A DNA stretch of 64,000 nt, taken from contig NZ_JAGIQL010000001.1 of NCBI RefSeq assembly GCF_017813245.1, positions 1 through 64,000 on the forward strand, read 5' to 3'. The position numbers were made by a program, and so were the translations under genes. Below, piece by piece: positions 1 to 64,000 of this stretch. Under the pieces are notes generated by a model. The model had not been told where the DNA came from and did not search any database. It was given only the letters and a program-made list of their open reading frames with translations. This DNA is from Streptomyces montanisoli (GTDB lineage Bacteria > Actinomycetota > Actinomycetes > Streptomycetales > Streptomycetaceae). Positions within the stretch are counted from its first letter, which is position 1. Every line of letters starts with the position of its first letter.

Positions 1-39
<39 letters not shown>

Positions 40-283
40 TTTTTCAGACAGAAGACCGCAATCCAGAAACTACGGCAGCCAGAGCTCGAGCGCGAGCTCC
101 TCCGAACCCGCGCTCGCGCCGCGCGGCGCACCGCCCGGCGGACGGGCAGGCGAAGGACACCACAGGCGCCCCGGACCGCCGCCGGCGCCGCACGGAACGC
201 GGCTGACCGCACGGCCCGTACGAACGGCCGCCACGGCGGCCCGACGCCCTTTCGAACGCCATCGACCCTTTGGTGAGGACCCC
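40..283. other. Upstream region without a recognised gene
   Basis: This stretch holds no convincing coding frame; the open frames crossing it are arginine- and alanine-rich shadows. Its right end carries the ribosome-binding site (GGTGAGGA) for the gene starting at 284. It may hold that gene's promoter, but I see no clear -35/-10 pair. Confidence 0.5.
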
Positions 284-565
284 ATGCGTTGTGTGATCGC
301 CCGATTCCCCTTCGACCTGACCAAGAGCGAAGTGGAGCAGATGGTCAAGGGCGCCAAGCCGGAGCCCGCCACCGGGATGTGCGCGCAGATCGGCAGGAAG
401 CTCTACCCGGTCAAGCAGGTGGGAGCACTCATCACGAAGCAGGACCGCAGGGACTTCACCGGCGAGGAGGTGCGCAGGGCGCTCGTCCGCCTGGGCTTCA
501 CCTGCGCGCCGGCCCCCGCGGCGCCCGCGCCCGAGCCGACGCCCCCGGGTGATTTCCTGGCCTGA
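284..565 (+). CDS. SCO5918-family small conserved protein
   Basis: A 93-residue protein beginning MRCVIARFPFDLTKSEVEQM. It matches the Streptomyces family usually labelled SCO5918, small soluble proteins that I recall lying near cold-shock and RNA-helicase genes; their biochemical role is not established. The conserved parts visible are the N-terminal ARFPFDLTKSEV block, the central IGRKLYPVKQVG block, and RRDFTGEEVRRALVRLGFTC near residues 55-75. The tail is Ala/Pro-rich and probably disordered. The ATG at 284 follows a GGTGAGGA ribosome-binding site. Any helicase or cold-shock neighbour would lie left of the contig edge. There is no signal peptide or membrane segment. Confidence 0.72.
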   Translation: MRCVIARFPFDLTKSEVEQMVKGAKPEPATGMCAQIGRKLYPVKQVGALITKQDRRDFTGEEVRRALVRLGFTCAPAPAAPAPEPTPPGDFLA

Positions 566-713
566 CCGAGACGGCGATGGGTACCCGGGGGAGACGTCTA
601 CGGTCGTCCCGTCAGCTCAGACGCGCACGACTCGCCGCCCGGAGCCCCGCGGCCGCGCCCATGCCGACTCCAGAGCCACCCCACGGGCGGACCCGCCCGG
701 GAGGGATCACGCA

Positions 714-1829
714 ATGAATTCGCAACCGTCGTCCGCCGCCGTGGCGGCCACCGACACGCACACCGCCCCCGGCCGGTCCGCGGGCGCCTCCGCGCGGCCG
801 GGAGGCCGTCCGCAGCGGCCGGAGGGCGGCAGCGACTTCGCGCGCCTTTCCGCCCGGATCAAGGACGCCGGGCTCATGCGCCGCAGGCCCGTCTACTACG
901 GGATGCGCATCGCAGTGGTGGTCCTCGTGTACGCGGCCACCTGGGTCGGCTTCACCGTGGTGGGCGACAGCTGGTGGACCCTGGCGGTGGCGGCCCTCCT
1001 CGCCGTCGTCTTCGGCCAGGTCGCGCTGCTCGCCCACGACGTCGCGCACCGGCAGGTGTTCCGGCTGGCCAGGGCGAGCGTGCTGACCGGCCGCATCATC
1101 GGGAACCTCGGCATCGGCATGGGGTACGGCTGGTGGCAGGACAAGCACTCCCGCCACCACGCCAACCCCAACCACGAGGAACTCGACCCGGACGTCGCCC
1201 CCGACATCCTGGTGTGGAGCAGGGGGCAGGCGGAGCGCGCCACCGGGCTGCCACGCCTGATCGGCAGGTCGCAGGCGTACCTGTTCTTCCCGCTGCTCCT
1301 GCTGGAGGGCTTCAACCTGCACGTGGCCGGGGTGCGCGCGCTCGCGGACCGCGCGCAGAAGCAGCGGAAGATCGAGGGAACGCTGCTCATCGCCCACTTC
1401 GTGCTCTACCTCACGGCACTGTTCGCCGTGCTGCCGCCCGGCAAGGCGGTCGCCTTCCTCTTCGTGCACCAGTGCCTGTTCGGCGTGTACCTCGGCTCGA
1501 TCTTCGCGCCCAACCACAAGGGCATGCCCATGCTGAGCGGCAAGGAGCGCCCCGACTTCCTGAGGCGCCAGGTGCTCACGTCGCGCAACGTCAGCGGCGG
1601 AGTCTTCACGGACGTGGTGCTCGGCGGCCTCAACCACCAGATCGAGCACCACCTCTTCCCGAGCATGCCGTCCCCCAACCTGCGCAGGGCGCAGCCGATC
1701 GTCCGGCGCTACTGCGAGGAGCTTGGCGTGCCGTACCTGAGGACCGGCCTGATCGCCTCGTACGCCCAGACGCTGACGAGCCTGCACCGGGCGGGCGCCC
1801 CGATCCGCGCGGCGCGCCGCCCGGCCTAG
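714..1829 (+). CDS. Membrane fatty-acid desaturase (acyl-CoA desaturase type)
   Basis: A 371-residue integral-membrane di-iron enzyme that introduces a double bond into an acyl chain, probably acyl-CoA or lipid-bound, affecting membrane fluidity. All three histidine clusters of the family are present: HDVAH, HSRHH and HQIEHH, the last followed by the typical LFP. Hydrophobic pairs flank the first box (roughly residues 60-110) and lie between boxes two and three (roughly 190-260). The frame is open further upstream, but the ATG at 714 follows GAGGGATCAC at good spacing and the earlier part reads as non-coding. It lies 148 bases after the preceding gene. Substrate and position of desaturation cannot be told from sequence. 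Confidence 0.88.
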   Translation: MNSQPSSAAVAATDTHTAPGRSAGASARPGGRPQRPEGGSDFARLSARIKDAGLMRRRPVYYGMRIAVVVLVYAATWVGFTVVGDSWWTLAVAALLAVVFGQVALLAHDVAHRQVFRLARASVLTGRIIGNLGIGMGYGWWQDKHSRHHANPNHEELDPDVAPDILVWSRGQAERATGLPRLIGRSQAYLFFPLLLLEGFNLHVAGVRALADRAQKQRKIEGTLLIAHFVLYLTALFAVLPPGKAVAFLFVHQCLFGVYLGSIFAPNHKGMPMLSGKERPDFLRRQVLTSRNVSGGVFTDVVLGGLNHQIEHHLFPSMPSPNLRRAQPIVRRYCEELGVPYLRTGLIASYAQTLTSLHRAGAPIRAARRPA

Positions 1830-1902
1830 AGCTGTGCCCCCACGGGGCCGCGGCCAGAGCGCTGCTCATCCCGGCGCCTCTCCCGCTGCTACCGTCGCCC
1901 CC

Positions 1903-2760
1903 ATGTCTCTCTCGGTCCCCACGGGCGGTGCGGTCGATCTGCGAGTCGAGCCGGTCGATGAGGTACTTGCGTTCGTTGAGCGGTCGCTGCAGACGTGCCT
2001 GGACCCGAATACCGTGGTGCGCAAGCGCCGATCCGTGGGGGCGCGGACGGACCGCGACACCTGGGTTCGGATCGAACGGCGGCAGATCGGCAAGATCGGC
2101 GATCAGGGTTGGAACGGCACCGAGCAGGCCGCTCGCGTCACGGACGTCGCACAGCCCTCATGGCGAGGATGTGTCGTCTGGCACGACGCCGAGGACTCCG
2201 TGATGTGGCGGGCCGACGAGACCGGGTTGCTGCCTGCTGAGCCGATCGGCACCGCCGTACTGAGCGAGGCCCCGGAGCTGTCCGACGACTGGTGGTGGCG
2301 GTTCAACGCCTCCCTGGACGCGCTCGCGGCCCATGGCACGAACCGCGTCGCCACGCCGGACACCGAGACCATCACACAATCCCTTGTCACCCGGTCCATT
2401 CGCAGTGTCTGGCCTGGAGACCTCGACACCACCGTTGAGCAGTGGGTGCCGGCTCACGCGGACCTGAATTGGGCCAACATGACCGCGCCGGTGTTCTGCC
2501 TCTTCGACTGGGAGGACTGGGGCAACGCGCCGCGCGGGCTTGATTCCGCATCGCTGTGGGCGTGTTCGCTCGCAGTCCCGGCTCTGGCCGATCGCGTACG
2601 GCGGGAGCGGCGCGCTGACTTCGCCGGCCGGGACGGCAAGCTGATGACACTCTTCGCGTGCTCGAAGATCCTCGGGCCGGACGCGCATCCGCAAGATCCG
2701 CGACGGGGTCCTGCGCGTCGGATGGCCGAAGAGATCGTTCAGGAGCTTCGGGTCGGCTGA
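1903..2760 (+). CDS. Aminoglycoside-phosphotransferase-fold (APH-like) protein
   Basis: A 285-residue protein with the kinase-like fold of the APH/choline-kinase group. The catalytic loop reads HADLNWANM (HxDxxxxN pattern) and is followed by LFDWEDWGNAPRGLD, which supplies the metal-binding Asp. The N-terminal half shows no recognisable nucleotide-binding glycine loop. Family members phosphorylate small hydroxylated molecules, but many Streptomyces relatives have no known substrate and this one should not be read as a resistance gene. The ATG at 1903 is preferred to an in-frame GTG at 1834, although neither has a strong ribosome-binding site. Its last 22 bases overlap the end of the convergent aldo/keto reductase remnant. 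The final 25 residues look less family-like, so a late frameshift is possible. Confidence 0.7.
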   Translation: MSLSVPTGGAVDLRVEPVDEVLAFVERSLQTCLDPNTVVRKRRSVGARTDRDTWVRIERRQIGKIGDQGWNGTEQAARVTDVAQPSWRGCVVWHDAEDSVMWRADETGLLPAEPIGTAVLSEAPELSDDWWWRFNASLDALAAHGTNRVATPDTETITQSLVTRSIRSVWPGDLDTTVEQWVPAHADLNWANMTAPVFCLFDWEDWGNAPRGLDSASLWACSLAVPALADRVRRERRADFAGRDGKLMTLFACSKILGPDAHPQDPRRGPARRMAEEIVQELRVG

Positions 2761-3604
2761 CTGCTGGGACGGTCCCGGAGGCGGCTTCGATACTCGCCGA
2801 CTGCCTGTTCATCGGGTTCCGCGGCCAGAGCGCCGAGCAGCTCCCTCAGGTGCGCGGGTTCGTCCGTACCGACGGCCATGCTGTCGACGTGCGGCAGCCG
2901 GTAGGCGACGCGGAAGGCGGCCTGCGTGCGGGAGAACCCGTCCCCGTTGCGGAGGAAGACCCGGGGATCGATCCGATCCCATACGCGTGCTCTGGCGCTG
3001 CCGCCAAAGGGACTCATCCCCCGCACTGATCCCGTGTCCATGCCCCACGCCGTCGCCAGGGCCTCGGCGGCGTCGAGCGTGCGGGAGCCAACCAGCAGGC
3101 CGGCGCGCACCATGAGTACGGACGGTCTCGGCGCCGTCGTCTCGACCAGGGGCAGCAGCGGAACCGGGTTCCAGGTCGCGATGCCCCAAGCCCCGCATGT
3201 GCCCTTCTCCACCGCGTGGCCGAGGACCGCACATGCCTGGGCCAGAGCCTCCCGGGAGCGTGCGGAGCCCGTCGGCAGAGAGTGCTCGGGATTGTGCAGG
3301 AACACCAGGTCCGGTTCCCTTCCCAACTCCGCACAGCGCGCTCCACAGCGTCGCGCAGCCGTCCAGGGGCAAGCGAGTGCTCGGCACCGCCGGCTCCCGA
3401 GAAATAGCCCACCTTCGTGGACAGCGTGAACTTCGGCAGCAGATCACCAGCGGTACGAGCAAGGACCTCGTGGGAACGGAAGGCGAGGTAGTTGGTACTG
3501 GTGTCGATCGCTGTGACGCCGTGGTCCAGCGCGGCGGTCAGGAGACGGCGCTCGTGACGAGATCGGTGTAGCCCGAGGACAACTCGGGGGTCAGCGTCGC
3601 GCAT
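2739..3604 (-). pseudogene. Aldo/keto reductase, interrupted by a frameshift
   Basis: Two minus-strand frames together make one aldo/keto reductase. The first starts at 3604 (GGAGGAGAT then ATG) and encodes VVLGLHRSRHERRLLTAAL and AIDTSTNYL, the usual N-terminal strand and active-site Asp region. It loses homology near 3335-3341. The second frame continues immediately with EPDLVFLHNPEHSL and MSPFGGSARARVWDRID, the rest of the barrel. One extra base in the GCGCGC run there would rejoin the frames as ...ERACAELGREPDLVF. So this is either a recent single-base deletion or a sequencing error in a GC-rich run. The start lies 67 bases inside the oxygenase gene, suggesting translational coupling. Confidence 0.75.
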
Positions 3605-4734
3605 ATCTCCTCCTTCAGCAGGATCTCGGCCACCTCCGCGGCTTCGGTTCCGACGACGGCGACCGCCCGCTCCAGAGGAACGGGCCGGCCACTGAGCAGC
3701 AGCCGCAGCGCGGGCACGGCCTTGGCGTCGAAGGTGAGCTTCTTGCCGGAGGACACGACGTGTGCGGTCTCGCCGTTCTCCCGCAGCCGGGGCGGGAAGT
3801 GGGCGATGCACACCACGGCGTCGAGTGACCCGAGGATGCCGAGGTACGGCACGTGCCTGGGCAGCGTCGACGCCTGCTCGTGCGCGGCCAGGAAATCGGC
3901 CGGGGAGCGTTCTCCGATCAGTCGCGCAGCGGCTGCGGTCAGGGCCTCACTGCCGCTCCCGTCCCGCCGGTCCAGGTCGTGGCGGAAGATCTCCTCCTCA
4001 CGGCACCAGTCGGCCAGCCACGCCAGCCAGCTCGCACCTGTGCGCTTGGTGATGCCGAATGTCACGTGAAGGCTCCGGCCGGTGCCGCTGCTTGTCCGGG
4101 TCGCCTGGTGCCAGTGACCGCGAGGGATGTGCATGACGTCGCCGGTCTTCATCACGCCGGACCAGACGATCTCATCGGCCGGGGTGGTGTTGGGGTCGGC
4201 GTCCCGGTACATGGGCGCCGTGCGGGAGGTGGCGCGTACCTCCCACTCCTTCTCGCCGGCGAGCTGGACGATCACCACATCGTGGTCGTCCCAGTGCAAT
4301 GGGAAGCCTTCCGCGTCGTTCGTCGTCAGGTACGCGTTGACCTGCACCCGCTCGTGCGACCACCACTGGAGCGCGCGGCAGGCGACCTCCATCGTCGCGT
4401 CGAAGACGTTCAGCTGGTCGAGGATGAGCGTCGCCCCCTTCTCAAGCAGCCTGCCGAGACTGCGCATGTCGACCATGGGGATGCTCTGCCCCCGCGGGCT
4501 GACGTTGTCGGTGCAGTAGACGGCCGGGTGGACCTCCTCGCCCTCCTGGAAGCACCGGAACTGCGGGCGGTTCAGGCTCCGGCGCATCGCGATGTCGAGC
4601 AGGCGGTTCGGGGTCAGGATGCGGGGCGCGAGCTCGGGATCTTCCAGGCTTCCGCGCACGAAGCCCTTACCCAGCTTCTCCGCCCCGGTCCACCCCAGCG
4701 CCTTCTCGATCGCGCCGACCAGCTGGTGTTCCAT
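3538..4734 (-). CDS. JmjC/cupin-type Fe(II)/2-oxoglutarate oxygenase
   Basis: A 398-residue protein with the JmjC-like cupin core seen in bacterial ribosomal oxygenases (YcfD/ROXA group). The metal site reads HWDDHD (H147, D149) with a distal histidine in HIPRGHWH (about H207). A winged-helix-like C-terminal region of about 150 residues follows, as in that group. Such enzymes hydroxylate protein or peptide side chains using Fe(II), oxygen and 2-oxoglutarate. The second of two tandem ATGs (4734) is chosen because AAGGAGG lies four bases upstream. It is 92 bases downstream of a 56-residue peptide gene, with a hairpin between, and overlaps the aldo/keto reductase. From that context I infer it could modify the peptide; a housekeeping substrate is the alternative. 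Confidence 0.8.
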   Translation of the reverse strand: MEHQLVGAIEKALGWTGAEKLGKGFVRGSLEDPELAPRILTPNRLLDIAMRRSLNRPQFRCFQEGEEVHPAVYCTDNVSPRGQSIPMVDMRSLGRLLEKGATLILDQLNVFDATMEVACRALQWWSHERVQVNAYLTTNDAEGFPLHWDDHDVVIVQLAGEKEWEVRATSRTAPMYRDADPNTTPADEIVWSGVMKTGDVMHIPRGHWHQATRTSSGTGRSLHVTFGITKRTGASWLAWLADWCREEEIFRHDLDRRDGSGSEALTAAAARLIGERSPADFLAAHEQASTLPRHVPYLGILGSLDAVVCIAHFPPRLRENGETAHVVSSGKKLTFDAKAVPALRLLLSGRPVPLERAVAVVGTEAAEVAEILLKEEICATLTPELSSGYTDLVTSAVS

Positions 4735-4801
4735 CATTCCTCCTTGATCGGGATGGGTTGGGCCGTATGACGCGTACACGGCGGGGTCCGACGCTGCAGT
4801 C

Positions 4802-4820
4802 GGCGGCGGCCCCCGCCGCC
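4802..4820 (-). terminator. Hairpin between peptide gene and oxygenase gene
   Basis: GGCGGCGG (4802-4809) pairs with CCGCCGCC (4813-4820) around a 3-base loop. Lying between the small peptide gene and the oxygenase gene, it could act as a partial terminator that makes the peptide message more abundant than the enzyme message. It has no T-tract, so termination is inferred. Confidence 0.45.
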
Positions 4821-4826
4821 CTGGTG

Positions 4827-4997
4827 CTATTCGATGTCGGTCAGGTTTCCGTCACCGCCCGGCCAGGGTGAGTCGCCAGAACTCCCCTGGTTGTCGGACC
4901 GGAGGCTGTCGTACCGGTCGTGGACGGCGGTCAGTTCCTCCACCGCCACCAGGAGGCCACTCGGGGCCGGCGGCGTTGTCGTCGTGCTCTGCACCAC
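4827..4997 (-). CDS. 56-residue peptide, possible RiPP precursor
   Basis: This small frame starts with GTG at 4997 behind GGAAGGAG six bases upstream. About 84 percent of its codons end in G or C, whereas the overlapping reading of the ATP-binding gene loses that bias exactly here, so this is the coding frame. The peptide has a Thr/Pro stretch, a leader-like amphipathic segment (LLVAVEELTAVHDRYDSLR, residues 15-33) and a small, polar tail rich in Gly, Ser and Asp (GSSGDSPWPGGDGNLTDIE). There is no Cys and no signal peptide. It precedes a JmjC oxygenase and an aldo/keto reductase, an arrangement expected of a peptide-modification cluster. I know no named family; the RiPP role is inference. Confidence 0.6.
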   Translation of the reverse strand: MVQSTTTTPPAPSGLLVAVEELTAVHDRYDSLRSDNQGSSGDSPWPGGDGNLTDIE

Positions 4998-5478
4998 CTC
5001 GTGCTCCTTCCTTTTCGGTTCTCCCGGCCGGGGTTCCGGCGGGAAGTCCGTGATCGCGGAGGTTCGTGACGTCCGGCGGGGCGGGAGCCGGCTGGGGGAG
5101 GGCGATTTCTGCCCATACGCGCTTGCCGTGCCCCACGGGTTCCCACCCCGACCGCATGGCGAGGAAGCCGACCAGGCCGAGACCACGTCCGCTCTCCGCC
5201 TCGGAATCCGGGCAACCCGGCTCAGGCACATCAGGGTTGCTGTCGAGCACGCCGATGAACACGCGGCCCGGCCGGTGGCACAGCTCCATGGTGAGGGGTC
5301 CCTTCCCATGGACCACGGCGTTGGTGACGAGCTCGGATACCACAAGACGAATCGCGTCGGCCGTCTCGTGGTCCAGGCGAACAACCCACGCCTGTACCGT
5401 TTCCACGACCGTGCGCCGGGCGGGAGACACCACTTCCTTGGTGCCCGCAAGAGCGAATCGAGTGACGAGGTCGGGCAT
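4852..5478 (-). CDS. ATP-binding regulatory protein (HATPase_c_2, anti-sigma-like)
   Basis: A 208-residue frame whose first about 125 residues form a GHKL ATP-binding domain of the kind found in Streptomyces anti-sigma and serine-kinase-like regulators. The N box reads RLVVSELVTNAVVHG and the glycine box GRGLGLVG. The ATG at 5478 follows CGGAGG at good spacing. Beyond about residue 160 codon bias collapses and the DNA is better read in another frame as the 56-residue peptide. The true protein may therefore have ended sooner, with the tail arising by frameshift, or the two genes really overlap. It is divergent from the HTH-TPR regulator at 5618, and the two may form one regulatory unit. Confidence 0.75.
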   Translation of the reverse strand: MPDLVTRFALAGTKEVVSPARRTVVETVQAWVVRLDHETADAIRLVVSELVTNAVVHGKGPLTMELCHRPGRVFIGVLDSNPDVPEPGCPDSEAESGRGLGLVGFLAMRSGWEPVGHGKRVWAEIALPQPAPAPPDVTNLRDHGLPAGTPAGRTEKEGARGGAEHDDNAAGPEWPPGGGGGTDRRPRPVRQPPVRQPGEFWRLTLAGR

Positions 5479-5617
5479 GGCGGACGCCTCCGAGGGGCTG
5501 ACGACTGGTAGTCAGTCAACGTCCGGGCCGCCAAGCCCGGAACGTTTCCAGGGGGTTCCTCTTGGGGAAGTCCTTCCTTCCTCGCACGCGCAGAGCAAGT
5601 AGCGTCTGAGCAATACC

Positions 5618-6985
5618 GTGAGGGACGACGGGAGTGATGGCGTGGCCGGTGAGCCGTTGGCAGTCCATCCGCTGACTTTCGTCCGCCAGTCGCGCGGATG
5701 GGGCAAAGCGGAGTTCGCCCGCCTCATGCAGTCCCACGGGAAGGTGCTGGGCATCCCGCTCGCGACCAACCGCACCACTGTGTGGAAATGGGAGCAGGGG
5801 CAGGAGCCTGACGCTGACGCCCAGTGCGTGCTCGCCGACTTGCTGCGCATACCGTCCGTGCAGGCCCGGGCCGAAGGGTGGCCACGCTGGCTGCCTGTCT
5901 GGGAGGTGACCGGGCTGACGGCTCCCTGGAACGAGGCAGGCACCGTCGAAGCGCTCGATGACCTGGTGGGAAGCGGCCGCCTGGATCGCCGAGGGTTCCT
6001 CACCATCACCGGCGCCGCCCTGACAGGACTAGCGGCGAGCTGGGCCGAGGCCCCTCCCGCCTTCGCCTCGGCGCTCGGCGGAGATCGTGTCACCGACACG
6101 ATGGTCTCCACGATCGAGCAGCGCATCACCACCCTTCGTACACTCGACGACCAGCTCGGCGGGGCTCGGCTCTTGGAACAGGCGCGCGGAGACCTCGCGC
6201 TGATCAGCAGCCTCCTGAACGCCGGCCGGTACACGGAGGAGATCTGCCTTCGCCTGTACGGGCTGGCCGCGCAGGTGTCGCATCTGACCGGCTGGATGGC
6301 TTATGACTCCGGGTTGCGGTCCGCGGGGCAGCGGTACTACGTGGGGGCTCTGCGCAGCGCCCGTACCGCGGGCGACGACGCGTTCGGCGCCTTCGTCCTG
6401 GCGGAGATGGGCGTCCACGTGTCCGAAGCCGGGCGGACCGCCGAACGGGTCGACCTCATCTCGACCGCCATCGACAACGCGCCTCGTAAGCTGTCGCCCT
6501 ACACTCAGTCCTTCCTCTACCTGCACAAGGCCGAAGCGCTGTCCCGCGACGGGGATCACCAGCGAGCCGGTACGGCGCTCAACCGCGCCACTTCCTTCTG
6601 GGAGCACCACGCGGATGGGGAAGACCCCGAATGGCTCGACTGGTTCGGCGAGGCCCAACTGAGGTCGACCGAGGGCAAGGTGCTGCTGCGGTCGGGGCAA
6701 GTGGGTCGTGCGACGGCCCTGTTGGAGATCTCCGTACAGAAGGCCGCACCCCGGGACATGGCCGTACGAACCAGCCGCCTGGCCGAGGCCCGGCTCGACG
6801 GCCACGACCTGGACGGGGCGCTCGACGCCGCGAACCACGGCGCCGCACTCCTCGAAAACAAGGTCAGCTCCGTGCGGGCGCTGGATCGGCTGAAGGAGTT
6901 CTCCGAGCGACTCGAACCGCAGAGGTCCGTTCCGGCTGTCCGCGAATTCCGCGAGCGGCTTCAGGCCCTGCCCAACGCGTCCTGA
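5618..6985 (+). CDS. XRE-type HTH regulator with TPR-like C-terminal region
   Basis: A 455-residue cytoplasmic regulator. Residues about 18-75 form a helix-turn-helix (SRGWGKAEFARLM, then TNRTTVWKWEQGQEPD as recognition helix). A linker and a long helical repeat region (about 150-440) follow, of the kind that senses peptides or partners in Streptomyces XRE-TPR proteins. An RRGFLTITGAALTGLAA segment near 128-145 resembles a twin-arginine motif, but it is internal and common in this regulator family, so export is unlikely. The start is GTG 5618 with a weak ribosome-binding site; the ATG at 5636 is out of frame. The gene is divergent from the ATP-binding/peptide/oxygenase set with a 139-base shared promoter region, so it is the obvious candidate regulator of that set. 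Confidence 0.75.
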   Translation: MRDDGSDGVAGEPLAVHPLTFVRQSRGWGKAEFARLMQSHGKVLGIPLATNRTTVWKWEQGQEPDADAQCVLADLLRIPSVQARAEGWPRWLPVWEVTGLTAPWNEAGTVEALDDLVGSGRLDRRGFLTITGAALTGLAASWAEAPPAFASALGGDRVTDTMVSTIEQRITTLRTLDDQLGGARLLEQARGDLALISSLLNAGRYTEEICLRLYGLAAQVSHLTGWMAYDSGLRSAGQRYYVGALRSARTAGDDAFGAFVLAEMGVHVSEAGRTAERVDLISTAIDNAPRKLSPYTQSFLYLHKAEALSRDGDHQRAGTALNRATSFWEHHADGEDPEWLDWFGEAQLRSTEGKVLLRSGQVGRATALLEISVQKAAPRDMAVRTSRLAEARLDGHDLDGALDAANHGAALLENKVSSVRALDRLKEFSERLEPQRSVPAVREFRERLQALPNAS

Positions 6986-7047
6986 CTCGCACAGCTTGTG
7001 GGGCGGGAGTCAGCCCGCCTCCAGAAGCGGGCGGCCAGAGTGCCACG

Positions 7048-8229
7048 ATGAGCGGCATGACGGCGATGGGCGGTGGAGTCGCGGCCGGGTTCGAACCCGT
7101 GCGCGAGGCGTTTGCGGAGAACTTCGTCCGCCACGGGGACATCGGCGCCGCGGTATGCGTGTACCGGGACGGCCGGCCGGTGGTGGACCTGTGGGGCGGG
7201 ACCGCCGACCGCGACACCGGTCGCCCGTGGGAGCGGGACACTCTCCAGCTCGTCTACTCGGCGACCAAGGGGGCGACGGCTACGGCCGCGCACATGCTGG
7301 CCCAGCGCGGCCTGCTGGACCTGGACGCACCGGTGGCCGAGTACTGGCCGGAATTCGCCGCTGGAGGCAAGGCGGACATCCCGGTCCGCTGGCTCCTCTC
7401 CCACCGAGCCGGCCTTGTCACACTCGACCAACCGATCCCGCTCACCGAAGCGTTGTCCTGGCACCCGATGGCAGCCGCGCTGGCCGCGCAGCGTCCCGTA
7501 TGGACTCCCGGCACCGCACACGGATACCACGGCCGAACCTGGGGCTGGCTGGTCGGCGAGGTGATCCGCCGCGTGTCCGGCCGCACGCCGGGCCGTTTCT
7601 TCTCCGACGAGATCGCCGCTCCCCTCGGCCTGGACTTCTTCATCGGCCTGCCGCCGGACGAACGCCACCGGGTCAGCCGCATGGTGTACCGGAAGCCGGA
7701 CGTCGATCTGACCACTCTGCCTCCCGAGTCGGTCCCCGAAGAACTCCGGGAGCAGGTCGCCGCCTGGAGCGACCCGCATTCGTTCAGCAACAGGGCGTTC
7801 GCGGTCACCCGCCCGGCCGCGATCGACTTCGACTCACCCGAGGTCCAGGCCGCGGAAATGCCGTCCTCCAACGGCATCGGTACCGCGCGCGCCCTGGCGC
7901 GCATGTACGCGGCGCTGATCGGCGAGGTGGAAGGCGTCCGCCTGCTCACCGCGGAGACCGCCGCGTCGGCGGCCACGGAGCAGTCGGCCGGGATGGACCA
8001 GGTGCTGATGGCACCGAGCCGGTTCGGCTCCGGCTACCAGCTGCCCACCGAGGACAACCCCATGACCGGGCCGAGCGCCTTCGGTCACAACGGCCGGGGC
8101 GGCTCCCTCGCCTTCGCCGATCCGGGCCACGGGATCGCGTTCGGCTACGTGATGAATCACATTGTCAGCGGCTCCGATGACGTCCGCGCGGAGGCGCTGA
8201 TCGACGCGGTGCGCAGATCGCCGGCGTGA
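7048..8229 (+). CDS. Serine hydrolase of the beta-lactamase/EstB family
   Basis: A 393-residue protein of the class C beta-lactamase-like family, which includes esterases and D-aminopeptidases. The active-site SxxK motif is SATK (S71, K74). A tyrosine region GYHGRTWG lies near residue 155, and HNGRGG near residue 350 takes the place of the KTG triad. WLLSHRAGL is the family signature around residue 115. No signal peptide is visible, which favours a cytoplasmic esterase over a beta-lactamase. The ATG at 7048 is used; another in-frame ATG lies at 7057. The frame continues upstream only as a shadow inside the preceding regulator. Confidence 0.83.
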   Translation: MSGMTAMGGGVAAGFEPVREAFAENFVRHGDIGAAVCVYRDGRPVVDLWGGTADRDTGRPWERDTLQLVYSATKGATATAAHMLAQRGLLDLDAPVAEYWPEFAAGGKADIPVRWLLSHRAGLVTLDQPIPLTEALSWHPMAAALAAQRPVWTPGTAHGYHGRTWGWLVGEVIRRVSGRTPGRFFSDEIAAPLGLDFFIGLPPDERHRVSRMVYRKPDVDLTTLPPESVPEELREQVAAWSDPHSFSNRAFAVTRPAAIDFDSPEVQAAEMPSSNGIGTARALARMYAALIGEVEGVRLLTAETAASAATEQSAGMDQVLMAPSRFGSGYQLPTEDNPMTGPSAFGHNGRGGSLAFADPGHGIAFGYVMNHIVSGSDDVRAEALIDAVRRSPA

Positions 8230-8368
8230 CGGGGGCTCCGCGTTCCGGCACGCGCCACCCACGGCGCGGCCGGAGACCCCTCCGAGCGGACACGAAACGA
8301 ATGTGCACGTGTGTCCTGGCCACGCCTGGCTGCCGCCAGGTTCCCAAAGCACGGTGGGCGAGACGGGG

Positions 8369-8932
8369 TCAGTGGCAGGGGCCGCGGATGCCGTCGAGTA
8401 CGAGCGCGACGTGCCTGCGCCAGGCGTCGTCGGCCGTCATGTTCGCCATCGCGCCTCGGGTGACGAGGACGAAGTCCTCCGCGCGGAAGTCCTCGCGCAG
8501 GCGGCCCGCCGCGACGGCGCGGCGCACGATGCGGTCCGTGATCGCCGAGAAGTCCGCCTTCTCCGCGGCGATGTCGTGCCAGCTGGGCTCCTCGGGGCCG
8601 AGGATCGCGAAGCGGAACGCCGCGTCGGCCTGGGCGGCCTCCAGGTAGCCGTACAGCAGCGTCTCGAACGCTGCCCAGGGCTCCTCGGCCTCGTCGGCCG
8701 CGCGCGCGAGGGCCGTCATCGCCTCGAATCTGCGGCCGATGATCGCCGCGAGCAGCGCGCGCTTGTCGGCGAAGTGGCGGTAAAGCGTGCCGACGCCGAG
8801 GCCGGCGCGCTCGGCGATCTCGTCCATCTGCACGGCGTCGCCCCGCTGGGCGAACAGCTCGCCTGCGGCGTCGAGCACGGACTCGCGGTTGCGCCGGGCG
8901 TCGGCGCGCAGCGGGCGTTCGGGAGCAGCCAT
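8369..8932 (-). CDS. TetR-family repressor
   Basis: A 187-residue TetR regulator. The N-terminal DNA-binding domain reads RRNRESVLDAAGELFAQRG, then MDEIAERAGLGVGTLYRHF, the classic TetR helix-turn-helix. The C-terminal ligand-binding domain is helical and has family-typical low conservation. It is divergent from the NmrA-like gene at 9028 with 95 bases between the start codons. An inverted repeat at 8981-8998 in that gap is the likely operator, so it probably represses both itself and the reductase. The inducer is unknown. Confidence 0.88.
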   Translation of the reverse strand: MAAPERPLRADARRNRESVLDAAGELFAQRGDAVQMDEIAERAGLGVGTLYRHFADKRALLAAIIGRRFEAMTALARAADEAEEPWAAFETLLYGYLEAAQADAAFRFAILGPEEPSWHDIAAEKADFSAITDRIVRRAVAAGRLREDFRAEDFVLVTRGAMANMTADDAWRRHVALVLDGIRGPCH

Positions 8933-8980
8933 GGTCGGTCAATCGTAGTTGACGGTGGGCCGAGGGCGTGGGTACATTCG

Positions 8981-8998
8981 GAACCGGAGTTCAGGTTC
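8981..8998. promoter_or_regulatory. Candidate TetR operator
   Basis: GAACC (8981-8985) and GGTTC (8994-8998) form an inverted repeat, and GAAC/GTTC (8981-8984, 8989-8992) form a nested one. They lie between the divergent TetR and NmrA-like genes, 30-47 bases before the latter's start. Confidence 0.5.
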
Positions 8999-9027
8999 AT
9001 GTTGAGCCTCTCGTTGGAGGAGATCCG

Positions 9028-9915
9028 ATGATCGTCGTCACCACACCCACAGGACAGATCGGCGGCGCGCTGGTCCGTCTGCTGCTCGACCGGGGCGAGG
9101 ACGTCCGTGTCGTCGTCCGCGACGCCTCGCGTCTGGACGGCGCGGTGCGCGAGCGGGTCGCGGTCGTCGAGGGGGCCCACGACGACCCGGCCGTGCTCGA
9201 CAAGGCGCTGCCCGGCGCCGACGCGCTGTTCTGGCTCGTCCCGCCGAACCCGGCGGCGCCCAGCGCCGAGGCGCACTACGCCGGCTTCGCCCGGGCGGGC
9301 GCCGCCGCCGTCGCCCGTCACGGCGTCGGGCACGTCGTCGGGGTCTCCAGCGCGGGGCACGGCTGGACGAAGCCGGCCGGCGTCCTGACGGCGGCCTTCG
9401 CCATGGACGCCGAACTGGCCGCGTCCGGCGCCGCGTACCGGGCCCTGTCCATGCCCTTCTACATGGAGAACCTGCTCGGCCAGCTCGACGCGATCACCGA
9501 GCAGGGCGCCTTCTACCTGACGTGCGCCCCGGACCAGCCGCTCGCGACGATCGCGACGCGCGACATCGCGGGGGCCGCCGCGGACCTTCTCACCGACCGG
9601 TCCTGGACGGGGCAGGAGAACCTCCCGCTGTTCGGCCCCGACCGGCTGACGCCCGACGCCATGGCCGAGGCGATCGGTCGGGAGCTCGGGCGCCCGGTCG
9701 CCTACCGCCGCATGAGCATGGATGACTTCGCGTCGCTGCTCCGCTCCCGCGGCGCGGGCGAGCAGACCGTCAAGGACATGACCGAGATGTTCGCCGCGCA
9801 GGACGACGGCATCTACGACGCCGACTGGAAGACCGCCACGCTCGCGCCGACGGACTTCCGCGCCTGGTGCGGGCAGGTGCTGCGGCCCGCCGCCGACGCC
9901 CGGGCGGCGTCCTGA
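9028..9915 (+). CDS. NmrA-family NAD(P)-binding protein
   Basis: A 295-residue Rossmann-fold protein of the atypical short-chain dehydrogenase group (NmrA/quinone reductase-like). The dinucleotide-binding strand-turn is IVVTTPTGQIGGALVRLL at the N-terminus. Later segments VVGVSSAGHG and FYMENLL are typical of NmrA proteins, which either reduce small electrophiles or sense NADP redox state. The ATG at 9028 follows a strong GGAGGAGAT site, so the longer upstream reading is not used. It is divergent from a TetR gene that probably controls it. The substrate is unknown. Confidence 0.82.
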   Translation: MIVVTTPTGQIGGALVRLLLDRGEDVRVVVRDASRLDGAVRERVAVVEGAHDDPAVLDKALPGADALFWLVPPNPAAPSAEAHYAGFARAGAAAVARHGVGHVVGVSSAGHGWTKPAGVLTAAFAMDAELAASGAAYRALSMPFYMENLLGQLDAITEQGAFYLTCAPDQPLATIATRDIAGAAADLLTDRSWTGQENLPLFGPDRLTPDAMAEAIGRELGRPVAYRRMSMDDFASLLRSRGAGEQTVKDMTEMFAAQDDGIYDADWKTATLAPTDFRAWCGQVLRPAADARAAS

Positions 9916-9964
9916 CGGGAGCGGCGGGGGAAGTCGGGAGCGCCGGGGGAAAACATGAGGCGCC

Positions 9965-10582
9965 TCAGGGCGCGCGCGTGACGCCGTGCGCCGGCTGCGC
10001 GCTCAGCGCGGGGCGGCGCGGGCACGAGGCGACGGCCAGCAGCGGCCAGAGCGACTGGGCGAACGTCAGGACGCGCTCGGCCACGCCCGCCGCGCCGCCG
10101 TCCTTGAGCTCGTACCAGAACCACGCGGCGCATACCCACATAGCCACGCTGACCGTGGCCGTCACCGGCAGCCGGAAGCCCCACGGCGGACGCCCGCCGC
10201 GCGCCGCGAGCACCGGCCATACCGCCAGCAGCGAGAACCCCACGGCGGCGACCAGGCCGTGCCGTAGCGAACCCCCGCTCGGCGGCGCGGGGACCACGAT
10301 CAGTGCCAGCGCCGTCAGGCCGCCCGCCCCCAGGGCGAGCCGCCCGGCGAGCGCGGCGGCGCGCAGCCCGACGGCCGTGGCGAGATAGCAGACGCCCAGC
10401 GCGAACTCGGCCGTCGTCATCACCCAGTACCCGCCCGCGCCGTCCGAGGCCAGGATGCTGATGGTCTGGGAGACGGGGTCGTAGCCGGGGTCCATCATCA
10501 GCTCGCCGATACTCCAGCCGCAGACCAGCAGCACAGGGGCGGACAACGAAGCGAGCCGGACCCACCAGGGAGCAATCCACAT
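9965..10582 (-). CDS. DUF998-family integral membrane protein
   Basis: A 205-residue hydrophobic protein with about six membrane spans, for example WWVRLASLSAPVLLVCGW, a span after YWVMTTAEFALGVCYLATA, and GFSLLAVWPVLAA. The motif MDPGYDPVSQTISILAS between the first two spans is characteristic of DUF998 proteins, whose function is not known. The start is the ATG at 10582, because the longer frame upstream has no coding character. It stands alone between the NmrA-like gene and the divergent UvrA-like gene. Confidence 0.72.
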   Translation of the reverse strand: MWIAPWWVRLASLSAPVLLVCGWSIGELMMDPGYDPVSQTISILASDGAGGYWVMTTAEFALGVCYLATAVGLRAAALAGRLALGAGGLTALALIVVPAPPSGGSLRHGLVAAVGFSLLAVWPVLAARGGRPPWGFRLPVTATVSVAMWVCAAWFWYELKDGGAAGVAERVLTFAQSLWPLLAVASCPRRPALSAQPAHGVTRAP

Positions 10583-10638
10583 CAAAACACCATAAAACGA
10601 TCTACTGCCCGGCCCGTGCCCCGCCACGGCCGCTGCCT

Positions 10639-10677
10639 CCGTACGGCCGCTGCCTCCGTACGGCCACCTCCGTACGG
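10639..10677. repeat. Three spaced copies of the palindrome CCGTACGG
   Basis: CCGTACGG occurs at 10639-10646, 10656-10663 and 10670-10677, the first two inside a 17-base tandem repeat. The array lies 120-158 bases before the UvrA-like gene and 57 bases upstream of the divergent DUF998 gene. It may be a cluster of operator sites. Confidence 0.55.
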
Positions 10678-10796
10678 CGGCTACCCCGCAGGTGGCGGCC
10701 CCGCACCTGCGCGACAATGGCCGCGCGGCCGCCGCAGCAGGACAGATACGAGTGGCGGCCGGCACGGGACGCAGCAGCAACCGCGGGGAGAGCGCC

Positions 10797-13409
10797 ATGG
10801 AGCCGGGCCGCACAGGCCACACAGGTGCCGTCGGCGGCCACGCGCCCGAGGACCCGTTCGTACGGGTCAGGGGCGCGCGCCAGCACAACCTGCGCGGCGT
10901 GGACGTGGACGTCCCGCGCGGCGCGCTGACCGTGTTCACCGGCGTCTCCGGCTCCGGCAAGTCGTCGCTCGCCTTCGGCACGCTGTACGCGGAGTCCCAG
11001 CGCCGGTACTTCGAGTCGGTCGCGCCGTACGCACGCCGGCTGATCCACCAGGTCGGCGCCGTGCGCGTCGACGAGATCACGGGGCTGCCGCCCGCCGTGG
11101 CGCTCCAGCAGCGTCGCTCGACGCCAGGCTCCCGCTCGTCCGTCGGCACCGTCACGACGCTGTCGAACCTGCTGCGGATGCTGTTCTCGCGCGCGGGCAC
11201 CTACCCGCGGGACGCGAAGGAGCGCCTGGACTCCGACGCCTTCTCGCCGAACACCGCCACCGGCGCCTGCCCGGAGTGCCACGGGCTCGGCGTGGTGCAC
11301 CGCGTCACCGAGCGGTCCCTCGTGCCCGACCCGTCCCTGACCATCCGTGAACACGCCATCGCCGCCTGGCCCGGCGCGTGGCAGGGCAAGAACCTGCGCG
11401 ACGTCGTGGCCGCCCTCGGGTACGACATCGACCGACCGTGGCGCGAGCTGCCGCAGAAGGACCGCGACTGGATCCTCTTCAGCGACGAGCAGCCGGTGGT
11501 GACCGTCGACCCGGTGCGCGAGGCGGGCCGCGTGCAGCGCCCCTACCAAGGCAAGTTCATGAGCGCCGAGCGCTACGTGATGCGCGCGTTCTCCGAGTCG
11601 AAGAGCGCGGCCACACGCCGGCGGATGCTGCGCCACCTGGAGAGCGCCGCCTGCCCCGTGTGCCACGGCAGGCGGCTGCGGCAGGACGCGCTGGCCGTCA
11701 CCTTCGCCGGGCACGACATCGCGCACTACACCGGCATGCCGCTGGACGACCTCGCCGATGCGCTGCGGACGACCGCCGGACTCGACGAGCCGACGACGGC
11801 GGTGGGTTCGTCCGGCTCGGGTGAGTCGACGGAGGTCGCGGTCGCGCTCGCACGCGACCTCGTCGCCCGTATCGGCGTCCTGACCGGCCTCGGCCTCGGC
11901 TACCTCAGCATGGACCGCTCCACCCCCACCCTCTCGCCGGGCGAGCTGCAACGGCTGCGGCTCGCGACGCAGCTGCGCTCGGGCCTCTTCGGCGTCGTCT
12001 ACGTCCTCGACGAACCGTCGGCGGGGCTGCACCCCGCGGACACCGAGCCGCTGCTCGCGGTGCTCGAAGGGCTGCGGGCCGGGGGCAACTCGCTCTTCGT
12101 CGTCGAGCACGACATGGAGGTGGCGCGCCGCGCGGACTGGCTCGTCGACGTGGGCCCGGGGGCCGGACGGTACGGCGGTCACGTCCTCTACAGCGGGCCG
12201 GTGCCTGGCCTGGCGGAGGTGGCGGACTCGGCGACCCGCCCGTACCTGTTCCCGGCGGACGGCGAGGGCCGGGACACCGGCGCTGAGCGCACGTCCCGCA
12301 CGCCCCGCACGCCCCGCACGCCGTCCGGCCGGCTGCGGCTGCGCGGCGTCACCCGGCACAACCTGCGGGACCTCGACGTGGACGTGCCGCTCGGCGTCCT
12401 CACCGCGGTGACCGGGGTGTCGGGCTCGGGCAAGTCGACGCTGGTCGGCCAGGTACTCGCCGACGTGGTGACGGCCCACCTGCACACGGCGGGCACGGAC
12501 GGGGACGAGGCCGGGGCCGGGGCCGGAACCGGGGACGATGACGCCGACAGCGACGAGACGGCGGTAGCTCCCGGCACCGCAACGGCGGGCCCCATGGTGA
12601 CCGCCGTCGAGGGCCTCGACGGCGCGGACCGCCTCGTGCGCGTCGACCAGAAGCCCATCGGCCGCACCCCACGCTCCAACCTGGCCACGTACACGGGCCT
12701 GTTCGACGCGGTACGCGGCGTCTTCGCCGCCACCGACGCGGCGCGGGCACGGGGGTACACGCGCGGCCGGTTCTCGTTCAACGTGGCGTCGGGCCGCTGC
12801 GAGACGTGCCAGGGCGAGGGCTTCGTCGCCGTGGAACTGCTCTTCCTGCCCGGCACGTACGCGCCCTGCCCGACGTGCCACGGCGCCCGCTACAACCCGG
12901 AGACGCTGGAGATCACCTACCGGGGCCTGACCATCGCCGAGGTGCTCGACCTGTCCGTGGACGCGGCGGCGGACTTCTTCGCCGACGTGCCCGCCGCCTC
13001 ACGCGGGCTGCGCACCCTCCAGGACGTCGGCCTCGGCTACCTGCACCTGGGGCAGCCCGCCACCGAGCTGTCGGGCGGCGAGGCGCAGCGCATCAAGCTC
13101 GCCGCCGAGCTGCAGCGGGCGCGCAGGGGCCACACGCTCTACCTGCTCGACGAACCCACCACAGGCCTGCACCCCGCGGACACCGAGCTGCTGATGCGCC
13201 GGCTGCACGGCCTGGTCGACGCGGGCAACACGGTGGTGCTCGTGGAGCACGACATGGCGGTGGTGGCGGGCGCCGACTGGGTCCTCGACCTGGGCCCGGG
13301 CGCGGGCGACGCGGGCGGACGCGTGGTCGCCGCGGGCCCGCCACGGGACGTGGCACGCGCCCGCGACAGCCGCACGGCCCCGTACCTGGCCCGCCACCTG
13401 CCCGGCTGA
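10797..13409 (+). CDS. UvrA-like ABC-class ATPase (UvrA2 type)
   Basis: An 870-residue duplicated ABC ATPase of the UvrA family. The first half has Walker [10 protein letters not shown], the zinc pairs CPECHG and CPVCHG, and signature [11 protein letters not shown]. The second half has Walker [10 protein letters not shown], zinc-binding CETCQGEG and CPTCHG, signature [11 protein letters not shown] and Walker [14 protein letters not shown]. It is shorter than housekeeping UvrA (about 950-1000 residues). Together with the divergence, that suggests a UvrA2/DrrC-type protein, which in Streptomyces often gives tolerance to DNA-binding compounds rather than acting in UvrABC repair. The ATG at 10797 follows GGGGAGAG. 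A low-complexity Ala/Gly/Asp insert sits at roughly residues 565-600. No UvrB or UvrC gene is nearby. Confidence 0.88.
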
Positions 13410-13450
13410 CGGGCCCGCTACCCGAGCGCGGCGCCGACCCCCGCGTGCCG

Positions 13451-14029
13451 CTACCCGAGCGCGGCGAGGAAGTCGAGCGTGCGCTCCGTCAGCAGCGCCG
13501 CGGCCTTCTCGTCGTACGCCCGCAGGCTGCTGTCCGCGAACAGGTGCTCGTCGCCCGGGTAGAGGTACAACTCGGCGTCGGGCGCCGACGCGACGAGCTC
13601 GCGGGCCGCCTCCACGTCGCCCTCGTCCATGAAGTACGAGTCGCTGTCCATGCTGTGGATCCGCACCGGCACCGACGGCGGCCACGCCTCGCCGAACTCC
13701 GAGACGGGGATGCACGAGTGGAACAGCAGCGCGCCCTTCGCCCCCGCCCTGGTCTGGGCCAGCGCCTGCGCCGGCAGCACACCGGCCGAGAACCCCGCGT
13801 ACACGAGACCGGCGGGCAGCCCGTCGGCTGCCGCGCGCCCTCGTTCGAGGAGCGTGCCGAACCCGGTCTCCCGCACGTAGGCGACGCCGTCGTCGAGGTC
13901 GTCGAAGACCTTTCCCTCGTACAGGTCGGGCACGTGGACGGTATGCCCCGCCCGCTCCAGCGTCTCCGCGAACGCGTGGACGCCCCGCGTCAGCCCGTGC
14001 GCATGGTGGAACAGCAGTACCTCGGCCAT
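13451..14029 (-). CDS. Dienelactone-hydrolase-family alpha/beta hydrolase
   Basis: A 192-residue alpha/beta hydrolase. The start MAEVLLFHHAHGLT contains the oxyanion-region strand. The nucleophile elbow reads YAGFSAGVL, giving Ser where classical dienelactone hydrolases have Cys, and the C-terminal GDEHLF supplies the catalytic His. The ATG at 14029 follows GGAGGGCCCC. It is convergent with the UvrA-like gene, 41 bases away. The substrate cannot be deduced; the Ser nucleophile suggests a general esterase-like activity. Confidence 0.8.
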   Translation of the reverse strand: MAEVLLFHHAHGLTRGVHAFAETLERAGHTVHVPDLYEGKVFDDLDDGVAYVRETGFGTLLERGRAAADGLPAGLVYAGFSAGVLPAQALAQTRAGAKGALLFHSCIPVSEFGEAWPPSVPVRIHSMDSDSYFMDEGDVEAARELVASAPDAELYLYPGDEHLFADSSLRAYDEKAAALLTERTLDFLAALG

Positions 14030-14319
14030 GGGGCCCTCCTCCGTGGTGCCGGAGCCCGGTGACCCCGACTCCACGGAGTATCGCCGGTGCCACTGACATC
14101 GCCGTCCAGCCGGACGCACGGCGCGTACGATGAGCACGACGCCGCCGCGCCCCGCGCCGCGCCGCTCGGCCGAACGCGTGACTGTGCCGTGCCGGCGGGC
14201 TCCGCGCCGTGACCTCACCCGTCCCGCGGCGATTGTTCATGTGCCACGTGTGTTCCGTCCCGGGCGGGTAACGCGTATTGGCAACACTGCAACACCGCAG
14301 CACAGAGAAGAGGAAGTCC
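14030..14319. other. Non-coding divergent region
   Basis: About 290 bases between the divergent hydrolase and lipoprotein genes. Apart from the ribosome-binding sites at each end (GGAGGGCC on the left, minus strand; GAGGAAG on the right) I see no feature I can name. Confidence 0.4.
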
Positions 14320-15030
14320 ATGCACGTCAAGGCTGTCCGCCGCGGAATCCCGGCCCTCCTGCTGGCCGCCACCGCGGGGCTCACGCTCGCGGCCTGCGGA
14401 TCCGGCGACGCGCAGTCCTCCTCCCCCTCGTCCGCCCTGCCCACGACCGCCGGTGCGTCCGTGCCCGGCGGCGTGCCCTCGGCGCCCGAGTCCACGCCCA
14501 CCGCGACCTCCGGCAGCGACTCGACGGGCGGTGCCGCCTCCACCGGCGCCACGGCCTCGGTGACCCCGGGGGGCGGCGGTTCGGGCGGGGCGTCGTCCGG
14601 CGGTTCCGAGCCGGCCTGCAAGACGAGCCAGTTGAGGATCACGGCGACCAACCGCAGCAGCGGCGCCGGGCACACCACGTTCCAGCTCATGTTCCAGAAC
14701 ACCGGCTCGTCGCCCTGCACGCTCTCCGGCTACCCGGGCGTCTCCTTCGTCAAGGGGCACGACACCCAGCTCGGCAAGGCGGCCTCCCGCACCGAGGCCA
14801 AGGTTCCGATCGTCACGCTGATCCCCGACTCCCACGCCTACGCCGACGTGCGCACCGTCAACGGCCAGAGCGGCTACTCGGCGGCGAAGTGCGACCTCAC
14901 CACCGTGCCGACCCTGCGCGTCTACCCGCCGAACCAGAAGGAGTCGACGGACATCCCCTGGAACGAGAAGGAGTGCGTCGGACCCACCGTCCAGAACCTC
15001 CAGGTGGGACCGGTCCACACCAAGAAGTGA
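14320..15030 (+). CDS. Secreted lipoprotein with DUF4232 domain
   Basis: A 236-residue exported lipoprotein. The signal sequence MHVKAVRRGIPALLLAATAG ends at a lipobox L-A-A-C with the lipidated Cys at about residue 26. A Ser/Thr/Gly/Pro-rich linker (about 27-105) leads to a C-terminal DUF4232 domain (about 108-233) marked by LRITATNRSSGAGHT, SPCTLSGYPGVSF and a final conserved Cys. Proteins of this kind sit on the outer face of the membrane; their function is unknown. The ATG at 14320 follows GAGGAAG. It is convergent with the response-regulator gene, only 17 bases away. Confidence 0.85.
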   Translation: MHVKAVRRGIPALLLAATAGLTLAACGSGDAQSSSPSSALPTTAGASVPGGVPSAPESTPTATSGSDSTGGAASTGATASVTPGGGGSGGASSGGSEPACKTSQLRITATNRSSGAGHTTFQLMFQNTGSSPCTLSGYPGVSFVKGHDTQLGKAASRTEAKVPIVTLIPDSHAYADVRTVNGQSGYSAAKCDLTTVPTLRVYPPNQKESTDIPWNEKECVGPTVQNLQVGPVHTKK

Positions 15031-15047
15031 CGTGGAGGGCCGCGCGA

Positions 15048-15818
15048 TCAGTCGACCAGCCCGTGGCGCCACGCCCAGGCGATGAGCGCGGCGCGGTCCT
15101 CCATGACCAACTTGGCGAGTACGTGGTTGAGATGCGTCTTGACCGTCGCCTCGCCGACGACCATCTCCCGTGCCACCTGACGGTTGTTGAGGCCCTGCGC
15201 CACGAGCCGCACGACGTCGATCTCCCGTCGGGTGAGCCCCTCGGCCGCGTCCGGAATCACCGGCGATGACGGGGACGGGGACGGCGCCGGCGCGGACGGA
15301 GCCGGTGCCTGGGCCGAAGCGGCCGGCGACGCGGCAGACGGGGCTGACGCGGCTGACGCGGTAGCCGCGGCACCGGGCGCGGCACCGGACTCCCGCTCCC
15401 CGACGACGAGTTGGACGAGCCGCTGCTGCACCGCCGGGTCGAGCACCGTACGCCCGGCCGCCACGTCACGCACCGCTGCCAGCAGCGCCTCGCTCGTCGC
15501 GTCCTTCGTCAGGTACCCGACGGCGCCCGCGCGCAGCGCCGGGAGCACCGCGTCGTCGTCCGCGTACGTGGTGAGGATCAGCACCCGGGCGCGCAGCCCG
15601 GAGGCCGCGATCTCGGCCGCGACGCCGGAGCCGTCGAGTTCGGGCATCCGCAGGTCGACGAGGGCGACATCGGGACGGGTGTCCGTCGCGAGGCGCACGG
15701 CCGTGCGCCCGTCGCCGGCCTCGCCAACCACCTCGATGTCGTCGGCGGACGACAGGAGCATCACGAGCCCGTCGCGTACCACTGCCTGGTCGTCGGCGAC
15801 CAGCACCCGGATCGTCAC
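15048..15818 (-). CDS. NarL/LuxR-type response regulator
   Basis: A 256-residue response regulator. The receiver domain (residues 1-120) has the acidic pair ADD, the phospho-acceptor D55 in ALVDLRMPEL, and Lys in GYLTKDA. The C-terminal LuxR helix-turn-helix (about 194-255) includes LTRREIDVVRLVAQGLNNRQ and VKTHLNHVLAKL. Between them is an unusually long Ala/Ser/Pro-rich linker (about residues 150-190) made of near-repeats, probably flexible. The GTG start overlaps the kinase stop codon (GTGA), so the two genes are translated together. Its targets are not evident from the sequence. Confidence 0.9.
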   Translation of the reverse strand: MTIRVLVADDQAVVRDGLVMLLSSADDIEVVGEAGDGRTAVRLATDTRPDVALVDLRMPELDGSGVAAEIAASGLRARVLILTTYADDDAVLPALRAGAVGYLTKDATSEALLAAVRDVAAGRTVLDPAVQQRLVQLVVGERESGAAPGAAATASAASAPSAASPAASAQAPAPSAPAPSPSPSSPVIPDAAEGLTRREIDVVRLVAQGLNNRQVAREMVVGEATVKTHLNHVLAKLVMEDRAALIAWAWRHGLVD

Positions 15819-17053
15819 CGCTGTGCCCTCCCCTCGGCGCCGACCGCAGGCGGCGCGTCCTGCGGCCCCGCGGGCCGGGGCGAGCCCGAACCGTGCGCCA
15901 TGTCCTGCCCGTTGCCCACCGGGACCCGTACGTCGATCCGCCAGCCGGGGCCACCCGGCGCGCGGCCCGCGGTCAGGGACCCGCCGACGGCCTCCACCCG
16001 CTCGGTCATGCTGCGCAGACCCGTTCCGCTGCCCTTCACACCCGAGGGACGGCGCCCCGTCGGCAGCCCCTCGTCCCGCACACCGACCCGCAACTCCCGC
16101 TCGTCCCACACCACACGCACATCGATGGCGCTCCCGGTCGCGTAGCGCGCCGCGTTGGTCATCGCCTCCTGCACGGCACGGTACACGGCGTGGCCCGTCT
16201 CGGGCCCGACGCGGCCAGGGCGCCCGCTGACGTGCAGCCGCGCCTCGCCGGGGAAGCCCTCGACGAGGGTGCGCAGGTCGTCCACACCGCGAGGGTGGGC
16301 GGTGCGCAGCGCGCCGACCGCGGCGCGCGCCTCCTGGACGCCATCGCGGGCGAGCCCTGCGGCGCGGTCGAGCGGTTCGGCCAGCCAGTCGGGAGCGCCC
16401 TTGCCCGCGGCGGTCGCGCGGATGGCCTGCAACTGCACGGAGAGGCCGGCCAGGCTGTGCGCGAGCACGTCGTGCATCTCCCGCGCGATCCTGGTGCGTT
16501 CCTCCGTCGCCGCCGCTTCCTGGAGTGCCTGGCGTGACGCCTCCACCTCGGCGAGGAGCGAGACGGCACGGTCGCGCTCGGCCTGCAGCGCCGCGTGCTC
16601 GACCATGCGGGTCGCGATGAACCAGGCGCCCACGCCCGCCAGCAGCCCGGCCAGACTGCCGGACACCACCACGATCGAGACACCGAACACGACCGAGACC
16701 ACCCCGATCCCGGCGTTGCGCACCGGCCCCGCGGGCAGGCACATCGGCAGCGCGGACGCCCCGGCGAGCACCGGCACGGAGCCGAGCCCGCTCGGCACGA
16801 GCAACGTGATCGCGAGTCCCGCACCGACGGTGACCAGCGCGGCCGCGGCACCGAGGTAGGCGGGCGTGACCCGGCGGGCCACCACCATGCCGGCCTCCGC
16901 GACGAGCATCAGCACACCGGTGACGATGCGGAGGGTCGTGGTCGAGGCCGCGATGACGGAGACGGCCCCGCACGCCACCATCACCGATGCCCCGATGAGC
17001 GCGCGATCGAAGGGCCGCTTGCGCCAGCCGATTGCCCAGTGCCTGGTCAGCAT
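15815..17053 (-). CDS. NarL-type sensor histidine kinase (HisKA_3)
   Basis: A 412-residue membrane sensor kinase. About five or six N-terminal membrane spans (residues 15-150) are followed by a coiled coil and the dimerisation helix EERTRIAREMHDVLAHSLAG with the phosphorylated His at about 194. The C-terminal ATPase domain contains the N box (QEAMTNAARYA) and G boxes (VRDEG, GTGLRSM). The start ATG at 17053 is preferred over the longer frame because the upstream residues look non-coding. It forms an operon with the response regulator through a 4-base overlap. The short loops suggest it senses something within the membrane. Confidence 0.9.
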   Translation of the reverse strand: MLTRHWAIGWRKRPFDRALIGASVMVACGAVSVIAASTTTLRIVTGVLMLVAEAGMVVARRVTPAYLGAAAALVTVGAGLAITLLVPSGLGSVPVLAGASALPMCLPAGPVRNAGIGVVSVVFGVSIVVVSGSLAGLLAGVGAWFIATRMVEHAALQAERDRAVSLLAEVEASRQALQEAAATEERTRIAREMHDVLAHSLAGLSVQLQAIRATAAGKGAPDWLAEPLDRAAGLARDGVQEARAAVGALRTAHPRGVDDLRTLVEGFPGEARLHVSGRPGRVGPETGHAVYRAVQEAMTNAARYATGSAIDVRVVWDERELRVGVRDEGLPTGRRPSGVKGSGTGLRSMTERVEAVGGSLTAGRAPGGPGWRIDVRVPVGNGQDMAHGSGSPRPAGPQDAPPAVGAEGRAQR

Positions 17054-17169
17054 CCGCCTCGTCCTGCCTGTCTGCGGCCGGTGCCCGTCGTCGGGCACCG
17101 GCCGGTGTGTCCTGTCCACCACTGAATCACGTCCGGGCCCGGATCCGCCGGGCCCGACGGCCTCCCGGC

Positions 17170-17733
17170 TCAGACGTAGCTGCCGTTGCGGGGCGCGACC
17201 CGAGCCGCGTCGGCGGCGGCGTCACCATCGGCGTTCTTGCCGCGTGCGAGGACCAGCTGGCCCCGGGTGACGATCGTGCCGATACGGACGACGACCTCGC
17301 TGAGCGCCATCAGGAGGAGGGCCGCGACCCACGCCTGGGAGCTGGTGATGTCGTGCGCCACGGAGAAGTCGCCGACGTGCTGGGCGCCGGACGGGTGCGA
17401 GGTCCACACGGCGAAACCGAGGCGGAAGCCCATGCTGATCACCCACAGGGCCGCCGCGGCATAGGTCGCCTTGATGTGGATGTGGCCGCCGATGTCGCGG
17501 ACGCGGGTGAGGAAGCCGCCGGCGAGGCCGAACGCGATCCCGATGCCGGTGAAGGTCGCGATCAGCGCGACGTCGTTCCCGGCGGTGGGAATGTCGTGCA
17601 GGTAGTGGTAGCCGACCCAGCCGATGATCGCCAGCGGCAGGAGGATCGTGCGCCGTGTGAGCCGTTCCCCGCGCAGCTGCAGGACGACGATGAGGAGGAG
17701 TGCGATGTCGACGAGCCAGTCCGTTGTGTTCAT
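17170..17733 (-). CDS. Integral membrane protein of unknown function
   Basis: A 187-residue protein with about five membrane spans, including WLVDIALLLIVVLQL, TILLPLAIIGWVGYHYL, a glycine-rich span around residue 75, ATYAAAALWVISMGFRL and AWVAALLLMALSEVV. The C-terminal 30 residues are soluble and charged. The pattern of a short N-terminus and a third span with GIGIAFGLAGGFLTR recalls CcdC/DUF1453-like proteins, but I am not certain. The start is the ATG at 17733. It lies between the kinase gene and a secreted-protein gene on the same strand, with 35 bases to the latter. Confidence 0.6.
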   Translation of the reverse strand: MNTTDWLVDIALLLIVVLQLRGERLTRRTILLPLAIIGWVGYHYLHDIPTAGNDVALIATFTGIGIAFGLAGGFLTRVRDIGGHIHIKATYAAAALWVISMGFRLGFAVWTSHPSGAQHVGDFSVAHDITSSQAWVAALLLMALSEVVVRIGTIVTRGQLVLARGKNADGDAAADAARVAPRNGSYV

Positions 17734-17768
17734 GGCCTCGACTATTCGCCGATTCGGCCCGCAGTCCT

Positions 17769-19346
17769 TCAACCCACGGGTGGAACCCGGGTGGAAACCG
17801 CGGCGGCCCTGACGCGTGCGCGCCGCCGCCGGCGCCAGGGGCGGATCCCCGCCGCGAGGCCGAGCACCGCGAGGAGGACGCCCACCGTCTCGTAGAGGCC
17901 GGGCGTCGCCCAGGACGGACCCGGCCACACCGAGACGGCGACCCGAGCGGTGTCATCGGCGGCCGAGGTGTCACGGCTGGGGTGCTTGGCATCACCGTCG
18001 GTGACCCGAACGCGCCCACCCGTGTGCACCGTGTCGTCGTCGATACGGAGGGTGAACGGAAAGGACGTCGTGGTGCCGGCCGCACCGGCCTTCTGCGCCG
18101 TGCACACGTACCGGCGCGCGCTCGGCTGCCCCACCGACGCCTCGGCGAGGGGTCTGCCGTTCGCGCCGAGGGCGCGGCACCGCTGGTCGTACACCTCCTC
18201 GTCGGCGTAGGGGTCGTACGGGGAGGCCACGACGGTCGTGCCGTCGGGCACCGTGAACTCGACCTTGACCGGTGCGGGCAGGTCACCGGGCCCGTTGTTG
18301 CGCACCCCGACGCGCACGTCGGCACGGCTGCCGACGGGCCCCTTGACGGTCCCGGCGAGGGCGACGAGGTCGCTGTGGCTGCGCACGGGCACTTCGAGCA
18401 CAGCCGGGTCGTCGTCGGCCGGCTTCACGGCGCCCGCGTCCTGCCCGCCGCCGGGGACGAGGCCGATCGCGGGCCCGTCGCCGGGGTGGTACTGCGGCGC
18501 GATCTCGTCCGGCGGCACGTAGTCGGCGCTGAGGGCGGCCACCTCGAAGGAGACGCGCGGGTACATGGCGTCGGAGGCGGCCCGCACTGTCTCCGGCGTC
18601 TTGAGGTGGTAGGAACCGCCGGCAGGAATGGTCACGTCACCGGCAGGCAACCGGCACCAAGCCGAACTACCACGCTTGTAAAGGCAGTTGCGATGCCTGC
18701 TGCCAAAGACAAAACCATGGCGCAGATTCATGAAGAAGGACACGCCACGAGCAGGCAGATCGCCACTGTTGTGCACGGTCAGCGACACCTCGACGCGGCC
18801 ACCCGGATCCACCTGACCCCGGTCCGCATGGGCGCTCGCCTCCAGCACAGGCTTCCCGACCATGACGACGGTGTGCCCGGTGACGGCCGCACGGCCGGGC
18901 GCGGCCACCCGGTAGCGCAGCACGCCCGAGTCGCCCGCCGTGGCGCCCTTCGCCGGGCTGAGGTGGAAGGACTGGATGACCACTGCCTGGTTGGACGTCC
19001 CGTGCCCAGAGCAGTGAAAGACGGGCAGGCGGACGGGGCAGGCATCCAGGCCCGTCCGGATGGAGGCGACGCCCTTGAGGCCGCTCGCGTCGAACGTGAT
19101 CGCGAGATCGCCGTCGGCCCACTTCTCCTGCACGCGCAAGTCACTGGAGCCCTGGTCCGCGTCACGCGGCACGTAGAACACGGCGGGCACAACGAGCTCC
19201 GGCGCGTCCGCGGCACCGGCCGGCACCGGCCGCACAAGCCCGGCGACCACGGCGGCCCCCACGAGTAGCCCCCCGACGACCACCCGCAACGCGCGAAAGC
19301 CCCGGCACCTGAACCCGAACCCGCTCAACTTGTCCACCACGCGCAC
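17769..19346 (-). CDS. Secreted, membrane-anchored protein with CARDB/DUF11-like repeats
   Basis: A 525-residue exported protein. The signal peptide is basic then hydrophobic (FRALRVVVGGLLVGAAVVAG) and ends near PAGAADA. Two beta-rich segments follow with the pattern VEVSLTVHNSGDLPARGVSF and ADVRVGVRNNGPGDLPAPVK, typical of CARDB/DUF11-type extracellular modules. There are four or more cysteines, probably disulphide-bonded. A C-terminal span (about residues 485-505) with an arginine-rich tail anchors it to the membrane. The role is unknown; it may act in surface adhesion or sensing. Confidence 0.65.
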   Translation of the reverse strand: MRVVDKLSGFGFRCRGFRALRVVVGGLLVGAAVVAGLVRPVPAGAADAPELVVPAVFYVPRDADQGSSDLRVQEKWADGDLAITFDASGLKGVASIRTGLDACPVRLPVFHCSGHGTSNQAVVIQSFHLSPAKGATAGDSGVLRYRVAAPGRAAVTGHTVVMVGKPVLEASAHADRGQVDPGGRVEVSLTVHNSGDLPARGVSFFMNLRHGFVFGSRHRNCLYKRGSSAWCRLPAGDVTIPAGGSYHLKTPETVRAASDAMYPRVSFEVAALSADYVPPDEIAPQYHPGDGPAIGLVPGGGQDAGAVKPADDDPAVLEVPVRSHSDLVALAGTVKGPVGSRADVRVGVRNNGPGDLPAPVKVEFTVPDGTTVVASPYDPYADEEVYDQRCRALGANGRPLAEASVGQPSARRYVCTAQKAGAAGTTTSFPFTLRIDDDTVHTGGRVRVTDGDAKHPSRDTSAADDTARVAVSVWPGPSWATPGLYETVGVLLAVLGLAAGIRPWRRRRRARVRAAAVSTRVPPVG

Positions 19347-19543
19347 CCTGCCAACCCCACGTCACACCCGGGCCTCAAATCAGTCACAGTCCCTGGCCGC
19401 CCGCAGGACGTAGCCTGCTGCCGCCCGGCCGCCGTCCCGGAGCCGGCTCGCCCCGAACGGTTGCGTTGACTAGGCCGAACAGCCGTGCGACGGTGAGGGT
19501 GAGCTGCCCCCCGTGCCCGCCGTTGAACTGGAGGAATACCGCT

Positions 19544-20905
19544 GTGAGCTACGGAAACGACGACCCCCGCCCGACCGTGGCCCGCAGCCTGACGCCGGAC
19601 CAGGTCGAGCTCTTCGAGAAGGGCTTCGCCGCCCGGCCCGCGAACCGGCTGATGCAGAACGCCGTCACCCAGACCCCGGTGGACGACGTCGCCCTCGACC
19701 GGCGGATCCTCACCGGCATCGACCACTCGGTCTCCCACCACCTGGACGACTGGAAGGTCACCAACCAGAAGCAGAGCGGCCGCTGCTGGATGTTCGCCGG
19801 CCTCAACCTGCTGCGCGTCGGCGCGGCGAAGGAACTGGGCCTGAAGGACTTCGAGTTCTCCCAGAACTACACACTCTGGTGGGACAAGTTCGAGCGGGCC
19901 AACCACTTCCTCGAGGCCATCATCGAGACCTCCGGCCGCGACGTGGACGACCGCACGGTGGCGCGCCTGCTGACGGACCCGATCGGCGACGGCGGGCAGT
20001 GGAACATGTTTGTGGCGCTCGTCGCCAAGCACGGCCTCGTGCCCAAGTCGGCCATGCCGGAGACGGACAGCTCGTCCTCGACCCGCGCCATGAACCGCGT
20101 CCTGGAGACCCTGCTCCGCCAGGGCGCCCGCGACCTGCGCGCACAGGCGTCCGAGGGTGCCGAGGCGCAGCGGGAGCACAAGCGCGACATCCTGGCGGCC
20201 ATCCACCGCGTGCTCAGCATCCACCTCGGCACGCCGCCGCAGAAGTTCCTGTGGCAGTGGGAGGACAAGGACAAGGAGTTCCACCGCGACGGCTGGCTCA
20301 CCCCGGCCGAGTTCGCGGCCAAGTACGTGCGACTGCCGCTCGACGAGTACGTCTGCCTGGTGCACGACCCGCGCGAGTCGAGCCCGGTCGGCCGCACCTT
20401 CACCGTCGAGTACCTCGGCAACATCGTGGACGCCCCGCCGGTGGTGTACCTGAACGGGCGGATCGAGCAGCTCAAGAAGCTGGCGATGGACGCGATCGTC
20501 GGCGGCGAGCCGGTGTGGTTCGGCTGCGACGTGGCGAAGATGATGCGCTCGGACGTCGGCGTCTGGGATGCCGAGCTCTTCGACTACGCGGGCGTCTACG
20601 ACACCGAGTTCACCTTGGACAAGGCCGACCGGCTGGTGCTCCACGACACGGAGATGACCCACGCGATGCTGTTCACCGGCGTCGACGTCGTGGACGGCGG
20701 CCCGCGCCGCTGGCGGGTGGAGAACAGCTGGGGCGAGGACCGGGCCGACAAGGGCTTCTGGACCATGAACGACTCGTGGTTCGGCGAGCACGTCTTCGAG
20801 GTCGCGGTCAGGCGCTCCGCGCTGCCGCCCGAGCTGGCGGCCGCCCTCGACCAGGAGCCGATCGTCCTCCCGGCCTGGGACCCGATGGGCGCGCTGGCCG
20901 ACTGA
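19544..20905 (+). CDS. pepC: Aminopeptidase C / bleomycin hydrolase (peptidase C1B)
   Basis: A 453-residue cytoplasmic cysteine aminopeptidase. The catalytic Cys81 sits in QKQSGRCWMFAGLN, the His in HDTEMTHAMLFTG and the Asn in RVENSWGE, the full papain-like triad in the order and spacing of PepC/bleomycin hydrolase. The family forms hexamers whose self-compartmentalised active site trims peptides from the N-terminus. The GTG at 19544 follows GGAGGAAT; the longer frame upstream has no coding character. A perfect 23-bp stem-loop terminator follows within 15 bases. There is no signal peptide. Confidence 0.94.
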   Translation: MSYGNDDPRPTVARSLTPDQVELFEKGFAARPANRLMQNAVTQTPVDDVALDRRILTGIDHSVSHHLDDWKVTNQKQSGRCWMFAGLNLLRVGAAKELGLKDFEFSQNYTLWWDKFERANHFLEAIIETSGRDVDDRTVARLLTDPIGDGGQWNMFVALVAKHGLVPKSAMPETDSSSSTRAMNRVLETLLRQGARDLRAQASEGAEAQREHKRDILAAIHRVLSIHLGTPPQKFLWQWEDKDKEFHRDGWLTPAEFAAKYVRLPLDEYVCLVHDPRESSPVGRTFTVEYLGNIVDAPPVVYLNGRIEQLKKLAMDAIVGGEPVWFGCDVAKMMRSDVGVWDAELFDYAGVYDTEFTLDKADRLVLHDTEMTHAMLFTGVDVVDGGPRRWRVENSWGEDRADKGFWTMNDSWFGEHVFEVAVRRSALPPELAAALDQEPIVLPAWDPMGALAD

Positions 20906-20919
20906 GAACGGCGAGAGGC

Positions 20920-20973
20920 AACGGCCGAAGGCGGGCCGCGCGGCACGGTTCGCGCGGCCCGCCTTCGGCCGTT
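20920..20973 (+). terminator. Strong stem-loop terminator after pepC
   Basis: A perfect 23-base inverted repeat (20920-20942 with 20951-20973) around an 8-base loop, starting 15 bases after the pepC stop codon. There is no T-tract, as is usual for Streptomyces terminators. Confidence 0.85.
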
Positions 20974-21033
20974 CCGGGCCTGTTCCGGACCCGTTCCCGG
21001 GCAGTGATATGCATCACGAAAGTACCGAGCGGC

Positions 21034-21100
21034 GGGTGGGCAACCACCCCCGTATGCGGCAATTGCCCACCCTGTGAGGACGGTGTGAAGCGCCCTTCAC
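21034..21100. promoter_or_regulatory. Two inverted repeats upstream of the surface-protein gene
   Basis: GGGTGGGCAA (21034-21043) and TTGCCCACCC (21063-21072) form a perfect 10-base inverted repeat with a 19-base spacer. Just downstream GTGAAG-N4-CTTCAC (21085-21100) forms a 16-base operator-like palindrome. Both lie in the 322-base gap between pepC and the gene at 21228. Confidence 0.45.
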
Positions 21101-21227
21101 GTTCCTAACGCGCTTCCGACAACGGCGTTTCCGGTCATACGATCACCAAATCAAGCCCTGCGTGAGTGCTACCGCAGCGGCTTCCACAGCACTTTCCCGC
21201 CCGCCTCCGGACCCGTGAAGGAATCCG

Positions 21228-22541
21228 TTGAAGATTTCGCGAACCCTTGCCACGACCGTCGCCGCCGCAGTGACCGCACCCGTCGTCCTGCTGTCCGCCA
21301 CCCCCGCGCTCGCCGACGCCAAGCCGGCCGCCTCCACGCAGGCGCAGCACCAGAAGGAGTCGGGCAAGCCGACCATCGAGCAGCTGGAGAAGGCCGCCGC
21401 CAAGGCGCAGAAGGCGTACGACGACGCCGTGACCGCGACCAAGGCCGCAGAAGACGCCGTCGAGGCCGTCGCCGCCATCGACGCACCTCTCACCGTCGCC
21501 GCGCGGGAGGCCCAGGAAGCGGCGGACAACGCCGCCACAGCCAAGGCGAAGGCCGACAAGGCGCTCGCCGACGCCAACGCCGCGCTCGACACGCTGCCCC
21601 CCGATGCCACGGACGAGCAGAAGGCGGCCGCACAGAAGGCCGTCTCCGACGCGGAGGCCGCCGCCAACGCCGCGGCGGCCGCCAAGGACGCCGCCGACGC
21701 CAAGTCCACGGAGGCGGCCAAGGCCCGCCATGACGCCGGCCTCGCGGCCTTCACGGAGCTCTACAAGCGGCGGAAGGCCGAAAAGAAGGCCCTCGCGGCC
21801 AAGAAGGCCGCCGACAAGGCGCTCGCCGACGCCAAGGCCGCGGCGGGCGGCCAGGACTGCCACTACGAGTCAAAGCTCACCACCGCCATCACCGGCCTGC
21901 CGTCCAAGATCACCGCGGGCTCGACGACCGACTTCGCGGTCCACGTCACCAACGGCACGGACAAGACGCTCGGCAAGGTCGTCCCGCACCTCTACTTCCA
22001 CGCGACGGACAAGACCGGCCGCAACGTCATCGACGACGCGCTGCACCTGCAGTGGTCCACCAGCGCCTCCCCGGCCTGGAAGAGCGTGGGTGCGAGCGGC
22101 GACGCCGGCTCCATCAGCCCGCTGAAGGCCGGCGCCTCCGCCGACGTCAAGCTGCGCCTGAAGATCGACGCCGACGCACCGGCGGGCGAGGGCCTCGCCT
22201 TCGTCGCCGGCGACTACGTCCAGAGCGACGACTCCTGCGGCGGCAACCTGCCCACCGAGTACCCCTTCCAGATCGTCGCGGCGGGCAAGGACACGGGTGA
22301 CGGCGGCGCCGCCAAGCCCGGCCCGTCCACGTCGCCGAACGCGGGCACCAAGCCCCAGGGCGGCAAGTCCGTCACCCCGATCGCCTCCACGACGCCGGTC
22401 GCCACTCCCACCGGCACCCTCGCGCACACCGGCTCGTCCTCGGCCCTGCCGAAGCTCGCCGCGGCGGCCGGGGCCGCGGTGGCACTCGGCGCCATTGCGC
22501 TGGTCGTCGGCCGTCGCCGCAAGGCGGGCTCGGCGTCCTGA
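21228..22541 (+). CDS. LAxTG-type cell-surface protein with Ala-rich coiled coil
   Basis: A 437-residue exported protein. The signal peptide (LATTVAAAVTAPVVLLSATP, cleavage near ALADA) is followed by a long Ala/Lys/Asp-rich helical region (about 45-205), probably coiled coil. A beta domain with two cysteines (about 210-345) comes next, then a Pro/Thr/Gly-rich linker. The C-terminus carries the sorting signal: LAHTG, a hydrophobic span and RRRKAGSAS, matching class E sortase substrates (LAxTG) of Streptomyces. It should be covalently attached to the cell wall. Translation uses TTG at 21228 behind GAAGGAAT. A bidirectional terminator follows. Confidence 0.8.
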   Translation: MKISRTLATTVAAAVTAPVVLLSATPALADAKPAASTQAQHQKESGKPTIEQLEKAAAKAQKAYDDAVTATKAAEDAVEAVAAIDAPLTVAAREAQEAADNAATAKAKADKALADANAALDTLPPDATDEQKAAAQKAVSDAEAAANAAAAAKDAADAKSTEAAKARHDAGLAAFTELYKRRKAEKKALAAKKAADKALADAKAAAGGQDCHYESKLTTAITGLPSKITAGSTTDFAVHVTNGTDKTLGKVVPHLYFHATDKTGRNVIDDALHLQWSTSASPAWKSVGASGDAGSISPLKAGASADVKLRLKIDADAPAGEGLAFVAGDYVQSDDSCGGNLPTEYPFQIVAAGKDTGDGGAAKPGPSTSPNAGTKPQGGKSVTPIASTTPVATPTGTLAHTGSSSALPKLAAAAGAAVALGAIALVVGRRRKAGSAS

Positions 22542-22566
22542 CGCACCGTCACGGAAGCCACGTAGT

Positions 22567-22606
22567 GTGAGGGAGGGCGCCCCTGGAGAGGGGCGCCCTC
22601 CCTCAC
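22567..22606. terminator. Bidirectional stem-loop terminator
   Basis: A perfect 17-base inverted repeat (22567-22583 with 22590-22606) with a 6-base loop separates two convergent genes. Its right arm includes the stop codon of the MarR gene. Confidence 0.85.
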
Positions 22607-23073
22607 GTCTGCGCGCTCGCGGCCCGCGCCCTGGACCACGCGGTGGCATCGGCCCCGTACCGGACCAACAGGCGCGCGAACTGCACCCGTTCCTCCGGCG
22701 ACCAGGCGGCGGTGATCTCCTGGAACGCCGCGCGCTGCTCGGAGGCGAATCGGTCGCGTTCGGCCTCGCCGTGCTCGGTGAGTTCGAGCACGGTACGGCG
22801 CCCGTCGGACTGCGACGCCGCCCGGCGCAGCAGCCCGTCGTCGATGCAGGCGGCGACGGTCCGGCTCGCCACCGGCTGGGCGACGCCCATCTCGGCTGCG
22901 AGGCCGCCGACGGTCGTCTCGCCCGGCGCGTCGGCGATCACGTTGAGCACGAGGTTGCGGGAGAGGTCCTTGCTCGAAGCGGGCGTGCGTCGCCGCAGAC
23001 GTGACAGGGCCGGGCCGATCTGGTCAAGCAGCAGATCGTCGGCGGGCTGCTCGGGGGAGGACGCACTGCTCAT
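22603..23073 (-). CDS. MarR-family winged-helix regulator
   Basis: A 156-residue MarR regulator. The winged-helix core is visible as TTVGGLAAEMGVAQPVASRTVAACIDDGLL (two helices) followed by the wing RRAASQSDGRRTVLELTEHG. Flanking N- and C-terminal helices would form the dimer. The start ATG at 23073 is the likeliest. It is divergent from an amidohydrolase gene, with several TGCA-type inverted repeats in the gap that it may bind. The ligand is unknown; the pairing suggests it responds to a substrate or product of the hydrolase. Confidence 0.85.
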   Translation of the reverse strand: MSSASSPEQPADDLLLDQIGPALSRLRRRTPASSKDLSRNLVLNVIADAPGETTVGGLAAEMGVAQPVASRTVAACIDDGLLRRAASQSDGRRTVLELTEHGEAERDRFASEQRAAFQEITAAWSPEERVQFARLLVRYGADATAWSRARAASAQT

Positions 23074-23101
23074 GCGGCCGATTCTAGGCCCGCACCCCCA
23101 C

Positions 23102-23150
23102 ATTTGCATACCGCGACGCAACTCCATAGCATCAGTCATGCAAATGCAGA
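23102..23150. promoter_or_regulatory. Inverted repeats between MarR gene and amidohydrolase gene
   Basis: ATTTGCAT (23102-23109) and ATGCAAAT (23138-23145) are exact reverse complements 28 bases apart. The second copy overlaps TGCA-AA-TGCA. They are AT-richer than their surroundings and lie before both divergent genes, as expected for MarR operators. Confidence 0.5.
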
Positions 23151-23207
23151 GATGCGGCTATGCAGCAAGGCAGCACGCAGTAGAGCAAGGAAACGAGGCG
23201 GACCGCC

Positions 23208-24422
23208 ATGGCACTCACCGCGATCACCAACGCCCGCGTCTTCGACGGGGAGAAGACACTCGGCGTGCGGACCGTCGTCATCGACGGCGACAGGATCGCC
23301 CGCGTCGGCGGCGACGCGCCACACGGCAGCGAGATCGTCGACGGCGGCGGCGCCACACTGCTGCCGGGCCTCATCGACGCACACGTCCACTCCGCGCCCG
23401 GCTCCCTGGCGCTCGCCCTGCGGTTCGGTGTGACGACCGAGCTGGAGATGCAGGGCATGAACACCCGGGAGAACCGGGGGGCCATCACCGACGACGACAC
23501 CGTGGCGGACGTGCGCTCCGCCGGCTTCGCCATCACACCGCCCGGCGGCCACCCGAGCGAGCTGATGCCCGAGGGCTTCCGCCCGAAGTGGGACCTGCCC
23601 CCGGTGATGCCGCTGATGCCCTTCTCCACGACCCCCGAGGAGGCGGCGGCCTTCGTCCCGCAACTACTCGCCCGTGGCTCCGACTTCATCAAGTTCATGA
23701 TCGACGACGGCAGCGTGGAGGGGCACCCGGGACTGCCGTCGCTCGACCAGGCCACACTCAACGCCGGTGTGGCGGAGGCCAAGAAGTACGGGGCCCTCAC
23801 CGTGGCCCACGCGCTGACAGCGGAGGCCACCAGGATGGCGGCGGAGGCCGGCGTCGACGGCGTCACCCACGTCTTCATGGACCGGCCGCACACGCCCGGC
23901 CTGATCGAACTCATCAGGGACGCGGGCATGTTCGTCATCCCCTGCGTCACGCTCAACGCCTCGATGATGGGGATCACGGCCGGCGAACTCGCCGACGACC
24001 CCCGCGTCGCCGCGCGCCTCGACAGCAAGTGGGACGAGACGCTGCGGTCCAGCTACGGCCGCTACCCGCAGGGCAAGCTCGACGACGTGTACGACACCGT
24101 GCGCGCCCTGGACGCCGCAGGCGTCGACATCCTGGCCGGCACGGACGTCTCCATGCCCGAGACGTTCTTCGGCGGCCTGGCACACGGGGCGAGCCTGCAC
24201 CACGAGCTGCGGTACCTCGTGGCGGCAGGCCTCACCCCGGCCCGTGCACTGCGCGCGGCCACGGCGACGACGGCCCGCCGCTTCCACCTCGGCGACCGGG
24301 GCCGCGTCGCCGAGGGCCTGCGCGCGGACCTCGTCCTGGTGGACGGCGACCCGACGACCACGATCACCGACACACTCAACACCCGAGCGATCTGGCGCCG
24401 AGGCACCCGCCTGGCAGCGTGA
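23208..24422 (+). CDS. Amidohydrolase-superfamily metal-dependent hydrolase
   Basis: A 404-residue protein of the imidazolonepropionase/prolidase-like amidohydrolase group. The metal ligands are visible as HVH in GLIDAHVHS (near residue 60), a Lys in FIKFMIDDG that may be carboxylated (near 165), a His in TVAHAL (near 203), and the catalytic Asp in ILAGTDVS (near 310). The N- and C-terminal strands form the beta-sandwich domain (RVFDGEKT; LRADLVLVDGDP). It hydrolyses an amide or related bond in an unknown substrate. The ribosome-binding site before ATG 23208 is weak. A divergent MarR gene is the probable regulator. Confidence 0.85.
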   Translation: MALTAITNARVFDGEKTLGVRTVVIDGDRIARVGGDAPHGSEIVDGGGATLLPGLIDAHVHSAPGSLALALRFGVTTELEMQGMNTRENRGAITDDDTVADVRSAGFAITPPGGHPSELMPEGFRPKWDLPPVMPLMPFSTTPEEAAAFVPQLLARGSDFIKFMIDDGSVEGHPGLPSLDQATLNAGVAEAKKYGALTVAHALTAEATRMAAEAGVDGVTHVFMDRPHTPGLIELIRDAGMFVIPCVTLNASMMGITAGELADDPRVAARLDSKWDETLRSSYGRYPQGKLDDVYDTVRALDAAGVDILAGTDVSMPETFFGGLAHGASLHHELRYLVAAGLTPARALRAATATTARRFHLGDRGRVAEGLRADLVLVDGDPTTTITDTLNTRAIWRRGTRLAA

Positions 24423-24436
24423 CGCGCCGTCCCTCG

Positions 24437-25342
24437 TCAGCCGATGGAGTCGGTCAGCCCGGTGGACAGGTACGTCGCCCGGCGCTGGTCCTTCTCGCTC
24501 CGCCACGGCTCGATGAGCTCAAGGAGCTTGCTGGTCCTCGGGTCGATGATCACCTCGGTGGTGCCGACGCCCCCGTGGAAGGACAGCTCCGTCCCACTGC
24601 GCCCGATGCTGTCCTTGACGGTACCGACGACGCTCACGCCCCTCAGGTCCGCCAGCGCCTTGAACACGCCGCTGCGCAGGCGCGGGCCGGCCGGGGCGTT
24701 GGCGAGGAGGGTGCTCGCCTGCACGAAACCGAGCGTCGCCGCGTCCTCGTCCTCGTCGGCGGACGCCTTGGTGGTGTTCTCGATCCTGCGCAGCAGCTGG
24801 TCCGGGTCCGTGGTCAGCGCGTCCAGGCCGTTCCAGTCGTACGTCCTCGACCCGAGCCGCCACCCCGGAAAGTGCGACTTGCGGAAGGGCTTGCCGGAGG
24901 CGGAGGTGTAAGTGACGTCCATGGACCGGGAGATGTACGCGCCCATGGAATCGGTGCGGGTCTTCCAGTACCTGCCCGAGCCGGCCGGTTGCGTGGCGGC
25001 GACCTCGGCGACGTTGTTCAGGAAGACCGACGCGGACTGCGCCCGAGCCGTCCCGTGCTGGTCACCCGCCCGCAGGTTCACGCCCGCCACGGCGACACCG
25101 GCCGCAACGGCCGCCAACGCGATCACGGAGAGAAGGCGACGGCGCTTACGCAAGGGCGCCACCACAACGCCTTCCCGCACCTCCCGCCGCGCGGCCCCCT
25201 CGACCGCTGCCATCGCCCGGGCCAGCGCGTCCGCCGACGGAGCCTCGACCCGGCCCGCCGCCCGCAGCGCCTCGGCGCCGGGAAAGTCCATCAGTGCCTG
25301 CTGCTCGCTCATGCCCGTCTCCTCGACGTCGTACGTACTCAT
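24437..25342 (-). CDS. CU044_5270-type membrane protein, sigma-factor partner
   Basis: A 301-residue protein with a cytoplasmic N-terminal segment (about 1-70), one membrane span (RLLSVIALAAVAAGVAVAGV, about 75-95) and an extracytoplasmic C-terminal domain (about 100-300) with WRLGSRTYDWNGLDALTTDP and TELSFHGGVGTTEVIIDP. This arrangement is known from actinobacterial CU044_5270-family proteins encoded after ECF sigma factors, probably acting as sensor or anti-sigma partner. The ATG at 25342 follows GGGAGACC and overlaps the sigma gene stop (ATGA), so the pair is co-translated. No zinc-binding anti-sigma motif is visible. Confidence 0.7.
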   Translation of the reverse strand: MSTYDVEETGMSEQQALMDFPGAEALRAAGRVEAPSADALARAMAAVEGAARREVREGVVVAPLRKRRRLLSVIALAAVAAGVAVAGVNLRAGDQHGTARAQSASVFLNNVAEVAATQPAGSGRYWKTRTDSMGAYISRSMDVTYTSASGKPFRKSHFPGWRLGSRTYDWNGLDALTTDPDQLLRRIENTTKASADEDEDAATLGFVQASTLLANAPAGPRLRSGVFKALADLRGVSVVGTVKDSIGRSGTELSFHGGVGTTEVIIDPRTSKLLELIEPWRSEKDQRRATYLSTGLTDSIG

Positions 25343-25926
25343 GCCAGGTCTCCCGCCACGCCCAGGCCCCGCCCCGCGGGCCGGGTCGTAGCGAGCCGCT
25401 CGCGCAACCGCCCCCGCGCCCGGTGCAGCCGAGAGCGCGCCGTCCCGGCGGGGATGCCCACGGCGGCGGCCGCCTCGGCCGGCGTCAGCTGCTCCCAGCT
25501 GACGAGGAGCACCAGCTCCCGCTCCTCCGGGGGCAGTTCGGCGAGCGCACTGCGCAGCGCGGGCGCGAGGGCGGCCGCGTCCAGCCGCTGGTCGACCGCC
25601 TGCCAGGGGTCGACGACCTGCCCACCTTGCAGGGCCTCCGGCCGCGCCGCACGCCGCACATGGCTCGCGAGGACGTTGCGTGCCACCCCGAACAACCAGC
25701 CCCGCGCGGACCCGCGAGAGGCGTCGAACGTCCGCCGGGACGCGAACGCCTGCAACCACGCCTCGGCCAGCAGATCATCCGCGGCCCCGGGCGCCCGCCG
25801 CACGAAGTAGCCGTGCAGCGCCGCCGAATGCCTCTCGACCAACGGCGCGAACGCCGCGGGATCATCGGCGGCCGAGGACAACTGGGCATCACCGTCGCGG
25901 TCGTGCCCGTCCTGTTCCGATTCCAC
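25339..25926 (-). CDS. ECF-type RNA polymerase sigma factor
   Basis: A 195-residue sigma-70 relative with only regions 2 and 4. Region 2 reads FAPLVERHSAALHGYFVRR, then DDLLAEAWLQAF and RGWLFGVARNVLASHVRR. Region 4 is ALAELPPEERELVLLVSWEQ followed by PAEAAAAVGIPAGTARSRLHRAR. The GTG at 25926 follows GGAGATCT at ideal spacing and is preferred to a TTG at 25980. It overlaps the downstream membrane-protein gene by 4 bases. It would direct transcription of a small regulon, probably including its own operon, in response to the partner's signal. Confidence 0.88.
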   Translation of the reverse strand: MESEQDGHDRDGDAQLSSAADDPAAFAPLVERHSAALHGYFVRRAPGAADDLLAEAWLQAFASRRTFDASRGSARGWLFGVARNVLASHVRRAARPEALQGGQVVDPWQAVDQRLDAAALAPALRSALAELPPEERELVLLVSWEQLTPAEAAAAVGIPAGTARSRLHRARGRLRERLATTRPAGRGLGVAGDLA

Positions 25927-26109
25927 AGATCTCCGTCTCCGACAGTCGGACGACAGTCTCACCCAGTACTTGTCGCCCAACGCGCCCGGCGTTCGCGCCG
26001 AGCCTCTTGGCGCGGTCGGTCACGAGAGCTGCGGCCGCGCCGCACTCCCCACTGTCCGGGAGAGCGGCAGGTGTCGGATCACCGTCGGCGCCCCGCGATT
26101 GCTTCGATG

Positions 26110-27978
26110 TCACTGTCCCTGGACGACGTCCTCGAAGTAGCCGAGTCGAGGGTCGTCGGGGGTACCGACGAGCAGGGCACGGTCGAGCAGGATGTTGTTG
26201 TGCTCGCAGCTCGTCTCCGGCAGCATCACACAGGCGTGGCAGGCCGCCAGGTTGATGCCGCCGGCGCCGGACGCCTCGCTCTCCATGCAGAGCGGGTCCG
26301 AGGAGCACCACTCGGCGCGGCGGACGGCCGAACGCACCGCACGAGCGAGGGTCTCCGGTTCGCCTTGGGCGACGAGACCACCCAGACTGCCCGCCGAGCC
26401 GCTGGTCGCCGTGTAGATGAGTGTCCCGGCCATCTCGTCGGCGGCATAGAGGCGTTCGCGCAGGGCCGCGGCCGGGTAACCCGCGTCCAGACTCCACTCG
26501 TTGATCAGGGCATGGGCCAGCGTGTGCAGCAGCACCATGCGAGGGGTCGCGGGGGAGGGCACGACCCTGCTCGGGTCATCGGCCCGCTGCTCGAGCACCC
26601 GCTGGTGGGCCGTACGCATCCGCTCGACCCGGGCTGTCACCGCCACACTCTTTTCCCATGCGTTCAGTCGGTCCTCGTCCAACCGGAGGAAGACTCCCTC
26701 GCCCCTCACCTCCATGGCCGGGAGCCAGCGCAGGGGACGTTCCGACAGTGGCACCTCGGTTGAGTCGGTCGTCGACTCGGCGTTGACGAGCCGAGTGAAC
26801 GCCTTCAGGGCGCGCACCTCGCGAAGCTTCTTGACCAGCATCGGTCCCGCGACGCCGAGAGGGGCGAGCACGCTCTGGTCGCCCAGCGGTCGCTCACAGA
26901 CGAACTGCTCGTCGCGGGAGTGCTCGCTCTCCTCGTTGCCCGCACGGAGTCGCTCGTACTCCTTGTTGCGCAGGGCTCGGTAGCGGTGGTCGGGGACGGG
27001 GGAGGACTCGCCGTCGGGGTCCTCCTCGCGCTCGGCGTCGAGGAGCGCCATCACTTCGTCCAGCGGTACCGGGCACTCCCCTTTGAACACGCCCCTGAGG
27101 TAGATCGCCACGTGCTCGCGCTCGTCGTACTCGCGGAGCGCGTCCCAGTGCTCGGCGAGTGGATCAGTGCGGCCGTCGCTCCAGGGCGGGATGGAGAGCG
27201 CCGACTTCAGCACCGGCTGCCACACCGCCGACGAACCACGCTGCAATGTACGCAGGGGGAGCCCGCACTCCTGAGCGACAGCGGAGGCGCCGAGCCACGG
27301 GCGGGTGCCTCGGCACGTGAGACCCAGGTCCTTGAGCGCACGCCTGCGGAAGGAGCCCTCCATCGAGACCTCCGGAGCCGTCCCGCAGGTGCAGGAGACG
27401 AGAATGGAGCGGAGCGATGAAGTGTGCCCGGTCGTGCGCATCTTGAGCTTCCCTCCGCATCGTCCCGCAGTGGTGGCATCGCGGTCCGCGGAACGGTGCA
27501 CCCACTGCCAGTACGGAAACTCGCCGATGTGTCCGGCCTCGCAGGCGACGACGAAACGGGAGGGCACCAGGTCGACCTCGCAGGTGCCGCAGACACTTCT
27601 CCCGGCAGGCGGATTGAAGTCGCGGTGCCGTTGCAGGTCGTTGCACTCGGGGCAGGAGTGCATCAGAGGGAATCGTCGGACGCGGAGGCCATCCTTGCTG
27701 GTGTCGTCGGAAGCGGGTGGCAGCCGGAAGTAGTCGACGCCGAGTACCCGGGCCAAGCGCCGTTCGTGGATGCGCGGGGACTCGTCACGGCTCCAGCTCC
27801 GCTCGGCCTCGTCGAGGCCCGAGACGATGAAGGACTCGTGGTCGACGGCGATGAGGGAGCCGACCCCGTACGTGGTGATCGTCTGGGCACGGCGGACCGC
27901 ACCACGTCGCGGCAGGTTGTGAGTGGGGGCGGCTCCGTTCGTGCCGGTCCGGCGACGGCGAGCGGGGGACGGGGTCAT
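26110..27978 (-). CDS. drmB: DrmB-type DUF1998 protein of a DISARM-like system
   Basis: A 622-residue protein with the DUF1998 architecture of DrmB. The N-terminal RRAQTITTYGVGSLIAVD is the family opening. Cysteine pairs CPEC, CGTC and CGTA in the first half resemble zinc ribbons. The C-terminal DUF1998 core has HTLAHALINEWSLDAGYP and a four-cysteine cluster (C-SSDPLC, then CHAC and C before EHNN). In DISARM, DrmB works with the DrmA helicase on phage DNA. It is the last gene of a four-gene operon and its ATG overlaps the drmA stop (ATGA). No drmC follows; the next gene is an unrelated sigma factor 183 bases on. Confidence 0.85.
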   Translation of the reverse strand: MTPSPARRRRTGTNGAAPTHNLPRRGAVRRAQTITTYGVGSLIAVDHESFIVSGLDEAERSWSRDESPRIHERRLARVLGVDYFRLPPASDDTSKDGLRVRRFPLMHSCPECNDLQRHRDFNPPAGRSVCGTCEVDLVPSRFVVACEAGHIGEFPYWQWVHRSADRDATTAGRCGGKLKMRTTGHTSSLRSILVSCTCGTAPEVSMEGSFRRRALKDLGLTCRGTRPWLGASAVAQECGLPLRTLQRGSSAVWQPVLKSALSIPPWSDGRTDPLAEHWDALREYDEREHVAIYLRGVFKGECPVPLDEVMALLDAEREEDPDGESSPVPDHRYRALRNKEYERLRAGNEESEHSRDEQFVCERPLGDQSVLAPLGVAGPMLVKKLREVRALKAFTRLVNAESTTDSTEVPLSERPLRWLPAMEVRGEGVFLRLDEDRLNAWEKSVAVTARVERMRTAHQRVLEQRADDPSRVVPSPATPRMVLLHTLAHALINEWSLDAGYPAAALRERLYAADEMAGTLIYTATSGSAGSLGGLVAQGEPETLARAVRSAVRRAEWCSSDPLCMESEASGAGGINLAACHACVMLPETSCEHNNILLDRALLVGTPDDPRLGYFEDVVQGQ

Positions 27979-30900
27979 CGGGTTCCCTCCATGAACAGGG
28001 CGGTCTCGGCGTCGACGTCGCGCAGGCTCCACAATGTGGCCCATGCCTCGGCGTCCTGGGACTCGTCGTCGTACGCCTTCAGAAGCGAAGGGGTACGACT
28101 GCCCCGCTGAGGCTCGAACAGCAGACCGTTGTGGATGTCGGCCTCGGCACACCACCACTCGACGAACTCGTCGAAGGCCCGGGACACGTCGTCGGTCTCC
28201 TCCGAGGCGACAGCCTTGACGCGCTTCAGGAGGATCGATTTGATGCGCCCCCGGATCACGTCTTCGTAGGACTCGACCCGGCCGGCGCCCTCGTTGGGGC
28301 GGGCGGCGGGGATCATGATGCGGGCGAGGGCGACGATCACCGCGTGCAGGCCCCGGTCGCGGGCCCGTGCGGAGAACGGGGTGACGGACGTGGACTCGAC
28401 CTCGCGGTACAGGGCCGAGTGGAAATGCTGAAAACTCTCGTAGTGGGAACGATCGCGGGAACGTGTCGAGTTCAGCATGACCGCGACCAGGCCGGGGTGC
28501 GCACGGCCGACCCGGCTGGTGGCCTGGATGTACTCGGCCGTCGTCTGCGGTTGGCCCATCACGGCCATGAGGCCGAGGCGGTCCACGTCCACGCCGACCG
28601 CGATCATGTTTGTGGCCAGGAGAACGTCCACGGTGTCGTCATCGGGCAACCGCTTCTCGATGCTCTTGAGGCGGGTGGGGATCTCGCTGGCGTCGATACG
28701 GCTCGTCAGCTCGGAGTAGTTGGTGACCGACCGGGCAGCCACTCCCTCGCGCTCGGCCAGCAGCTCCAGGTAGGCCACCACGTCGTCATGGACCTGGAGT
28801 TCGGCCGCCGAAAGCACCCGGAGGCTGTTGAAGTAGCCCACGAGACTCCAGTACGCGTCGCGGACCTCGTCCTCGGTCTTCGCCTGCTCGGCCCGGTGCA
28901 GCAAGGTGGCATACGTGCGGATCAGGAGGGTGGACTGGCTGGTGCCGGGGGCCAGAAGGCCGACGTAGCGGCGGCTCGCCTTCTCCTCGCGCGGTGTCTC
29001 CACCGCGAACCACGAGTCGCGGGCATCCAGTCCGGCGGGAGGGAACTGCCGAACATCGCGGGCGAAGAGGTGGCGTCCTTGATCGGCGGCGCGACGGATG
29101 GTTGCCGTGGAGGCGATCACCTTGGGCCGATCGGCGAGTGCGTCGACGGCGGTCTCGTAGAGGCCGGTGAGGGTGCCCAACGGACCGGAGATCAAGTGGA
29201 GCTCGTCCTGGACGATCAATTCCGGGGGAGGGTTGCCCCCGTCCGGGTCGTCGTCGCGGTTGAAGAGGGCAGAGGTCGCGGGACGCCAGGGCATCGACGC
29301 GAACTTGTCGACGGTGGCGATCACCAGGGTCGGCCGCGCGTCGTACACCGCCTCGTCGACCAGGTGGACGGGCAGGCCATCGGCGAAGTTGCAGCCGGCG
29401 CCCGGGCAGCGGACACGCATCCGCTTGGCGTCCGCGTCGACCTCGTAGTTCCGTGCGTCGAGACGGGTCCCGCACCAGGGACAGGCGTGCAACTGGACGG
29501 GATTCTCGGTGGCCAGGCTCTTGTCGAGACTCCTCCGGAGCTCGTCGAGCTTCAGGCCTGCCACGGCCAGCGTGTTGGGGGTGGCCGATCGTCCCACCCA
29601 CATGCCGACGGAGAACTCCTCACGGCCCAATTCGGGTGTATGACGCCGCATGTGCTCCATGACACAGAGGAGGATCGCCGCGCGCTCGAACTGCTGGAGG
29701 GTGAGCAGCCGCAGTGTGTACCGCATGAGAACGGTGACACCGCCGCCGTCCGCACCCTTGCGGATACGGCGCAGGAAGGACGTGAGGGCGATCAGACCGA
29801 GGTAGGCCTCCGTCTTGCCACCACCGGTCGGGAACCACAGTAGGTCGGAGAGTTGCCGGTCTCGATGTTCGGGGTCGTCGATGCCGGCGAGGCACAGGAC
29901 CACGAAGGCGATCTGGAACGGTCGCCAGCGACCGGTGGCCGGGTCGGGGGCGCCGACGCGTCCGCCCTTCACCCAGGCACTGCGGGCGCGTTGGTCGGCC
30001 ATGGCCCGATTGGCGAGTCGGAATGCTTTCATCAGATCGGCCTTGGCCCGTAGTAGCTCGATACCCTCACGCATGCGGTCGACCGCCTCGCGGCAGGCCG
30101 TCACCTGCTCCCGCGCGGGCTTCTCATGCGGGCCGCCGCCCAGAGCGTCGGCCTCGGCCGTCTTGCGGTCGATCCAGTGCTCGTACCCCGTCGCAAGCCC
30201 TTCCAGAGCCGCCAGGACCTCCGTGTCCGACCGCTCGGCCAGCCCCAGCATGGACAGCGCCGAGCTGTCGATCTCGGGGTTGGAGTCGGTGAGCAGTACC
30301 TCCACGGAGGGCACGAACTGGGTCCGCACCTCAGGGACGGCGGGCGTTTCGACCTCGGTCATACCGATCGGCTGCGGAGTCCAGTCCCACTCGGCGGCGC
30401 AGCCGTGGCCGACCGCGAAAGTCGGGGCGTGGCGGTTCAGCAACCGACTCGTGGCGATCTCCGGGTCGTGTTCGGCGGCCGGGGCGGGACGCTCGACGAA
30501 CGCGGCGGTGCCGTCGGCGGCCCGGACCGACAGGCCGCACTGGAACAGGGCGAAGGCGTCCTGGAGGTCCCGCTCCCCGACCTTCTGGGTGTTGATCAAC
30601 GTGACCGTGATCGTGACCGTGCCGTTGGCCCGGTCCGGGCGCCGCACGTTGACGTGCAGCGCGGCTTCCGGGGCCAGCGTGATCCTCGTCCGGGGATTCG
30701 GACGGGTCACGTCGATGGTCTGATCCGCGAGATCGATTTCCTTGCGCCGCCACTGTTCCCGCTGGTCGGCGGTGGTACGAGCCTCGGCACGGCGGGCAGG
30801 AACCCGCTTGCCGGCGGCGTCTGTGGGCTCGTAGAGGGCCGCACGGGCCGAGACCACGATGGAACCGCTTACGGCCGGGCGGACTGCGAAGGTGAGACCC

Positions 30901-31232
30901 ATCGAGGAGGGACGCCTGTCCCCCGAGGCCCCGACCTCCTGCGCGGTGCCGGACTCCTCGGAGTCCTCCCGGGCGAGCACAGGGGGGGCATCCAAGCCTT
31001 GCTGTCCGTCGGCGTCGTCGTTCTGCTGCTCCTTCGTGTTCCTGTCCGCGGCACGCGGATACAGCACGCCGGTCAGATAGCGGTCGATCGGTGCATCCTG
31101 GGTGAGGATCTCGTCGCGGTCGTCCGACGCGGAGTCCTCGGCAGGGCCCAGGAGCTCACGGCGGAGCCCCGCAAGAAGCTCCTCGTCCCGGACCCGGTAG
31201 TGCTCGGAGTGCCGGCCTGCCACCTGTGTCAT
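27975..31232 (-). CDS. drmA: DrmA-type SF2 helicase of a DISARM-like system
   Basis: A 1085-residue helicase matching DrmA. Walker A is FPTGGGKT (467-474), preceded by the family block SDLLW. Motif II is VQDELHLISGPLG, with DELH at about 676-679, and motif III is STAT. Motif VI, QATSRVGRAHPG, lies near residue 870. A zinc ribbon (CPWC, CPGAGC, about 584-614) is inserted between helicase motifs I and II, as in DrmA. The N-terminal 450 residues are a beta-rich region of unknown role. ATG 31232 overlaps the UvrD-like gene stop (ATGA). DrmA is the motor of DISARM, which blocks incoming unmodified phage DNA. Partner genes here differ from the classes 1 and 2 that I know. Confidence 0.88.
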   Translation of the reverse strand: MTQVAGRHSEHYRVRDEELLAGLRRELLGPAEDSASDDRDEILTQDAPIDRYLTGVLYPRAADRNTKEQQNDDADGQQGLDAPPVLAREDSEESGTAQEVGASGDRRPSSMGLTFAVRPAVSGSIVVSARAALYEPTDAAGKRVPARRAEARTTADQREQWRRKEIDLADQTIDVTRPNPRTRITLAPEAALHVNVRRPDRANGTVTITVTLINTQKVGERDLQDAFALFQCGLSVRAADGTAAFVERPAPAAEHDPEIATSRLLNRHAPTFAVGHGCAAEWDWTPQPIGMTEVETPAVPEVRTQFVPSVEVLLTDSNPEIDSSALSMLGLAERSDTEVLAALEGLATGYEHWIDRKTAEADALGGGPHEKPAREQVTACREAVDRMREGIELLRAKADLMKAFRLANRAMADQRARSAWVKGGRVGAPDPATGRWRPFQIAFVVLCLAGIDDPEHRDRQLSDLLWFPTGGGKTEAYLGLIALTSFLRRIRKGADGGGVTVLMRYTLRLLTLQQFERAAILLCVMEHMRRHTPELGREEFSVGMWVGRSATPNTLAVAGLKLDELRRSLDKSLATENPVQLHACPWCGTRLDARNYEVDADAKRMRVRCPGAGCNFADGLPVHLVDEAVYDARPTLVIATVDKFASMPWRPATSALFNRDDDPDGGNPPPELIVQDELHLISGPLGTLTGLYETAVDALADRPKVIASTATIRRAADQGRHLFARDVRQFPPAGLDARDSWFAVETPREEKASRRYVGLLAPGTSQSTLLIRTYATLLHRAEQAKTEDEVRDAYWSLVGYFNSLRVLSAAELQVHDDVVAYLELLAEREGVAARSVTNYSELTSRIDASEIPTRLKSIEKRLPDDDTVDVLLATNMIAVGVDVDRLGLMAVMGQPQTTAEYIQATSRVGRAHPGLVAVMLNSTRSRDRSHYESFQHFHSALYREVESTSVTPFSARARDRGLHAVIVALARIMIPAARPNEGAGRVESYEDVIRGRIKSILLKRVKAVASEETDDVSRAFDEFVEWWCAEADIHNGLLFEPQRGSRTPSLLKAYDDESQDAEAWATLWSLRDVDAETALFMEGTR

Positions 31233-33133
31233 GCGCGCTGCTCCTCGTTGTTCGCGGCTCTCCGGTAACGGCCGATGCCGGTGATCCGCGGGACGATCCA
31301 CACGCCTCGCTCCCCGAGACCGGCGTTGGCACCGGCAGCGGTGCTGCCGGTCACGGTCTCCAGGGTGTCGATCCGCAGGCCGTGGATCTCGTCGGGCCAC
31401 CAAGGCTCCCAGGAGCGGTTCACCTTCTGCACCTGGAACAGCTCCTCGCGAAACCTCTGCGAGGCCTCGCCGATCTCACGTCCTTCGTGCACCAGGGCGT
31501 ACGGCGGGCTCTCCGCCTCCCCCATGGGCAGACCGTGACGCCTGCGCAAAAACACCTCCTGACCGGGACGGACCTGGTCCAACAGGTACGCCTGAGTGGC
31601 GACGGCGTCCGTCTCCCGGCCGGGCGGATCGTCCCGACTCACGTCACCCGACTCGGCGACGATCCCGTACCTGTCGTACGACCGCCACGACCCGAGGTAG
31701 CGACGGCCACGGTGCCGGCCTCCGGCCCTTCTGAACAGCGGCAGTTCGGGAGGGGACGCGTGGTACAGGTCCTGACGGGCCCGCGTCATCGCCACGTACA
31801 GGGCGCGCGCCTCGCCCGGAAGGTCCAGTTCATCACGATATCGCTTGCGGAGTTCGGCGAGGGCAGGTGGCGTCAGGACGATCGCCCGGTCGAACTCCAG
31901 GCCCTTGGCCCGGTGCACCGTCGAGACGACGACGTCGGACGTCTCCGGGTCGGCCGCCTCGTCGGGGAATCCGCCCCGGCCGACCACCCGGCGCAACCGA
32001 TCCAGGTCCAGCACGCCGCGTCCCGCTCCGCGCGCGGCCCGATGCAGCACTGCCCACAGAGCCGTGGCGTCGGGCTCGTACGGGAGCGGGATGCCCGCGA
32101 GGAGCGCACGGAACCGTTCCTCGGCGAGGGCGTTCGCCTCCGTGCGGCGCAGCAGCTCGGCGACCCAGTACGGCACCGGACGCTGTTCCAACGGGCGGCG
32201 CAGCCGGTGGTCGATGCCGTGCGCGTGCAGCAGGTCGGAGACAACGAGGGCCTGCTGGTTGTCACGGGTGAGGATGGCGCATGTGTCGGAGAGGCCCCGC
32301 AGACCGTCGAGGGTGAACTCGTCCTCCAGGCCCCCCATCGCGTTCGCCGGATCCAGGAGGAGATCGCGCAGTTCGGCGTAAAGCGTTCCGGCCTCGTCCG
32401 GATCGCCCAGCTCTTGGAGGCGTGGGCCGAGCGGCAGGGCGACCCGGGCCTCGACGGTGGCGGCCCGGAAGTTCTGGGTGAGGTGCAGCTCCACCAGGTC
32501 GTCGGGGTATGAGCATCGCAGCCAGTCCAGGAAGCGGCCGGTCTCGTCAGCACGTTCACTCAGGTCATCGATCTGGAAGCCGTACACGGACTGGGCGGCG
32601 TCCCCGACGAGGGTGAAGCCGCAGCTGTCCTGGTAACGATCGAGAAGCGTCTCCACGAGCTCGCGGCGTCCACCCAGGAGATCCTGCACCTCGTCGATCA
32701 CGACATGGGCCGGCGGGACCGCGTCGCCGATCTCCAGTGCGCCCTGCTCGATGGCGCGGGCCGCGCCGGCGATCCGCTCGTCGAAGCCGACCGTTCCCCA
32801 CTCGTCGTCCGGACGAGCCTGGCGGAGCACCTCGTAGGCCCATGCGTCGAACGTACGGGCGCGCACCCGATGGGCTCGTTCTCCGTGCCGGGAGATGCGC
32901 TCGCGCAACTCCCGGGCGGCGGCCCGGGAGAAGGTCAGCACGAGGATCTCCGCGGCCTCCAGTGCCTGCTCTGGGTCCTCGTGACCGCAGAGCGCGTCGA
33001 GTCGACGCACCAGAGTGTGGGTCTTTCCGGCACCGGCGCCAGCGGTGACCAGTACACGAGCGTCCCAGGGTTGCTCGACCACGGCCAGTTGCTCTTCGGT
33101 GAGCGGGGGACTGTCCTGGTAGGCGTCGGTCAC
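31229..33133 (-). CDS. UvrD/Rep-type SF1 helicase of the defence operon
   Basis: A 634-residue superfamily 1A helicase. Motif I is TAGAGAGKTHT (30-40), motif Ia LTFSRAAARELRERI, motif II VIDEVQDLL (DEVQ 147-150), motif III LVGDAAQSVYGF, motif IV region LTQNFRA, motif V VVSTVHRAKGLEF and motif VI LYVAMTRAR. It is shorter than housekeeping UvrD or PcrA (about 720-780). After motif VI about 160 residues have no recognisable domain; these may bind a partner or DNA. GTG 33133 overlaps the upstream gene's stop and its own stop overlaps drmA, so it is an integral operon member. UvrD-like helicases are not part of classical DISARM. Confidence 0.85.
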   Translation of the reverse strand: MTDAYQDSPPLTEEQLAVVEQPWDARVLVTAGAGAGKTHTLVRRLDALCGHEDPEQALEAAEILVLTFSRAAARELRERISRHGERAHRVRARTFDAWAYEVLRQARPDDEWGTVGFDERIAGAARAIEQGALEIGDAVPPAHVVIDEVQDLLGGRRELVETLLDRYQDSCGFTLVGDAAQSVYGFQIDDLSERADETGRFLDWLRCSYPDDLVELHLTQNFRAATVEARVALPLGPRLQELGDPDEAGTLYAELRDLLLDPANAMGGLEDEFTLDGLRGLSDTCAILTRDNQQALVVSDLLHAHGIDHRLRRPLEQRPVPYWVAELLRRTEANALAEERFRALLAGIPLPYEPDATALWAVLHRAARGAGRGVLDLDRLRRVVGRGGFPDEAADPETSDVVVSTVHRAKGLEFDRAIVLTPPALAELRKRYRDELDLPGEARALYVAMTRARQDLYHASPPELPLFRRAGGRHRGRRYLGSWRSYDRYGIVAESGDVSRDDPPGRETDAVATQAYLLDQVRPGQEVFLRRRHGLPMGEAESPPYALVHEGREIGEASQRFREELFQVQKVNRSWEPWWPDEIHGLRIDTLETVTGSTAAGANAGLGERGVWIVPRITGIGRYRRAANNEEQRA

Positions 33134-36100
33134 TTCCGGCTCCAGAGGTGCTCGAACTGGTTGAAGGCGAGTTGCGTGTCGAAGTTGGCGATGTTGTCGC
33201 TCACGTTGAGGATCAGGCAGCTCTTCTTGCCACCGTTCAGTGGCCCGCGCAGTCCGCGACCGATCATCTGCTGGTACACGTTGGTGCTGTAGACCGGTCG
33301 TGCCACGACCACGGCACGCGTGGCAGGAGCGTCGAAACCCTGAGTGAGGACACCGTAGTTGGTGAGGACTCGAATGCGGCCGCCTCGGAAGTTCTCGATG
33401 CGGTTTCGACGGTCTTGTGCGCTGGTCGTGGAGTCCACGGCGGCGGACGTGACACCTTGGTCGTTGAGCATGGCCGCCAGGTATTTGGCGTGGTCGACAG
33501 AGGTGGCGAAGAGCAGCGTCGGCCAGTCGTCCGGCAGCTCGGTGATCGAGTCGACGATGCGTCGGCTGCGTGCATGGTCGTCGGCGAGCCGTTGCTCGGC
33601 CGATCGGGAGAGCACGGCCATGCGATCGGCGTGTGTCTTCTCGTCCCGTGTGAGTTCGATACGGCCGCCCTCAAGGGTGCGGTGCTCGACCTGGGCGAGC
33701 ATCCCCCAGTGCTGGAGGTCGCGATACGGGTCGCCCGACGGGAAGACTCCTTCGTCGAGTCGCCGATTGCCGAAGCGGCTGACCAGGCGGCGCGTCTCCT
33801 CCTCGTTGGTGTTCCGGAACGGGGTGGCGGTCAGGCCGAGAAGGTGCCGTCCGGTCTCGTACTGGGTGAGCCCCAACCGGCCGAGGATGGCCGTGTACCG
33901 CTTGGAGATGGCGGTGTGCGCCTCGTCCACGATCACCAGAGCGGCCTGACGCAGCCAGGCGTACTGGTCGGTGCCCAGGCACCGCTCCAACTTGGCGTCG
34001 GTGGCGACCACCAGGTGCGGGTGGTCGACGACGTTCCCGACCTCGTTGGTGCTCACGAGTCGGCTGATCGTCAGCGGCCGTTCGGCGCCGACCTTGCTCC
34101 AGACGAACTTCCAGCTCTGGAAGGCCTGCTCGCACAACTCCTCGGTCTGCGCGATCCACAGCAGCGGGCCCTTGAGGTCACCGACCCGTTTCACCCAGCG
34201 GATCACGGCCTCGGCGGTGACCCGGGTTTTGCCGGCGCCGGTCGGCAGCGACAACATGCCGCGTTGGGGCGCCAGTCGGTCGAGCATGGTGGAGATGTTC
34301 CGAACCAGGTCCTCCTGGTACTCGTGCAGGTGCGGGAAGTCCCGAGGGCCTTCGACGGTCTCGAACGGAGGCGGAGACGGAGTCCTCGAACCGGCGAACG
34401 CGACAGGCAGCCTCAGTTCCGAGACGAATGCGATGGCCGCTGATGAGCCTCCGTATGCGACCGGGGCGTTGGGGAAGCGTGCCTGGATGTCCCGGACATG
34501 CTGCTGGAGCACTCCGTCACCGTGCGCGTTGAACGCCATCTGTGCGATCCGGCGCCCGGACGGCTCAGCCCCATCGGTCGCCTGCAACTCGGCCTCCATC
34601 AATCCTTCGGGGAGGCCGGCCCTGAGCGCGTCGGCACCGATCAGCAGCTCGATCTTGGCCACCACGTCGTCGGCCTCACGCACTGCCTGCTGCGCCGCCT
34701 TCAGCGCACTGTCCCGAGCCATGCGGTCCTGGTGCTCAAGCACAGCGCGGCAGCCGGCAGCACCGAGGCCCAGGCCGAGTTCGCGGTCGATCAGTCGCAG
34801 CATCGGCTCGGGATCCTGGGGAACGCGGACCTTGACGGTGCTGTCCTGGCGCACGGCGTCCAAGGGGGAGGCGTGCGTGCCGTTGGGCGTACGGGTGACC
34901 TCCTCCAGCTCACTGCACCGTTGCACCAGGCTGTTGCGGTTTCCGCTGTTCAGACGCTGCCGCAGGGCGGGGAACAGCTCGACCAGCGGTACCGGTCCCC
35001 CTTCCGGGACCTCGCGGGTCTCCCGGCTGATCACGTCGGCGTAGCGGAGCATGCCCCACTTCTCGATCATCAGCTCGGCGTCTTCGGCGGTCGGAACGAG
35101 CAACGCCGGAAGTTGCTCGGCACGCAGCGCGCGGTACTGAGCGGATCCCACGGCGATCGTGATCTCGTCGTCGGACCGGGTGCCCCAGTCGTCGCCGATC
35201 CTGCAACGAGTCAGGGAGTCCTCGGGGAAGTCGGCACCGAACCGGGTCAGCATCACGTAGGTCGCGCCCACGAAGGAGTCGTCCTCGCTACGGGTCACCT
35301 CGTCGAGGAGCGCGTCCCAACGGTCGGCGGGGACTTCGTCGACGGTGGTCGGAAGCCGCAGCCTGCGAGCCTTTTCGGGAGAGATGTCGGCGACCGGCAG
35401 CACATCCCGGTAGCCGGCGAGCTGAGGGCCGACGGCCTCATTGAGCGGCTTGATCCCTTGGGAGGTGGCGATCGTGCCGAACTTCCTCAGCATCCAACGG
35501 ATCGGCGAGGGCACCGCCTGCCGAGTCTCGCTCCGTGCGCCGATCTGGCGCGTCCAGTTGTCCACCAAGGCGTCGTCGGGCAGTACCTTCAGGAAGGCGG
35601 CGCGGGATTCCTCGGAGAGGGCGCGGAACAGGTGGAGCGGGCCGCCGATGGCGGCGCCCTCGACCTTCATGCGGTTCAGCGTGGGACGCGGGGCGCTGCT
35701 GTCCAGGCGGCGCAGGTAGGCGGTGTGGAGGGCTTCGCGGTACTCCTCGAACCACGCCTCGCCCTCCTGTGGTCGGACACCGCCGGTCGGTCGTTCCCGC
35801 AGACCGATCTGGGAGAAGAAGGGGGTGTCGTCGGAGTGGAACGTCATGTCGACAGCGATGCTCGGGTCCCGCTTCGCGTCGACCACGATGCCCGGCAGCA
35901 TGCAGTCCTCGACCGGCCGGAACCGACCGTCGGCGGTCCGCACCCGGAGTGTCGAACGTGCGGCGGGCACCCGCTCAAGGACCTTGTGCGCCAGGCGACG
36001 GATCCCCGCCTGGCGGAACAGCTCCCAGAACCGCTCCCAGTCAGACTGGCTGTAGTGGTCGAAGCCCTGATCGAGGACGCTGTCGAACCGTCCCTCGACA

Positions 36101-37902
36101 TCGGCCTCCCGGATGCCGAGGATGTCGAGAGCGTGCGTCAGCGAGGGGTCCTGGGCAAGCTCGTCGACCACGTACACCAGGGATTCACGCAATCCGTCCT
36201 GATCGGTACGGCGGTAGACCTTGCCGGGCACAGGGGCGACGAGACCGTCCTCCTCGGTGAGGACGATGTGGGCCTTACGGGCCTCCTCGACGAATGGGGA
36301 ACCGACCGCGATCATGTCGGCGAGGATGCGGATCGCGGTCGCGGAGGCCTGCGCGGTACCACCCTCGACAAGGGCCTCCAACCATTCGCGGACGCTGGCT
36401 CGTTGGTGCTTCGCCGCACCGAGGATGTGCTCGACCTTGCCGGAGCGCAGAACGTCCACTTCGACGCTGGGATGCAGCCAGTTCGCCGGACGGTCCGGGC
36501 ACTCGTGCCACAGCCGCAGCCAACGCAGGAGAGATTTCGACTCCCTCTTCGGGTCCTTGGGACGAGGGTGCACTCGCAGCGCGGCCGGCACGCGCAGCAC
36601 ACCGTTCTGGTCGGGAAGCGACGGCGTCACCGCGGCACGCCGCCAGATCTCCTCGGTCAGGAACTCGTCCGCCCAACTGATCGCCTCCTTCGCACGGCCG
36701 GGCAGCAGAGGGAGATAGGCGGCCGGGTCCTCGACGGGTGCCAGGGCGAGAAGCGACTCCACGACCAGTTGTGCCGCCGCTCGGATCATCTCCTGGTTGA
36801 AGGGTGAGGAGTCGAGAAGATTCTGTCGGTCCTCGTTCGTCTTCCAGGCGCCGTTGAGGATGCCGCTCAGTGACATCTCGTACTTGGTCGGGAAGAAGGA
36901 CCAGAACTTGCCGCGTCCGCGCGCGCGGGGGCTGACGAACAGGCCGCTCTCCGGGTCCTTCTCCAGGGCGGGGACGCCCCAGGCAAGGTCGAGGGAGAGC
37001 CGGTCGTGCAGCTCTCCGGCGTCTGCGCGGGCGCTCGGACCGGGCTCGTGGGTGGTGGTGAACACGCGCCACCGTTCGGTGGCGACAGCCTTCCCGGTCC
37101 GCTCCTCGACCACGGTGTGCAGGTCGCCGGTGCGCTGGGCGGTCAGTGTGCGACGGGCCATGGGCCGTGGCCGGCGGTCCTCCAGGACGACCTTCGCGAC
37201 GTGCGGTGAGAAGAGTTGGAAGCCGACCGGAAATTCCTCGCGGGGTTCGCCGTGGTCCTTGGCACGGCCGCCGTGCATGTCCCGGCTCAGCCGGCCGTCC
37301 GCCTTGGGAAGCAGGGGCAGACGAACGACGGTGGTGGCCCAATTCAACAGCTCGTGCAGGACCTGATCGGAGCTGCGCTCGGCCTCCACGTCCAGGGGTC
37401 GGCCCATCCGCAGCACGGGGGCGTCGAACTCCGGGCCATAGCGCGCCGTCACGCCGGGCACGGCCCTGATCTGGTCGTACGACCATGCACGGTCGAATCC
37501 GAAACTTCCGGTGCTGCTGAAGAATTCCGGTGCGTCGGTCACCACGAGAACCGATTTGACGCCCACCCCGAAGCGTCCGATCTGGCCGCCGCGCTTCTTC
37601 GACATGCTCATCCGGAGAATCGTCTCGGCGCCTTCCGGGGTCACCGGCTTGCCCTCGTTCGCGCAGTACAGGTGCGTTTCTGTGAGGACGACATGAACTC
37701 GCCCACTCGACTCGTCGGCCATCTCGTCTGCCGCGTTCTGCACGAGTTCGAAAAGCTGGCGATCGCCATATCCACCTTGGGTGATACGACGCTCTCCATT
37801 GGCATGCTCGGCCACGAGACCGGGGTCCACGGCGTAAGTCTGCAGGACGCGGGAAGATTGTTCGAGAACGGTTCCAATTACTGAAGATGTCGAAGACGGC
37901 AC
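33130..37902 (-). CDS. Sacsin-like GHKL ATPase fused to SF2 helicase
   Basis: A 1590-residue protein, first in the defence operon. The N-terminus is a GHKL ATPase of the sacsin/HSP90-like type: ELVQNAADE (residues 52-60) gives the N box and IGRFGVGVKSVL (108-119) the glycine box. A region of about 1050 residues has no domain I can name. The C-terminus is an SF2 helicase: Walker A LPTGAGKT (1219-1226), VDEAHTAI (DEAH at 1326), GLTATPF (1356) and motif VI MIGRGLRG (1546). GTG 37902 follows AGGAGA. Sacsin-type ATPase and helicase in one chain suggests a DNA-remodelling machine or a sensor with two ATP switches. I infer that it takes the place of the missing DrmD or DrmE. Confidence 0.85.
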   Translation of the reverse strand: MPSSTSSVIGTVLEQSSRVLQTYAVDPGLVAEHANGERRITQGGYGDRQLFELVQNAADEMADESSGRVHVVLTETHLYCANEGKPVTPEGAETILRMSMSKKRGGQIGRFGVGVKSVLVVTDAPEFFSSTGSFGFDRAWSYDQIRAVPGVTARYGPEFDAPVLRMGRPLDVEAERSSDQVLHELLNWATTVVRLPLLPKADGRLSRDMHGGRAKDHGEPREEFPVGFQLFSPHVAKVVLEDRRPRPMARRTLTAQRTGDLHTVVEERTGKAVATERWRVFTTTHEPGPSARADAGELHDRLSLDLAWGVPALEKDPESGLFVSPRARGRGKFWSFFPTKYEMSLSGILNGAWKTNEDRQNLLDSSPFNQEMIRAAAQLVVESLLALAPVEDPAAYLPLLPGRAKEAISWADEFLTEEIWRRAAVTPSLPDQNGVLRVPAALRVHPRPKDPKRESKSLLRWLRLWHECPDRPANWLHPSVEVDVLRSGKVEHILGAAKHQRASVREWLEALVEGGTAQASATAIRILADMIAVGSPFVEEARKAHIVLTEEDGLVAPVPGKVYRRTDQDGLRESLVYVVDELAQDPSLTHALDILGIREADVEGRFDSVLDQGFDHYSQSDWERFWELFRQAGIRRLAHKVLERVPAARSTLRVRTADGRFRPVEDCMLPGIVVDAKRDPSIAVDMTFHSDDTPFFSQIGLRERPTGGVRPQEGEAWFEEYREALHTAYLRRLDSSAPRPTLNRMKVEGAAIGGPLHLFRALSEESRAAFLKVLPDDALVDNWTRQIGARSETRQAVPSPIRWMLRKFGTIATSQGIKPLNEAVGPQLAGYRDVLPVADISPEKARRLRLPTTVDEVPADRWDALLDEVTRSEDDSFVGATYVMLTRFGADFPEDSLTRCRIGDDWGTRSDDEITIAVGSAQYRALRAEQLPALLVPTAEDAELMIEKWGMLRYADVISRETREVPEGGPVPLVELFPALRQRLNSGNRNSLVQRCSELEEVTRTPNGTHASPLDAVRQDSTVKVRVPQDPEPMLRLIDRELGLGLGAAGCRAVLEHQDRMARDSALKAAQQAVREADDVVAKIELLIGADALRAGLPEGLMEAELQATDGAEPSGRRIAQMAFNAHGDGVLQQHVRDIQARFPNAPVAYGGSSAAIAFVSELRLPVAFAGSRTPSPPPFETVEGPRDFPHLHEYQEDLVRNISTMLDRLAPQRGMLSLPTGAGKTRVTAEAVIRWVKRVGDLKGPLLWIAQTEELCEQAFQSWKFVWSKVGAERPLTISRLVSTNEVGNVVDHPHLVVATDAKLERCLGTDQYAWLRQAALVIVDEAHTAISKRYTAILGRLGLTQYETGRHLLGLTATPFRNTNEEETRRLVSRFGNRRLDEGVFPSGDPYRDLQHWGMLAQVEHRTLEGGRIELTRDEKTHADRMAVLSRSAEQRLADDHARSRRIVDSITELPDDWPTLLFATSVDHAKYLAAMLNDQGVTSAAVDSTTSAQDRRNRIENFRGGRIRVLTNYGVLTQGFDAPATRAVVVARPVYSTNVYQQMIGRGLRGPLNGGKKSCLILNVSDNIANFDTQLAFNQFEHLWSRK

Positions 37903-38087
37903 TGCTCTGCTCTCCTGGAATGTGAAAGTTCGAGCGCAATGTGTGTGAGGCGAGGCCGCGCCGGCTACTCGTGAGCCGGCGCGTGCCTGCGTAGTACCTG
38001 TTTTCTGTCGGCTGTGCGGCTAGGTATCCGGTCGTGTGGGGCCGTTCCTGTCGCGAGGAGAGGGCTGGCCTGGCTCTTTGCTTGTTC

Positions 38088-38285
38088 TCAGACGGCAGGG
38101 GACTCGTCGGGGGGCAGGCCGGGAACCCTGCCATCGGGAAAATCTTTCTCCGTGAGGCCGTAATCCTTAAGAACCTTCAGGCGTTCCGCCTCGGTCTTCG
38201 CCACCTGGATGTTCAGTGCGAACGAATTCATTTCCCGAGAAGACATCAAGTGGTCGTTGTAACCTTGTTCAATCACGATCGGCAC
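38088..38285 (-). CDS. 65-residue protein upstream of the defence operon
   Basis: A small acidic-to-neutral protein beginning (GTG) MPIVIEQGYNDHLMSSREMN and containing KTEAERLKVLKDYGLTEKDF, likely two helices. It is 185 bases upstream of the GHKL-helicase gene on the same strand. Codon bias is weaker than in core genes but the frame is open and ends in a compact Pro-rich tail, so I think it is real. The ribosome-binding site (TTGGGG) is poor; an in-frame ATG at 38246 is an alternative start. I do not recognise the family. It could be a regulator, a leader-type peptide or a small subunit of the system. Confidence 0.5.
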   Translation of the reverse strand: MPIVIEQGYNDHLMSSREMNSFALNIQVAKTEAERLKVLKDYGLTEKDFPDGRVPGLPPDESPAV

Positions 38286-38802
38286 ACCCCAATTTAGACC
38301 GCACAGGGGTGTATGTGAATACAGATTTCCCCCGCGAACAGTAAGATTTCTTTACCTCTACGTCGATCAGGCTAGCGATGCGCGGCTCGTGTCGCCAGTC
38401 GTTTGCGAAGTCGTCTCACGTGTGGTAATGACGGCCCGGTGTGCGGTTCTGTCACCTGCTCGTGCGGAATTAAATTTAGACGCACCTCTCCCCCTGCCGC
38501 TCATTCCCCCGCAGTTCGGGTTCTTGAGCGAGATGGATTTCCCATCACCAACAACAATAGAATGGTCGCCCTGGTTTGCGCAAGACGAACTGCCCAATCT
38601 CTGCGAGGAGTTACCGACTCCGGGTGTGCGAATCGCCCGCTGACGTACATGTTGCTCATTCAGGGCAAACTGGGCGTCGAGTTGAAGTGATGTCATCGAT
38701 CAAGACGATCAACTAGTGGTTGACTGCGCCGACCCTGTCAAATTAACGTCGTGATCCGCGCCATGCGATCCGGATGGCGGCCAAGGGAAGAGCAGGTGGG
38801 GC
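38286..38802. promoter_or_regulatory. AT-rich control region of the defence island
   Basis: This 517-base gap separates the two divergent halves of the island and is clearly richer in A and T than its surroundings. A near-direct repeat AATTTAGAC(C)GCAC occurs at 38291-38304 and 38473-38485. CGATCAA is repeated at 38697-38703 and 38706-38712, just before the rightward promoter, and is a candidate operator for the HTH of the gene at 38803. An open frame at 38389-38643 has no coding bias, so I leave it out. The leftward promoter is not obvious. Confidence 0.55.
38720..38749 (+). promoter_or_regulatory. Candidate promoter of the rightward defence operon
   Basis: TTGACT (38720-38725) and TAACGT (38744-38749) are separated by 18 bases and would start transcription about 47 bases before the GTG at 38803. 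This is a good match to a housekeeping-type promoter. Confidence 0.55.
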
Positions 38803-40953
38803 GTGGAGACAGGTGAGGAGTTCGGGCCTTGGTTGGCCCGACAGCTCAAGCTCGCAGGGAAGACGCAGGCCGAACTGGCCGACGAGCTCGACCTGACTCG
38901 GGCCGCTGTGTCCGCATGGATCACCGGCCGATCGACGCCTCGTCCGACCGTCATGGTCGACATCGCCAGGGCGCTCGGCACGGATGTGGGCACGGTGCAC
39001 ACCCGTAACACCGATACCCAAGCCGGCCTGCCGGTCACCTGGTACCACCGCCCCGGCTACCCCGACGGCGGCCGCGACCTGGGTAACGCCGCGGCCTTCG
39101 CCTTCGACGCCGATGTGCAGGTCCTCGCACGGGAGACGTGTCAGAACAGCCTGGACGAGCGGCTGACGGAGAACGGCCGTCCGGTCAAGGTTCGCTACAC
39201 CCTCCACGAGCTCACCGGCGAAGCCCTGGGCGCCTTCCGTGAGGCGATCCTCTGGAACGATCTCTTTCCGCACTACTCCGCCGTCTCGGAGACCGCTGGT
39301 ACCCAGAAGGTCGGTCGGGTGGTGGACGCCGGTGTGCGCGACATGTACGAGAAGGGCCGCCTGGTCCTGCTGCGCGTCGACGACTACAACGCCTCCGGAC
39401 TCATCGGCGACGATTACTCGGACGGCAAGTTCGCGGCTGTGGTCAGGCGTCAACTGGAGAGCCTCAAGTCCGGCCCCGGGGCGGGCGGTTCGTACGGACT
39501 GGGCAAGGCGACGCTGTGGGCCACCAGTGCCCTCGGGCTCGTCCTCATCAACTCCACCCTCTCCGTGCCCCACGAGGGGCGTACCGAGCGACGGGTCATC
39601 GGGCGTCTCGAACTGCCCTGGCGTGAGGTCGACGGCGAGTCGTACGCGGGCCCTGCCTGGTTCGGGCGCCCTGATCCCGACTCGCCCGGCGCCATGGTCG
39701 CCCGTTCCTGGTGGGCGGACGAGGAGACCGTCGAGAACCTGTATCTGGCCCGGGAGAACGACGAGCCCGGTACGTCCTTCCTCATCGTCGGTGCGCACGA
39801 TGTGGCCGGACTCGCGGCGCAGTCCTCCGACCCCGACGACCTGCCCATCGGCGACGAGGAGGACGTGGACACCCGCGACATCAAGACGATGCACGCGCGA
39901 CTGGTCGAAGCACTGGGGCGTGACTTCTGGGCCGCGATGACCGGCGGGGGGAGCAGGCTCCCCCTCCTGGAGGTCTCCGTCCGTGCCCTGAGGAACGGCG
40001 AGGAGGTCGTGGCGGAGCAACGGGTGGACCCGTCCGTCGAGCAACCTTCCCGTACCCGCGCCCTGAGGGCGTACTACGAGGGCACAACCGTGAGTCGCCT
40101 CACCGAGGCGGGGCAGGTGGCGGAGCGGAACGTCCCGCTGAAGCTGCCGTTGTCCGGGGGCGCTCATGGGACGTTCGGTACGCACCAAGCGGTTCTGCTC
40201 GTCACCGAGGCCGAGGGGGACAAGGACGGGGCGAAGAACAGGATGCACTCGCTGCGGGGCAACCGCATGACCGTCAAGAGAAGTGTGGTTCAGAGACTGC
40301 CGGCCAACACCAATCCGTTCCAGGCCGTTCTGCTGGTGGGGGAGGCAGCCGGAGAGACGGCCCCCTTCGCGAAGGAGGCCGAGGAATTCCTGCGTGCGGC
40401 GGAACCTCCCGAGCACGACCGTTGGGGGCAGACGGAGGAGCTGACGCTGCGCTGGTCGCCCTCCGCGTACCGGCGGATCAACGCGCTGACCGCCGACGCC
40501 AACAACGCGGTGAGAGAACTCGTCGCCCGTCCGAAGCGCGGTGGCGGCGAAGGCGCTGAGGCCCTGCGCAAGGCATTGACGGTGCGACCAAGGCCCAAGG
40601 CCAAGAGCCCCACCGGCCCGGTGGTTCCGGTTCTGGACGGGCTCGAAGCGACGGTCGGCGATGCAGGGGAGTGGCAGATCACCGGCGAAGTGAGCATCCC
40701 GCGTGGCGACGAGATCGTCCCGATGGTGCCCGTGGCCCAGCTCGACGTGCGCTCGGGGGGCCGCCCCCGGCTGGACTGGGCGGAACTCGTGGGTGTCGAG
40801 GGCTGCGAGGCGGAGAACGGAACACTGCGCTTCACCCCCGGCGCGCGGAGAGCGAAGTTCCGAGGAACCACCGACGTCACCAGCCACGCGGTCAGGACCA
40901 CTCTGACCCGTCTTGTTGTCGAGCTCCGTGCCGGCAAGGGGAGTGACGCGTGA
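38803..40953 (+). CDS. HTH fused to MORC/MutL-like GHKL ATPase
   Basis: A 716-residue protein. Residues about 8-66 form an XRE helix-turn-helix (GKTQAELADELDLTRAAVSA). The following ATPase has the N box ETCQNSLDE (E111, N115, D118), a G1-like loop DDYNASGL (193-200) and G2 box GGSYGLGK (228-235), matching GHKL ATPases of the MutL/MORC type rather than histidine kinases. The C-terminal 350 residues are beta-rich and unassigned. Prokaryotic MORC/MutL-like ATPases are known beside cytosine methyltransferases and Vsr in restriction-type systems. The HTH suggests self-regulation. GTG 38803 starts the operon and its stop overlaps the next gene (GTGA). Confidence 0.75.
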   Translation: METGEEFGPWLARQLKLAGKTQAELADELDLTRAAVSAWITGRSTPRPTVMVDIARALGTDVGTVHTRNTDTQAGLPVTWYHRPGYPDGGRDLGNAAAFAFDADVQVLARETCQNSLDERLTENGRPVKVRYTLHELTGEALGAFREAILWNDLFPHYSAVSETAGTQKVGRVVDAGVRDMYEKGRLVLLRVDDYNASGLIGDDYSDGKFAAVVRRQLESLKSGPGAGGSYGLGKATLWATSALGLVLINSTLSVPHEGRTERRVIGRLELPWREVDGESYAGPAWFGRPDPDSPGAMVARSWWADEETVENLYLARENDEPGTSFLIVGAHDVAGLAAQSSDPDDLPIGDEEDVDTRDIKTMHARLVEALGRDFWAAMTGGGSRLPLLEVSVRALRNGEEVVAEQRVDPSVEQPSRTRALRAYYEGTTVSRLTEAGQVAERNVPLKLPLSGGAHGTFGTHQAVLLVTEAEGDKDGAKNRMHSLRGNRMTVKRSVVQRLPANTNPFQAVLLVGEAAGETAPFAKEAEEFLRAAEPPEHDRWGQTEELTLRWSPSAYRRINALTADANNAVRELVARPKRGGGEGAEALRKALTVRPRPKAKSPTGPVVPVLDGLEATVGDAGEWQITGEVSIPRGDEIVPMVPVAQLDVRSGGRPRLDWAELVGVEGCEAENGTLRFTPGARRAKFRGTTDVTSHAVRTTLTRLVVELRAGKGSDA

Positions 40954-41945
40954 AGTTCTATCCGTACAAGCGGCTCAACCGGCCTGTCACGCTCAGGGTG
41001 ACCTCGGTGTCCCTCAAACTCTCCGACGGTACCCGCGACCAGTTGGAGACCACGGCATACTCGACCCAGCAGCAGGCTGTCGCCCTCGGCATCGCGGGGC
41101 ACACGGACTGGGTGAGCGCCACGGTCGGTCTGTCGGTGACGCTGCCGCCCGGGGCGAACGCCCCCGACGCGGCCTGGTCGGACCTGTGCGTCCTGGCGGT
41201 ATTGACGGACGGGGAGACCAATGTCCGTACCTCCGCCAATCTCACGCTCGACGTGGAGGGTGGCCGGGACTGGTCCGGCTCGTTGGAGGTATTCCGCGAC
41301 GATCACCTGGGTCGGGCCTCCCTCGCCGTGTACGCGGTCGGGACGGTGGACGGAGTGCGCGGACGGTCGATCGCCGAGACCGACCGGAACTGGGTCATCG
41401 ACGCGGTCTCCGACGAGCCGGTCCACGGGCTCCGACTGAACGTCCAGAAAGCCTCGTTCAGGAAGAGCGCCCGGGAGTGGCTGCAGGTTTACGCCGACGC
41501 TCCCTGGGTCGTGGACACCTCGGCCAGGGTCCCCACCGTCTTCGTGAACACCGACGTCGAAGGCATCATCGACCTGTTGGACAGCAGTGGTTCGGGTGTG
41601 GACAGCAAGGTGCGTGACCTTCTGGTCGCTCAAATGGCCACCGACGTCTGGACCGCGGTGTTTCACGGCGCCATCGGCGACCTGGAGGTGGATCCCGCCG
41701 GAGGGCCGGTCTTCCCCACCGACTGGCAGGGTGAGGTGCTGCGAGAGATGCTCCCGGACGTGATTCCCGGCGTCCACGTGGAAGAGGCCCTACGGCAGGT
41801 TCATCGCCGAAGGACCGGTGACTCGGGCTGGACGGAACTCCAGACGCGCATCCATTACGCGGCCGTGCGCCGCGCCGACGCCTCCAAGGCCCTTGCCTTC
41901 GTCATCCGCGGCCTCGAACAGATGAACCGGGAGAGTGAGACGTGA
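40950..41945 (+). CDS. Unrecognised 331-residue protein of the GHKL operon
   Basis: The protein begins (GTG) KFYPYKRLNRPVTLRVTSVSLK and shows a beta-rich first half (about 1-165) and an alpha-rich second half with DLLVAQMATDVWTAVFHGAI and GEVLREMLPDVIPG. I do not recognise a catalytic motif, signal peptide or membrane span. It overlaps both neighbours by 4 bases (GTGA at 40950 and 41942), so it is very likely made in fixed ratio with the ATPase and forms a complex with it. A DNA- or protein-binding adaptor is one possibility; the function is unknown. Confidence 0.7.
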   Translation: MKFYPYKRLNRPVTLRVTSVSLKLSDGTRDQLETTAYSTQQQAVALGIAGHTDWVSATVGLSVTLPPGANAPDAAWSDLCVLAVLTDGETNVRTSANLTLDVEGGRDWSGSLEVFRDDHLGRASLAVYAVGTVDGVRGRSIAETDRNWVIDAVSDEPVHGLRLNVQKASFRKSAREWLQVYADAPWVVDTSARVPTVFVNTDVEGIIDLLDSSGSGVDSKVRDLLVAQMATDVWTAVFHGAIGDLEVDPAGGPVFPTDWQGEVLREMLPDVIPGVHVEEALRQVHRRRTGDSGWTELQTRIHYAAVRRADASKALAFVIRGLEQMNRESET

Positions 41946-42820
41946 TCACCCAACCGAACCACGTACCGGAGCGCCTGGGGCTGCTTGTCACCTCCGCCGT
42001 CGATCCATTCCTCACCGAGGAACTGCTCAAGGGCGAACAGGTACACGGCGGCATCGATCTCGCCAAGGTCGTGGAACCGCTCCCCGAGGACGACGCCAGG
42101 TGGTGGGTCGAGCCGATCCGGAGCCTGGTGGAAGACGCCATGTTCGAGTTCCGGGAGGATCGCACCCTGGCCGACGCATGGCTCGCGCCGCGGCTGCATG
42201 CCACCCTGCGGCTGACACGACGAGAAGCGGCGGACAAGCGTCTGTGGAACCACCTTGCCCTGGCCGTGGCCCCGGATTATGTCGTCTGGCGGCACCTTTC
42301 GGAGTCGACGGCGAACAGACCGGAAAGGCGTGTCGCCGCCGAGCGCTTCCGTGGCCCCGCGGACCGTCAGTGCTTCTCCCGTCTGTGGTGGGCGGCCGAA
42401 CTCTTCAGAAACGGGTCGGACTACGAGCCGGTCGAACTCGCCTGCGGAAATCAGGACCTCATCCACACCGTTCTCCGGAGCGAGCTGATCGATCACCGTC
42501 CCACGGCTCAGGCGTTGGTCCGTCTCCTGAAGAGCGGACAAGTATCCGGGGGGCGCGAGGTCAACGGCCTAAGCGTCGCCATAAATGCGGCGGGTGCGAC
42601 CTTGATCTACGACGTACTCGCCCCGGACCGGCCCCGCGACCCCACCCGTCTGCGGGACTGGATCGCGGAAGCCGAATCTGCGCCACCGGTCCAGCGGTAC
42701 GAACTCCCCGACGGCCCCGACGAGGATCCTGTTCCTGAGGAATCCGTGGCAGCGCTCGCGGGCTACTTCGCGGAGCTGTTCGAGACTGCGCCGGTCAGGG
42801 GCAGGAAGAGCGGGGACTGA
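41942..42820 (+). CDS. Unknown protein, possibly DUF6339-like, ending the GHKL operon
   Basis: A 292-residue, mostly helical protein. Segments RLWNHLALAVAPDYVVWRHL and CFSRLWWAAELFRNGSDY resemble the DUF6339 family as I remember it, but I am only moderately sure. It is preceded by a 4-base overlap (GTGA) and is the last gene of the rightward operon. There is no catalytic motif or export signal. It ends 17 bases before the convergent methyltransferase gene. A structural or adaptor role in the ATPase complex is plausible. Confidence 0.6.
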   Translation: MITQPNHVPERLGLLVTSAVDPFLTEELLKGEQVHGGIDLAKVVEPLPEDDARWWVEPIRSLVEDAMFEFREDRTLADAWLAPRLHATLRLTRREAADKRLWNHLALAVAPDYVVWRHLSESTANRPERRVAAERFRGPADRQCFSRLWWAAELFRNGSDYEPVELACGNQDLIHTVLRSELIDHRPTAQALVRLLKSGQVSGGREVNGLSVAINAAGATLIYDVLAPDRPRDPTRLRDWIAEAESAPPVQRYELPDGPDEDPVPEESVAALAGYFAELFETAPVRGRKSGD

Positions 42821-42837
42821 CCTGGGCCGTGCTGGGT

Positions 42838-44205
42838 CTACTCTGCCGACACCTTCTTGCCCCTGCTCTGACGAGGGCGCACGGAGGAAGGGGGCGGAAC
42901 CTGGTCCTCGGGGCGCGGGCACCTGTCGGTGCAGGTGTCGGCGGCCCCGCAACCGTTGCCGCGAAGCTTGGCACGCTGTTCCTCCGTGGCCGGCTGCCAT
43001 GGTTTCCTCAATGCCTCCGGGTCCGGCTGGGGGAGCCCCAGGGCGGCGCTCAGCAGGTATGTGCCGAACAGGGGCGGCACGGCGTTGCCCACCTGCTGGG
43101 CCTGCGCCGTCCCGGACCACGGATAGTCCGGCGGGAAGCTCTGCAGCATCCCCGCCTCGTTCATGCTGAACCGCGAGCCCTCGTAGACGATCTTTTCGTC
43201 GAGGTGCTGGAAGACCACGAAGCGGGAGATGCGGCCTGTGACGGTCGTGGCGGGCTGCTGGTCGGTCCGCACTCCTCGCCTCCCCGGGTTCCCGGAACTT
43301 CCGTAGTTCGAGCGGACCAGGAAGGGAGTGTCACGCCCCGGATGCGAGCCCACCGGCCTCGCAATGGCGTCCCGCATCGATCTCCAGGGCAGTAGGTCCG
43401 CGTCGTTCCTCGACACAGTGGTGTCCTCGTCGAGAGACGGCTGACGCGGCTGGTCCGCGGCCTGACCGGGTTCGCTCGTTCCGTTCTTCCGATTCCATTC
43501 CTTCGCCTCGTAGGCACGATGGGTCGGGGCGGGGAGCGAGGGCTTGCCGAGCCCTTCACGTCGAGCGATCAGTACAGCGCGGGATCGCGTCTGGGGCACC
43601 CCGTAGGTCTCGGTGGCGAGAGTGTCGACGACGACCTTGTACCTGGTCCCGTCGGGGAGCCCTGTCTCCTCCAGCACCTTGGCGTAGTGCTCCCAGAGCG
43701 GTGCCACCGCGGGGACCTGTTCCAGGACGATGACGTCGTACGGACGGTGCTCCCGACGCGGGCTCCGGGTTGCTTGAACCGCGTAACGGAGAGGCTCGAG
43801 GACCAACGCGGTACGCGGATCGGTGAGACTCTTCAGGTCCTCGTCGATGTCCCGGTCGGATTCACCCGCCATCAGCCTCTCGATGTACCCCCTGACCCGG
43901 TCCAAGGCCTGGCGTCCGGCGCCGTGCCCGGCCACCGAGTAGGTCTGGCACGGAGGACCGCCCGCGAGTACGTTGATCTCCGGCGGCAGCGTCTCGAAGG
44001 AATCTCTGCGTACGGCGCCCACGTCGGCGTGGAGCGTGTCCAGGCCGGCCGCGTATCGCGTGAGGCACGCACTTCTGTCCCACTCGATACCGAGACTCGG
44101 GATGTCGAGCGTGTGGCCGGCGACATCCAGCCCTCCGGGCCCCGCGAAGAGATCCAGGACAAAGGGCTTGTCGAGGATGGGCTGATGGTGCGCCGAGCTG
44201 GTCAT
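42838..44205 (-). CDS. DNA cytosine-C5 methyltransferase (catalytically complete)
   Basis: A 455-residue methyltransferase. Motif I is LDLFAGPGGLDVAG (17-30), the catalytic Pro-Cys is in AGGPPCQTYS (Cys86), motif VI is LEQVPA in place of the usual ENV, motif VIII is QTRSRAVLIA and motif X is AQQVGNAVPP. Residues about 250-340, between motifs VIII and IX, would form the target-recognition domain. The tail is rich in Pro and Cys. The ATG at 44205 is near the start of motif I. It is 11 bases downstream of the second methyltransferase-like gene. It probably marks the host DNA, but the target sequence is unknown. Confidence 0.88.
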   Translation of the reverse strand: MTSSAHHQPILDKPFVLDLFAGPGGLDVAGHTLDIPSLGIEWDRSACLTRYAAGLDTLHADVGAVRRDSFETLPPEINVLAGGPPCQTYSVAGHGAGRQALDRVRGYIERLMAGESDRDIDEDLKSLTDPRTALVLEPLRYAVQATRSPRREHRPYDVIVLEQVPAVAPLWEHYAKVLEETGLPDGTRYKVVVDTLATETYGVPQTRSRAVLIARREGLGKPSLPAPTHRAYEAKEWNRKNGTSEPGQAADQPRQPSLDEDTTVSRNDADLLPWRSMRDAIARPVGSHPGRDTPFLVRSNYGSSGNPGRRGVRTDQQPATTVTGRISRFVVFQHLDEKIVYEGSRFSMNEAGMLQSFPPDYPWSGTAQAQQVGNAVPPLFGTYLLSAALGLPQPDPEALRKPWQPATEEQRAKLRGNGCGAADTCTDRCPRPEDQVPPPSSVRPRQSRGKKVSAE

Positions 44206-44216
44206 GTGGCCGAAGT

Positions 44217-45398
44217 CTAGCCGGCCGTGCGGGTCCCAGGATCCCTGTTCAACGCTTCGGCCACGGCTCGTCCCAACGACTCTCCGACCGGCGGTGGGGT
44301 CGCGTGCCCGATCTGACGGTATCGGGCGGTCTTGAGACCGGAGATCCGCCACGCTTCGGGGAAGCCCTGGAGCAGGGCGGTCTGGTCCACCGTGATCCTC
44401 ACCAGTCCGTCGTCCCCGAGTGACGGATCCCACGTGAAGTCGGGGCCCGGCGGCTCGTTCCCGAACGACTTCGTGTAGACGCCCATACGTCTCCACTTGG
44501 CCTTTGTGCCGCTCGGCCCGAAGTCAGGACCTCCGTGCGTCTTGGATCCGCCCACCAAGGTCGGCGCCACACTCGTTGCCTGGGCCACCCAACGGTCGGC
44601 GTCCCGCCAGCCGCGGGAACGCATCGACGGTGCCAGTGCCTCTCCGACCGATACGTGCTCGTGGGCGATGGGACGGGGCGGTCGGAAAGCACTTGCCCAC
44701 TGCTGCTTCACGGCCACGAGGACCCCTTGCATACGGTCCTGGGGCACTGCGAAGTCGGAGGCGTTCAGGATGAACCATGTCAGCTCATAGCCGAGGTGCT
44801 CCAGTTCCTTGTGGAGGAAGTCCCGTACGGGCGCCAGGGAGTCCTGGTCGACCAGCGTGGGCACGTTTTCGATGATCAGTGCGCGTGGTTGGACGGCGTG
44901 CACGAGGTACGCGGTCGCCTCGATGAGCCGCAACTCGGTGTCCGACGACTGGCGCGTCACTGACGCGCTCGACTTCACCCTGGGTAGCCCAGCGGCCAGC
45001 AGATCGACGTCGTACACCTCGGGGTGATCCACGGGGTCGAAGTCGAGAAGGTCCGCCTTCAGCACGTTCCAATGCGGCCGGTTGGCATTGAGCGTGTCGC
45101 AGGCAGACGACTCGTTGTCCAGGAGCAGCCGGGGCGTGAAGCCCGCTCGTTCCAGTCCCAGAGCGAGTCCGCCCGCTCCCGAGCACACATCGACGAAGCT
45201 CAGTCCGCTCAACGATTCCTCCCCCGCCCCCGATGAACCTTCCGCCGCTCCACCGCCACCGCGAAAGGAGCCACGGCCATGCGGCCCCTCATACTCCCAG
45301 AAGCGCGGCAGCTCCCGGCCGCCCGCTACGAGCCGTCCAGCGGTCTCGGAATCGCGCGCCGGCGCTCCGAAGGGGCTGCGATGGGAAACTGGAGGCAT
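44217..45398 (-). CDS. C5-methyltransferase-like protein lacking the catalytic cysteine
   Basis: A 393-residue protein with most cytosine-methyltransferase motifs: motif I FVDVCSGAGGLALGLERAG (68-86), motif VI LIIENVPTL (ENV near 177), motif VIII QDRMQGVLVAV and motif X RQIGHATPPPVGESL. Where the catalytic loop should read GGPPC it reads AGLPRVKSS (136-144), so the nucleophile is absent. It may be an inactive partner that helps target recognition, like DNMT3L for DNMT3, or it may bind cofactor or DNA without methylating. The start at 45398 is uncertain because the first 60 residues look weakly coding; an internal start is possible. It lies 11 bases before the active enzyme gene, on the same strand. 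Confidence 0.75.
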   Translation of the reverse strand: MPPVSHRSPFGAPARDSETAGRLVAGGRELPRFWEYEGPHGRGSFRGGGGAAEGSSGAGEESLSGLSFVDVCSGAGGLALGLERAGFTPRLLLDNESSACDTLNANRPHWNVLKADLLDFDPVDHPEVYDVDLLAAGLPRVKSSASVTRQSSDTELRLIEATAYLVHAVQPRALIIENVPTLVDQDSLAPVRDFLHKELEHLGYELTWFILNASDFAVPQDRMQGVLVAVKQQWASAFRPPRPIAHEHVSVGEALAPSMRSRGWRDADRWVAQATSVAPTLVGGSKTHGGPDFGPSGTKAKWRRMGVYTKSFGNEPPGPDFTWDPSLGDDGLVRITVDQTALLQGFPEAWRISGLKTARYRQIGHATPPPVGESLGRAVAEALNRDPGTRTAG

Positions 45399-45825
45399 GG
45401 CCCCGACAGCATCGTCACCCGCCGTGGCAGCGCGAATGAGTCGCCAGTCGTCCCGCGACACAGCGCAGGAGCTGGCCGTGCGCAGGCTGCTGCACCGCCG
45501 GGGCCTCCGGTACCGCCTCCACGTGCCTGTGCCGGGTATGCGGCGCAGGACGGTGGATGTCGTCTTCGGCAAGGCGCGGATAGCGGTCTTCTTCGACGGT
45601 TGCTTCTGGCACGGCTGCCCTGAGCACGCCACGAGTCCACGTGCGAACGCTCAGTGGTGGCGGGCGAAGCTCGATCGAAACGCTTCGCGGGACCGGGAGA
45701 CCACGGACCATCTGGTCGCCGAGGGATGGACCGTGATGAGGTTCTGGGAGCATGAGCCCGCGGAGGAAGTGGCCGAGCAGATCACTCTCGCCGTTGAGGC
45801 AGGGCGGGCTTGCCCGCCACAGTGA
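45397..45825 (+). CDS. vsr: Vsr-type endonuclease (very-short-patch repair family)
   Basis: A 142-residue nuclease with the Vsr fold. RRTVDVVF supplies the active-site Asp, and FFDGCFWHGCPEH is the Vsr signature with the zinc-binding Cys/His pattern. WWRAKLDRNASRDRETTDHL and VMRFWEHE complete the core. Vsr enzymes cut beside T:G mismatches that arise when methylated cytosine deaminates, and Vsr-like nucleases are also restriction effectors in some systems. ATG 45397 overlaps the divergent methyltransferase-like start (CATG at 45396-45399); an ATG at 45436 is an alternative. No other mismatch-repair gene is nearby. Confidence 0.85.
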   Translation: MAPTASSPAVAARMSRQSSRDTAQELAVRRLLHRRGLRYRLHVPVPGMRRRTVDVVFGKARIAVFFDGCFWHGCPEHATSPRANAQWWRAKLDRNASRDRETTDHLVAEGWTVMRFWEHEPAEEVAEQITLAVEAGRACPPQ

Positions 45826-46049
45826 AGGCCTGACACGGGTTGCCGGGCCGCGGCTTGGCGGGCACAGCTTGTCGGAACCCTCGTCCCACCATCGCCGGCT
45901 CGTTACGCGGGCGACCGGCCGGCGCGGGCAGATGGTGCTCTCCGAGAGCTGCCCAACGGCGGACCGAGCCGGCGCCCCAGTGCCGAGCCTGGACGGCCAC
46001 CGGGGCACGCAGAGCTTGGAGTGGGGTTTCTACCTGCCCGCGTCGATCG
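45826..46049. other. Non-coding gap at the right end of the defence island
   Basis: This 224-base stretch follows the Vsr stop codon and precedes the DUF397 gene end. I see no convincing gene, repeat or attachment site in it. Confidence 0.4.
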
Positions 46050-46247
46050 TCATGTCTGAGAAGGCGTTGCCTTCAGGGCCTCGACGAACGTGGTGAAGGA
46101 TCCCGCCGGGACGGACAGAGCGGCCTGGGCCGGGGCCTTCGAGTCGCGGATGGCTACGTGGCTTCGGCGGTGTGCAACCTCTACGCAGGCGTTGCCCTCG
46201 CCACCACCGGAGTACGACGACTTCTGCCAGATATCTGGGGTGTTCAT
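46050..46247 (-). CDS. DUF397 small protein
   Basis: A 65-residue DUF397 protein. WQKSSYSGGGEGNACVEVAH and VAIRDSKAP are the family signature, and the Phe-rich end SFTTFVEALK completes it. DUF397 proteins (Scr/BldB-associated in Streptomyces) act with the XRE regulator encoded upstream, whose stop is only 4 bases away. The start is the ATG at 46247. No enzymatic motif is present. Confidence 0.85.
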   Translation of the reverse strand: MNTPDIWQKSSYSGGGEGNACVEVAHRRSHVAIRDSKAPAQAALSVPAGSFTTFVEALKATPSQT

Positions 46248-46251
46248 GGGC

Positions 46252-47100
46252 TCACAGCTCCTTCGCCATTCGGAGGATGAGGTCACGCGAACGCGTGGGT
46301 TCGAGTGATGCAGCTTCTACCCTACGGAAAAGGGCTCGATAGCGAGCGAGTTGACTCTCTGCGTCGACGAACCTGTGCTCATTGGGTCCGTCGATGCCGA
46401 GAGTGTCCAGCTTGGGGACCGGGCCGCCCGCGTACACCATGGCGCTTCCCGCTCCGGCGAAGCCGTCCAAGTCGAAGGGGATGACCCGTACGGTGATGTG
46501 GTCGGCTTCAGAGAGTTCAAGGACGCGCGTGAGCTGGGCCCTTGCAGCGCCTCGGTCGCCGACCCTGATGCGCAGCGCTGCCTCGTGGATCACCGCTTCG
46601 TACGGGATCGGGTCGGGCCGATCGATGATGACTGTGCGCCTCATCCGGTGTTCCACCCATCGCTCCACATCGCTTCTTGGTAGTTCCGGGTTGACGAATG
46701 AGAAGAGGGCGAGGGCATAGTCCTCCGTCTGCAGCAGGCCTGGTACGTGCAGGAACTCGACGTCCCAGCGGTAGCCGGCGTGGTGCTCCAACTCAGCGAG
46801 ATCGAGGAACGCCTTTGGCAGATCGCGGTAGGCCTCCCACCATCCGCGCGTACGTTCGGTCGCCATCGCCACCAGAGCTGAAATCAACTCCTCGTCAGCG
46901 CAACTGCAATGAGCGGCAAGTCGTCGCACGCGTTCCTCGCTGACGCCGGTGGCCCCCGACTCGATGTGACTCATCTGGACCGAGTTGGAACCGAGCAGCG
47001 CCGCGGCCTCACGGGCCTTGAATCCAGCGGCCTCACGTAGTTTCCGCAGTTCAGCCCCCAGGCGAACCTGGCGTGCAGTGGGTTGCAGCCTGGGCGGCAT
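46252..47100 (-). CDS. XRE-family regulator with DUF5753 domain
   Basis: A 282-residue regulator. The N-terminal HTH (RQVRLGAELRKLREAAGFKA, then REAAALLGSNSVQMSHIESG) is followed by the DUF5753 domain (about 100-270), with YRWDVEFLHVPGLLQTEDYA, RRTVIIDRPDPIPYEAVIHE and VRVIPFDLDGFAG. In Streptomyces such proteins pair with DUF397 and with an ATP-binding protein in developmental and antibiotic control. It is divergent from the ATP-binding gene at 47314 and directly upstream of the DUF397 gene. Confidence 0.9.
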   Translation of the reverse strand: MPPRLQPTARQVRLGAELRKLREAAGFKAREAAALLGSNSVQMSHIESGATGVSEERVRRLAAHCSCADEELISALVAMATERTRGWWEAYRDLPKAFLDLAELEHHAGYRWDVEFLHVPGLLQTEDYALALFSFVNPELPRSDVERWVEHRMRRTVIIDRPDPIPYEAVIHEAALRIRVGDRGAARAQLTRVLELSEADHITVRVIPFDLDGFAGAGSAMVYAGGPVPKLDTLGIDGPNEHRFVDAESQLARYRALFRRVEAASLEPTRSRDLILRMAKEL

Positions 47101-47313
47101 GGCCTTCTCCTCACCTTCAGGGCGCGTTGGCGTTGGGAACCCGTTCGAGCTCAGATTATGCGGGCCGGTTGCACGGGTGCAAATTTATACCCTACTGTCG
47201 GTGACGCAACGCACACGCAGCGGAAGTGCACCGCTCCGTCGTGTCATCGACGGCTGCGGCAATGCCACCGCTTGAACCGCAACCACGTGCCCACCCCGAA
47301 ACGGAGCTGACGC

Positions 47314-47727
47314 ATGTCCGAAAACGTGACCGAGTCCTGGGAGTACTGCCTCTACATCCCCAACGACCTGCGCGCCGTCACCATCAGCCGTCGCACCCTC
47401 CGTCTCATCCTCACCATGCACGGCCTGATCCGCCTGGTCGACACCGCCGAACTTCTCGCGACCGAGCTGGTGTCCAACGCCGTACGACACACCAAGGGCC
47501 CGGCGGCACTGCGCGTTCGCTGGGCGGCGGGTGTGCTGCGGATCGGCGCCTGGGACGCCGACTCCGAGCCGCCAGAGCCGCCCGTGCCGCTGCAGCGAGT
47601 GGTGGAGGCGGAGGAAGGGCGGGGCCTGGGGCTGGTGCGGGCGTGCGCCGACCTCTGGGGGTGGCATCAGCTGGCACGGGACGGCAGCGCGGGGAAGGTC
47701 GTGTGGTGCGAGCTCGCCGCCGCGTGA
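47314..47727 (+). CDS. ATP-binding regulatory protein (HATPase_c_2)
   Basis: A 137-residue GHKL-fold protein: N box ELLATELVSNAVRHT (residues 49-63) and G box GRGLGLVRA (about 103-111). No dimerisation His domain is present. It belongs to the anti-sigma/serine-kinase-like group and completes the usual triad with the divergent XRE and DUF397 genes. Sequence and size resemble the first domain of the ATP-binding protein at 4852-5478. No sigma-factor gene is adjacent. Confidence 0.82.
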   Translation: MSENVTESWEYCLYIPNDLRAVTISRRTLRLILTMHGLIRLVDTAELLATELVSNAVRHTKGPAALRVRWAAGVLRIGAWDADSEPPEPPVPLQRVVEAEEGRGLGLVRACADLWGWHQLARDGSAGKVVWCELAAA

Positions 47728-47789
47728 GCCGCTCCGGCTCGCCGTTGTGTGGCACGCCAGTGCGTGGCCAAGTGGGGGCCGGTACCGCG

Positions 47790-49016
47790 TCAGCGCTTGC
47801 CGAACACTGTCGTGACGATGTGCTCGGCGATGGCCATCGACGCCGTCGCGGCCGGCGACGGCGCGTTGCGTACCGCGGTGATCCGGCCGAGCCGATGGAT
47901 GCGGAAGTCGTCGACGAGCGTCCCGTCGCGGTCCAGCGCCTGGGCGCGTACGCCCGCCCCGCCGCGCGCCACGTCCGGGGCGCCGATGCCAGGGACGTAC
48001 TGGCCCGCGTCCCGCATGAAGGCGCGCACCGAGAGCGAGCCGCGGTACTCCCTGAGGCCCGTGCGCCAGTGCCGTGCGGCCATCCGCCAGGCGCCGGGGT
48101 AGGCGGCCAAGCCCAGCAGGTCCTTCGGCGACACCGTGCCGAGCCGGTAGCCCTCCCTGGCCAGGGCCAGCACGGCGTTGGGTCCCACCTCGACCGATCC
48201 GTCGACCCGGGGCGTGAAGTGGACGCCGAGGAAAGGGTAACGCGGGTCGGGCACCGGGTAGATGAGCCCGCGCACGAGGTGTGCGCGCTCCGGCTTCAGT
48301 AGCAGGTACTCGCCTCGGAAAGGGACGATCCGCGGTTCGCGCGCGTCCCGGGCGAGCGCGGCGACCAGGTCGGACTGGAGGCCGGCGCACAGGATCAGCC
48401 GGTCCACCCGTACCCGCGCCCGTTGGGTTCCGGACGACACCTCGATGCCGCCGCGCCCGCCCCTCACCTCGTCGATGCCGGTGACGGGGAAGCCGAGCTT
48501 CACCTCGCCGCCCGCGCCGGCGATGTCCTTGGCGAACTCCTCGGCCACCGCCGGGTAGTCGGTGATCGCGGTGCGCGGTGAGTACAGGGCCGCGACGCCG
48601 CCCGCGTGCGGTTCCAGCTCCCTGATCTCCTCGCGGGAGACCCGTCGCAACTCGGGGACGTGGTTGTTCCTTGCCCGCTCGTAGAGGTTCTCCATGCGGC
48701 CCAGTTCGTCCTCGCGGACCGCGACCACGAGTTTGCCGATCTCCCGGTACGGCACCGCGCGTTCCTGGCAGTACTCGCGCAGCAGCGCGACCCCGCGTAC
48801 GCACAGCTCCGCCTTCAGGCTGCCCGGCGCGTAGTAGATCCCGGCGTGCACCACACCCGAGTTGTGGCCCGTCTGGTGCAGCGAGACGCGCTGCTCCTTC
48901 TCGAACACCACGACCCGCGTGCCCGGCCGGCGCAGCGCGATCTCGCGCCCGACCGCCAGCCCCACGATGCCGGCGCCGACAATGCCGATCGTCTCGTCAG
49001 CCATTGGCGACCCCAT
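47790..49016 (-). CDS. lhgO: L-2-hydroxyglutarate oxidase (FAD-dependent)
   Basis: A 408-residue flavoprotein. The FAD-binding Rossmann motif is IGIVGAGIVGLAVGREIA (GxGxxG) at the N-terminus. HQTGHNSGVVHAGIYY is the characteristic LhgO motif, followed by SLKAELCVRG. VGPNAVLALAREGY and the final VRNAPSPAATASMAI also fit the family. The enzyme oxidises L-2-hydroxyglutarate to 2-oxoglutarate and feeds electrons to the respiratory chain. The ATG at 49016 follows AAGGGGAGG at proper spacing. It lies 68 bases downstream of an HxlR gene on the same strand. Confidence 0.9.
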   Translation of the reverse strand: MGSPMADETIGIVGAGIVGLAVGREIALRRPGTRVVVFEKEQRVSLHQTGHNSGVVHAGIYYAPGSLKAELCVRGVALLREYCQERAVPYREIGKLVVAVREDELGRMENLYERARNNHVPELRRVSREEIRELEPHAGGVAALYSPRTAITDYPAVAEEFAKDIAGAGGEVKLGFPVTGIDEVRGGRGGIEVSSGTQRARVRVDRLILCAGLQSDLVAALARDAREPRIVPFRGEYLLLKPERAHLVRGLIYPVPDPRYPFLGVHFTPRVDGSVEVGPNAVLALAREGYRLGTVSPKDLLGLAAYPGAWRMAARHWRTGLREYRGSLSVRAFMRDAGQYVPGIGAPDVARGGAGVRAQALDRDGTLVDDFRIHRLGRITAVRNAPSPAATASMAIAEHIVTTVFGKR

Positions 49017-49084
49017 CGGCAACCTCCCCTTCCGCTCGCGCCGTTCCCGCACTCGGGCCCCGAAGGGGGCGGCGACATCGTGCG

Positions 49085-49495
49085 CTACCGCTTTCCGGGC
49101 CGCTCGTCGTACTCGTCGCGTGCGGCGATGACGTCCTCGACGTGCCGCACCGACCACTCCGTGAGCGCCTTCAACGGGCCTCGCAGCGTCTGGCCCAGCG
49201 GTGTCAGCGCGTACTCCACGCGGATCGGGACCTCCGCGTACACCGTCCTCAGGACGAGCCCGTCGCGTTCGAGCGTGCGCAGGGTCTGGGTGAGCATCTT
49301 CTCGCTCACCCCCGCCAGCCGCTGCCGCAGTTGGGTGAAGCGGCACGGACCGTGCCTGCCGAGCTCACCCAGCACCAGCACCGCCCACTTGCTGCCGATC
49401 TGGTCGAGCAGGTCGCGCGAGGGGCAGCCACGCGTGTAGGGGTCCCGCGACGGTATGGGCTCGATCACATCTTCGGTGGTCGCCACGAACCTCAC
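49085..49495 (-). CDS. HxlR-family regulator
   Basis: A 136-residue HxlR winged-helix protein. The family pattern C-x-S-RDLLDQIGSKWAVLVLGEL starts with a conserved Cys (CPSRD). GPCRFTQLRQRLAGVSEKML and TLRTLERDGLVLRTVYAEVP complete the DNA-binding core. The N-terminal Cys is the redox switch in relatives such as HypR and QorR. It is divergent from a quinone-reductase-like gene that it probably controls. The start is GTG 49495 behind AAGGATCGAG. Confidence 0.87.
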   Translation of the reverse strand: MRFVATTEDVIEPIPSRDPYTRGCPSRDLLDQIGSKWAVLVLGELGRHGPCRFTQLRQRLAGVSEKMLTQTLRTLERDGLVLRTVYAEVPIRVEYALTPLGQTLRGPLKALTEWSVRHVEDVIAARDEYDERPGKR

Positions 49496-49512
49496 CTCGA
49501 TCCTTTCGCCAG

Positions 49513-49546
49513 GGTGGCCACCTTACCGCGAAGTGCGTCCTTACCG
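49513..49546. promoter_or_regulatory. Candidate HxlR operator repeats
   Basis: GGTGGCCACC (49513-49522) is a perfect palindrome. CCTTACCG is repeated at 49521-49528 and 49539-49546. The cluster sits in the 119-base gap between the divergent HxlR and reductase genes. Confidence 0.5.
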
Positions 49547-49614
49547 AAGGAGAGTGACCAGGTCATCCTGGGTTTCAAGCCGCGGAAAGTCCGCGGTGGA
49601 AAGGGGCGACCACC

Positions 49615-50484
49615 ATGTCGATCGTTGTCACCGCAGCATCCGGACAGCTGGGCAGGCTCACCGTCGAGGCGCTGCTCGCCCGCGGAGTGCCCGCCTCAGG
49701 CATCGTCGCGACCAGCCGTGACGTCACCAGGCTCAAGGGCTTCGTCGACCGCGGCATCGTGGTGCGCCAGGCCGACTTCGCCGAGCCGGACAGCCTCCCC
49801 GCGGCCTTCGAGGGCGCGGACAAGTTGCTGCTCATCTCCACGACGACCGTTGACGAGCGGGTCGGCAACCACCGTCGCGCCATCGACGCCGCGGTGACGG
49901 CCGGTGTGTCGCTGATCGCGTATACGAGCATGTTGCGGGCGGACACGTCCACCACCGACCTCGCCGCCACCCACTGGGCGACGGAGGAGTACCTGCGGGA
50001 ACGCGCCCCCAGCGTGATGCTGCGCAACGGCTGGTACCTGGAGAACTACACCGCCCAACTCCCGGACGTGCTACGGGCCGGAGCGATCGTCGGGGCGGCC
50101 GGCGAGGGCAGGATCAGCGCCGCGATCCGTGCCGACTACGCCGACGCGGCGGCGGCCGTGCTGGCCGGCGGTGGCCATGTCGGCAAGGTGTACGAGCTGG
50201 GTGGCGACGAGGCGTTCACACTGGCCGGGTTGGCGACGGAGGTCTCGTCCGCCACGGGGCGGCGGATCGAGTACACCGACCTGGCGGCAGGCGAGTTCGC
50301 CCGGGTGCTGGGCCAGAGCGGCGTGCCCGACGCGCTGGCGCGCGTTCTGGTCGACACGGACCTCGCCATGGGCCGAGACGAGCTGTTCACCGACTCCGGC
50401 GACCTGCGTCGCCTGATCGGACGCCCGACCACGGCCCCGGCCAAAGCGATCGCCGCCGCACTCGACCGACGTCCGATCGCCTGA
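49615..50484 (+). CDS. QorB-like NAD(P)H:quinone oxidoreductase (NmrA-type SDR)
   Basis: A 289-residue atypical short-chain dehydrogenase. The nucleotide-binding start is IVVTAASGQLGRLTVEALL (GxxGxxG-like), and LLISTTTVDERVGNHRRAID and LRNGWYLENYT are typical of QorB-type quinone reductases. ATG 49615 follows GGAAAGGGG. Divergent HxlR/QorB pairs are known and respond to quinones or electrophiles, so I infer detoxification of those. It resembles the NmrA-like protein at 9028 but is not its duplicate. Confidence 0.84.
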   Translation: MSIVVTAASGQLGRLTVEALLARGVPASGIVATSRDVTRLKGFVDRGIVVRQADFAEPDSLPAAFEGADKLLLISTTTVDERVGNHRRAIDAAVTAGVSLIAYTSMLRADTSTTDLAATHWATEEYLRERAPSVMLRNGWYLENYTAQLPDVLRAGAIVGAAGEGRISAAIRADYADAAAAVLAGGGHVGKVYELGGDEAFTLAGLATEVSSATGRRIEYTDLAAGEFARVLGQSGVPDALARVLVDTDLAMGRDELFTDSGDLRRLIGRPTTAPAKAIAAALDRRPIA

Positions 50485-50536
50485 TCGTCCGCTCGCCTGC
50501 CGAGGGCGCTGTACTTCGGGAGTCCTCCCGCCGTCC

Positions 50537-50953
50537 TCATCGACGTGTCCACACGGCAAGCCCGTCGCCGGGAGTGGACACGATCCGGGTTCCATCTGTG
50601 GCGGTCAGCTCCCAGGGCTCGAACTCCTCCGAAGCGTTGACACGCAGCCAACTCCCGTCCTGCAACTCGACCTTGAGGCGTCCGTCTTTGTACGCATACA
50701 GGTGGACGAGGCCCGTGTGCAGGAGCGACAGGGCCGGCGCGAGCTGCTCGGGTCCGCCCTCCGGGCCGATGACCGTCTCGGAACCGTCAGGGTCCACGAG
50801 GACAAAAGAATCCTGAATCCGCAGCTCAAGCGAGAGCGACTCGGAACGCACGAGAAAGGTGACGGCGAAGTCGAAGCTGACGCGCGTGACGTCGGCTTCC
50901 TCGACCCCGACGCTCCAGTAGTCGTCGTGCTCACTCAGTCGCACGATGCTCAC
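50537..50953 (-). CDS. Conserved hypothetical protein (DUF6188-like)
   Basis: A 138-residue soluble protein with a beta-rich pattern: LSLELRIQDSFVLVDPDG, RLKVELQDGSWLRVNASEEF and WELTATDGTRIVSTPGDGLAVW. This resembles the DUF6188 group as I recall it, with a moderate degree of certainty. The GTG at 50953 overlaps the upstream oxidase gene end by 23 bases. There is no catalytic motif or signal peptide. Confidence 0.55.
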   Translation of the reverse strand: MSIVRLSEHDDYWSVGVEEADVTRVSFDFAVTFLVRSESLSLELRIQDSFVLVDPDGSETVIGPEGGPEQLAPALSLLHTGLVHLYAYKDGRLKVELQDGSWLRVNASEEFEPWELTATDGTRIVSTPGDGLAVWTRR

Positions 50954-51443
50954 TTCCGTCGTTCGCCTTCCTGGCGAGTTCGGCGAGAAAGTGCGGAATG
51001 CGTCCCGCGCCGAAGTCGTAGAACCGTGCCCACCGCGGCTCCACCGCGATACGCGCCATTTGGTCGTACATGGCCCGGCAATTCCGCTCGAACTCGGCCG
51101 CGTACTCGGCGTCGAAGTTCTTCCGCGCGGCCGCCAGGTACTCCGGAACCACCCCGTCGACGAGGGTGAGGTGCACGACGCCGCGCACCGACAGTGTCTT
51201 CGCCGAGCCGGGGCGGTCGCCGGCGTCGATGGTCAGGGCCACCTCGGGACGGGCGGAGAGCGCCTTCACCTTGGGCGCCGTGGCCGCGGTGGACATGACG
51301 ATCTCGTCGCCGGTCCAGAAGATCCCGATCGGGACGACGCGTGGCAGCCCGTCGAGTCCGTTGTACGCCAGCCGCGCCATCGACGCCTGGTTCAGCAACT
51401 CGTCGGCGTCGGCCAGCTCCTGCGTGATCTCGTAGGGCTCCAT
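50931..51443 (-). CDS. Pyridoxamine 5'-phosphate oxidase-family flavin protein
   Basis: A 170-residue split-barrel flavin-binding protein. RVVPIGIFWTGDEIVMSTAA and KVKALSARPEVALTIDAG are typical of the PNPOx-like superfamily, which includes F420- or FMN-dependent reductases and heme-utilising proteins. The ATG at 51443 follows GGAGGAAG. It is too short and too divergent to be called the true PdxH; the substrate is unknown. It overlaps the next gene slightly. Confidence 0.75.
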   Translation of the reverse strand: MEPYEITQELADADELLNQASMARLAYNGLDGLPRVVPIGIFWTGDEIVMSTAATAPKVKALSARPEVALTIDAGDRPGSAKTLSVRGVVHLTLVDGVVPEYLAAARKNFDAEYAAEFERNCRAMYDQMARIAVEPRWARFYDFGAGRIPHFLAELARKANDGSEHRATE

Positions 51444-51732
51444 GACTCGTCTTCCTCCGCTTCCGTGGCGGCCGCCGCTCGCGCGGCCGCTGGTCTCCGG
51501 GCGCCGTCCCACGGCCGGGGCCTGGCCCGCTCTGCCTCGTCGCGTGCCGAAACTCGACCCTCTCAAGGGGTCGAGACTTCGCCGAAATCACAACAAATCG
51601 CTCATTCACCGCCAATGGGTGATCGGCTCTGCTGGCGGTCTGTCGCCATATGCCGTGAATTTTGCGGAGAAACCATAACCGAAAGGACGCCTGTCGATTC
51701 GGCCAAATTAATTATGCAACTTTATTGAAGTC
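51444..51732. other. Non-coding region upstream of the chitinase gene
   Basis: The left part is GC-rich and the right part (about 51585-51732) is strongly AT-rich for this genome. It leads into the chitinase promoter. No coding frame with Streptomyces bias is present. Confidence 0.5.
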
Positions 51733-51761
51733 TTGACCGGGCTGTTCACTCGCCGTACAAA
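51733..51761 (+). promoter_or_regulatory. Chitinase promoter (-35/-10)
   Basis: TTGACC (51733-51738) and TACAAA (51756-51761) are 17 bases apart, an unusually good housekeeping-type promoter. The predicted start of transcription, near 51768, falls in the first DasR-like site. Confidence 0.6.
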
Positions 51762-51798
51762 TTGGTCTTGACCAATCCGCTCAGTGGTTGAGACCACT
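51761..51798. promoter_or_regulatory. Two DasR-like operators (dre sites)
   Basis: ATTGGTCTTGACCAAT (51761-51776) and AGTGGTTGAGACCACT (51783-51798) both resemble the DasR consensus ACTGGTCTAGACCACT. DasR represses chitin genes in Streptomyces until amino-sugar phosphates are present. The first site overlaps the transcription start. Confidence 0.7.
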
Positions 51799-51901
51799 CC
51801 GTTCACCCACGTGCAAGCACGTGCAAAGTGGCCGCCTTGCCGGCCCCCGGGTTGAGCGAGGTGCCGCAATCGCAACAGCTCCTCTCATCCTTGGAGGGTT
51901 C

Positions 51902-53212
51902 ATGCGAGTCGGAAGACGGATTCTACGCAAAGCTCTGGTCGCCGGCTCGGCGCTCGGGCTGACTCTCGGCGGCACAGCCTTCGCGGCGGCCATGGCGCCG
52001 GCCGCGCAGGCGGCCACCACGTGCGCCGCGGCGTGGAGTTCAGGCACCGTCTACACCGGCGGTCAGCAGGCGAGCGAGAACGGGACCAACTACACCGCCA
52101 ACTACTGGACCCAGGGCAACGACCCGGCGACCAGCAACGGTGGAGCCGGTTCCGGACAGCCCTGGACGTCCAACGGCTCGTGCACCGGCGGCTCCACGGG
52201 AGGCGGCGGCGGCGACGGAGGCGGCGGGACCGGCGGAGGCGGCGGGACCGGCACGGGTTCGGCGAGCGGCCTGCTCTTCAGCCCGTACAAAGACGTCACC
52301 ATCAACATGAACTGGAACACCAACCAGATGCGGACGGCCGTGACCGGCTCCCCCATCCCGGTGGTCGGTTCCGGCAGCCTCAAGTCGCAGTACGTCCCGA
52401 ACCTGACCGCGCTCACGCTCGCGTTCGCCACCGGCACCTGCGGCAGCGAGACCTGGGGCGGCGTCTCGGGCGCCAACTGGGCAGCGGCGAACGTGCCCCA
52501 GCTCAAGGCCGCCAACCTGGACTACGTCGTGTCGACCGGCGGCGCGGGCGGGACCTTCAGGTGCGCCTCGACCGCGGGCATGGAGTCGTTCATCGCCCGC
52601 TACGCCAGCCCGAACCTCGTCGGCATCGACTTCGACATCGAAGCGGGCCAGAGTGCGTCGGACATCCAGAACCTGGTCGCCGCGGCGGCGGGAGCGCAGG
52701 CGCAGTACCCGAACCTGCGGTTCACGTTCACGCTCGCCACGCTGGGAGCGTCCGACGGCAGCTACAGCGGTGTGAACTCCCTCGGCGACGAGGTCGTCCG
52801 TGCGGTGAAGGGCGCCGGCCTGAACAAGTACGCCATCAACCTGATGACCATGGACTTCGGCACCTCGACGTCCAGCAGTGTGTGCGTCGTCGTCTCCGGC
52901 AAGTGTGAGATGGCGCAGTCGGCGATCCAGGCCGTGAAGAATCTCGAGCACACCTACGGGATCCCGGCGAGCAAGATCGCCGTCACACCGATGATCGGCC
53001 TGAACGACTCCACCAGCGAGACCTTCACCGCCGCGGACGTGGACACGCTGTCGTCGTACGCGGTCAGCAACGGCCTTGCCGGCGTGCACTACTGGTCGCT
53101 GGACCGTGACACGCCCTGCTCCGGCGGGTATGCGTCCCCCACGTGCAACTCGGTCCCCAGCACGACGTCGCTGGAGTACACCAAGAAGTTCCTGAGCGAC
53201 CTCGGGCACTGA
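51902..53212 (+). CDS. Secreted GH18 chitinase with CBM5/12 module
   Basis: A 436-residue exported chitinase. The signal peptide (1-37) ends AQA before ATTCA. A CBM5/12-type chitin-binding module (about 38-94) is marked by WSSGTVYTGGQQASENGTNY and WTQGNDP. A Gly/Ser-rich linker (95-122) leads to the GH18 domain. Catalytic motif GIDFDIE (241-247) gives D243, D245 and the proton donor E247. It cleaves beta-1,4 bonds in chitin outside the cell. The ATG at 51902 follows GGAGGG. Two DasR-like operators at the promoter fit chitin-dependent control. A terminator follows. Confidence 0.94.
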   Translation: MRVGRRILRKALVAGSALGLTLGGTAFAAAMAPAAQAATTCAAAWSSGTVYTGGQQASENGTNYTANYWTQGNDPATSNGGAGSGQPWTSNGSCTGGSTGGGGGDGGGGTGGGGGTGTGSASGLLFSPYKDVTINMNWNTNQMRTAVTGSPIPVVGSGSLKSQYVPNLTALTLAFATGTCGSETWGGVSGANWAAANVPQLKAANLDYVVSTGGAGGTFRCASTAGMESFIARYASPNLVGIDFDIEAGQSASDIQNLVAAAAGAQAQYPNLRFTFTLATLGASDGSYSGVNSLGDEVVRAVKGAGLNKYAINLMTMDFGTSTSSSVCVVVSGKCEMAQSAIQAVKNLEHTYGIPASKIAVTPMIGLNDSTSETFTAADVDTLSSYAVSNGLAGVHYWSLDRDTPCSGGYASPTCNSVPSTTSLEYTKKFLSDLGH

Positions 53213-53227
53213 CGAAGAACACACTGA

Positions 53228-53263
53228 GGCGGGCCGCGCACGGACCATCGTGCGCGGCCCGCC
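53228..53263 (+). terminator. Stem-loop terminator after chitinase gene
   Basis: A perfect 15-base inverted repeat (53228-53242 with 53249-53263) and a 6-base loop, 16 bases after the chitinase stop codon. Confidence 0.85.
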
Positions 53264-53313
53264 CGCGTGTCCCGCGTTGCGCGGGCGGGACATCCCCCGC
53301 GCGTCGACCGCGG

Positions 53314-53952
53314 TCACGCGTCCGGCTGAGAGGGCGTGAGGGCCTGCACGTGGTCGATGGCCGCCCCCAGCGCGTCCGCCAGGGGAGCGTTGTTCCCGGC
53401 CACCTGCGCAAGCAGCATGCCGCCCTGGAACGCGGCCAGGAGAAGGCCCGCGAGCCGAGTGGGATCGGCGTCCGCGTCGAGGCGGCCGAGCTGCTGCATC
53501 CGCTGGAGCCCGTCGCGGAAAATCCCCCGCCACTGGTCGAACTCGCCCGCGAGTTGCTCGTGGACGTCGAGGTCCGTCTTGATGATCTCGCTCGCGAGGG
53601 AGCCGAGCGTGCAACCCTCCTGGTAGGCGCGCTCGTAGGCGACGTAGTGATCCGCCCACTCCCGGAACGCGTCGATGCTGTCGAAGTGGCCGAACCGCTC
53701 GCCGCGGTGGAACGTGAGGACGCGTTCGGCCTGCCAGGCTATGACGGCGAGGACGAGACTCTCCTTGGTCGGGAAGTAGTGGTTGAGCTGTGACCCGCTG
53801 ACGCCGGCGGCACGGCGGATCTGCTCGTTGTTCGTCGCGTGGACGCCCTTCGTGTAGATGAGCTCGGCGGCCTGCTCCAGGATGCGGGCACGGGTGGCCT
53901 GCCCCTTGGACGTGAGCGTGTGAGGCGCCGGAGCTGCCGTAGTGGTGGTCAT
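53314..53952 (-). CDS. TetR-family repressor
   Basis: A 212-residue TetR regulator. DNA-binding domain: SKGQATRARILEQAAELIYT, then TNNEQIRRAAGVSGSQLNHY. The helical C-terminal domain is typical of TetR proteins next to oxidoreductases. It is divergent from the quinone oxidoreductase at 54064, with two near-identical 16-base palindromes between the genes. ATG 53952. I infer that it represses the oxidoreductase until an electrophile binds. Confidence 0.9.
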   Translation of the reverse strand: MTTTTAAPAPHTLTSKGQATRARILEQAAELIYTKGVHATNNEQIRRAAGVSGSQLNHYFPTKESLVLAVIAWQAERVLTFHRGERFGHFDSIDAFREWADHYVAYERAYQEGCTLGSLASEIIKTDLDVHEQLAGEFDQWRGIFRDGLQRMQQLGRLDADADPTRLAGLLLAAFQGGMLLAQVAGNNAPLADALGAAIDHVQALTPSQPDA

Positions 53953-53972
53953 ACTTCATGGTAACCCCAGTT

Positions 53973-54032
53973 TGGGCTTGACAGCCCAGTACTGGTTGAT
54001 GTTCACTTCCAAAAAATGGGCTTAGTAGCCCA
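53973..54032. promoter_or_regulatory. Twin TetR operators TGGGCT-N4-AGCCCA
   Basis: TGGGCTTGACAGCCCA (53973-53988) and TGGGCTTAGTAGCCCA (54017-54032) share perfect 6-base arms. The first contains a likely -35 hexamer TTGACA (53978-53983). Repressor binding would block transcription of the gene at 54064. Confidence 0.75.
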
Positions 54033-54063
54033 GAAAATGCTTGGACGCAGGAAGGTGCTCCCC

Positions 54064-54981
54064 ATGAAGGCGATCGTGGTAACAGACCAGCCCGCGGGAA
54101 CGGCCGGGATGACACTTGCGCAGCAGCCCGATCCGGAACCGGCGATCAACGACGTCGTCGTGCGGGTTCATGCGGCGGGATTCGTCCCCACCGAGCTGGA
54201 GTGGCCGTCGACCTGGGCCGACCGCCTCGGCCACGACCGCACCTCGCCGATCCCCGGTCACGAGCTGGCCGGAGTGGTCACCGCCCTCGGCTACGGCACC
54301 ACGGGCCTGTCCGTCGGCCAGCGGGTGTTCGGCCTCACTGACTGGCACCGCCCCGGCACACTCGCCGAGTACGCGGCCGTCGAAGCACGCAACCTCGCGC
54401 CGCTGCCGGGCGACGTCGACTTCGCGACGGCCGCGAGCCTGCCGATCTCCGGCCTGACCGCATGGCAGGGCCTGTTCGACCACGGCCGCCTCCGGGCGGG
54501 GCAGAGCGTGCTCGTGCACGGCGCGGCCGGCGCGGTCGGGACGATGGTGACGCAACTGGCGCGTGAGGCCGGCGCGTGCGTCATCGGCACGGGACGGACG
54601 GGCGACCGCGAGAAGGCGCTCGACTTCGGCGCGCAGGAGTTCGTCGACCTCGCCAACGACACCCTTGAGGACGTCGGCGGCGTCGACCTGGTCTTCGACG
54701 GCATCGGCGGCGACATCCAGCGCCGATCCGCGGGCCTGATCCGAGCGGGAGGCACACTCGTCACGGTCGTCGGCCCACCGGAGGCCCGCCCCGCCGACGG
54801 CCTGGCCATCGACTTCGTCGTCGAGTCGGACCGCGGACAGCTGAGTGAGATCGTCCGGCGCGTACGGGACGGACGCCTGCGGACGAACATCGGCGACGTC
54901 ACACCCCTGGACGACGCGCTCACCGCGCTCAACCCGACCGAGCGGCGCAAGGGGAAGACCGTCATCCTCATGCATTCTTGA
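54064..54981 (+). CDS. Zinc-independent NADP quinone oxidoreductase (MDR family)
   Basis: A 305-residue medium-chain dehydrogenase of the quinone-oxidoreductase group. The N-terminal GroES-like domain contains FVPTELEWPS and IPGHELAGVVTALG. The Rossmann domain starts with LVHGAAGAVGTMVTQLA (GxxGxxG). The zinc-binding Cys/His set of alcohol dehydrogenases is absent. It reduces quinones or enones with NADPH. ATG 54064 follows GGAAGG; the longer frame overlaps an operator and is not used. It is divergent from its probable TetR repressor. Confidence 0.88.
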   Translation: MKAIVVTDQPAGTAGMTLAQQPDPEPAINDVVVRVHAAGFVPTELEWPSTWADRLGHDRTSPIPGHELAGVVTALGYGTTGLSVGQRVFGLTDWHRPGTLAEYAAVEARNLAPLPGDVDFATAASLPISGLTAWQGLFDHGRLRAGQSVLVHGAAGAVGTMVTQLAREAGACVIGTGRTGDREKALDFGAQEFVDLANDTLEDVGGVDLVFDGIGGDIQRRSAGLIRAGGTLVTVVGPPEARPADGLAIDFVVESDRGQLSEIVRRVRDGRLRTNIGDVTPLDDALTALNPTERRKGKTVILMHS

Positions 54982-55047
54982 CGGCGCGGGCAGTGGTGGC
55001 CCTGGTGATCAAGTACGCGCGCGCGGCGAGTGAAGGGCTGGGACGGC

Positions 55048-56361
55048 ATGACGGCAAGGACGCCTCGTGACACGGGCGAGGAGCCCGGCGACAGCTCCGG
55101 TTCCGGTTCCGGTTCCGGCTCCGGCTCCGAGGGCGTCGCAGCCGGAGCGCCGGTCATCCTGGGCAACGGGCCCGGCTCGTTCGCCCGGGGCGTCCTGGCC
55201 GAGCGGCACCCGGCCCTGATCGAGCAGGTGCGAGACGCCTTCCCGTACAGCCGCAGGCAGCACAAGGCGCTCGACCTCCTGCTTGAGGAGATCACCAACG
55301 GTGTCGTCGAACCACTCGATCCCTCGGCACAGGATCACGAGCAGTGGGCGTACTGGGGGCGCGAACACATCGGCCGACCGTGGTTCGACGCCCCGTTCCT
55401 CTGGGCGGAAAGCTACTTCTACCGTCGGCTCCTCGAAGCCGTCGAGTACTTCGGCTGCTTCGGCTGCTTCGGTCACCTCAGCGCGGGAGCGTGGCAGGGG
55501 ATCGATCCGTTCGCCCCGTTCAAGCGGGCCGAGCTGCGTGGAGCGGCGGTCGAGGAGGAGCTGCGGGCGCTGGACGCGCTCGCCGACGCGCCGGCCGACG
55601 AGCGGGCCACGGCCTTGCTCCGGGCAGCGCTGTGGGGCAACCGCGCGGACCTCGGCTTTCGCATCACGGCGGGGGAGCCGGCGGCGAGCGAGGCCGACGA
55701 GCGGCTGGCCGCGGACGACGCGGCCGCGCTGTGGTCGCTCCTGCCTGCGGGCGCTCCAGGCGCTCCGGGCGCGCCGGGCGCTCCGGCGACCGTCGCCGTC
55801 GTGGCGGACAACGCGGGACGCGAACTGATCCCTGACCTGGTCCTCATCGACCACCTTCTCGAACACCGGCACGCCGAGAAGGTGGTGCTGTACGTCAAGC
55901 CCTACCCGTACTACGTCTCCGACGCGACGACAGCGGATGTAGTCGACTGCCTGCGTCGCCTCGTGGAGGCCCCCGGTGAGGCAGGCCGGATCGGCCGACG
56001 CCTGTGGACGGCCATGGCGGAAGACCGCGTGGAGGTGCGCACCCACCCGTTCTTCTGCGCGCCGCTGCCGTACGAGGAGATGCCGCGAGACCTGCGAGGC
56101 GAGCTGGCGTCCGTCGCGCTCACCGTCCTCAAGGGCGATCTCAACTACCGCCGCTTGGTGGGCGATCGCATGTGGGACGCGACGTCGTCGTTCGCGGACC
56201 GTACCGCGTACTTCCCCGGGCCCGTCGCTGCGCTTCGCATCCTGAAGTCCGACGTCGTCGTCGGCCTGACGCGGGCGACGGTGGACGCACTCGAACGATC
56301 CGATGCGGCGTGGCGCACGAACGGCACTCGCGCTCTCGTCCAAGTCCGACCGCGGGGCTGA
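55048..56361 (+). CDS. DUF89 damage-control phosphatase-like protein
   Basis: A 437-residue protein of the DUF89/ARMT1 family, metal-dependent phosphatases acting on harmful sugar-phosphates. NRADLGF (about 205-211), VVADNAGRELIPDLVLIDHL (about 245-264) and LTVLKGDLNYRRLVGDR (about 350-366) carry the conserved Asp and Asn metal ligands. An N-terminal Gly/Ser repeat (about 13-26), a FGCFGCFG segment and a (Gly-Ala-Pro) repeat (about 235-245) are low-complexity insertions. The ATG at 55048 is used; a GTG at 55030 is an alternative. It stands alone, 66 bases after the oxidoreductase. The substrate is unknown. Confidence 0.83.
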   Translation: MTARTPRDTGEEPGDSSGSGSGSGSGSEGVAAGAPVILGNGPGSFARGVLAERHPALIEQVRDAFPYSRRQHKALDLLLEEITNGVVEPLDPSAQDHEQWAYWGREHIGRPWFDAPFLWAESYFYRRLLEAVEYFGCFGCFGHLSAGAWQGIDPFAPFKRAELRGAAVEEELRALDALADAPADERATALLRAALWGNRADLGFRITAGEPAASEADERLAADDAAALWSLLPAGAPGAPGAPGAPATVAVVADNAGRELIPDLVLIDHLLEHRHAEKVVLYVKPYPYYVSDATTADVVDCLRRLVEAPGEAGRIGRRLWTAMAEDRVEVRTHPFFCAPLPYEEMPRDLRGELASVALTVLKGDLNYRRLVGDRMWDATSSFADRTAYFPGPVAALRILKSDVVVGLTRATVDALERSDAAWRTNGTRALVQVRPRG

Positions 56362-56408
56362 CGGGGTCTTCCTTCTGCGTGGTGAGGAGCGTGCACACGA
56401 CCCATGTT

Positions 56409-57038
56409 CTAGGGACGGCGGGCCAGCACATGGGTGTCGAGGAAACCGCGCTCGGACGCCGGATCGTGGAGCAGCCGGGCGAACGTGACGAGCCCGGCCC
56501 CGGCCAGCAGTTCGGCGAACCGGTCCACCGGCCAGCTGTAGGCGGGCGTCACCTTGTGGTCGAAGCGGACCGGCTCCGGTCCCTCGGTCCCGAAGAGGGA
56601 CACCAGGAGCAGGCCCCCTGGCGCGAGAACACGCGCCTGCTCGGCGAGTAGCGCGGGCAATTCGTCAGGCGGGGTGTGGATCATGGAGTAGTGGGCCAGC
56701 ACTCCGCCGAGCGCACCGTCCTCGATCGGCAGGGCCTCCATGCGCGCTTCGTCGAACCGCAGCGCCGGCTGGGCCCGCCGGGCGTGCGCGACCATGGCAG
56801 GGGAGAGGTCGAGCCCGAAGGCGTCCAGCCCCAAGTCGTGCAGCATGGCGGTCAGATGACCGGGGCCGCACCCGACGTCGGCCACCCGCCGGTTCCCGGT
56901 GGCTCGCACGAGTTCGGCGAACGTGCCGATCATGTTCCGCGCGAACGGTCGCGTCTCCAACTGGCCCGCGAACATCGAGGCATACAGATCGACGACACCG
57001 TCGTAGGCCGCCCTGGTCTCGTCCTGATGCTTCGACAC
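56409..57038 (-). CDS. Class I SAM-dependent methyltransferase
   Basis: A 209-residue methyltransferase. Motif I is RRVADVGCGPGHLTAML and the post-I motif is FGLDLSPAMVAHARR. GALGGVLAHYSMIHTPPDEL gives motif II/IV, and the motif before the C-terminal sheet is VLAPGGLLLVSLFG. This is a Methyltransf_11/25-type small-molecule enzyme. The GTG at 57038 has a weak ribosome-binding site. It is convergent with the DUF89 gene. The substrate is unknown. Confidence 0.82.
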   Translation of the reverse strand: MSKHQDETRAAYDGVVDLYASMFAGQLETRPFARNMIGTFAELVRATGNRRVADVGCGPGHLTAMLHDLGLDAFGLDLSPAMVAHARRAQPALRFDEARMEALPIEDGALGGVLAHYSMIHTPPDELPALLAEQARVLAPGGLLLVSLFGTEGPEPVRFDHKVTPAYSWPVDRFAELLAGAGLVTFARLLHDPASERGFLDTHVLARRP

Positions 57039-57248
57039 GGGAAGGCAACCTAACACCCGCGCCACTCGGAGCCGTTCTCCAGCCTCGTTCCGGGCCCGAC
57101 GGTGGCGTGGAGGGCAGCCCCCAACTCCTGCGGCATGCGCGTGGCCCGGGCGTGCGGCGGCGGCCTCGGCCGGGACGTTCATCGCGATGGCCGTTACGGC
57201 ATCGGCGGCGCCCTGGGTGAGCTGGGCGTGGGCGGGCTGGAACGTGCT

Positions 57249-57815
57249 TCAGCGGCCGGCGGACAAGGTCCGCAGTCGGTCCAACGTCTCACGAATGATG
57301 TCTTGCAAGTCTTGATCGTCGGTGGCGGTGACCCATCGCGAGAAGGCGACGCGGAACACGGCGATGCTGGTCTCGGCGGCCAGGCTGGCATCGATGTCGC
57401 CGATGCCTCCCTGTCGCAACCTGTCGGCCAGGGCGGCCGACAGGGATGTGAGCTTGATCAACTCGCGTTCGCGGAGGTCGGCGTTGGCCATGACCACGGT
57501 CTGTCGCTTCCGTGCGAGCTCACGGTCGCCACCGACCATCCGGGCCACGGTGTCGAGTACGGCCGCGACGGCATCCAGCGCTGACGTGCCGGCCGGCACC
57601 CCGTCGAGAGCGGCCAGCGCCTTCTCTTCCAGGTCGGAGTAATCGTCGAAGAGCACCTCGCGCTTGTCGGTGAAATACCGGAAGAACGTGCGCGCGGTGA
57701 CGCCCGCCCGTTCGGCAATGTCCGCCACCATCGTCTGCTCGAAGCCACGCTCCAGATAGAGCGAGAGCGCTGCCTCGCGCAGCCGGTCACCGGCCCCGGG
57801 TTTCCACCGTCCCAT
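57249..57815 (-). CDS. TetR-family repressor
   Basis: A 188-residue TetR regulator. RLREAALSLYLERGFEQTMV and DIAERAGVTARTFFRYFTDK form the DNA-binding domain. A longer frame starts at 57860 but runs through operator-like palindromes, so the ATG at 57815 is preferred. It is divergent from the quinone oxidoreductase at 57935. The 120-base gap contains two strong palindromes that it probably binds. The inducer is unknown. Confidence 0.87.
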   Translation of the reverse strand: MGRWKPGAGDRLREAALSLYLERGFEQTMVADIAERAGVTARTFFRYFTDKREVLFDDYSDLEEKALAALDGVPAGTSALDAVAAVLDTVARMVGGDRELARKRQTVVMANADLRERELIKLTSLSAALADRLRQGGIGDIDASLAAETSIAVFRVAFSRWVTATDDQDLQDIIRETLDRLRTLSAGR

Positions 57816-57863
57816 GTCGAGAGTGTAGGTGATGTCACCTCGTGACACCGTGCCCCACATGTC

Positions 57864-57918
57864 GTGATGTCACTCGATGACATCACCGTGATAGGCTGAT
57901 GTCATTCGATGACATCAG
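57864..57918. promoter_or_regulatory. Two strong TetR-type palindromes
   Basis: GTGATGTCA-N5-TGACATCAC (57864-57886) has perfect 9-base arms, and CTGATGTCAT-N3-ATGACATCAG (57896-57918) perfect 10-base arms. A weaker third copy lies at 57829-57849. The pairs are 32 bases apart, centre to centre, which puts them on the same face of the helix (about three turns). Confidence 0.8.
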
Positions 57919-57934
57919 CTTGTGGAGGCCCCCG

Positions 57935-58867
57935 GTGAAGCGCATCCAGTACCACCAGTACGGCGGACCCGAAGTCATGCGTCTGGAAGATTTCGAGCCG
58001 GCTCGTCCTGGTTCGGGCGAGGTTCTGGTCCGCGTGCGGGCAGCCGCGGCCAATCCGATGGACTGGGGTATTCGCAGCGGCGCCATGAAGATGGTCACGG
58101 GGCGGAAGTTTCCGCGCGGACTGGGCTACGACTTCGCGGGCGTCGTCGAGGCGGTCGGCGAGGGCGTCACCCGGTTCGCCGTCGGCGACGAAGTGGTCGG
58201 CGGGGCGTCGATCAAGGCATCGGGAGCTTTCGCCGAGATGGTCCTGGCCGCGGCGAGAGGGGTGGTGAGGAAGCCCGCGAACCTTTCCTTCGAGGAGGCC
58301 GCCGCGATCCCGACCGTCGGCCTCACCGCACTCCAGGCCGTGCACAAGAAGGGAAAGCTGCAACCCGGGCAGTCGGCCTTCGTCAACGGCTGTCTCGGCG
58401 GAGTCGGCCGAGCCGCCGCCCAGATCGCGCTGGCACACGGCGCCTCAGTGGGAGGCAGCTGCCGCGACACCGCCGCACAAGACGCACGCGACCTCGGCCT
58501 CGACCCGATCGTCGATTTCGGCTTCGACGCGACGAGGCTCAGCGGCCGATTCGACCTCGTCGTCGACACTGCCGACACGCTTCCGACCGACGCGGCGAAG
58601 AAGATGCTGAAGCCCGGCGGACGCATCGTCGGCATCCACCCCACTCCCGCGCACATCGCGAAGAGCGCACTCCCGGGCCCGTACAACGTCTTGATCACCA
58701 GGCCCGTCACAGCGGACCTCGAGGGGGTCGTGCGCGCGGCCGGGCACGGCACACTGCGGGTGCCGATCGCCCGCACGGTGCCACTCACCGCGGCGATCAA
58801 GGCGCTCACCGAACTCGAGCGTGATGGCACACCCAATGGCGGCAAGCTCATCATCACGACGGACTGA
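57935..58867 (+). CDS. NADP-dependent quinone oxidoreductase (MDR family)
   Basis: A 310-residue medium-chain reductase. The GroES-like half reads RIQYHQYGGPEVMRLEDF and AAANPMDWGIRSG; the Rossmann half starts FVNGCLGGVGRAAAQIAL. No zinc ligands are present. GTG 57935 follows GGAGG. It is divergent from the TetR gene at 57815 and directly behind two palindromic operators. It is the second enzyme of this type within 4 kb; the substrate is unknown. Confidence 0.87.
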   Translation: MKRIQYHQYGGPEVMRLEDFEPARPGSGEVLVRVRAAAANPMDWGIRSGAMKMVTGRKFPRGLGYDFAGVVEAVGEGVTRFAVGDEVVGGASIKASGAFAEMVLAAARGVVRKPANLSFEEAAAIPTVGLTALQAVHKKGKLQPGQSAFVNGCLGGVGRAAAQIALAHGASVGGSCRDTAAQDARDLGLDPIVDFGFDATRLSGRFDLVVDTADTLPTDAAKKMLKPGGRIVGIHPTPAHIAKSALPGPYNVLITRPVTADLEGVVRAAGHGTLRVPIARTVPLTAAIKALTELERDGTPNGGKLIITTD

Positions 58868-59207
58868 CCTTCGCATCCGGCCGCTCGAGGCCGACGGCGT
58901 CCGTCAGGCGGCGGTCGAGCTCGCGGGCGGCGTCGCGCAGCACCGTCCGATCACCGCCTGGACGACAGCGGTGGCCCCGAAGATCCCCAGCGACCGGCAC
59001 AGCGGTGCGCATCCCGTCTCGTGAGGTCTCCGTGGCCGGGTCGAGCTTGTCCATCGCCTCAGGCGCCGCGGTGGCCCAGAGGGCGTCCCGCTCGTTCAGG
59101 CTGAGCTCGTCGCCGCGGCGGAGCAGCCAGACGTCCTCGAACCGGTAGTGCAGTACGGCATCGCCGGGGACCTGCTCCAGCATGCCGGACGATGTCAGGC
59201 TGACCAT
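58854..59207 (-). CDS. Hypothetical 117-residue protein
   Basis: An ATG at 59207 behind AGGA opens a frame MVSLTSSGMLEQVPGDAVLH with LRRGDELSLNERDALWATAA. The C-terminal third, TVLRDAARELDRRLTDAVGL, is helical and looks coding. I do not recognise the family. It overlaps the end of the convergent oxidoreductase by 14 bases. The middle part has weaker coding bias, so this may be a partial or decaying gene. Confidence 0.4.
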   Translation of the reverse strand: MVSLTSSGMLEQVPGDAVLHYRFEDVWLLRRGDELSLNERDALWATAAPEAMDKLDPATETSRDGMRTAVPVAGDLRGHRCRPGGDRTVLRDAARELDRRLTDAVGLERPDAKVSPS

Positions 59208-59540
59208 GTCGTCCTGTTGTTGCCCTGCGTCGTGTACTCGACGAGGGCACCATGACCGGGACCGCCCTGTGGTTCCACGTGCGCGAGGCGCGGCAGCTTC
59301 CCTGGGGTGACCCGGTCTCGGAGAACGACGTCCTCGAACCTGGGTTAGGGAAACCCCTCTCCCTCCACTCGGTGCCTTCCGCTTGTGACGGCCGTATCCA
59401 CACACTCATGCGTCGGCGTCGCTCCACCCACGAACGGCGTCGCTCGACGAGCGCATGCGTCCGCCGGCTCCGTCACCGCTCCCCAGCTCATCCCCGCGGC
59501 GGGCACCCCGATGTACGAGGTGGAAGGAAACCCCGGTCCT
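59208..59540. other. Region upstream of the metalloprotease gene
   Basis: A frame open from 59385 reads in phase into the protease, but the first 52 residues look non-coding and the AAGGAAAC site lies just before 59541. I see no promoter I can defend. Confidence 0.4.
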
Positions 59541-61796
59541 ATGTACATACGAAGAACCGCGAGACTCATGACGGTCATCCTGGCCTGTGTCTCCGCGTCC
59601 GCCATCGCTCTGCCCGCCGCGACAGCGGCTCCCGCGCCACCCTCGGCTCCCGGGCCGCACTCGACTCCCGGGCGGCACTCAGGCCCCGGGCCGGCCTCGC
59701 ATCCGTCGGCGGCGGGCCCTGACGCCTTCGACGCGGCTCCGTACACGACCGATCCGCCGACCACCGTCCGCAGCCGGGTCGTTGACGACGCACAGAAGGC
59801 GCTGGACGCCCACGGTCGCGCCGCGCACAAGTCCAGCGGGGACGCCTTCAAGGTCAGGAACCTCGTGGTCGACCGTGACGGGTCCGCCGCCGTCCGGTTC
59901 GACCGGACGTACAAGGGCCTGCCGACCTACGGCGGCGACGTCATCGTCCAGTTGAAGAAGGACGGCACGTACGCGTCGCTGGCCACCGGATCGAAGACGT
60001 CCGCGTCGGTGTCCACCACGCCGGAACTGCCGGCATCCCGCGCCGCCAAGGTGTCGAGGGCCGCGTTCGACGGCCACATCGCCTCGGTGTCCACGCCGCA
60101 CCTCGCCGTACAGATGAAGGGCACCACCGCCACCCTGGCATGGGAGACGGTCGTCAGCGGTATCCGCCCCGATCAGACGCCGAGCCGGCTGCACGTCCTG
60201 GTGGACGCCCGTACCGGAAAGGTCGTCAGGACCAGCGACGACGTGGACACCTTCGCGGCCGCGAACGCCACGCGCGCCGCGGCGACGGCCGCGAACGCCA
60301 CGCACGCCGCCGCTCCGGCCGCCACGACCCGCAAGGCCGCGGCCAACCCCACCGTGGCCGGCAACGGCGACTCGATCTACAGCGGCGAGGTCCCCATCGA
60401 CGTCACCCAGTCCGGTGGCGGCTACTCGATGCAGGACCCGGCGCATGGCAACGGCTACACCACCAACCTCAACCACGCCACCAGCGGCACGGGAACCATC
60501 TACACCAGTTCCAGCGGCAACTTCGGCAACGGGTCCAACAGCGACCCGGCATCCGCCGGTGTCGACGCGCACTACGGCGCCGCGAAGACGTTCGACTACT
60601 TCAAGAACGTCCAGGGCCGCAACGGCATCTTCGGTGACGGCCGCGGCGTACCCTCGCTGACCCACTACGGCAACGCCTACGTGAACGCCTTCTGGGACGG
60701 CTCCAAGATGACGTACGGCGACGGGCAGGGCAACGCGCGCCCGCTGGTCGAACTCGACGTGGCCGGCCATGAGATGAGCCACGGTGTCAGCGGTGCGCTC
60801 ACCGGCTGGGACGAGACCGGCGAGACCGGCGGGATGAACGAGGGCACCAGCGACATCTTCGGCACCATGGTCGAGTTCTACGCCAACAACCCGGTGGACA
60901 CGCCCGACTACACCATGGGCGAGCTCATCAACATCAGCGGGAACAACCAGCCGCTGCGGTACATGTACAACCCCTCGCTCGACGGCTCGTCGCCCAACTG
61001 CTGGAACAGCAACAACGGCAGCCTCGACCCGCACTACTCGATGGGCCCGCTGGACCACTGGTTCTTCCTCGCCGCGGTCGGCAGCGGCAACCACGGATAC
61101 GGCAACAGCCCGACCTGCAACAACTCCACGGTCACCGGCATCGGCAACGACAAGGCCGCGAAGATCTGGTACAAGGCGCTGGCCTCCTACGCCAACAGCG
61201 CCGAGAACTACCACCAGGCCCGCATCGACTCGCTGAGGGCCGCGGCCGACCTCTACGGCGCACACTGCACCGAGTACAACACCATCGACGCCGCCTGGGC
61301 GGCGGTCAGCGTCACCGGCTCCGACCCGGTCCCCGGCACGTGCAACGGCAACCCGGGCTCGCCCTCGGTGACCAACCCCGGCAACCAGACGACTGCCGTC
61401 GGCACCGCGGTCTCCCTGCAGATCCAGGCGAGCGACCCCGGTGGCGAGACGCTCACCTACAGCGCGACCGGCCTGCCCGCGGGGCTGTCCATCAACTCCT
61501 CCACCGGCCGCATCACGGGTACCCCGACCACCGCGGGGACCTCGTCCGTGAACGTCACGGCGAAGAACACCGACAACGCGACGGGTAAGGCCGCGTTCAC
61601 CTGGACCGTCACCGACGGCACCCCGCCGCCGCAGGGCTGCGGCGACCTGCCCGCCTGGAGCTCGACCACCAGTTACGGGCCGGGCGACCAGGTCTCGTAC
61701 AACGGCCACAAGTGGGCATCCCAGTGGTACTCGACCGGCGCCGAGCCGGGCGCCCCGGGATCCTGGGCGGTCTGGACGGACCAGGGCGCCTGCTGA
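59541..61796 (+). CDS. Secreted M4 (thermolysin-like) metalloprotease with C-terminal modules
   Basis: A 751-residue exported zinc protease. A signal peptide (MYIRRTARLMTVILACVSAS) is followed by a Pro-rich stretch and an FTP/PepSY-type propeptide (about 60-240). An Ala/Thr-rich linker has a near-repeat (AAANATRAAA, then ATAANATHAAA). The catalytic domain has HEMSH at 410-414 and the third zinc ligand in GGMNEGTSD (E434), 24 residues after the first His, exactly as in thermolysin. DPHYSMGPLDHWFF holds the transition-state His. A putative Ig domain (about 630-695) and a CBM5/12-like tail (about 708-751) follow. It is made as a zymogen and probably acts on surface polymers near chitin. Confidence 0.92.
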   Translation: MYIRRTARLMTVILACVSASAIALPAATAAPAPPSAPGPHSTPGRHSGPGPASHPSAAGPDAFDAAPYTTDPPTTVRSRVVDDAQKALDAHGRAAHKSSGDAFKVRNLVVDRDGSAAVRFDRTYKGLPTYGGDVIVQLKKDGTYASLATGSKTSASVSTTPELPASRAAKVSRAAFDGHIASVSTPHLAVQMKGTTATLAWETVVSGIRPDQTPSRLHVLVDARTGKVVRTSDDVDTFAAANATRAAATAANATHAAAPAATTRKAAANPTVAGNGDSIYSGEVPIDVTQSGGGYSMQDPAHGNGYTTNLNHATSGTGTIYTSSSGNFGNGSNSDPASAGVDAHYGAAKTFDYFKNVQGRNGIFGDGRGVPSLTHYGNAYVNAFWDGSKMTYGDGQGNARPLVELDVAGHEMSHGVSGALTGWDETGETGGMNEGTSDIFGTMVEFYANNPVDTPDYTMGELINISGNNQPLRYMYNPSLDGSSPNCWNSNNGSLDPHYSMGPLDHWFFLAAVGSGNHGYGNSPTCNNSTVTGIGNDKAAKIWYKALASYANSAENYHQARIDSLRAAADLYGAHCTEYNTIDAAWAAVSVTGSDPVPGTCNGNPGSPSVTNPGNQTTAVGTAVSLQIQASDPGGETLTYSATGLPAGLSINSSTGRITGTPTTAGTSSVNVTAKNTDNATGKAAFTWTVTDGTPPPQGCGDLPAWSSTTSYGPGDQVSYNGHKWASQWYSTGAEPGAPGSWAVWTDQGAC

Positions 61797-61865
61797 AACA
61801 TCGCCTGCTGAAGCGCACCACCGCCTCCTGAGGTACGTGTGCTGAAGCAACGCCCGCGTGAGGCA

Positions 61866-61903
61866 GAGCCGTTGGCCTAGCCAAGCCTGCCCGCCAACGG
61901 CTC
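61866..61903 (+). terminator. Stem-loop after the metalloprotease gene
   Basis: GAGCCGTTGGC (61866-61876) pairs with GCCAACGGCTC (61893-61903) around a 16-base loop, 70 bases after the stop codon. Confidence 0.6.
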
Positions 61904-61930
61904 GGTCCGCACGCCCGGCCCCCGGAGTTC

Positions 61931-61976
61931 CAGACCTACATTGGTCTTGACCTCCGTCCCGGCGCAGACCTACATT
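61931..61976. repeat. Direct repeat CAGACCTACATT upstream of the LuxR-type gene
   Basis: CAGACCTACATT occurs at 61931-61942 and 61965-61976. The first copy runs into TTGGTCTTGACC, the left half and centre of the first DasR-like site of the chitinase promoter. The repeats lie 88-133 bases before the gene at 62064 and may be a control site. Confidence 0.5.
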
Positions 61977-62063
61977 CGGCCCGGCACCAGGGTCAATGTC
62001 GCGAATGGCAGGTTCATGACCGGAGCCTGCGGCGTGAGGGAAGCTGTGCCGGAGGGGCTTGCG

Positions 62064-64000
62064 ATGACCGAGCCGACCACCCTGCCCACCCCGATCCCGG
62101 CAGGTACCGGATCGTCCACCGTGGGACGGGACGCCCTGTGCGAAACCGTCCGGGCCCACCTCACCGCCGCCGGTGGCGTCCTCCTGACCGGACCGGCCGG
62201 CATCGGCAGGACCACGCTGGTGTCTCAACTGGCGGCGGAACTGGGCTCTCGCGGCCACCGGATCCTGCGCTGCTCGCCCTCCCCGTCCGAGCGGGACAGC
62301 CCCTACCTCGGACTCATCGACCTGCTCGCCACCGTCGGCGACGACGTCCTCTCCGAACTGGAGGCCCACGAAGAAGCCGCGCTCAAGGCAGCGCTGCTGC
62401 GCAGCTCGCCGCCCGCGGGGGACGGTCCGGCCATCGGCCGTGACGCGCTGGTCCTGCGCATCGCCGTCGGCAAGGTACTCGCCCTGCTGAGCGGCGCAGG
62501 ACCGGTCCTGCTGGTCATCGACGACGCGCAGTGGCTCGACGTACCGACAGCGGAGATCCTCATGTCCCTTGCCAGACGAGCCGGAGCCGGGCCCACTCCC
62601 GGGCCTGGACCCGCGGTGCTCGTCGCGCTGCGAACGGGCGCGGCCGGGAACGAGTCCCGGGACGAATCCCGGGACGAATCCAGGGACGGATCCGGACACG
62701 CGAAGGACCACCCGCCGGGCGGCCCCGTGAGCGCCGAGAAGCTGTGTCCACAACCCTTCCGCAGGATACCGGTGCCACCCATGGCCGCCCGCGAGGTCGC
62801 CGAGATGCTGGAGCGGCACGACCAGCCGCCATGGCCACGGCCGCTCGTCGCACGCCTGTACGAGGCAGCCGGCGGGAACCCCCGTACGGTGCTCGAGCTC
62901 AGCTCGGCGCTCGACGAGCGCGTCCGGATCGACGGAGCGTCCCTGCCGGACGCCACGGAGCCGCTCCCCGTCCCGGACTGTCTGCGCCGGCCGATCCTGG
63001 ACCGTATCGACGCCCTGCCGCCCAGCGCGCGGCAGGCACTCGTCACCGCTGGCGCCGCCGTCCGTCCCACGGTCGAGCTGCTGCGGCGCGCGGGCTGCCA
63101 CCACGCCCCGGCCGACATCGACACCTGCGTCCGGCACGGCATTCTCCAGGCTCCGAGCCACGGAACCATCAGATTCCTGGACCCGCTCACACCGATGGTG
63201 CTGCAGGCCGAGACCCCGTACGAACTCCAGGTGAACGCACACCGCGCGCTGGCCGACGCGACCGACGACGCGGTCGAGCGCGCCTATCACATCGCCCGGT
63301 ACACAGCGGGCCCCGATCCGGCGGTCGCGGCCCGGCTCGTCGACGCGGCCTCCGCCGCCCGCCGCCGCGGCGCTCCGGGGACCGCGGCGGAACTCGGGCG
63401 GCTGGCCGCCGAGTACACCCCGGCCGGCGAGAGACACACCGACACACACCGCCGGCTCACCGCCGCCGAGGACGATCTCGATGCCGGACACTTCGACCTC
63501 GCCAGGCAACTCGCCTACGAGGTGCTGGGCGACGCCGACCGGCCCGACGAGCGAGTACGCGCCTGGAACGTGATCGTCGACTCGTGCGGTCAGGCGATGG
63601 CCGAGATCGCGGACGTCTTCCCCGAGGCGGTGCGCGACGCGGGCGGGGACCCCGGTCTGCTGGCCCAGCTCCACTACCGGATGAGCTGGCGCGAGTGGAT
63701 GGTGGGGGGCTCGGCGGCCCGCGGCCACGCTCACGCCGTCCGCGCCGCCGAGCTCGCGGCGCACGCGGGCAACCGACAGACCGAGATCATGGCGCTGTCC
63801 CAACAGGCGGCCCTGGAACTCTTCCTGGGACTGCCGGAGGCGGAGAGGACGCTCGCCGCCGCTCTCGCCACACCGCACGATGTGCACGCCATGGCACACC
63901 ACAACGGCCCGATCTACCTCAAGCACCGATTCCACCTGGTGCACGACCGCTTGGACGAGGCCAGGGCCGAGCTGCGCACCCTCGTCTACACGCTGCGGCA
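62064..64000 (+). CDS. LuxR/LAL-type AAA ATPase regulator, incomplete at window end
   Basis: The N-terminal 645 residues of a large regulator; the frame is open to the end of the window. The ATPase region has Walker A GPAGIGRTT (43-51), in which the usual Lys is Arg, and Walker B VLLVIDDAQWLD. The order and size fit LAL (large ATP-binding LuxR) regulators, whose helical repeat region follows and whose LuxR HTH would lie beyond the window. A 12-base triplication encoding ESRDESRDESRD (about residue 200) forms a charged linker. ATG 62064 follows GGAGGGG. Such proteins often control antibiotic or carbohydrate pathways; the target is unknown. Confidence 0.78.
   Translation, partial: MTEPTTLPTPIPAGTGSSTVGRDALCETVRAHLTAAGGVLLTGPAGIGRTTLVSQLAAELGSRGHRILRCSPSPSERDSPYLGLIDLLATVGDDVLSELEAHEEAALKAALLRSSPPAGDGPAIGRDALVLRIAVGKVLALLSGAGPVLLVIDDAQWLDVPTAEILMSLARRAGAGPTPGPGPAVLVALRTGAAGNESRDESRDESRDGSGHAKDHPPGGPVSAEKLCPQPFRRIPVPPMAAREVAEMLERHDQPPWPRPLVARLYEAAGGNPRTVLELSSALDERVRIDGASLPDATEPLPVPDCLRRPILDRIDALPPSARQALVTAGAAVRPTVELLRRAGCHHAPADIDTCVRHGILQAPSHGTIRFLDPLTPMVLQAETPYELQVNAHRALADATDDAVERAYHIARYTAGPDPAVAARLVDAASAARRRGAPGTAAELGRLAAEYTPAGERHTDTHRRLTAAEDDLDAGHFDLARQLAYEVLGDADRPDERVRAWNVIVDSCGQAMAEIADVFPEAVRDAGGDPGLLAQLHYRMSWREWMVGGSAARGHAHAVRAAELAAHAGNRQTEIMALSQQAALELFLGLPEAERTLAAALATPHDVHAMAHHNGPIYLKHRFHLVHDRLDEARAELRTLVYTLR

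What the first reader, a model, noticed from the sequence alone, without database searches (positions are those of the whole stretch)
38803..42820. HTH-GHKL ATPase operon with two unknown partner proteins
Three genes are joined by GTGA overlaps. The first protein carries its own HTH before a MORC/MutL-like ATPase; the other two have no recognised domain. Tight coupling implies a stable complex. The HTH suggests the system represses itself until triggered.
Basis: partly seen in the sequence, partly recalled or inferred. Interest (0 to 1): 0.75.

Follow-up and report, generated by a model that had tools for sequence, protein, structure and literature searches.

The report
Self-regulated ATPase module of DISARM defence
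A three-gene unit with a DNA-binding, MutL-like ATPase sits inside a bacterial DISARM anti-phage island, probably controls its own switch-on through a conserved site at its promoter, and in other genomes is plugged into a different defence system, so it looks like an unstudied shared front end of bacterial immunity.

Summary
The operon is real. A (38803-40953) joins an HTH to a GHKL ATPase. B (40950-41945) models as a beta-sandwich plus helices. C (41942-42820) is DUF6339. PADLOC lists A and C as candidate PDC-M33. In the 80 closest relatives, A, B, C and a C5-methylase homologue occur in 80 of 80 and DrmA in 79 of 80. The link is not exclusive: in a wider Streptomyces set, 13 of 70 A-B-C loci carry Mza-type genes and no DISARM gene in about 20 kb, and 20 of the 80 carry both. 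The unit looks like a shared front end. Self-regulation is plausible: TCAA-N7-TTGAC-N13-GTCAA overlaps the promoter in the window and, with two spacings, stands upstream of A in 65 of 80 relatives; it is less regular in the wider set (45 of 70). Two surprises: the adjacent methylase lacks its catalytic cysteine (Arg or His in 71 of 71 loci read), and in 11 of 80 loci A shares one open frame with a sigma-70 factor. Mechanism is inferred; nothing was tested at the bench.

The parts
38803..40953 (+). gene A: HTH_3 + GHKL (paraMORC-type) ATPase, 716 aa
   Evidence: PADLOC PDC-M33A 1.3e-20
38836..38988 (+). HTH_3 domain of A (residues 12-62); recognition-helix region TRAAVSAW
39133..39156 (+). GHKL N-box ExxQNxxD (residues 111-118)
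   Evidence: invariant in 20 of 20 rows
39484..39507 (+). GHKL G2 box GGxxGxGK (residues 228-235)
40402..40416 (+). EPPEH (ExxxH) motif, residues 534-538
   Evidence: E534, P535, P536, H538 invariant in 20 of 20 rows; compare the paraMORC2 ExxxH
38709..38741 (+). putative operator TCAA-N7-TTGAC-N13-GTCAA
38720..38749 (+). putative promoter TTGACT-N18-TAACGT overlapping the operator
   Evidence: conserved in close relatives; not called by the consensus scanner
40950..41945 (+). gene B, 331 aa: predicted beta-sandwich plus helical C-terminal part
41942..42820 (+). gene C, 292 aa: DUF6339, predicted all-alpha; PDC-M33C
42838..44496 (-). C5-methylase homologue with catalytic motif GGPPCQ (DNMT2)
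44217..45632 (-). C5-methylase homologue lacking the catalytic Cys (GLPRVKS; Arg codon about 44979-44981) (DNMT1); domain starts about 45220
45082..45825 (+). Vsr-family endonuclease; domain about 45430-45753
   Evidence: TIGR00632 104.6 bits over cut-off 97.85
33130..37902 (-). sacsin-like ATPase domain + ResIII/DEAD helicase (N-terminal match to TmtA)
31229..33133 (-). UvrD-like SF1 helicase (GajB-like)
27975..31403 (-). DISARM DrmA helicase
   Evidence: NF038325 1014 bits over cut-off 950; PADLOC 1e-243
26110..28158 (-). DISARM DrmB (MZB/DUF1998)
   Evidence: NF038324 467 bits over cut-off 240

Best explanation
A-B-C with its C5-methylase homologues is a recognition and control front end that in this window serves a DISARM island, and in other genomes serves Mza-type genes instead or as well. 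SHOWN by sequence: A is an HTH plus a GHKL ATPase of the paraMORC kind; C is DUF6339; the triad travels with C5-methylase homologues, mostly with Vsr, and with DISARM and/or Mza-type genes; conserved half-sites overlap the promoter of A. INFERRED: A dimerises and changes shape with ATP, as MutL, MORC and HSP90 do, and links a reader of DNA methylation state to the helicase-nuclease machine next door. Free A sits with its HTH on its own promoter and keeps the operon low; engaged by foreign DNA and partners it leaves the site, and more of the module is made.
For: DISARM link: DrmA and DrmB exceed curated cut-offs. In the 80 closest relatives A+B+C in 80, at least one C5-methylase homologue in 80, DrmA in 79. 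In 13 of the 80 that DrmA is only 36-39% identical to the window's, two Nocardia loci included. Haloarchaeal plasmids carry a DISARM series, A-B-C and a C5-methylase together. Shared front end: 13 of 70 A-B-C loci of a wider Streptomyces set have MzaC, MzaD and MzaB homologues and neither DrmA nor the sacsin-helicase in about 20 kb; 20 of the 80 carry MzaC and MzaB homologues beyond Vsr as well (19 near full length). Autoregulation: the three-half-site pattern is in the window, 57 of 80 (N7) and 8 of 80 (N6), with one further N7 match in 3.48 million strand-bp of the 80 loci; a stricter form has one match in the own 7.24-Mb genome. Reader: DUF6339 is fused to the same Cys-less methylase type in 6 of 6 fusions read. 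Methylated DNA lowers DrmAB ATPase activity (PMC9142583, passages).
Against: No experiment and no complex prediction. A was not modelled, so dimerisation and an S5 domain are assumed. A-B-C with a methylase also stands without helicases on a cyanobacterial plasmid and beside pPIWI-RE genes in L101, so no single effector is needed. The 80 loci are the best 80 of 312 relatives, hence close. Operator and HTH: in the 80 the match is clean (65 with site and TRAA[VI]SAW, 0 with site only, 2 with helix only, 13 with neither), but in the wider set it is not: 43 both, 2 site only, 13 helix only, 12 neither. The inner pair TTGAC-N-GTCAA is upstream of A in 54 of 70 there. In a second subclade (e.g. L151-L160) the half-sites lie further upstream of the likely -10, which would also suit an activator. 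The consensus scanner does not call this promoter. Archaeal and cyanobacterial loci have only an active-motif methylase.
Confidence: 0.5

Rival explanations
1. A-B-C plus a C5-methylase is an independent defence system (PDC-M33 proper) that only shares islands with DISARM and Mza-type genes, with no mechanistic partnership.
For: Minimal A-B-C-methylase locus without helicases on a Synechococcus plasmid; two A-B-C units near one annotated C5-methylase in Halomicrobium; neighbours change between DISARM, Mza-type and pPIWI-RE genes; PADLOC lists M33 separately.
Against: DrmA near A in 79 of the 80 closest relatives, with divergent DrmA groups, and again in haloarchaea.
Confidence: 0.33
2. The HTH aims A at its target or activates transcription, rather than repressing its own promoter.
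For: Half-site spacing to the likely -10 differs in a second subclade; HTH and site do not match one to one in the wider set; in 11 of 80 loci A is in one frame with a sigma-70 factor, which points to switching on.
Against: In the window's subclade the site overlaps the -35 element, and a strict form has a single match in the genome.
Confidence: 0.28
3. The HTH-GHKL protein is a stand-alone regulator unrelated to defence.
For: None found.
Against: In the sample searched A was not found without C: 53 of 53 A-positive genomes are C-positive; a C5-methylase homologue is near it in 80 of 80 close relatives.
Confidence: 0.02
4. A mismatch-repair (very-short-patch) unit protecting 5mC sites rather than a phage defence.
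For: Vsr and a GHKL ATPase with C5-methylases, as MutL/Vsr/Dcm; PMC2292703 section 6 allows rare recruitment to repair.
Against: DISARM core, UvrD-like and sacsin helicases in the same island; patchy distribution (84 of 392 genomes with a strong C match).
Confidence: 0.07

Closest known systems
PADLOC candidate PDC-M33 (PDC-M33A, PDC-M33C)
   Same: A matches M33A (1.3e-20) and C matches two M33C models (2e-11 and 1.2e-6).
   Different: Here A has an N-terminal HTH (the M33A match starts at residue 104 of A) and the operon lies in a DISARM island; B matched no PADLOC model. A search for 'PDC-M33' gave 0 papers.
paraMORC GHKL ATPases of restriction-modification operons (Iyer, Abhiman and Aravind 2008, PMC2292703; sections 4-6 read)
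   Same: GHKL motifs; ExxxH motif as described for paraMORC2; operons with SF2 helicases, C5-methylases and Vsr.
   Different: DISARM, DUF6339, an operator, a Cys-less methylase and a sigma-70 fusion are not in the sections read; 'HTH' occurs once, in a figure legend. Assignment by accession was not possible.
DISARM (PMC9142583, passages read)
   Same: DrmA, DrmB and a C5-methylase homologue in one island.
   Different: No DrmC/PLD gene among the island proteins scanned and no PLDc_2 (PF13091) match in the whole genome; extra UvrD-like and sacsin-ATPase helicases, two methylase homologues, Vsr and A-B-C.
mza system (MutL, Z1, DUF, AIPR; meaning of the name recalled, models MzaB, MzaC, MzaD from PADLOC)
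   Same: In other Streptomyces A-B-C and both methylase types stand beside MzaB, MzaC and MzaD homologues.
   Different: No Mza-type gene in the window. A itself matches M33A and not an Mza model.

Membership tests
DISARM | DrmA helicase | tested here: met
   NF038325 1014 bits over cut-off 950; PADLOC 1e-243
DISARM | DrmB (DUF1998/MZB) | tested here: met
   NF038324 467 bits over 240; MZB 1.5e-9
DISARM | DNA methyltransferase (DrmMI/DrmMII) | tested here: met
   C5-methylase homologue 42838-44496 with GGPPCQ; its best PADLOC model is MTase_II, DrmMII models are weaker
DISARM | DrmC PLD nuclease (typical, reported non-essential) | tested here: not met
   no PF13091 match in the own genome; none among the island proteins scanned
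DISARM | phage restriction | not testable with these tools
   needs a bench assay
PDC-M33 | M33A GHKL protein | tested here: met
   1.3e-20
PDC-M33 | M33C protein | tested here: met
   2e-11
PDC-M33 | a second partner (position of B) | tested here: inconclusive
   B has no PADLOC hit up to E 0.1; that a separate M33B model exists is assumed from the naming
paraMORC2 | GHKL ATP-binding motifs | tested here: met
   invariant residues
paraMORC2 | ExxxH motif late in the S5 domain | tested here: met
   EPPEH 534-538, E and H invariant in 20 of 20 rows, as described in PMC2292703 section 5; that it lies in an S5 domain was not tested
paraMORC2 | S5-fold domain after the GHKL domain | not tested
   A was not modelled
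paraMORC2 | operon with SF2 helicase, methylase, Vsr | tested here: met
MORC | GhXhhpXXRhl motif | not tested
   motif read, not searched for
mza | Z1 (MzaC), DUF4420 (MzaD) and MzaB genes | tested here: not met
   no tblastn hit in the window at E 1e-3 or better with MzaB, MzaC and MzaD homologues of L086 and the Z1 and DUF4420 proteins of L105

The most novel reading that the evidence does not exclude
One exchangeable front end serves several immune machines: a GHKL ATPase reads the output of a methylation sensor built on a catalytically dead C5-methylase and DUF6339, hands the target to DISARM or to an Mza-type machine, and reports straight to transcription, through an HTH on its own promoter in one lineage and through a fused sigma-70 factor in another.
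Probability: 0.3. Interest if true: 0.88.

Novelty: new variant of a known kind. Interest (0 to 1): 0.7.

Why it matters
How DISARM recognises foreign DNA and is kept in check is open; the structural paper asks in its discussion how less-conserved subunits affect specificity (PMC9142583, passages). This module offers defined partners found from Streptomyces to haloarchaeal plasmids, a predicted operator, a Cys-less methylase that could act as a reader, natural sigma-70 fusions, and the prospect that two separately described defence systems share one recognition unit. Each is directly testable in harmless laboratory Streptomyces.

Tried and rejected
Stand-alone regulator: not supported in the sample searched. 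Odds of the best explanation were lowered from 0.55 to 0.5 for these reasons. Nuclease in B or C: no family match; fold searches gave background-level matches only. B: best VIA Z 7.7, rmsd 3.7, 100 residues, N-terminal sandwich only, helices hardly tested; the one Foldseek row below 1e-3 has TM about 0.2. C: best Foldseek E 0.67; best VIA Z 5.6, rmsd 3.1, 64 residues. This does not show a new fold. Profile search against PDB sequences matched only the HTH of A and nothing significant for B or C. A on phages: no match. Middle gene of the distant triads: detectable in haloarchaea (hmmsearch E 5e-7 to 1e-6; hhalign E 2.7e-5), weak in Synechococcus (hhalign E 5.6e-4; no hmmsearch hit), not detectable in L101 or L102; there it is 'B' by position only. 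Generic promoter scan: promoter of A not found. A first strict palindrome matched 28 of 81; the pattern was then relaxed after looking at the sequences (58 of 81; N6 or N7), so it is fitted to these data. A first sigma regex failed (1 hit) and was replaced (11 hits). Dropped rows: L147 left out of the tree because its model of A is 487 aa. Tree: the sigma-fused loci are not one clade; 10 group near the Nocardia pair, L191 lies apart. In one search hits under 45% identity were left out; one search has no such limit. The 20 upstream stretches were picked from loci that already showed the sacsin-helicase. C-positive genomes G004 and G167 (weak C) gave no A match. Structure jobs used 61 of 81 B and 61 of 81 C sequences.
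Full report
OBSERVATION. In the 80 closest relatives the B-C overlap is -4 in 80 of 80; A-B is -4 in 41, -1 in 3, a gap of 2-4 bp in 35, and 1 model of A is cut short. A carries HTH_3 at residues 12-62 (1.3e-11). Pfam scores no GHKL domain in A, but A matches PADLOC PDC-M33A (1.3e-20), and the motifs ExxQNxxD, D...GL and GGxxGxGK are invariant in 20 aligned sequences down to 21% identity. C is DUF6339 and PDC-M33C. B has no family match.

SETTING. 27975-31403(-) is DISARM DrmA and 26110-28158(-) is DrmB, both above curated NCBIfam cut-offs. 31229-33133(-) is a UvrD-like helicase and 33130-37902(-) joins a sacsin-like ATPase domain to a ResIII/DEAD helicase. Downstream of C lie two C5-methylase homologues on the minus strand and a Vsr gene. 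No PLD gene was seen among the proteins scanned and the whole genome gives no PLDc_2 match. No Mza-type gene is in the window.

TWO SETS OF RELATIVES. Set 1: in 392 Streptomyces genomes 105 match C, 84 strongly (E below 1e-69) and 21 weakly; 80 stretches (12-20 kb) were fetched from genomes of that list, one of them (L108) from the own genome outside this locus, and 70 of the 80 hold A, B and C by tblastn. Set 2: a scan of GTDB genomes found 312 relatives of A and kept the best 80, so it is biased to close relatives. The sets overlap in genomes. In 199 Streptomyces genomes the GHKL part of A matches 53 (44 strong, 9 weak); compared by eye all 53 are C-positive, while two weakly C-positive genomes (G004, G167) gave no A match.

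CLOSE RELATIVES (SET 2). A, B and C occur in 80 of 80 and at least one C5-methylase homologue in 80 of 80; DNMT2-like hits in 79, DNMT1-like in 72, Vsr in 71, the sacsin-helicase in 68, UvrD in 66. DrmA lies in the stretch in 79 of 80, L167 being the miss; in 13 (L176-L178, L183-L191, L193; two of them Nocardia) it is only 36-39% identical to the window's. In 20 upstream stretches, picked from set-1 loci that already showed the sacsin-helicase, DrmA, DrmB and UvrD are present in 20 of 20. In 20 of the 80, MzaC and MzaB homologues lie beyond Vsr as well, 19 near full length and one (L134) in fragments.

WIDER STREPTOMYCES (SET 1). Of 70 A-B-C loci, 50 have the sacsin-helicase and 5 others a DrmA in the stretch held; 15 have neither. 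In 13 of these 15 there are homologues of an MzaC-, MzaD- and MzaB-type series, called by PADLOC for L086 (MzaC 2.6e-61, MzaD, MzaB), for L098 (all three) and for the MzaC of L085, L087 and L092. Two, L068 and the 12-kb L112, showed none. So the A-B-C unit is shared between DISARM and Mza-type loci.

BEYOND. tblastn of A against 72,556 plasmid records gave 5 records, four haloarchaeal and one cyanobacterial; four were opened. Halobaculum and Haloplanus have a triad with DUF6339, a C5-methylase, and a helicase, Zn-binding or hypothetical, and PLD series; for Haloplanus these match PADLOC DrmA, DrmB and DrmC. Halomicrobium has two triads by annotation and one C5-methylase between them. Synechococcus has the triad followed by a C5-methylase and no helicase. 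The A proteins of Halobaculum and Synechococcus match PDC-M33A. The six distant A proteins aligned lack the HTH. Weak-hit Streptomyces loci show a Z1 and a DUF4420 gene before the triad (L105), a Z1 gene with a DUF6339-methylase fusion and DrmA/DrmB nearby (L102), or a pPIWI-RE cassette beside it (L101, which also has Z1- and DUF4420-like hits).

REGULATION. Upstream of A close relatives share one strongly conserved block: TCAA-N7-TTGAC-N13-GTCAA. It is in the window (38709-38741) and 57 of 80 of set 2; in 8 more the first spacer is 6. One other N7 match occurs in 3.48 million strand-bp of these loci, and a stricter form has one match in the own 7.24-Mb genome. In set 2 all 65 with the site keep TRAA[VI]SAW in the HTH; of the 15 without it, 2 keep the helix and 13 do not, L193 having no recognisable HTH at the modelled start. 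Set 1 is less clean: 43 both, 2 site only, 13 helix only, 12 neither; the inner pair TTGAC-N9-15-GTCAA is upstream of A in 54 of 70, among them 7 of the 13 Mza-only loci, at a background of about 0.006 per 300 bp. The patterns were fitted to these sequences, and the loci are few lineages, so this shows conservation and is no independent test. Repression by A is the simplest reading; activation remains possible.

SIGMA FUSION. In 11 of the 80 of set 2 (and 4 of 70 in set 1) the frame of A is open far upstream (423-580 codons in set 2) and holds sigma-70 region 2 and region 4 signatures. Two were scanned with Pfam: L176 has regions 2, 3 and 4; L177 has 2 and 4, with region 3 just under its cut-off. 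No stop separates sigma from A, so a fused product is expected, but Shine-Dalgarno-like sequences before the A start in several would allow a separate A as well. On the tree ten lie near the Nocardia pair and L191 lies apart, so the fusion may have arisen more than once.

CYS-LESS METHYLASE. DNMT1 has GLPRVKS where C5-methylases have the catalytic PC (established knowledge). Of 71 set-2 loci with a hit across the motif, 70 have Arg, 1 His, none Cys; 9 loci have no such hit. DNMT2-like hits above 45% identity have PPC in 82 of 82 over both sets. Six DUF6339-methylase fusions read have GLPRVKS in 6 of 6; the four archaeal and cyanobacterial methylases have an active-type PC motif.

STRUCTURES. 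B models with pLDDT 88.4 and pTM 0.63, a beta-sandwich and C-terminal helices; matches are at background level. C models with pLDDT 86.9 and pTM 0.88, nearly all helical, without a usable match. Neither match list points to a nuclease.

MECHANISM. Best-supported reading: A-B-C with its methylase homologues is a front end for DISARM here and for Mza-type genes elsewhere. Inferred steps: the active methylase marks self DNA; the Cys-less one with C reads methylation state; A, an ATP-driven clamp of the paraMORC kind, passes this to the helicases and a nuclease such as Vsr; free A represses its own operon. Published support is indirect: DrmAB ATPase activity is lower on methylated DNA (PMC9142583, passages), and paraMORCs were proposed to loop DNA in R-M systems (PMC2292703, section 6). 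The main rival is an independent defence unit that shares islands.

KNOWN OR NEW. PADLOC lists the A and C families as a candidate, and A fits the description of paraMORC2 in its ExxxH motif. The link to DISARM, the operator, the sigma-70 fusion and the Cys-less methylase were not found in the open library: 'DUF6339' 0 papers, 'PDC-M33' 0, five defence terms with Vsr, DISARM and Streptomyces 0 with four or more, DISARM gene names with Vsr 11 papers, DISARM with GHKL, Vsr and DUF1998 9 papers, sigma factor with GHKL, DISARM and paraMORC 0, Cys-less methylase terms 0, DISARM with Streptomyces 4 papers. Most of the papers listed were seen as listings only; passages of PMC12458937, PMC8011034 and PMC9142583, and sections 4-6 of PMC2292703 were read. 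The original DISARM and mza reports (recalled) were not seen.

Noticed in passing
window 44217-45632 (-), Arg codon about 44979-44981: C5-methylase homologue with GLPRVKS in place of the catalytic PC motif; Arg in 70 and His in 1 of 71 loci with a hit (of 80), never Cys.
   Followed up: partly
L176, L177, L178, L183, L184, L185, L187, L189, L190, L191, L193, upstream of A: A sigma-70-like factor lies in one open frame with the HTH-GHKL protein in 11 of 80 loci, in two places of the tree.
   Followed up: partly
L082, L085-L088, L090, L092, L093, L095, L098, L109-L111: A-B-C and methylase homologues beside MzaC, MzaD and MzaB homologues, with no DISARM gene in the stretch held.
   Followed up: partly
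L100, L102, L103, L104, L106, L107: DUF6339 region in one ORF with the Cys-less C5-methylase type; L102 also has Z1 and DISARM genes nearby.
   Followed up: partly
L101 6442-18288: Distant A-C pair with a middle gene, beside a pPIWI-RE cassette.
   Followed up: no
L219, L222 (haloarchaeal plasmids): Triad with DUF6339 plus C5-methylase, DISARM-like series and a SprT-like gene; L219 also has a PADLOC REase_II-like ATP-binding protein overlapping the methylase gene.
   Followed up: partly
window 45082-45825 (+): Vsr is divergent from the methylase genes here; in 71 of 71 Vsr-positive close relatives it is on the strand opposite to A.
   Followed up: no
window 33130-37902 (-): A second ATPase domain of GHKL type (sacsin-like), fused to an SF2 helicase, in the same island; its N-terminal part matches PADLOC TmtA.
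   Followed up: no
window 46252-47727: DUF5753 XRE regulator (-) and a HATPase_c_2 protein (+), a common Streptomyces pair (recalled); few of the set-1 loci show both near A-B-C.
   Followed up: no
window 25339-25980 (-): ECF-type sigma factor next to drmB.
   Followed up: no
L060 / L147: Interrupted A gene (487 aa model) in a locus otherwise like the others; described, not mended.
   Followed up: no
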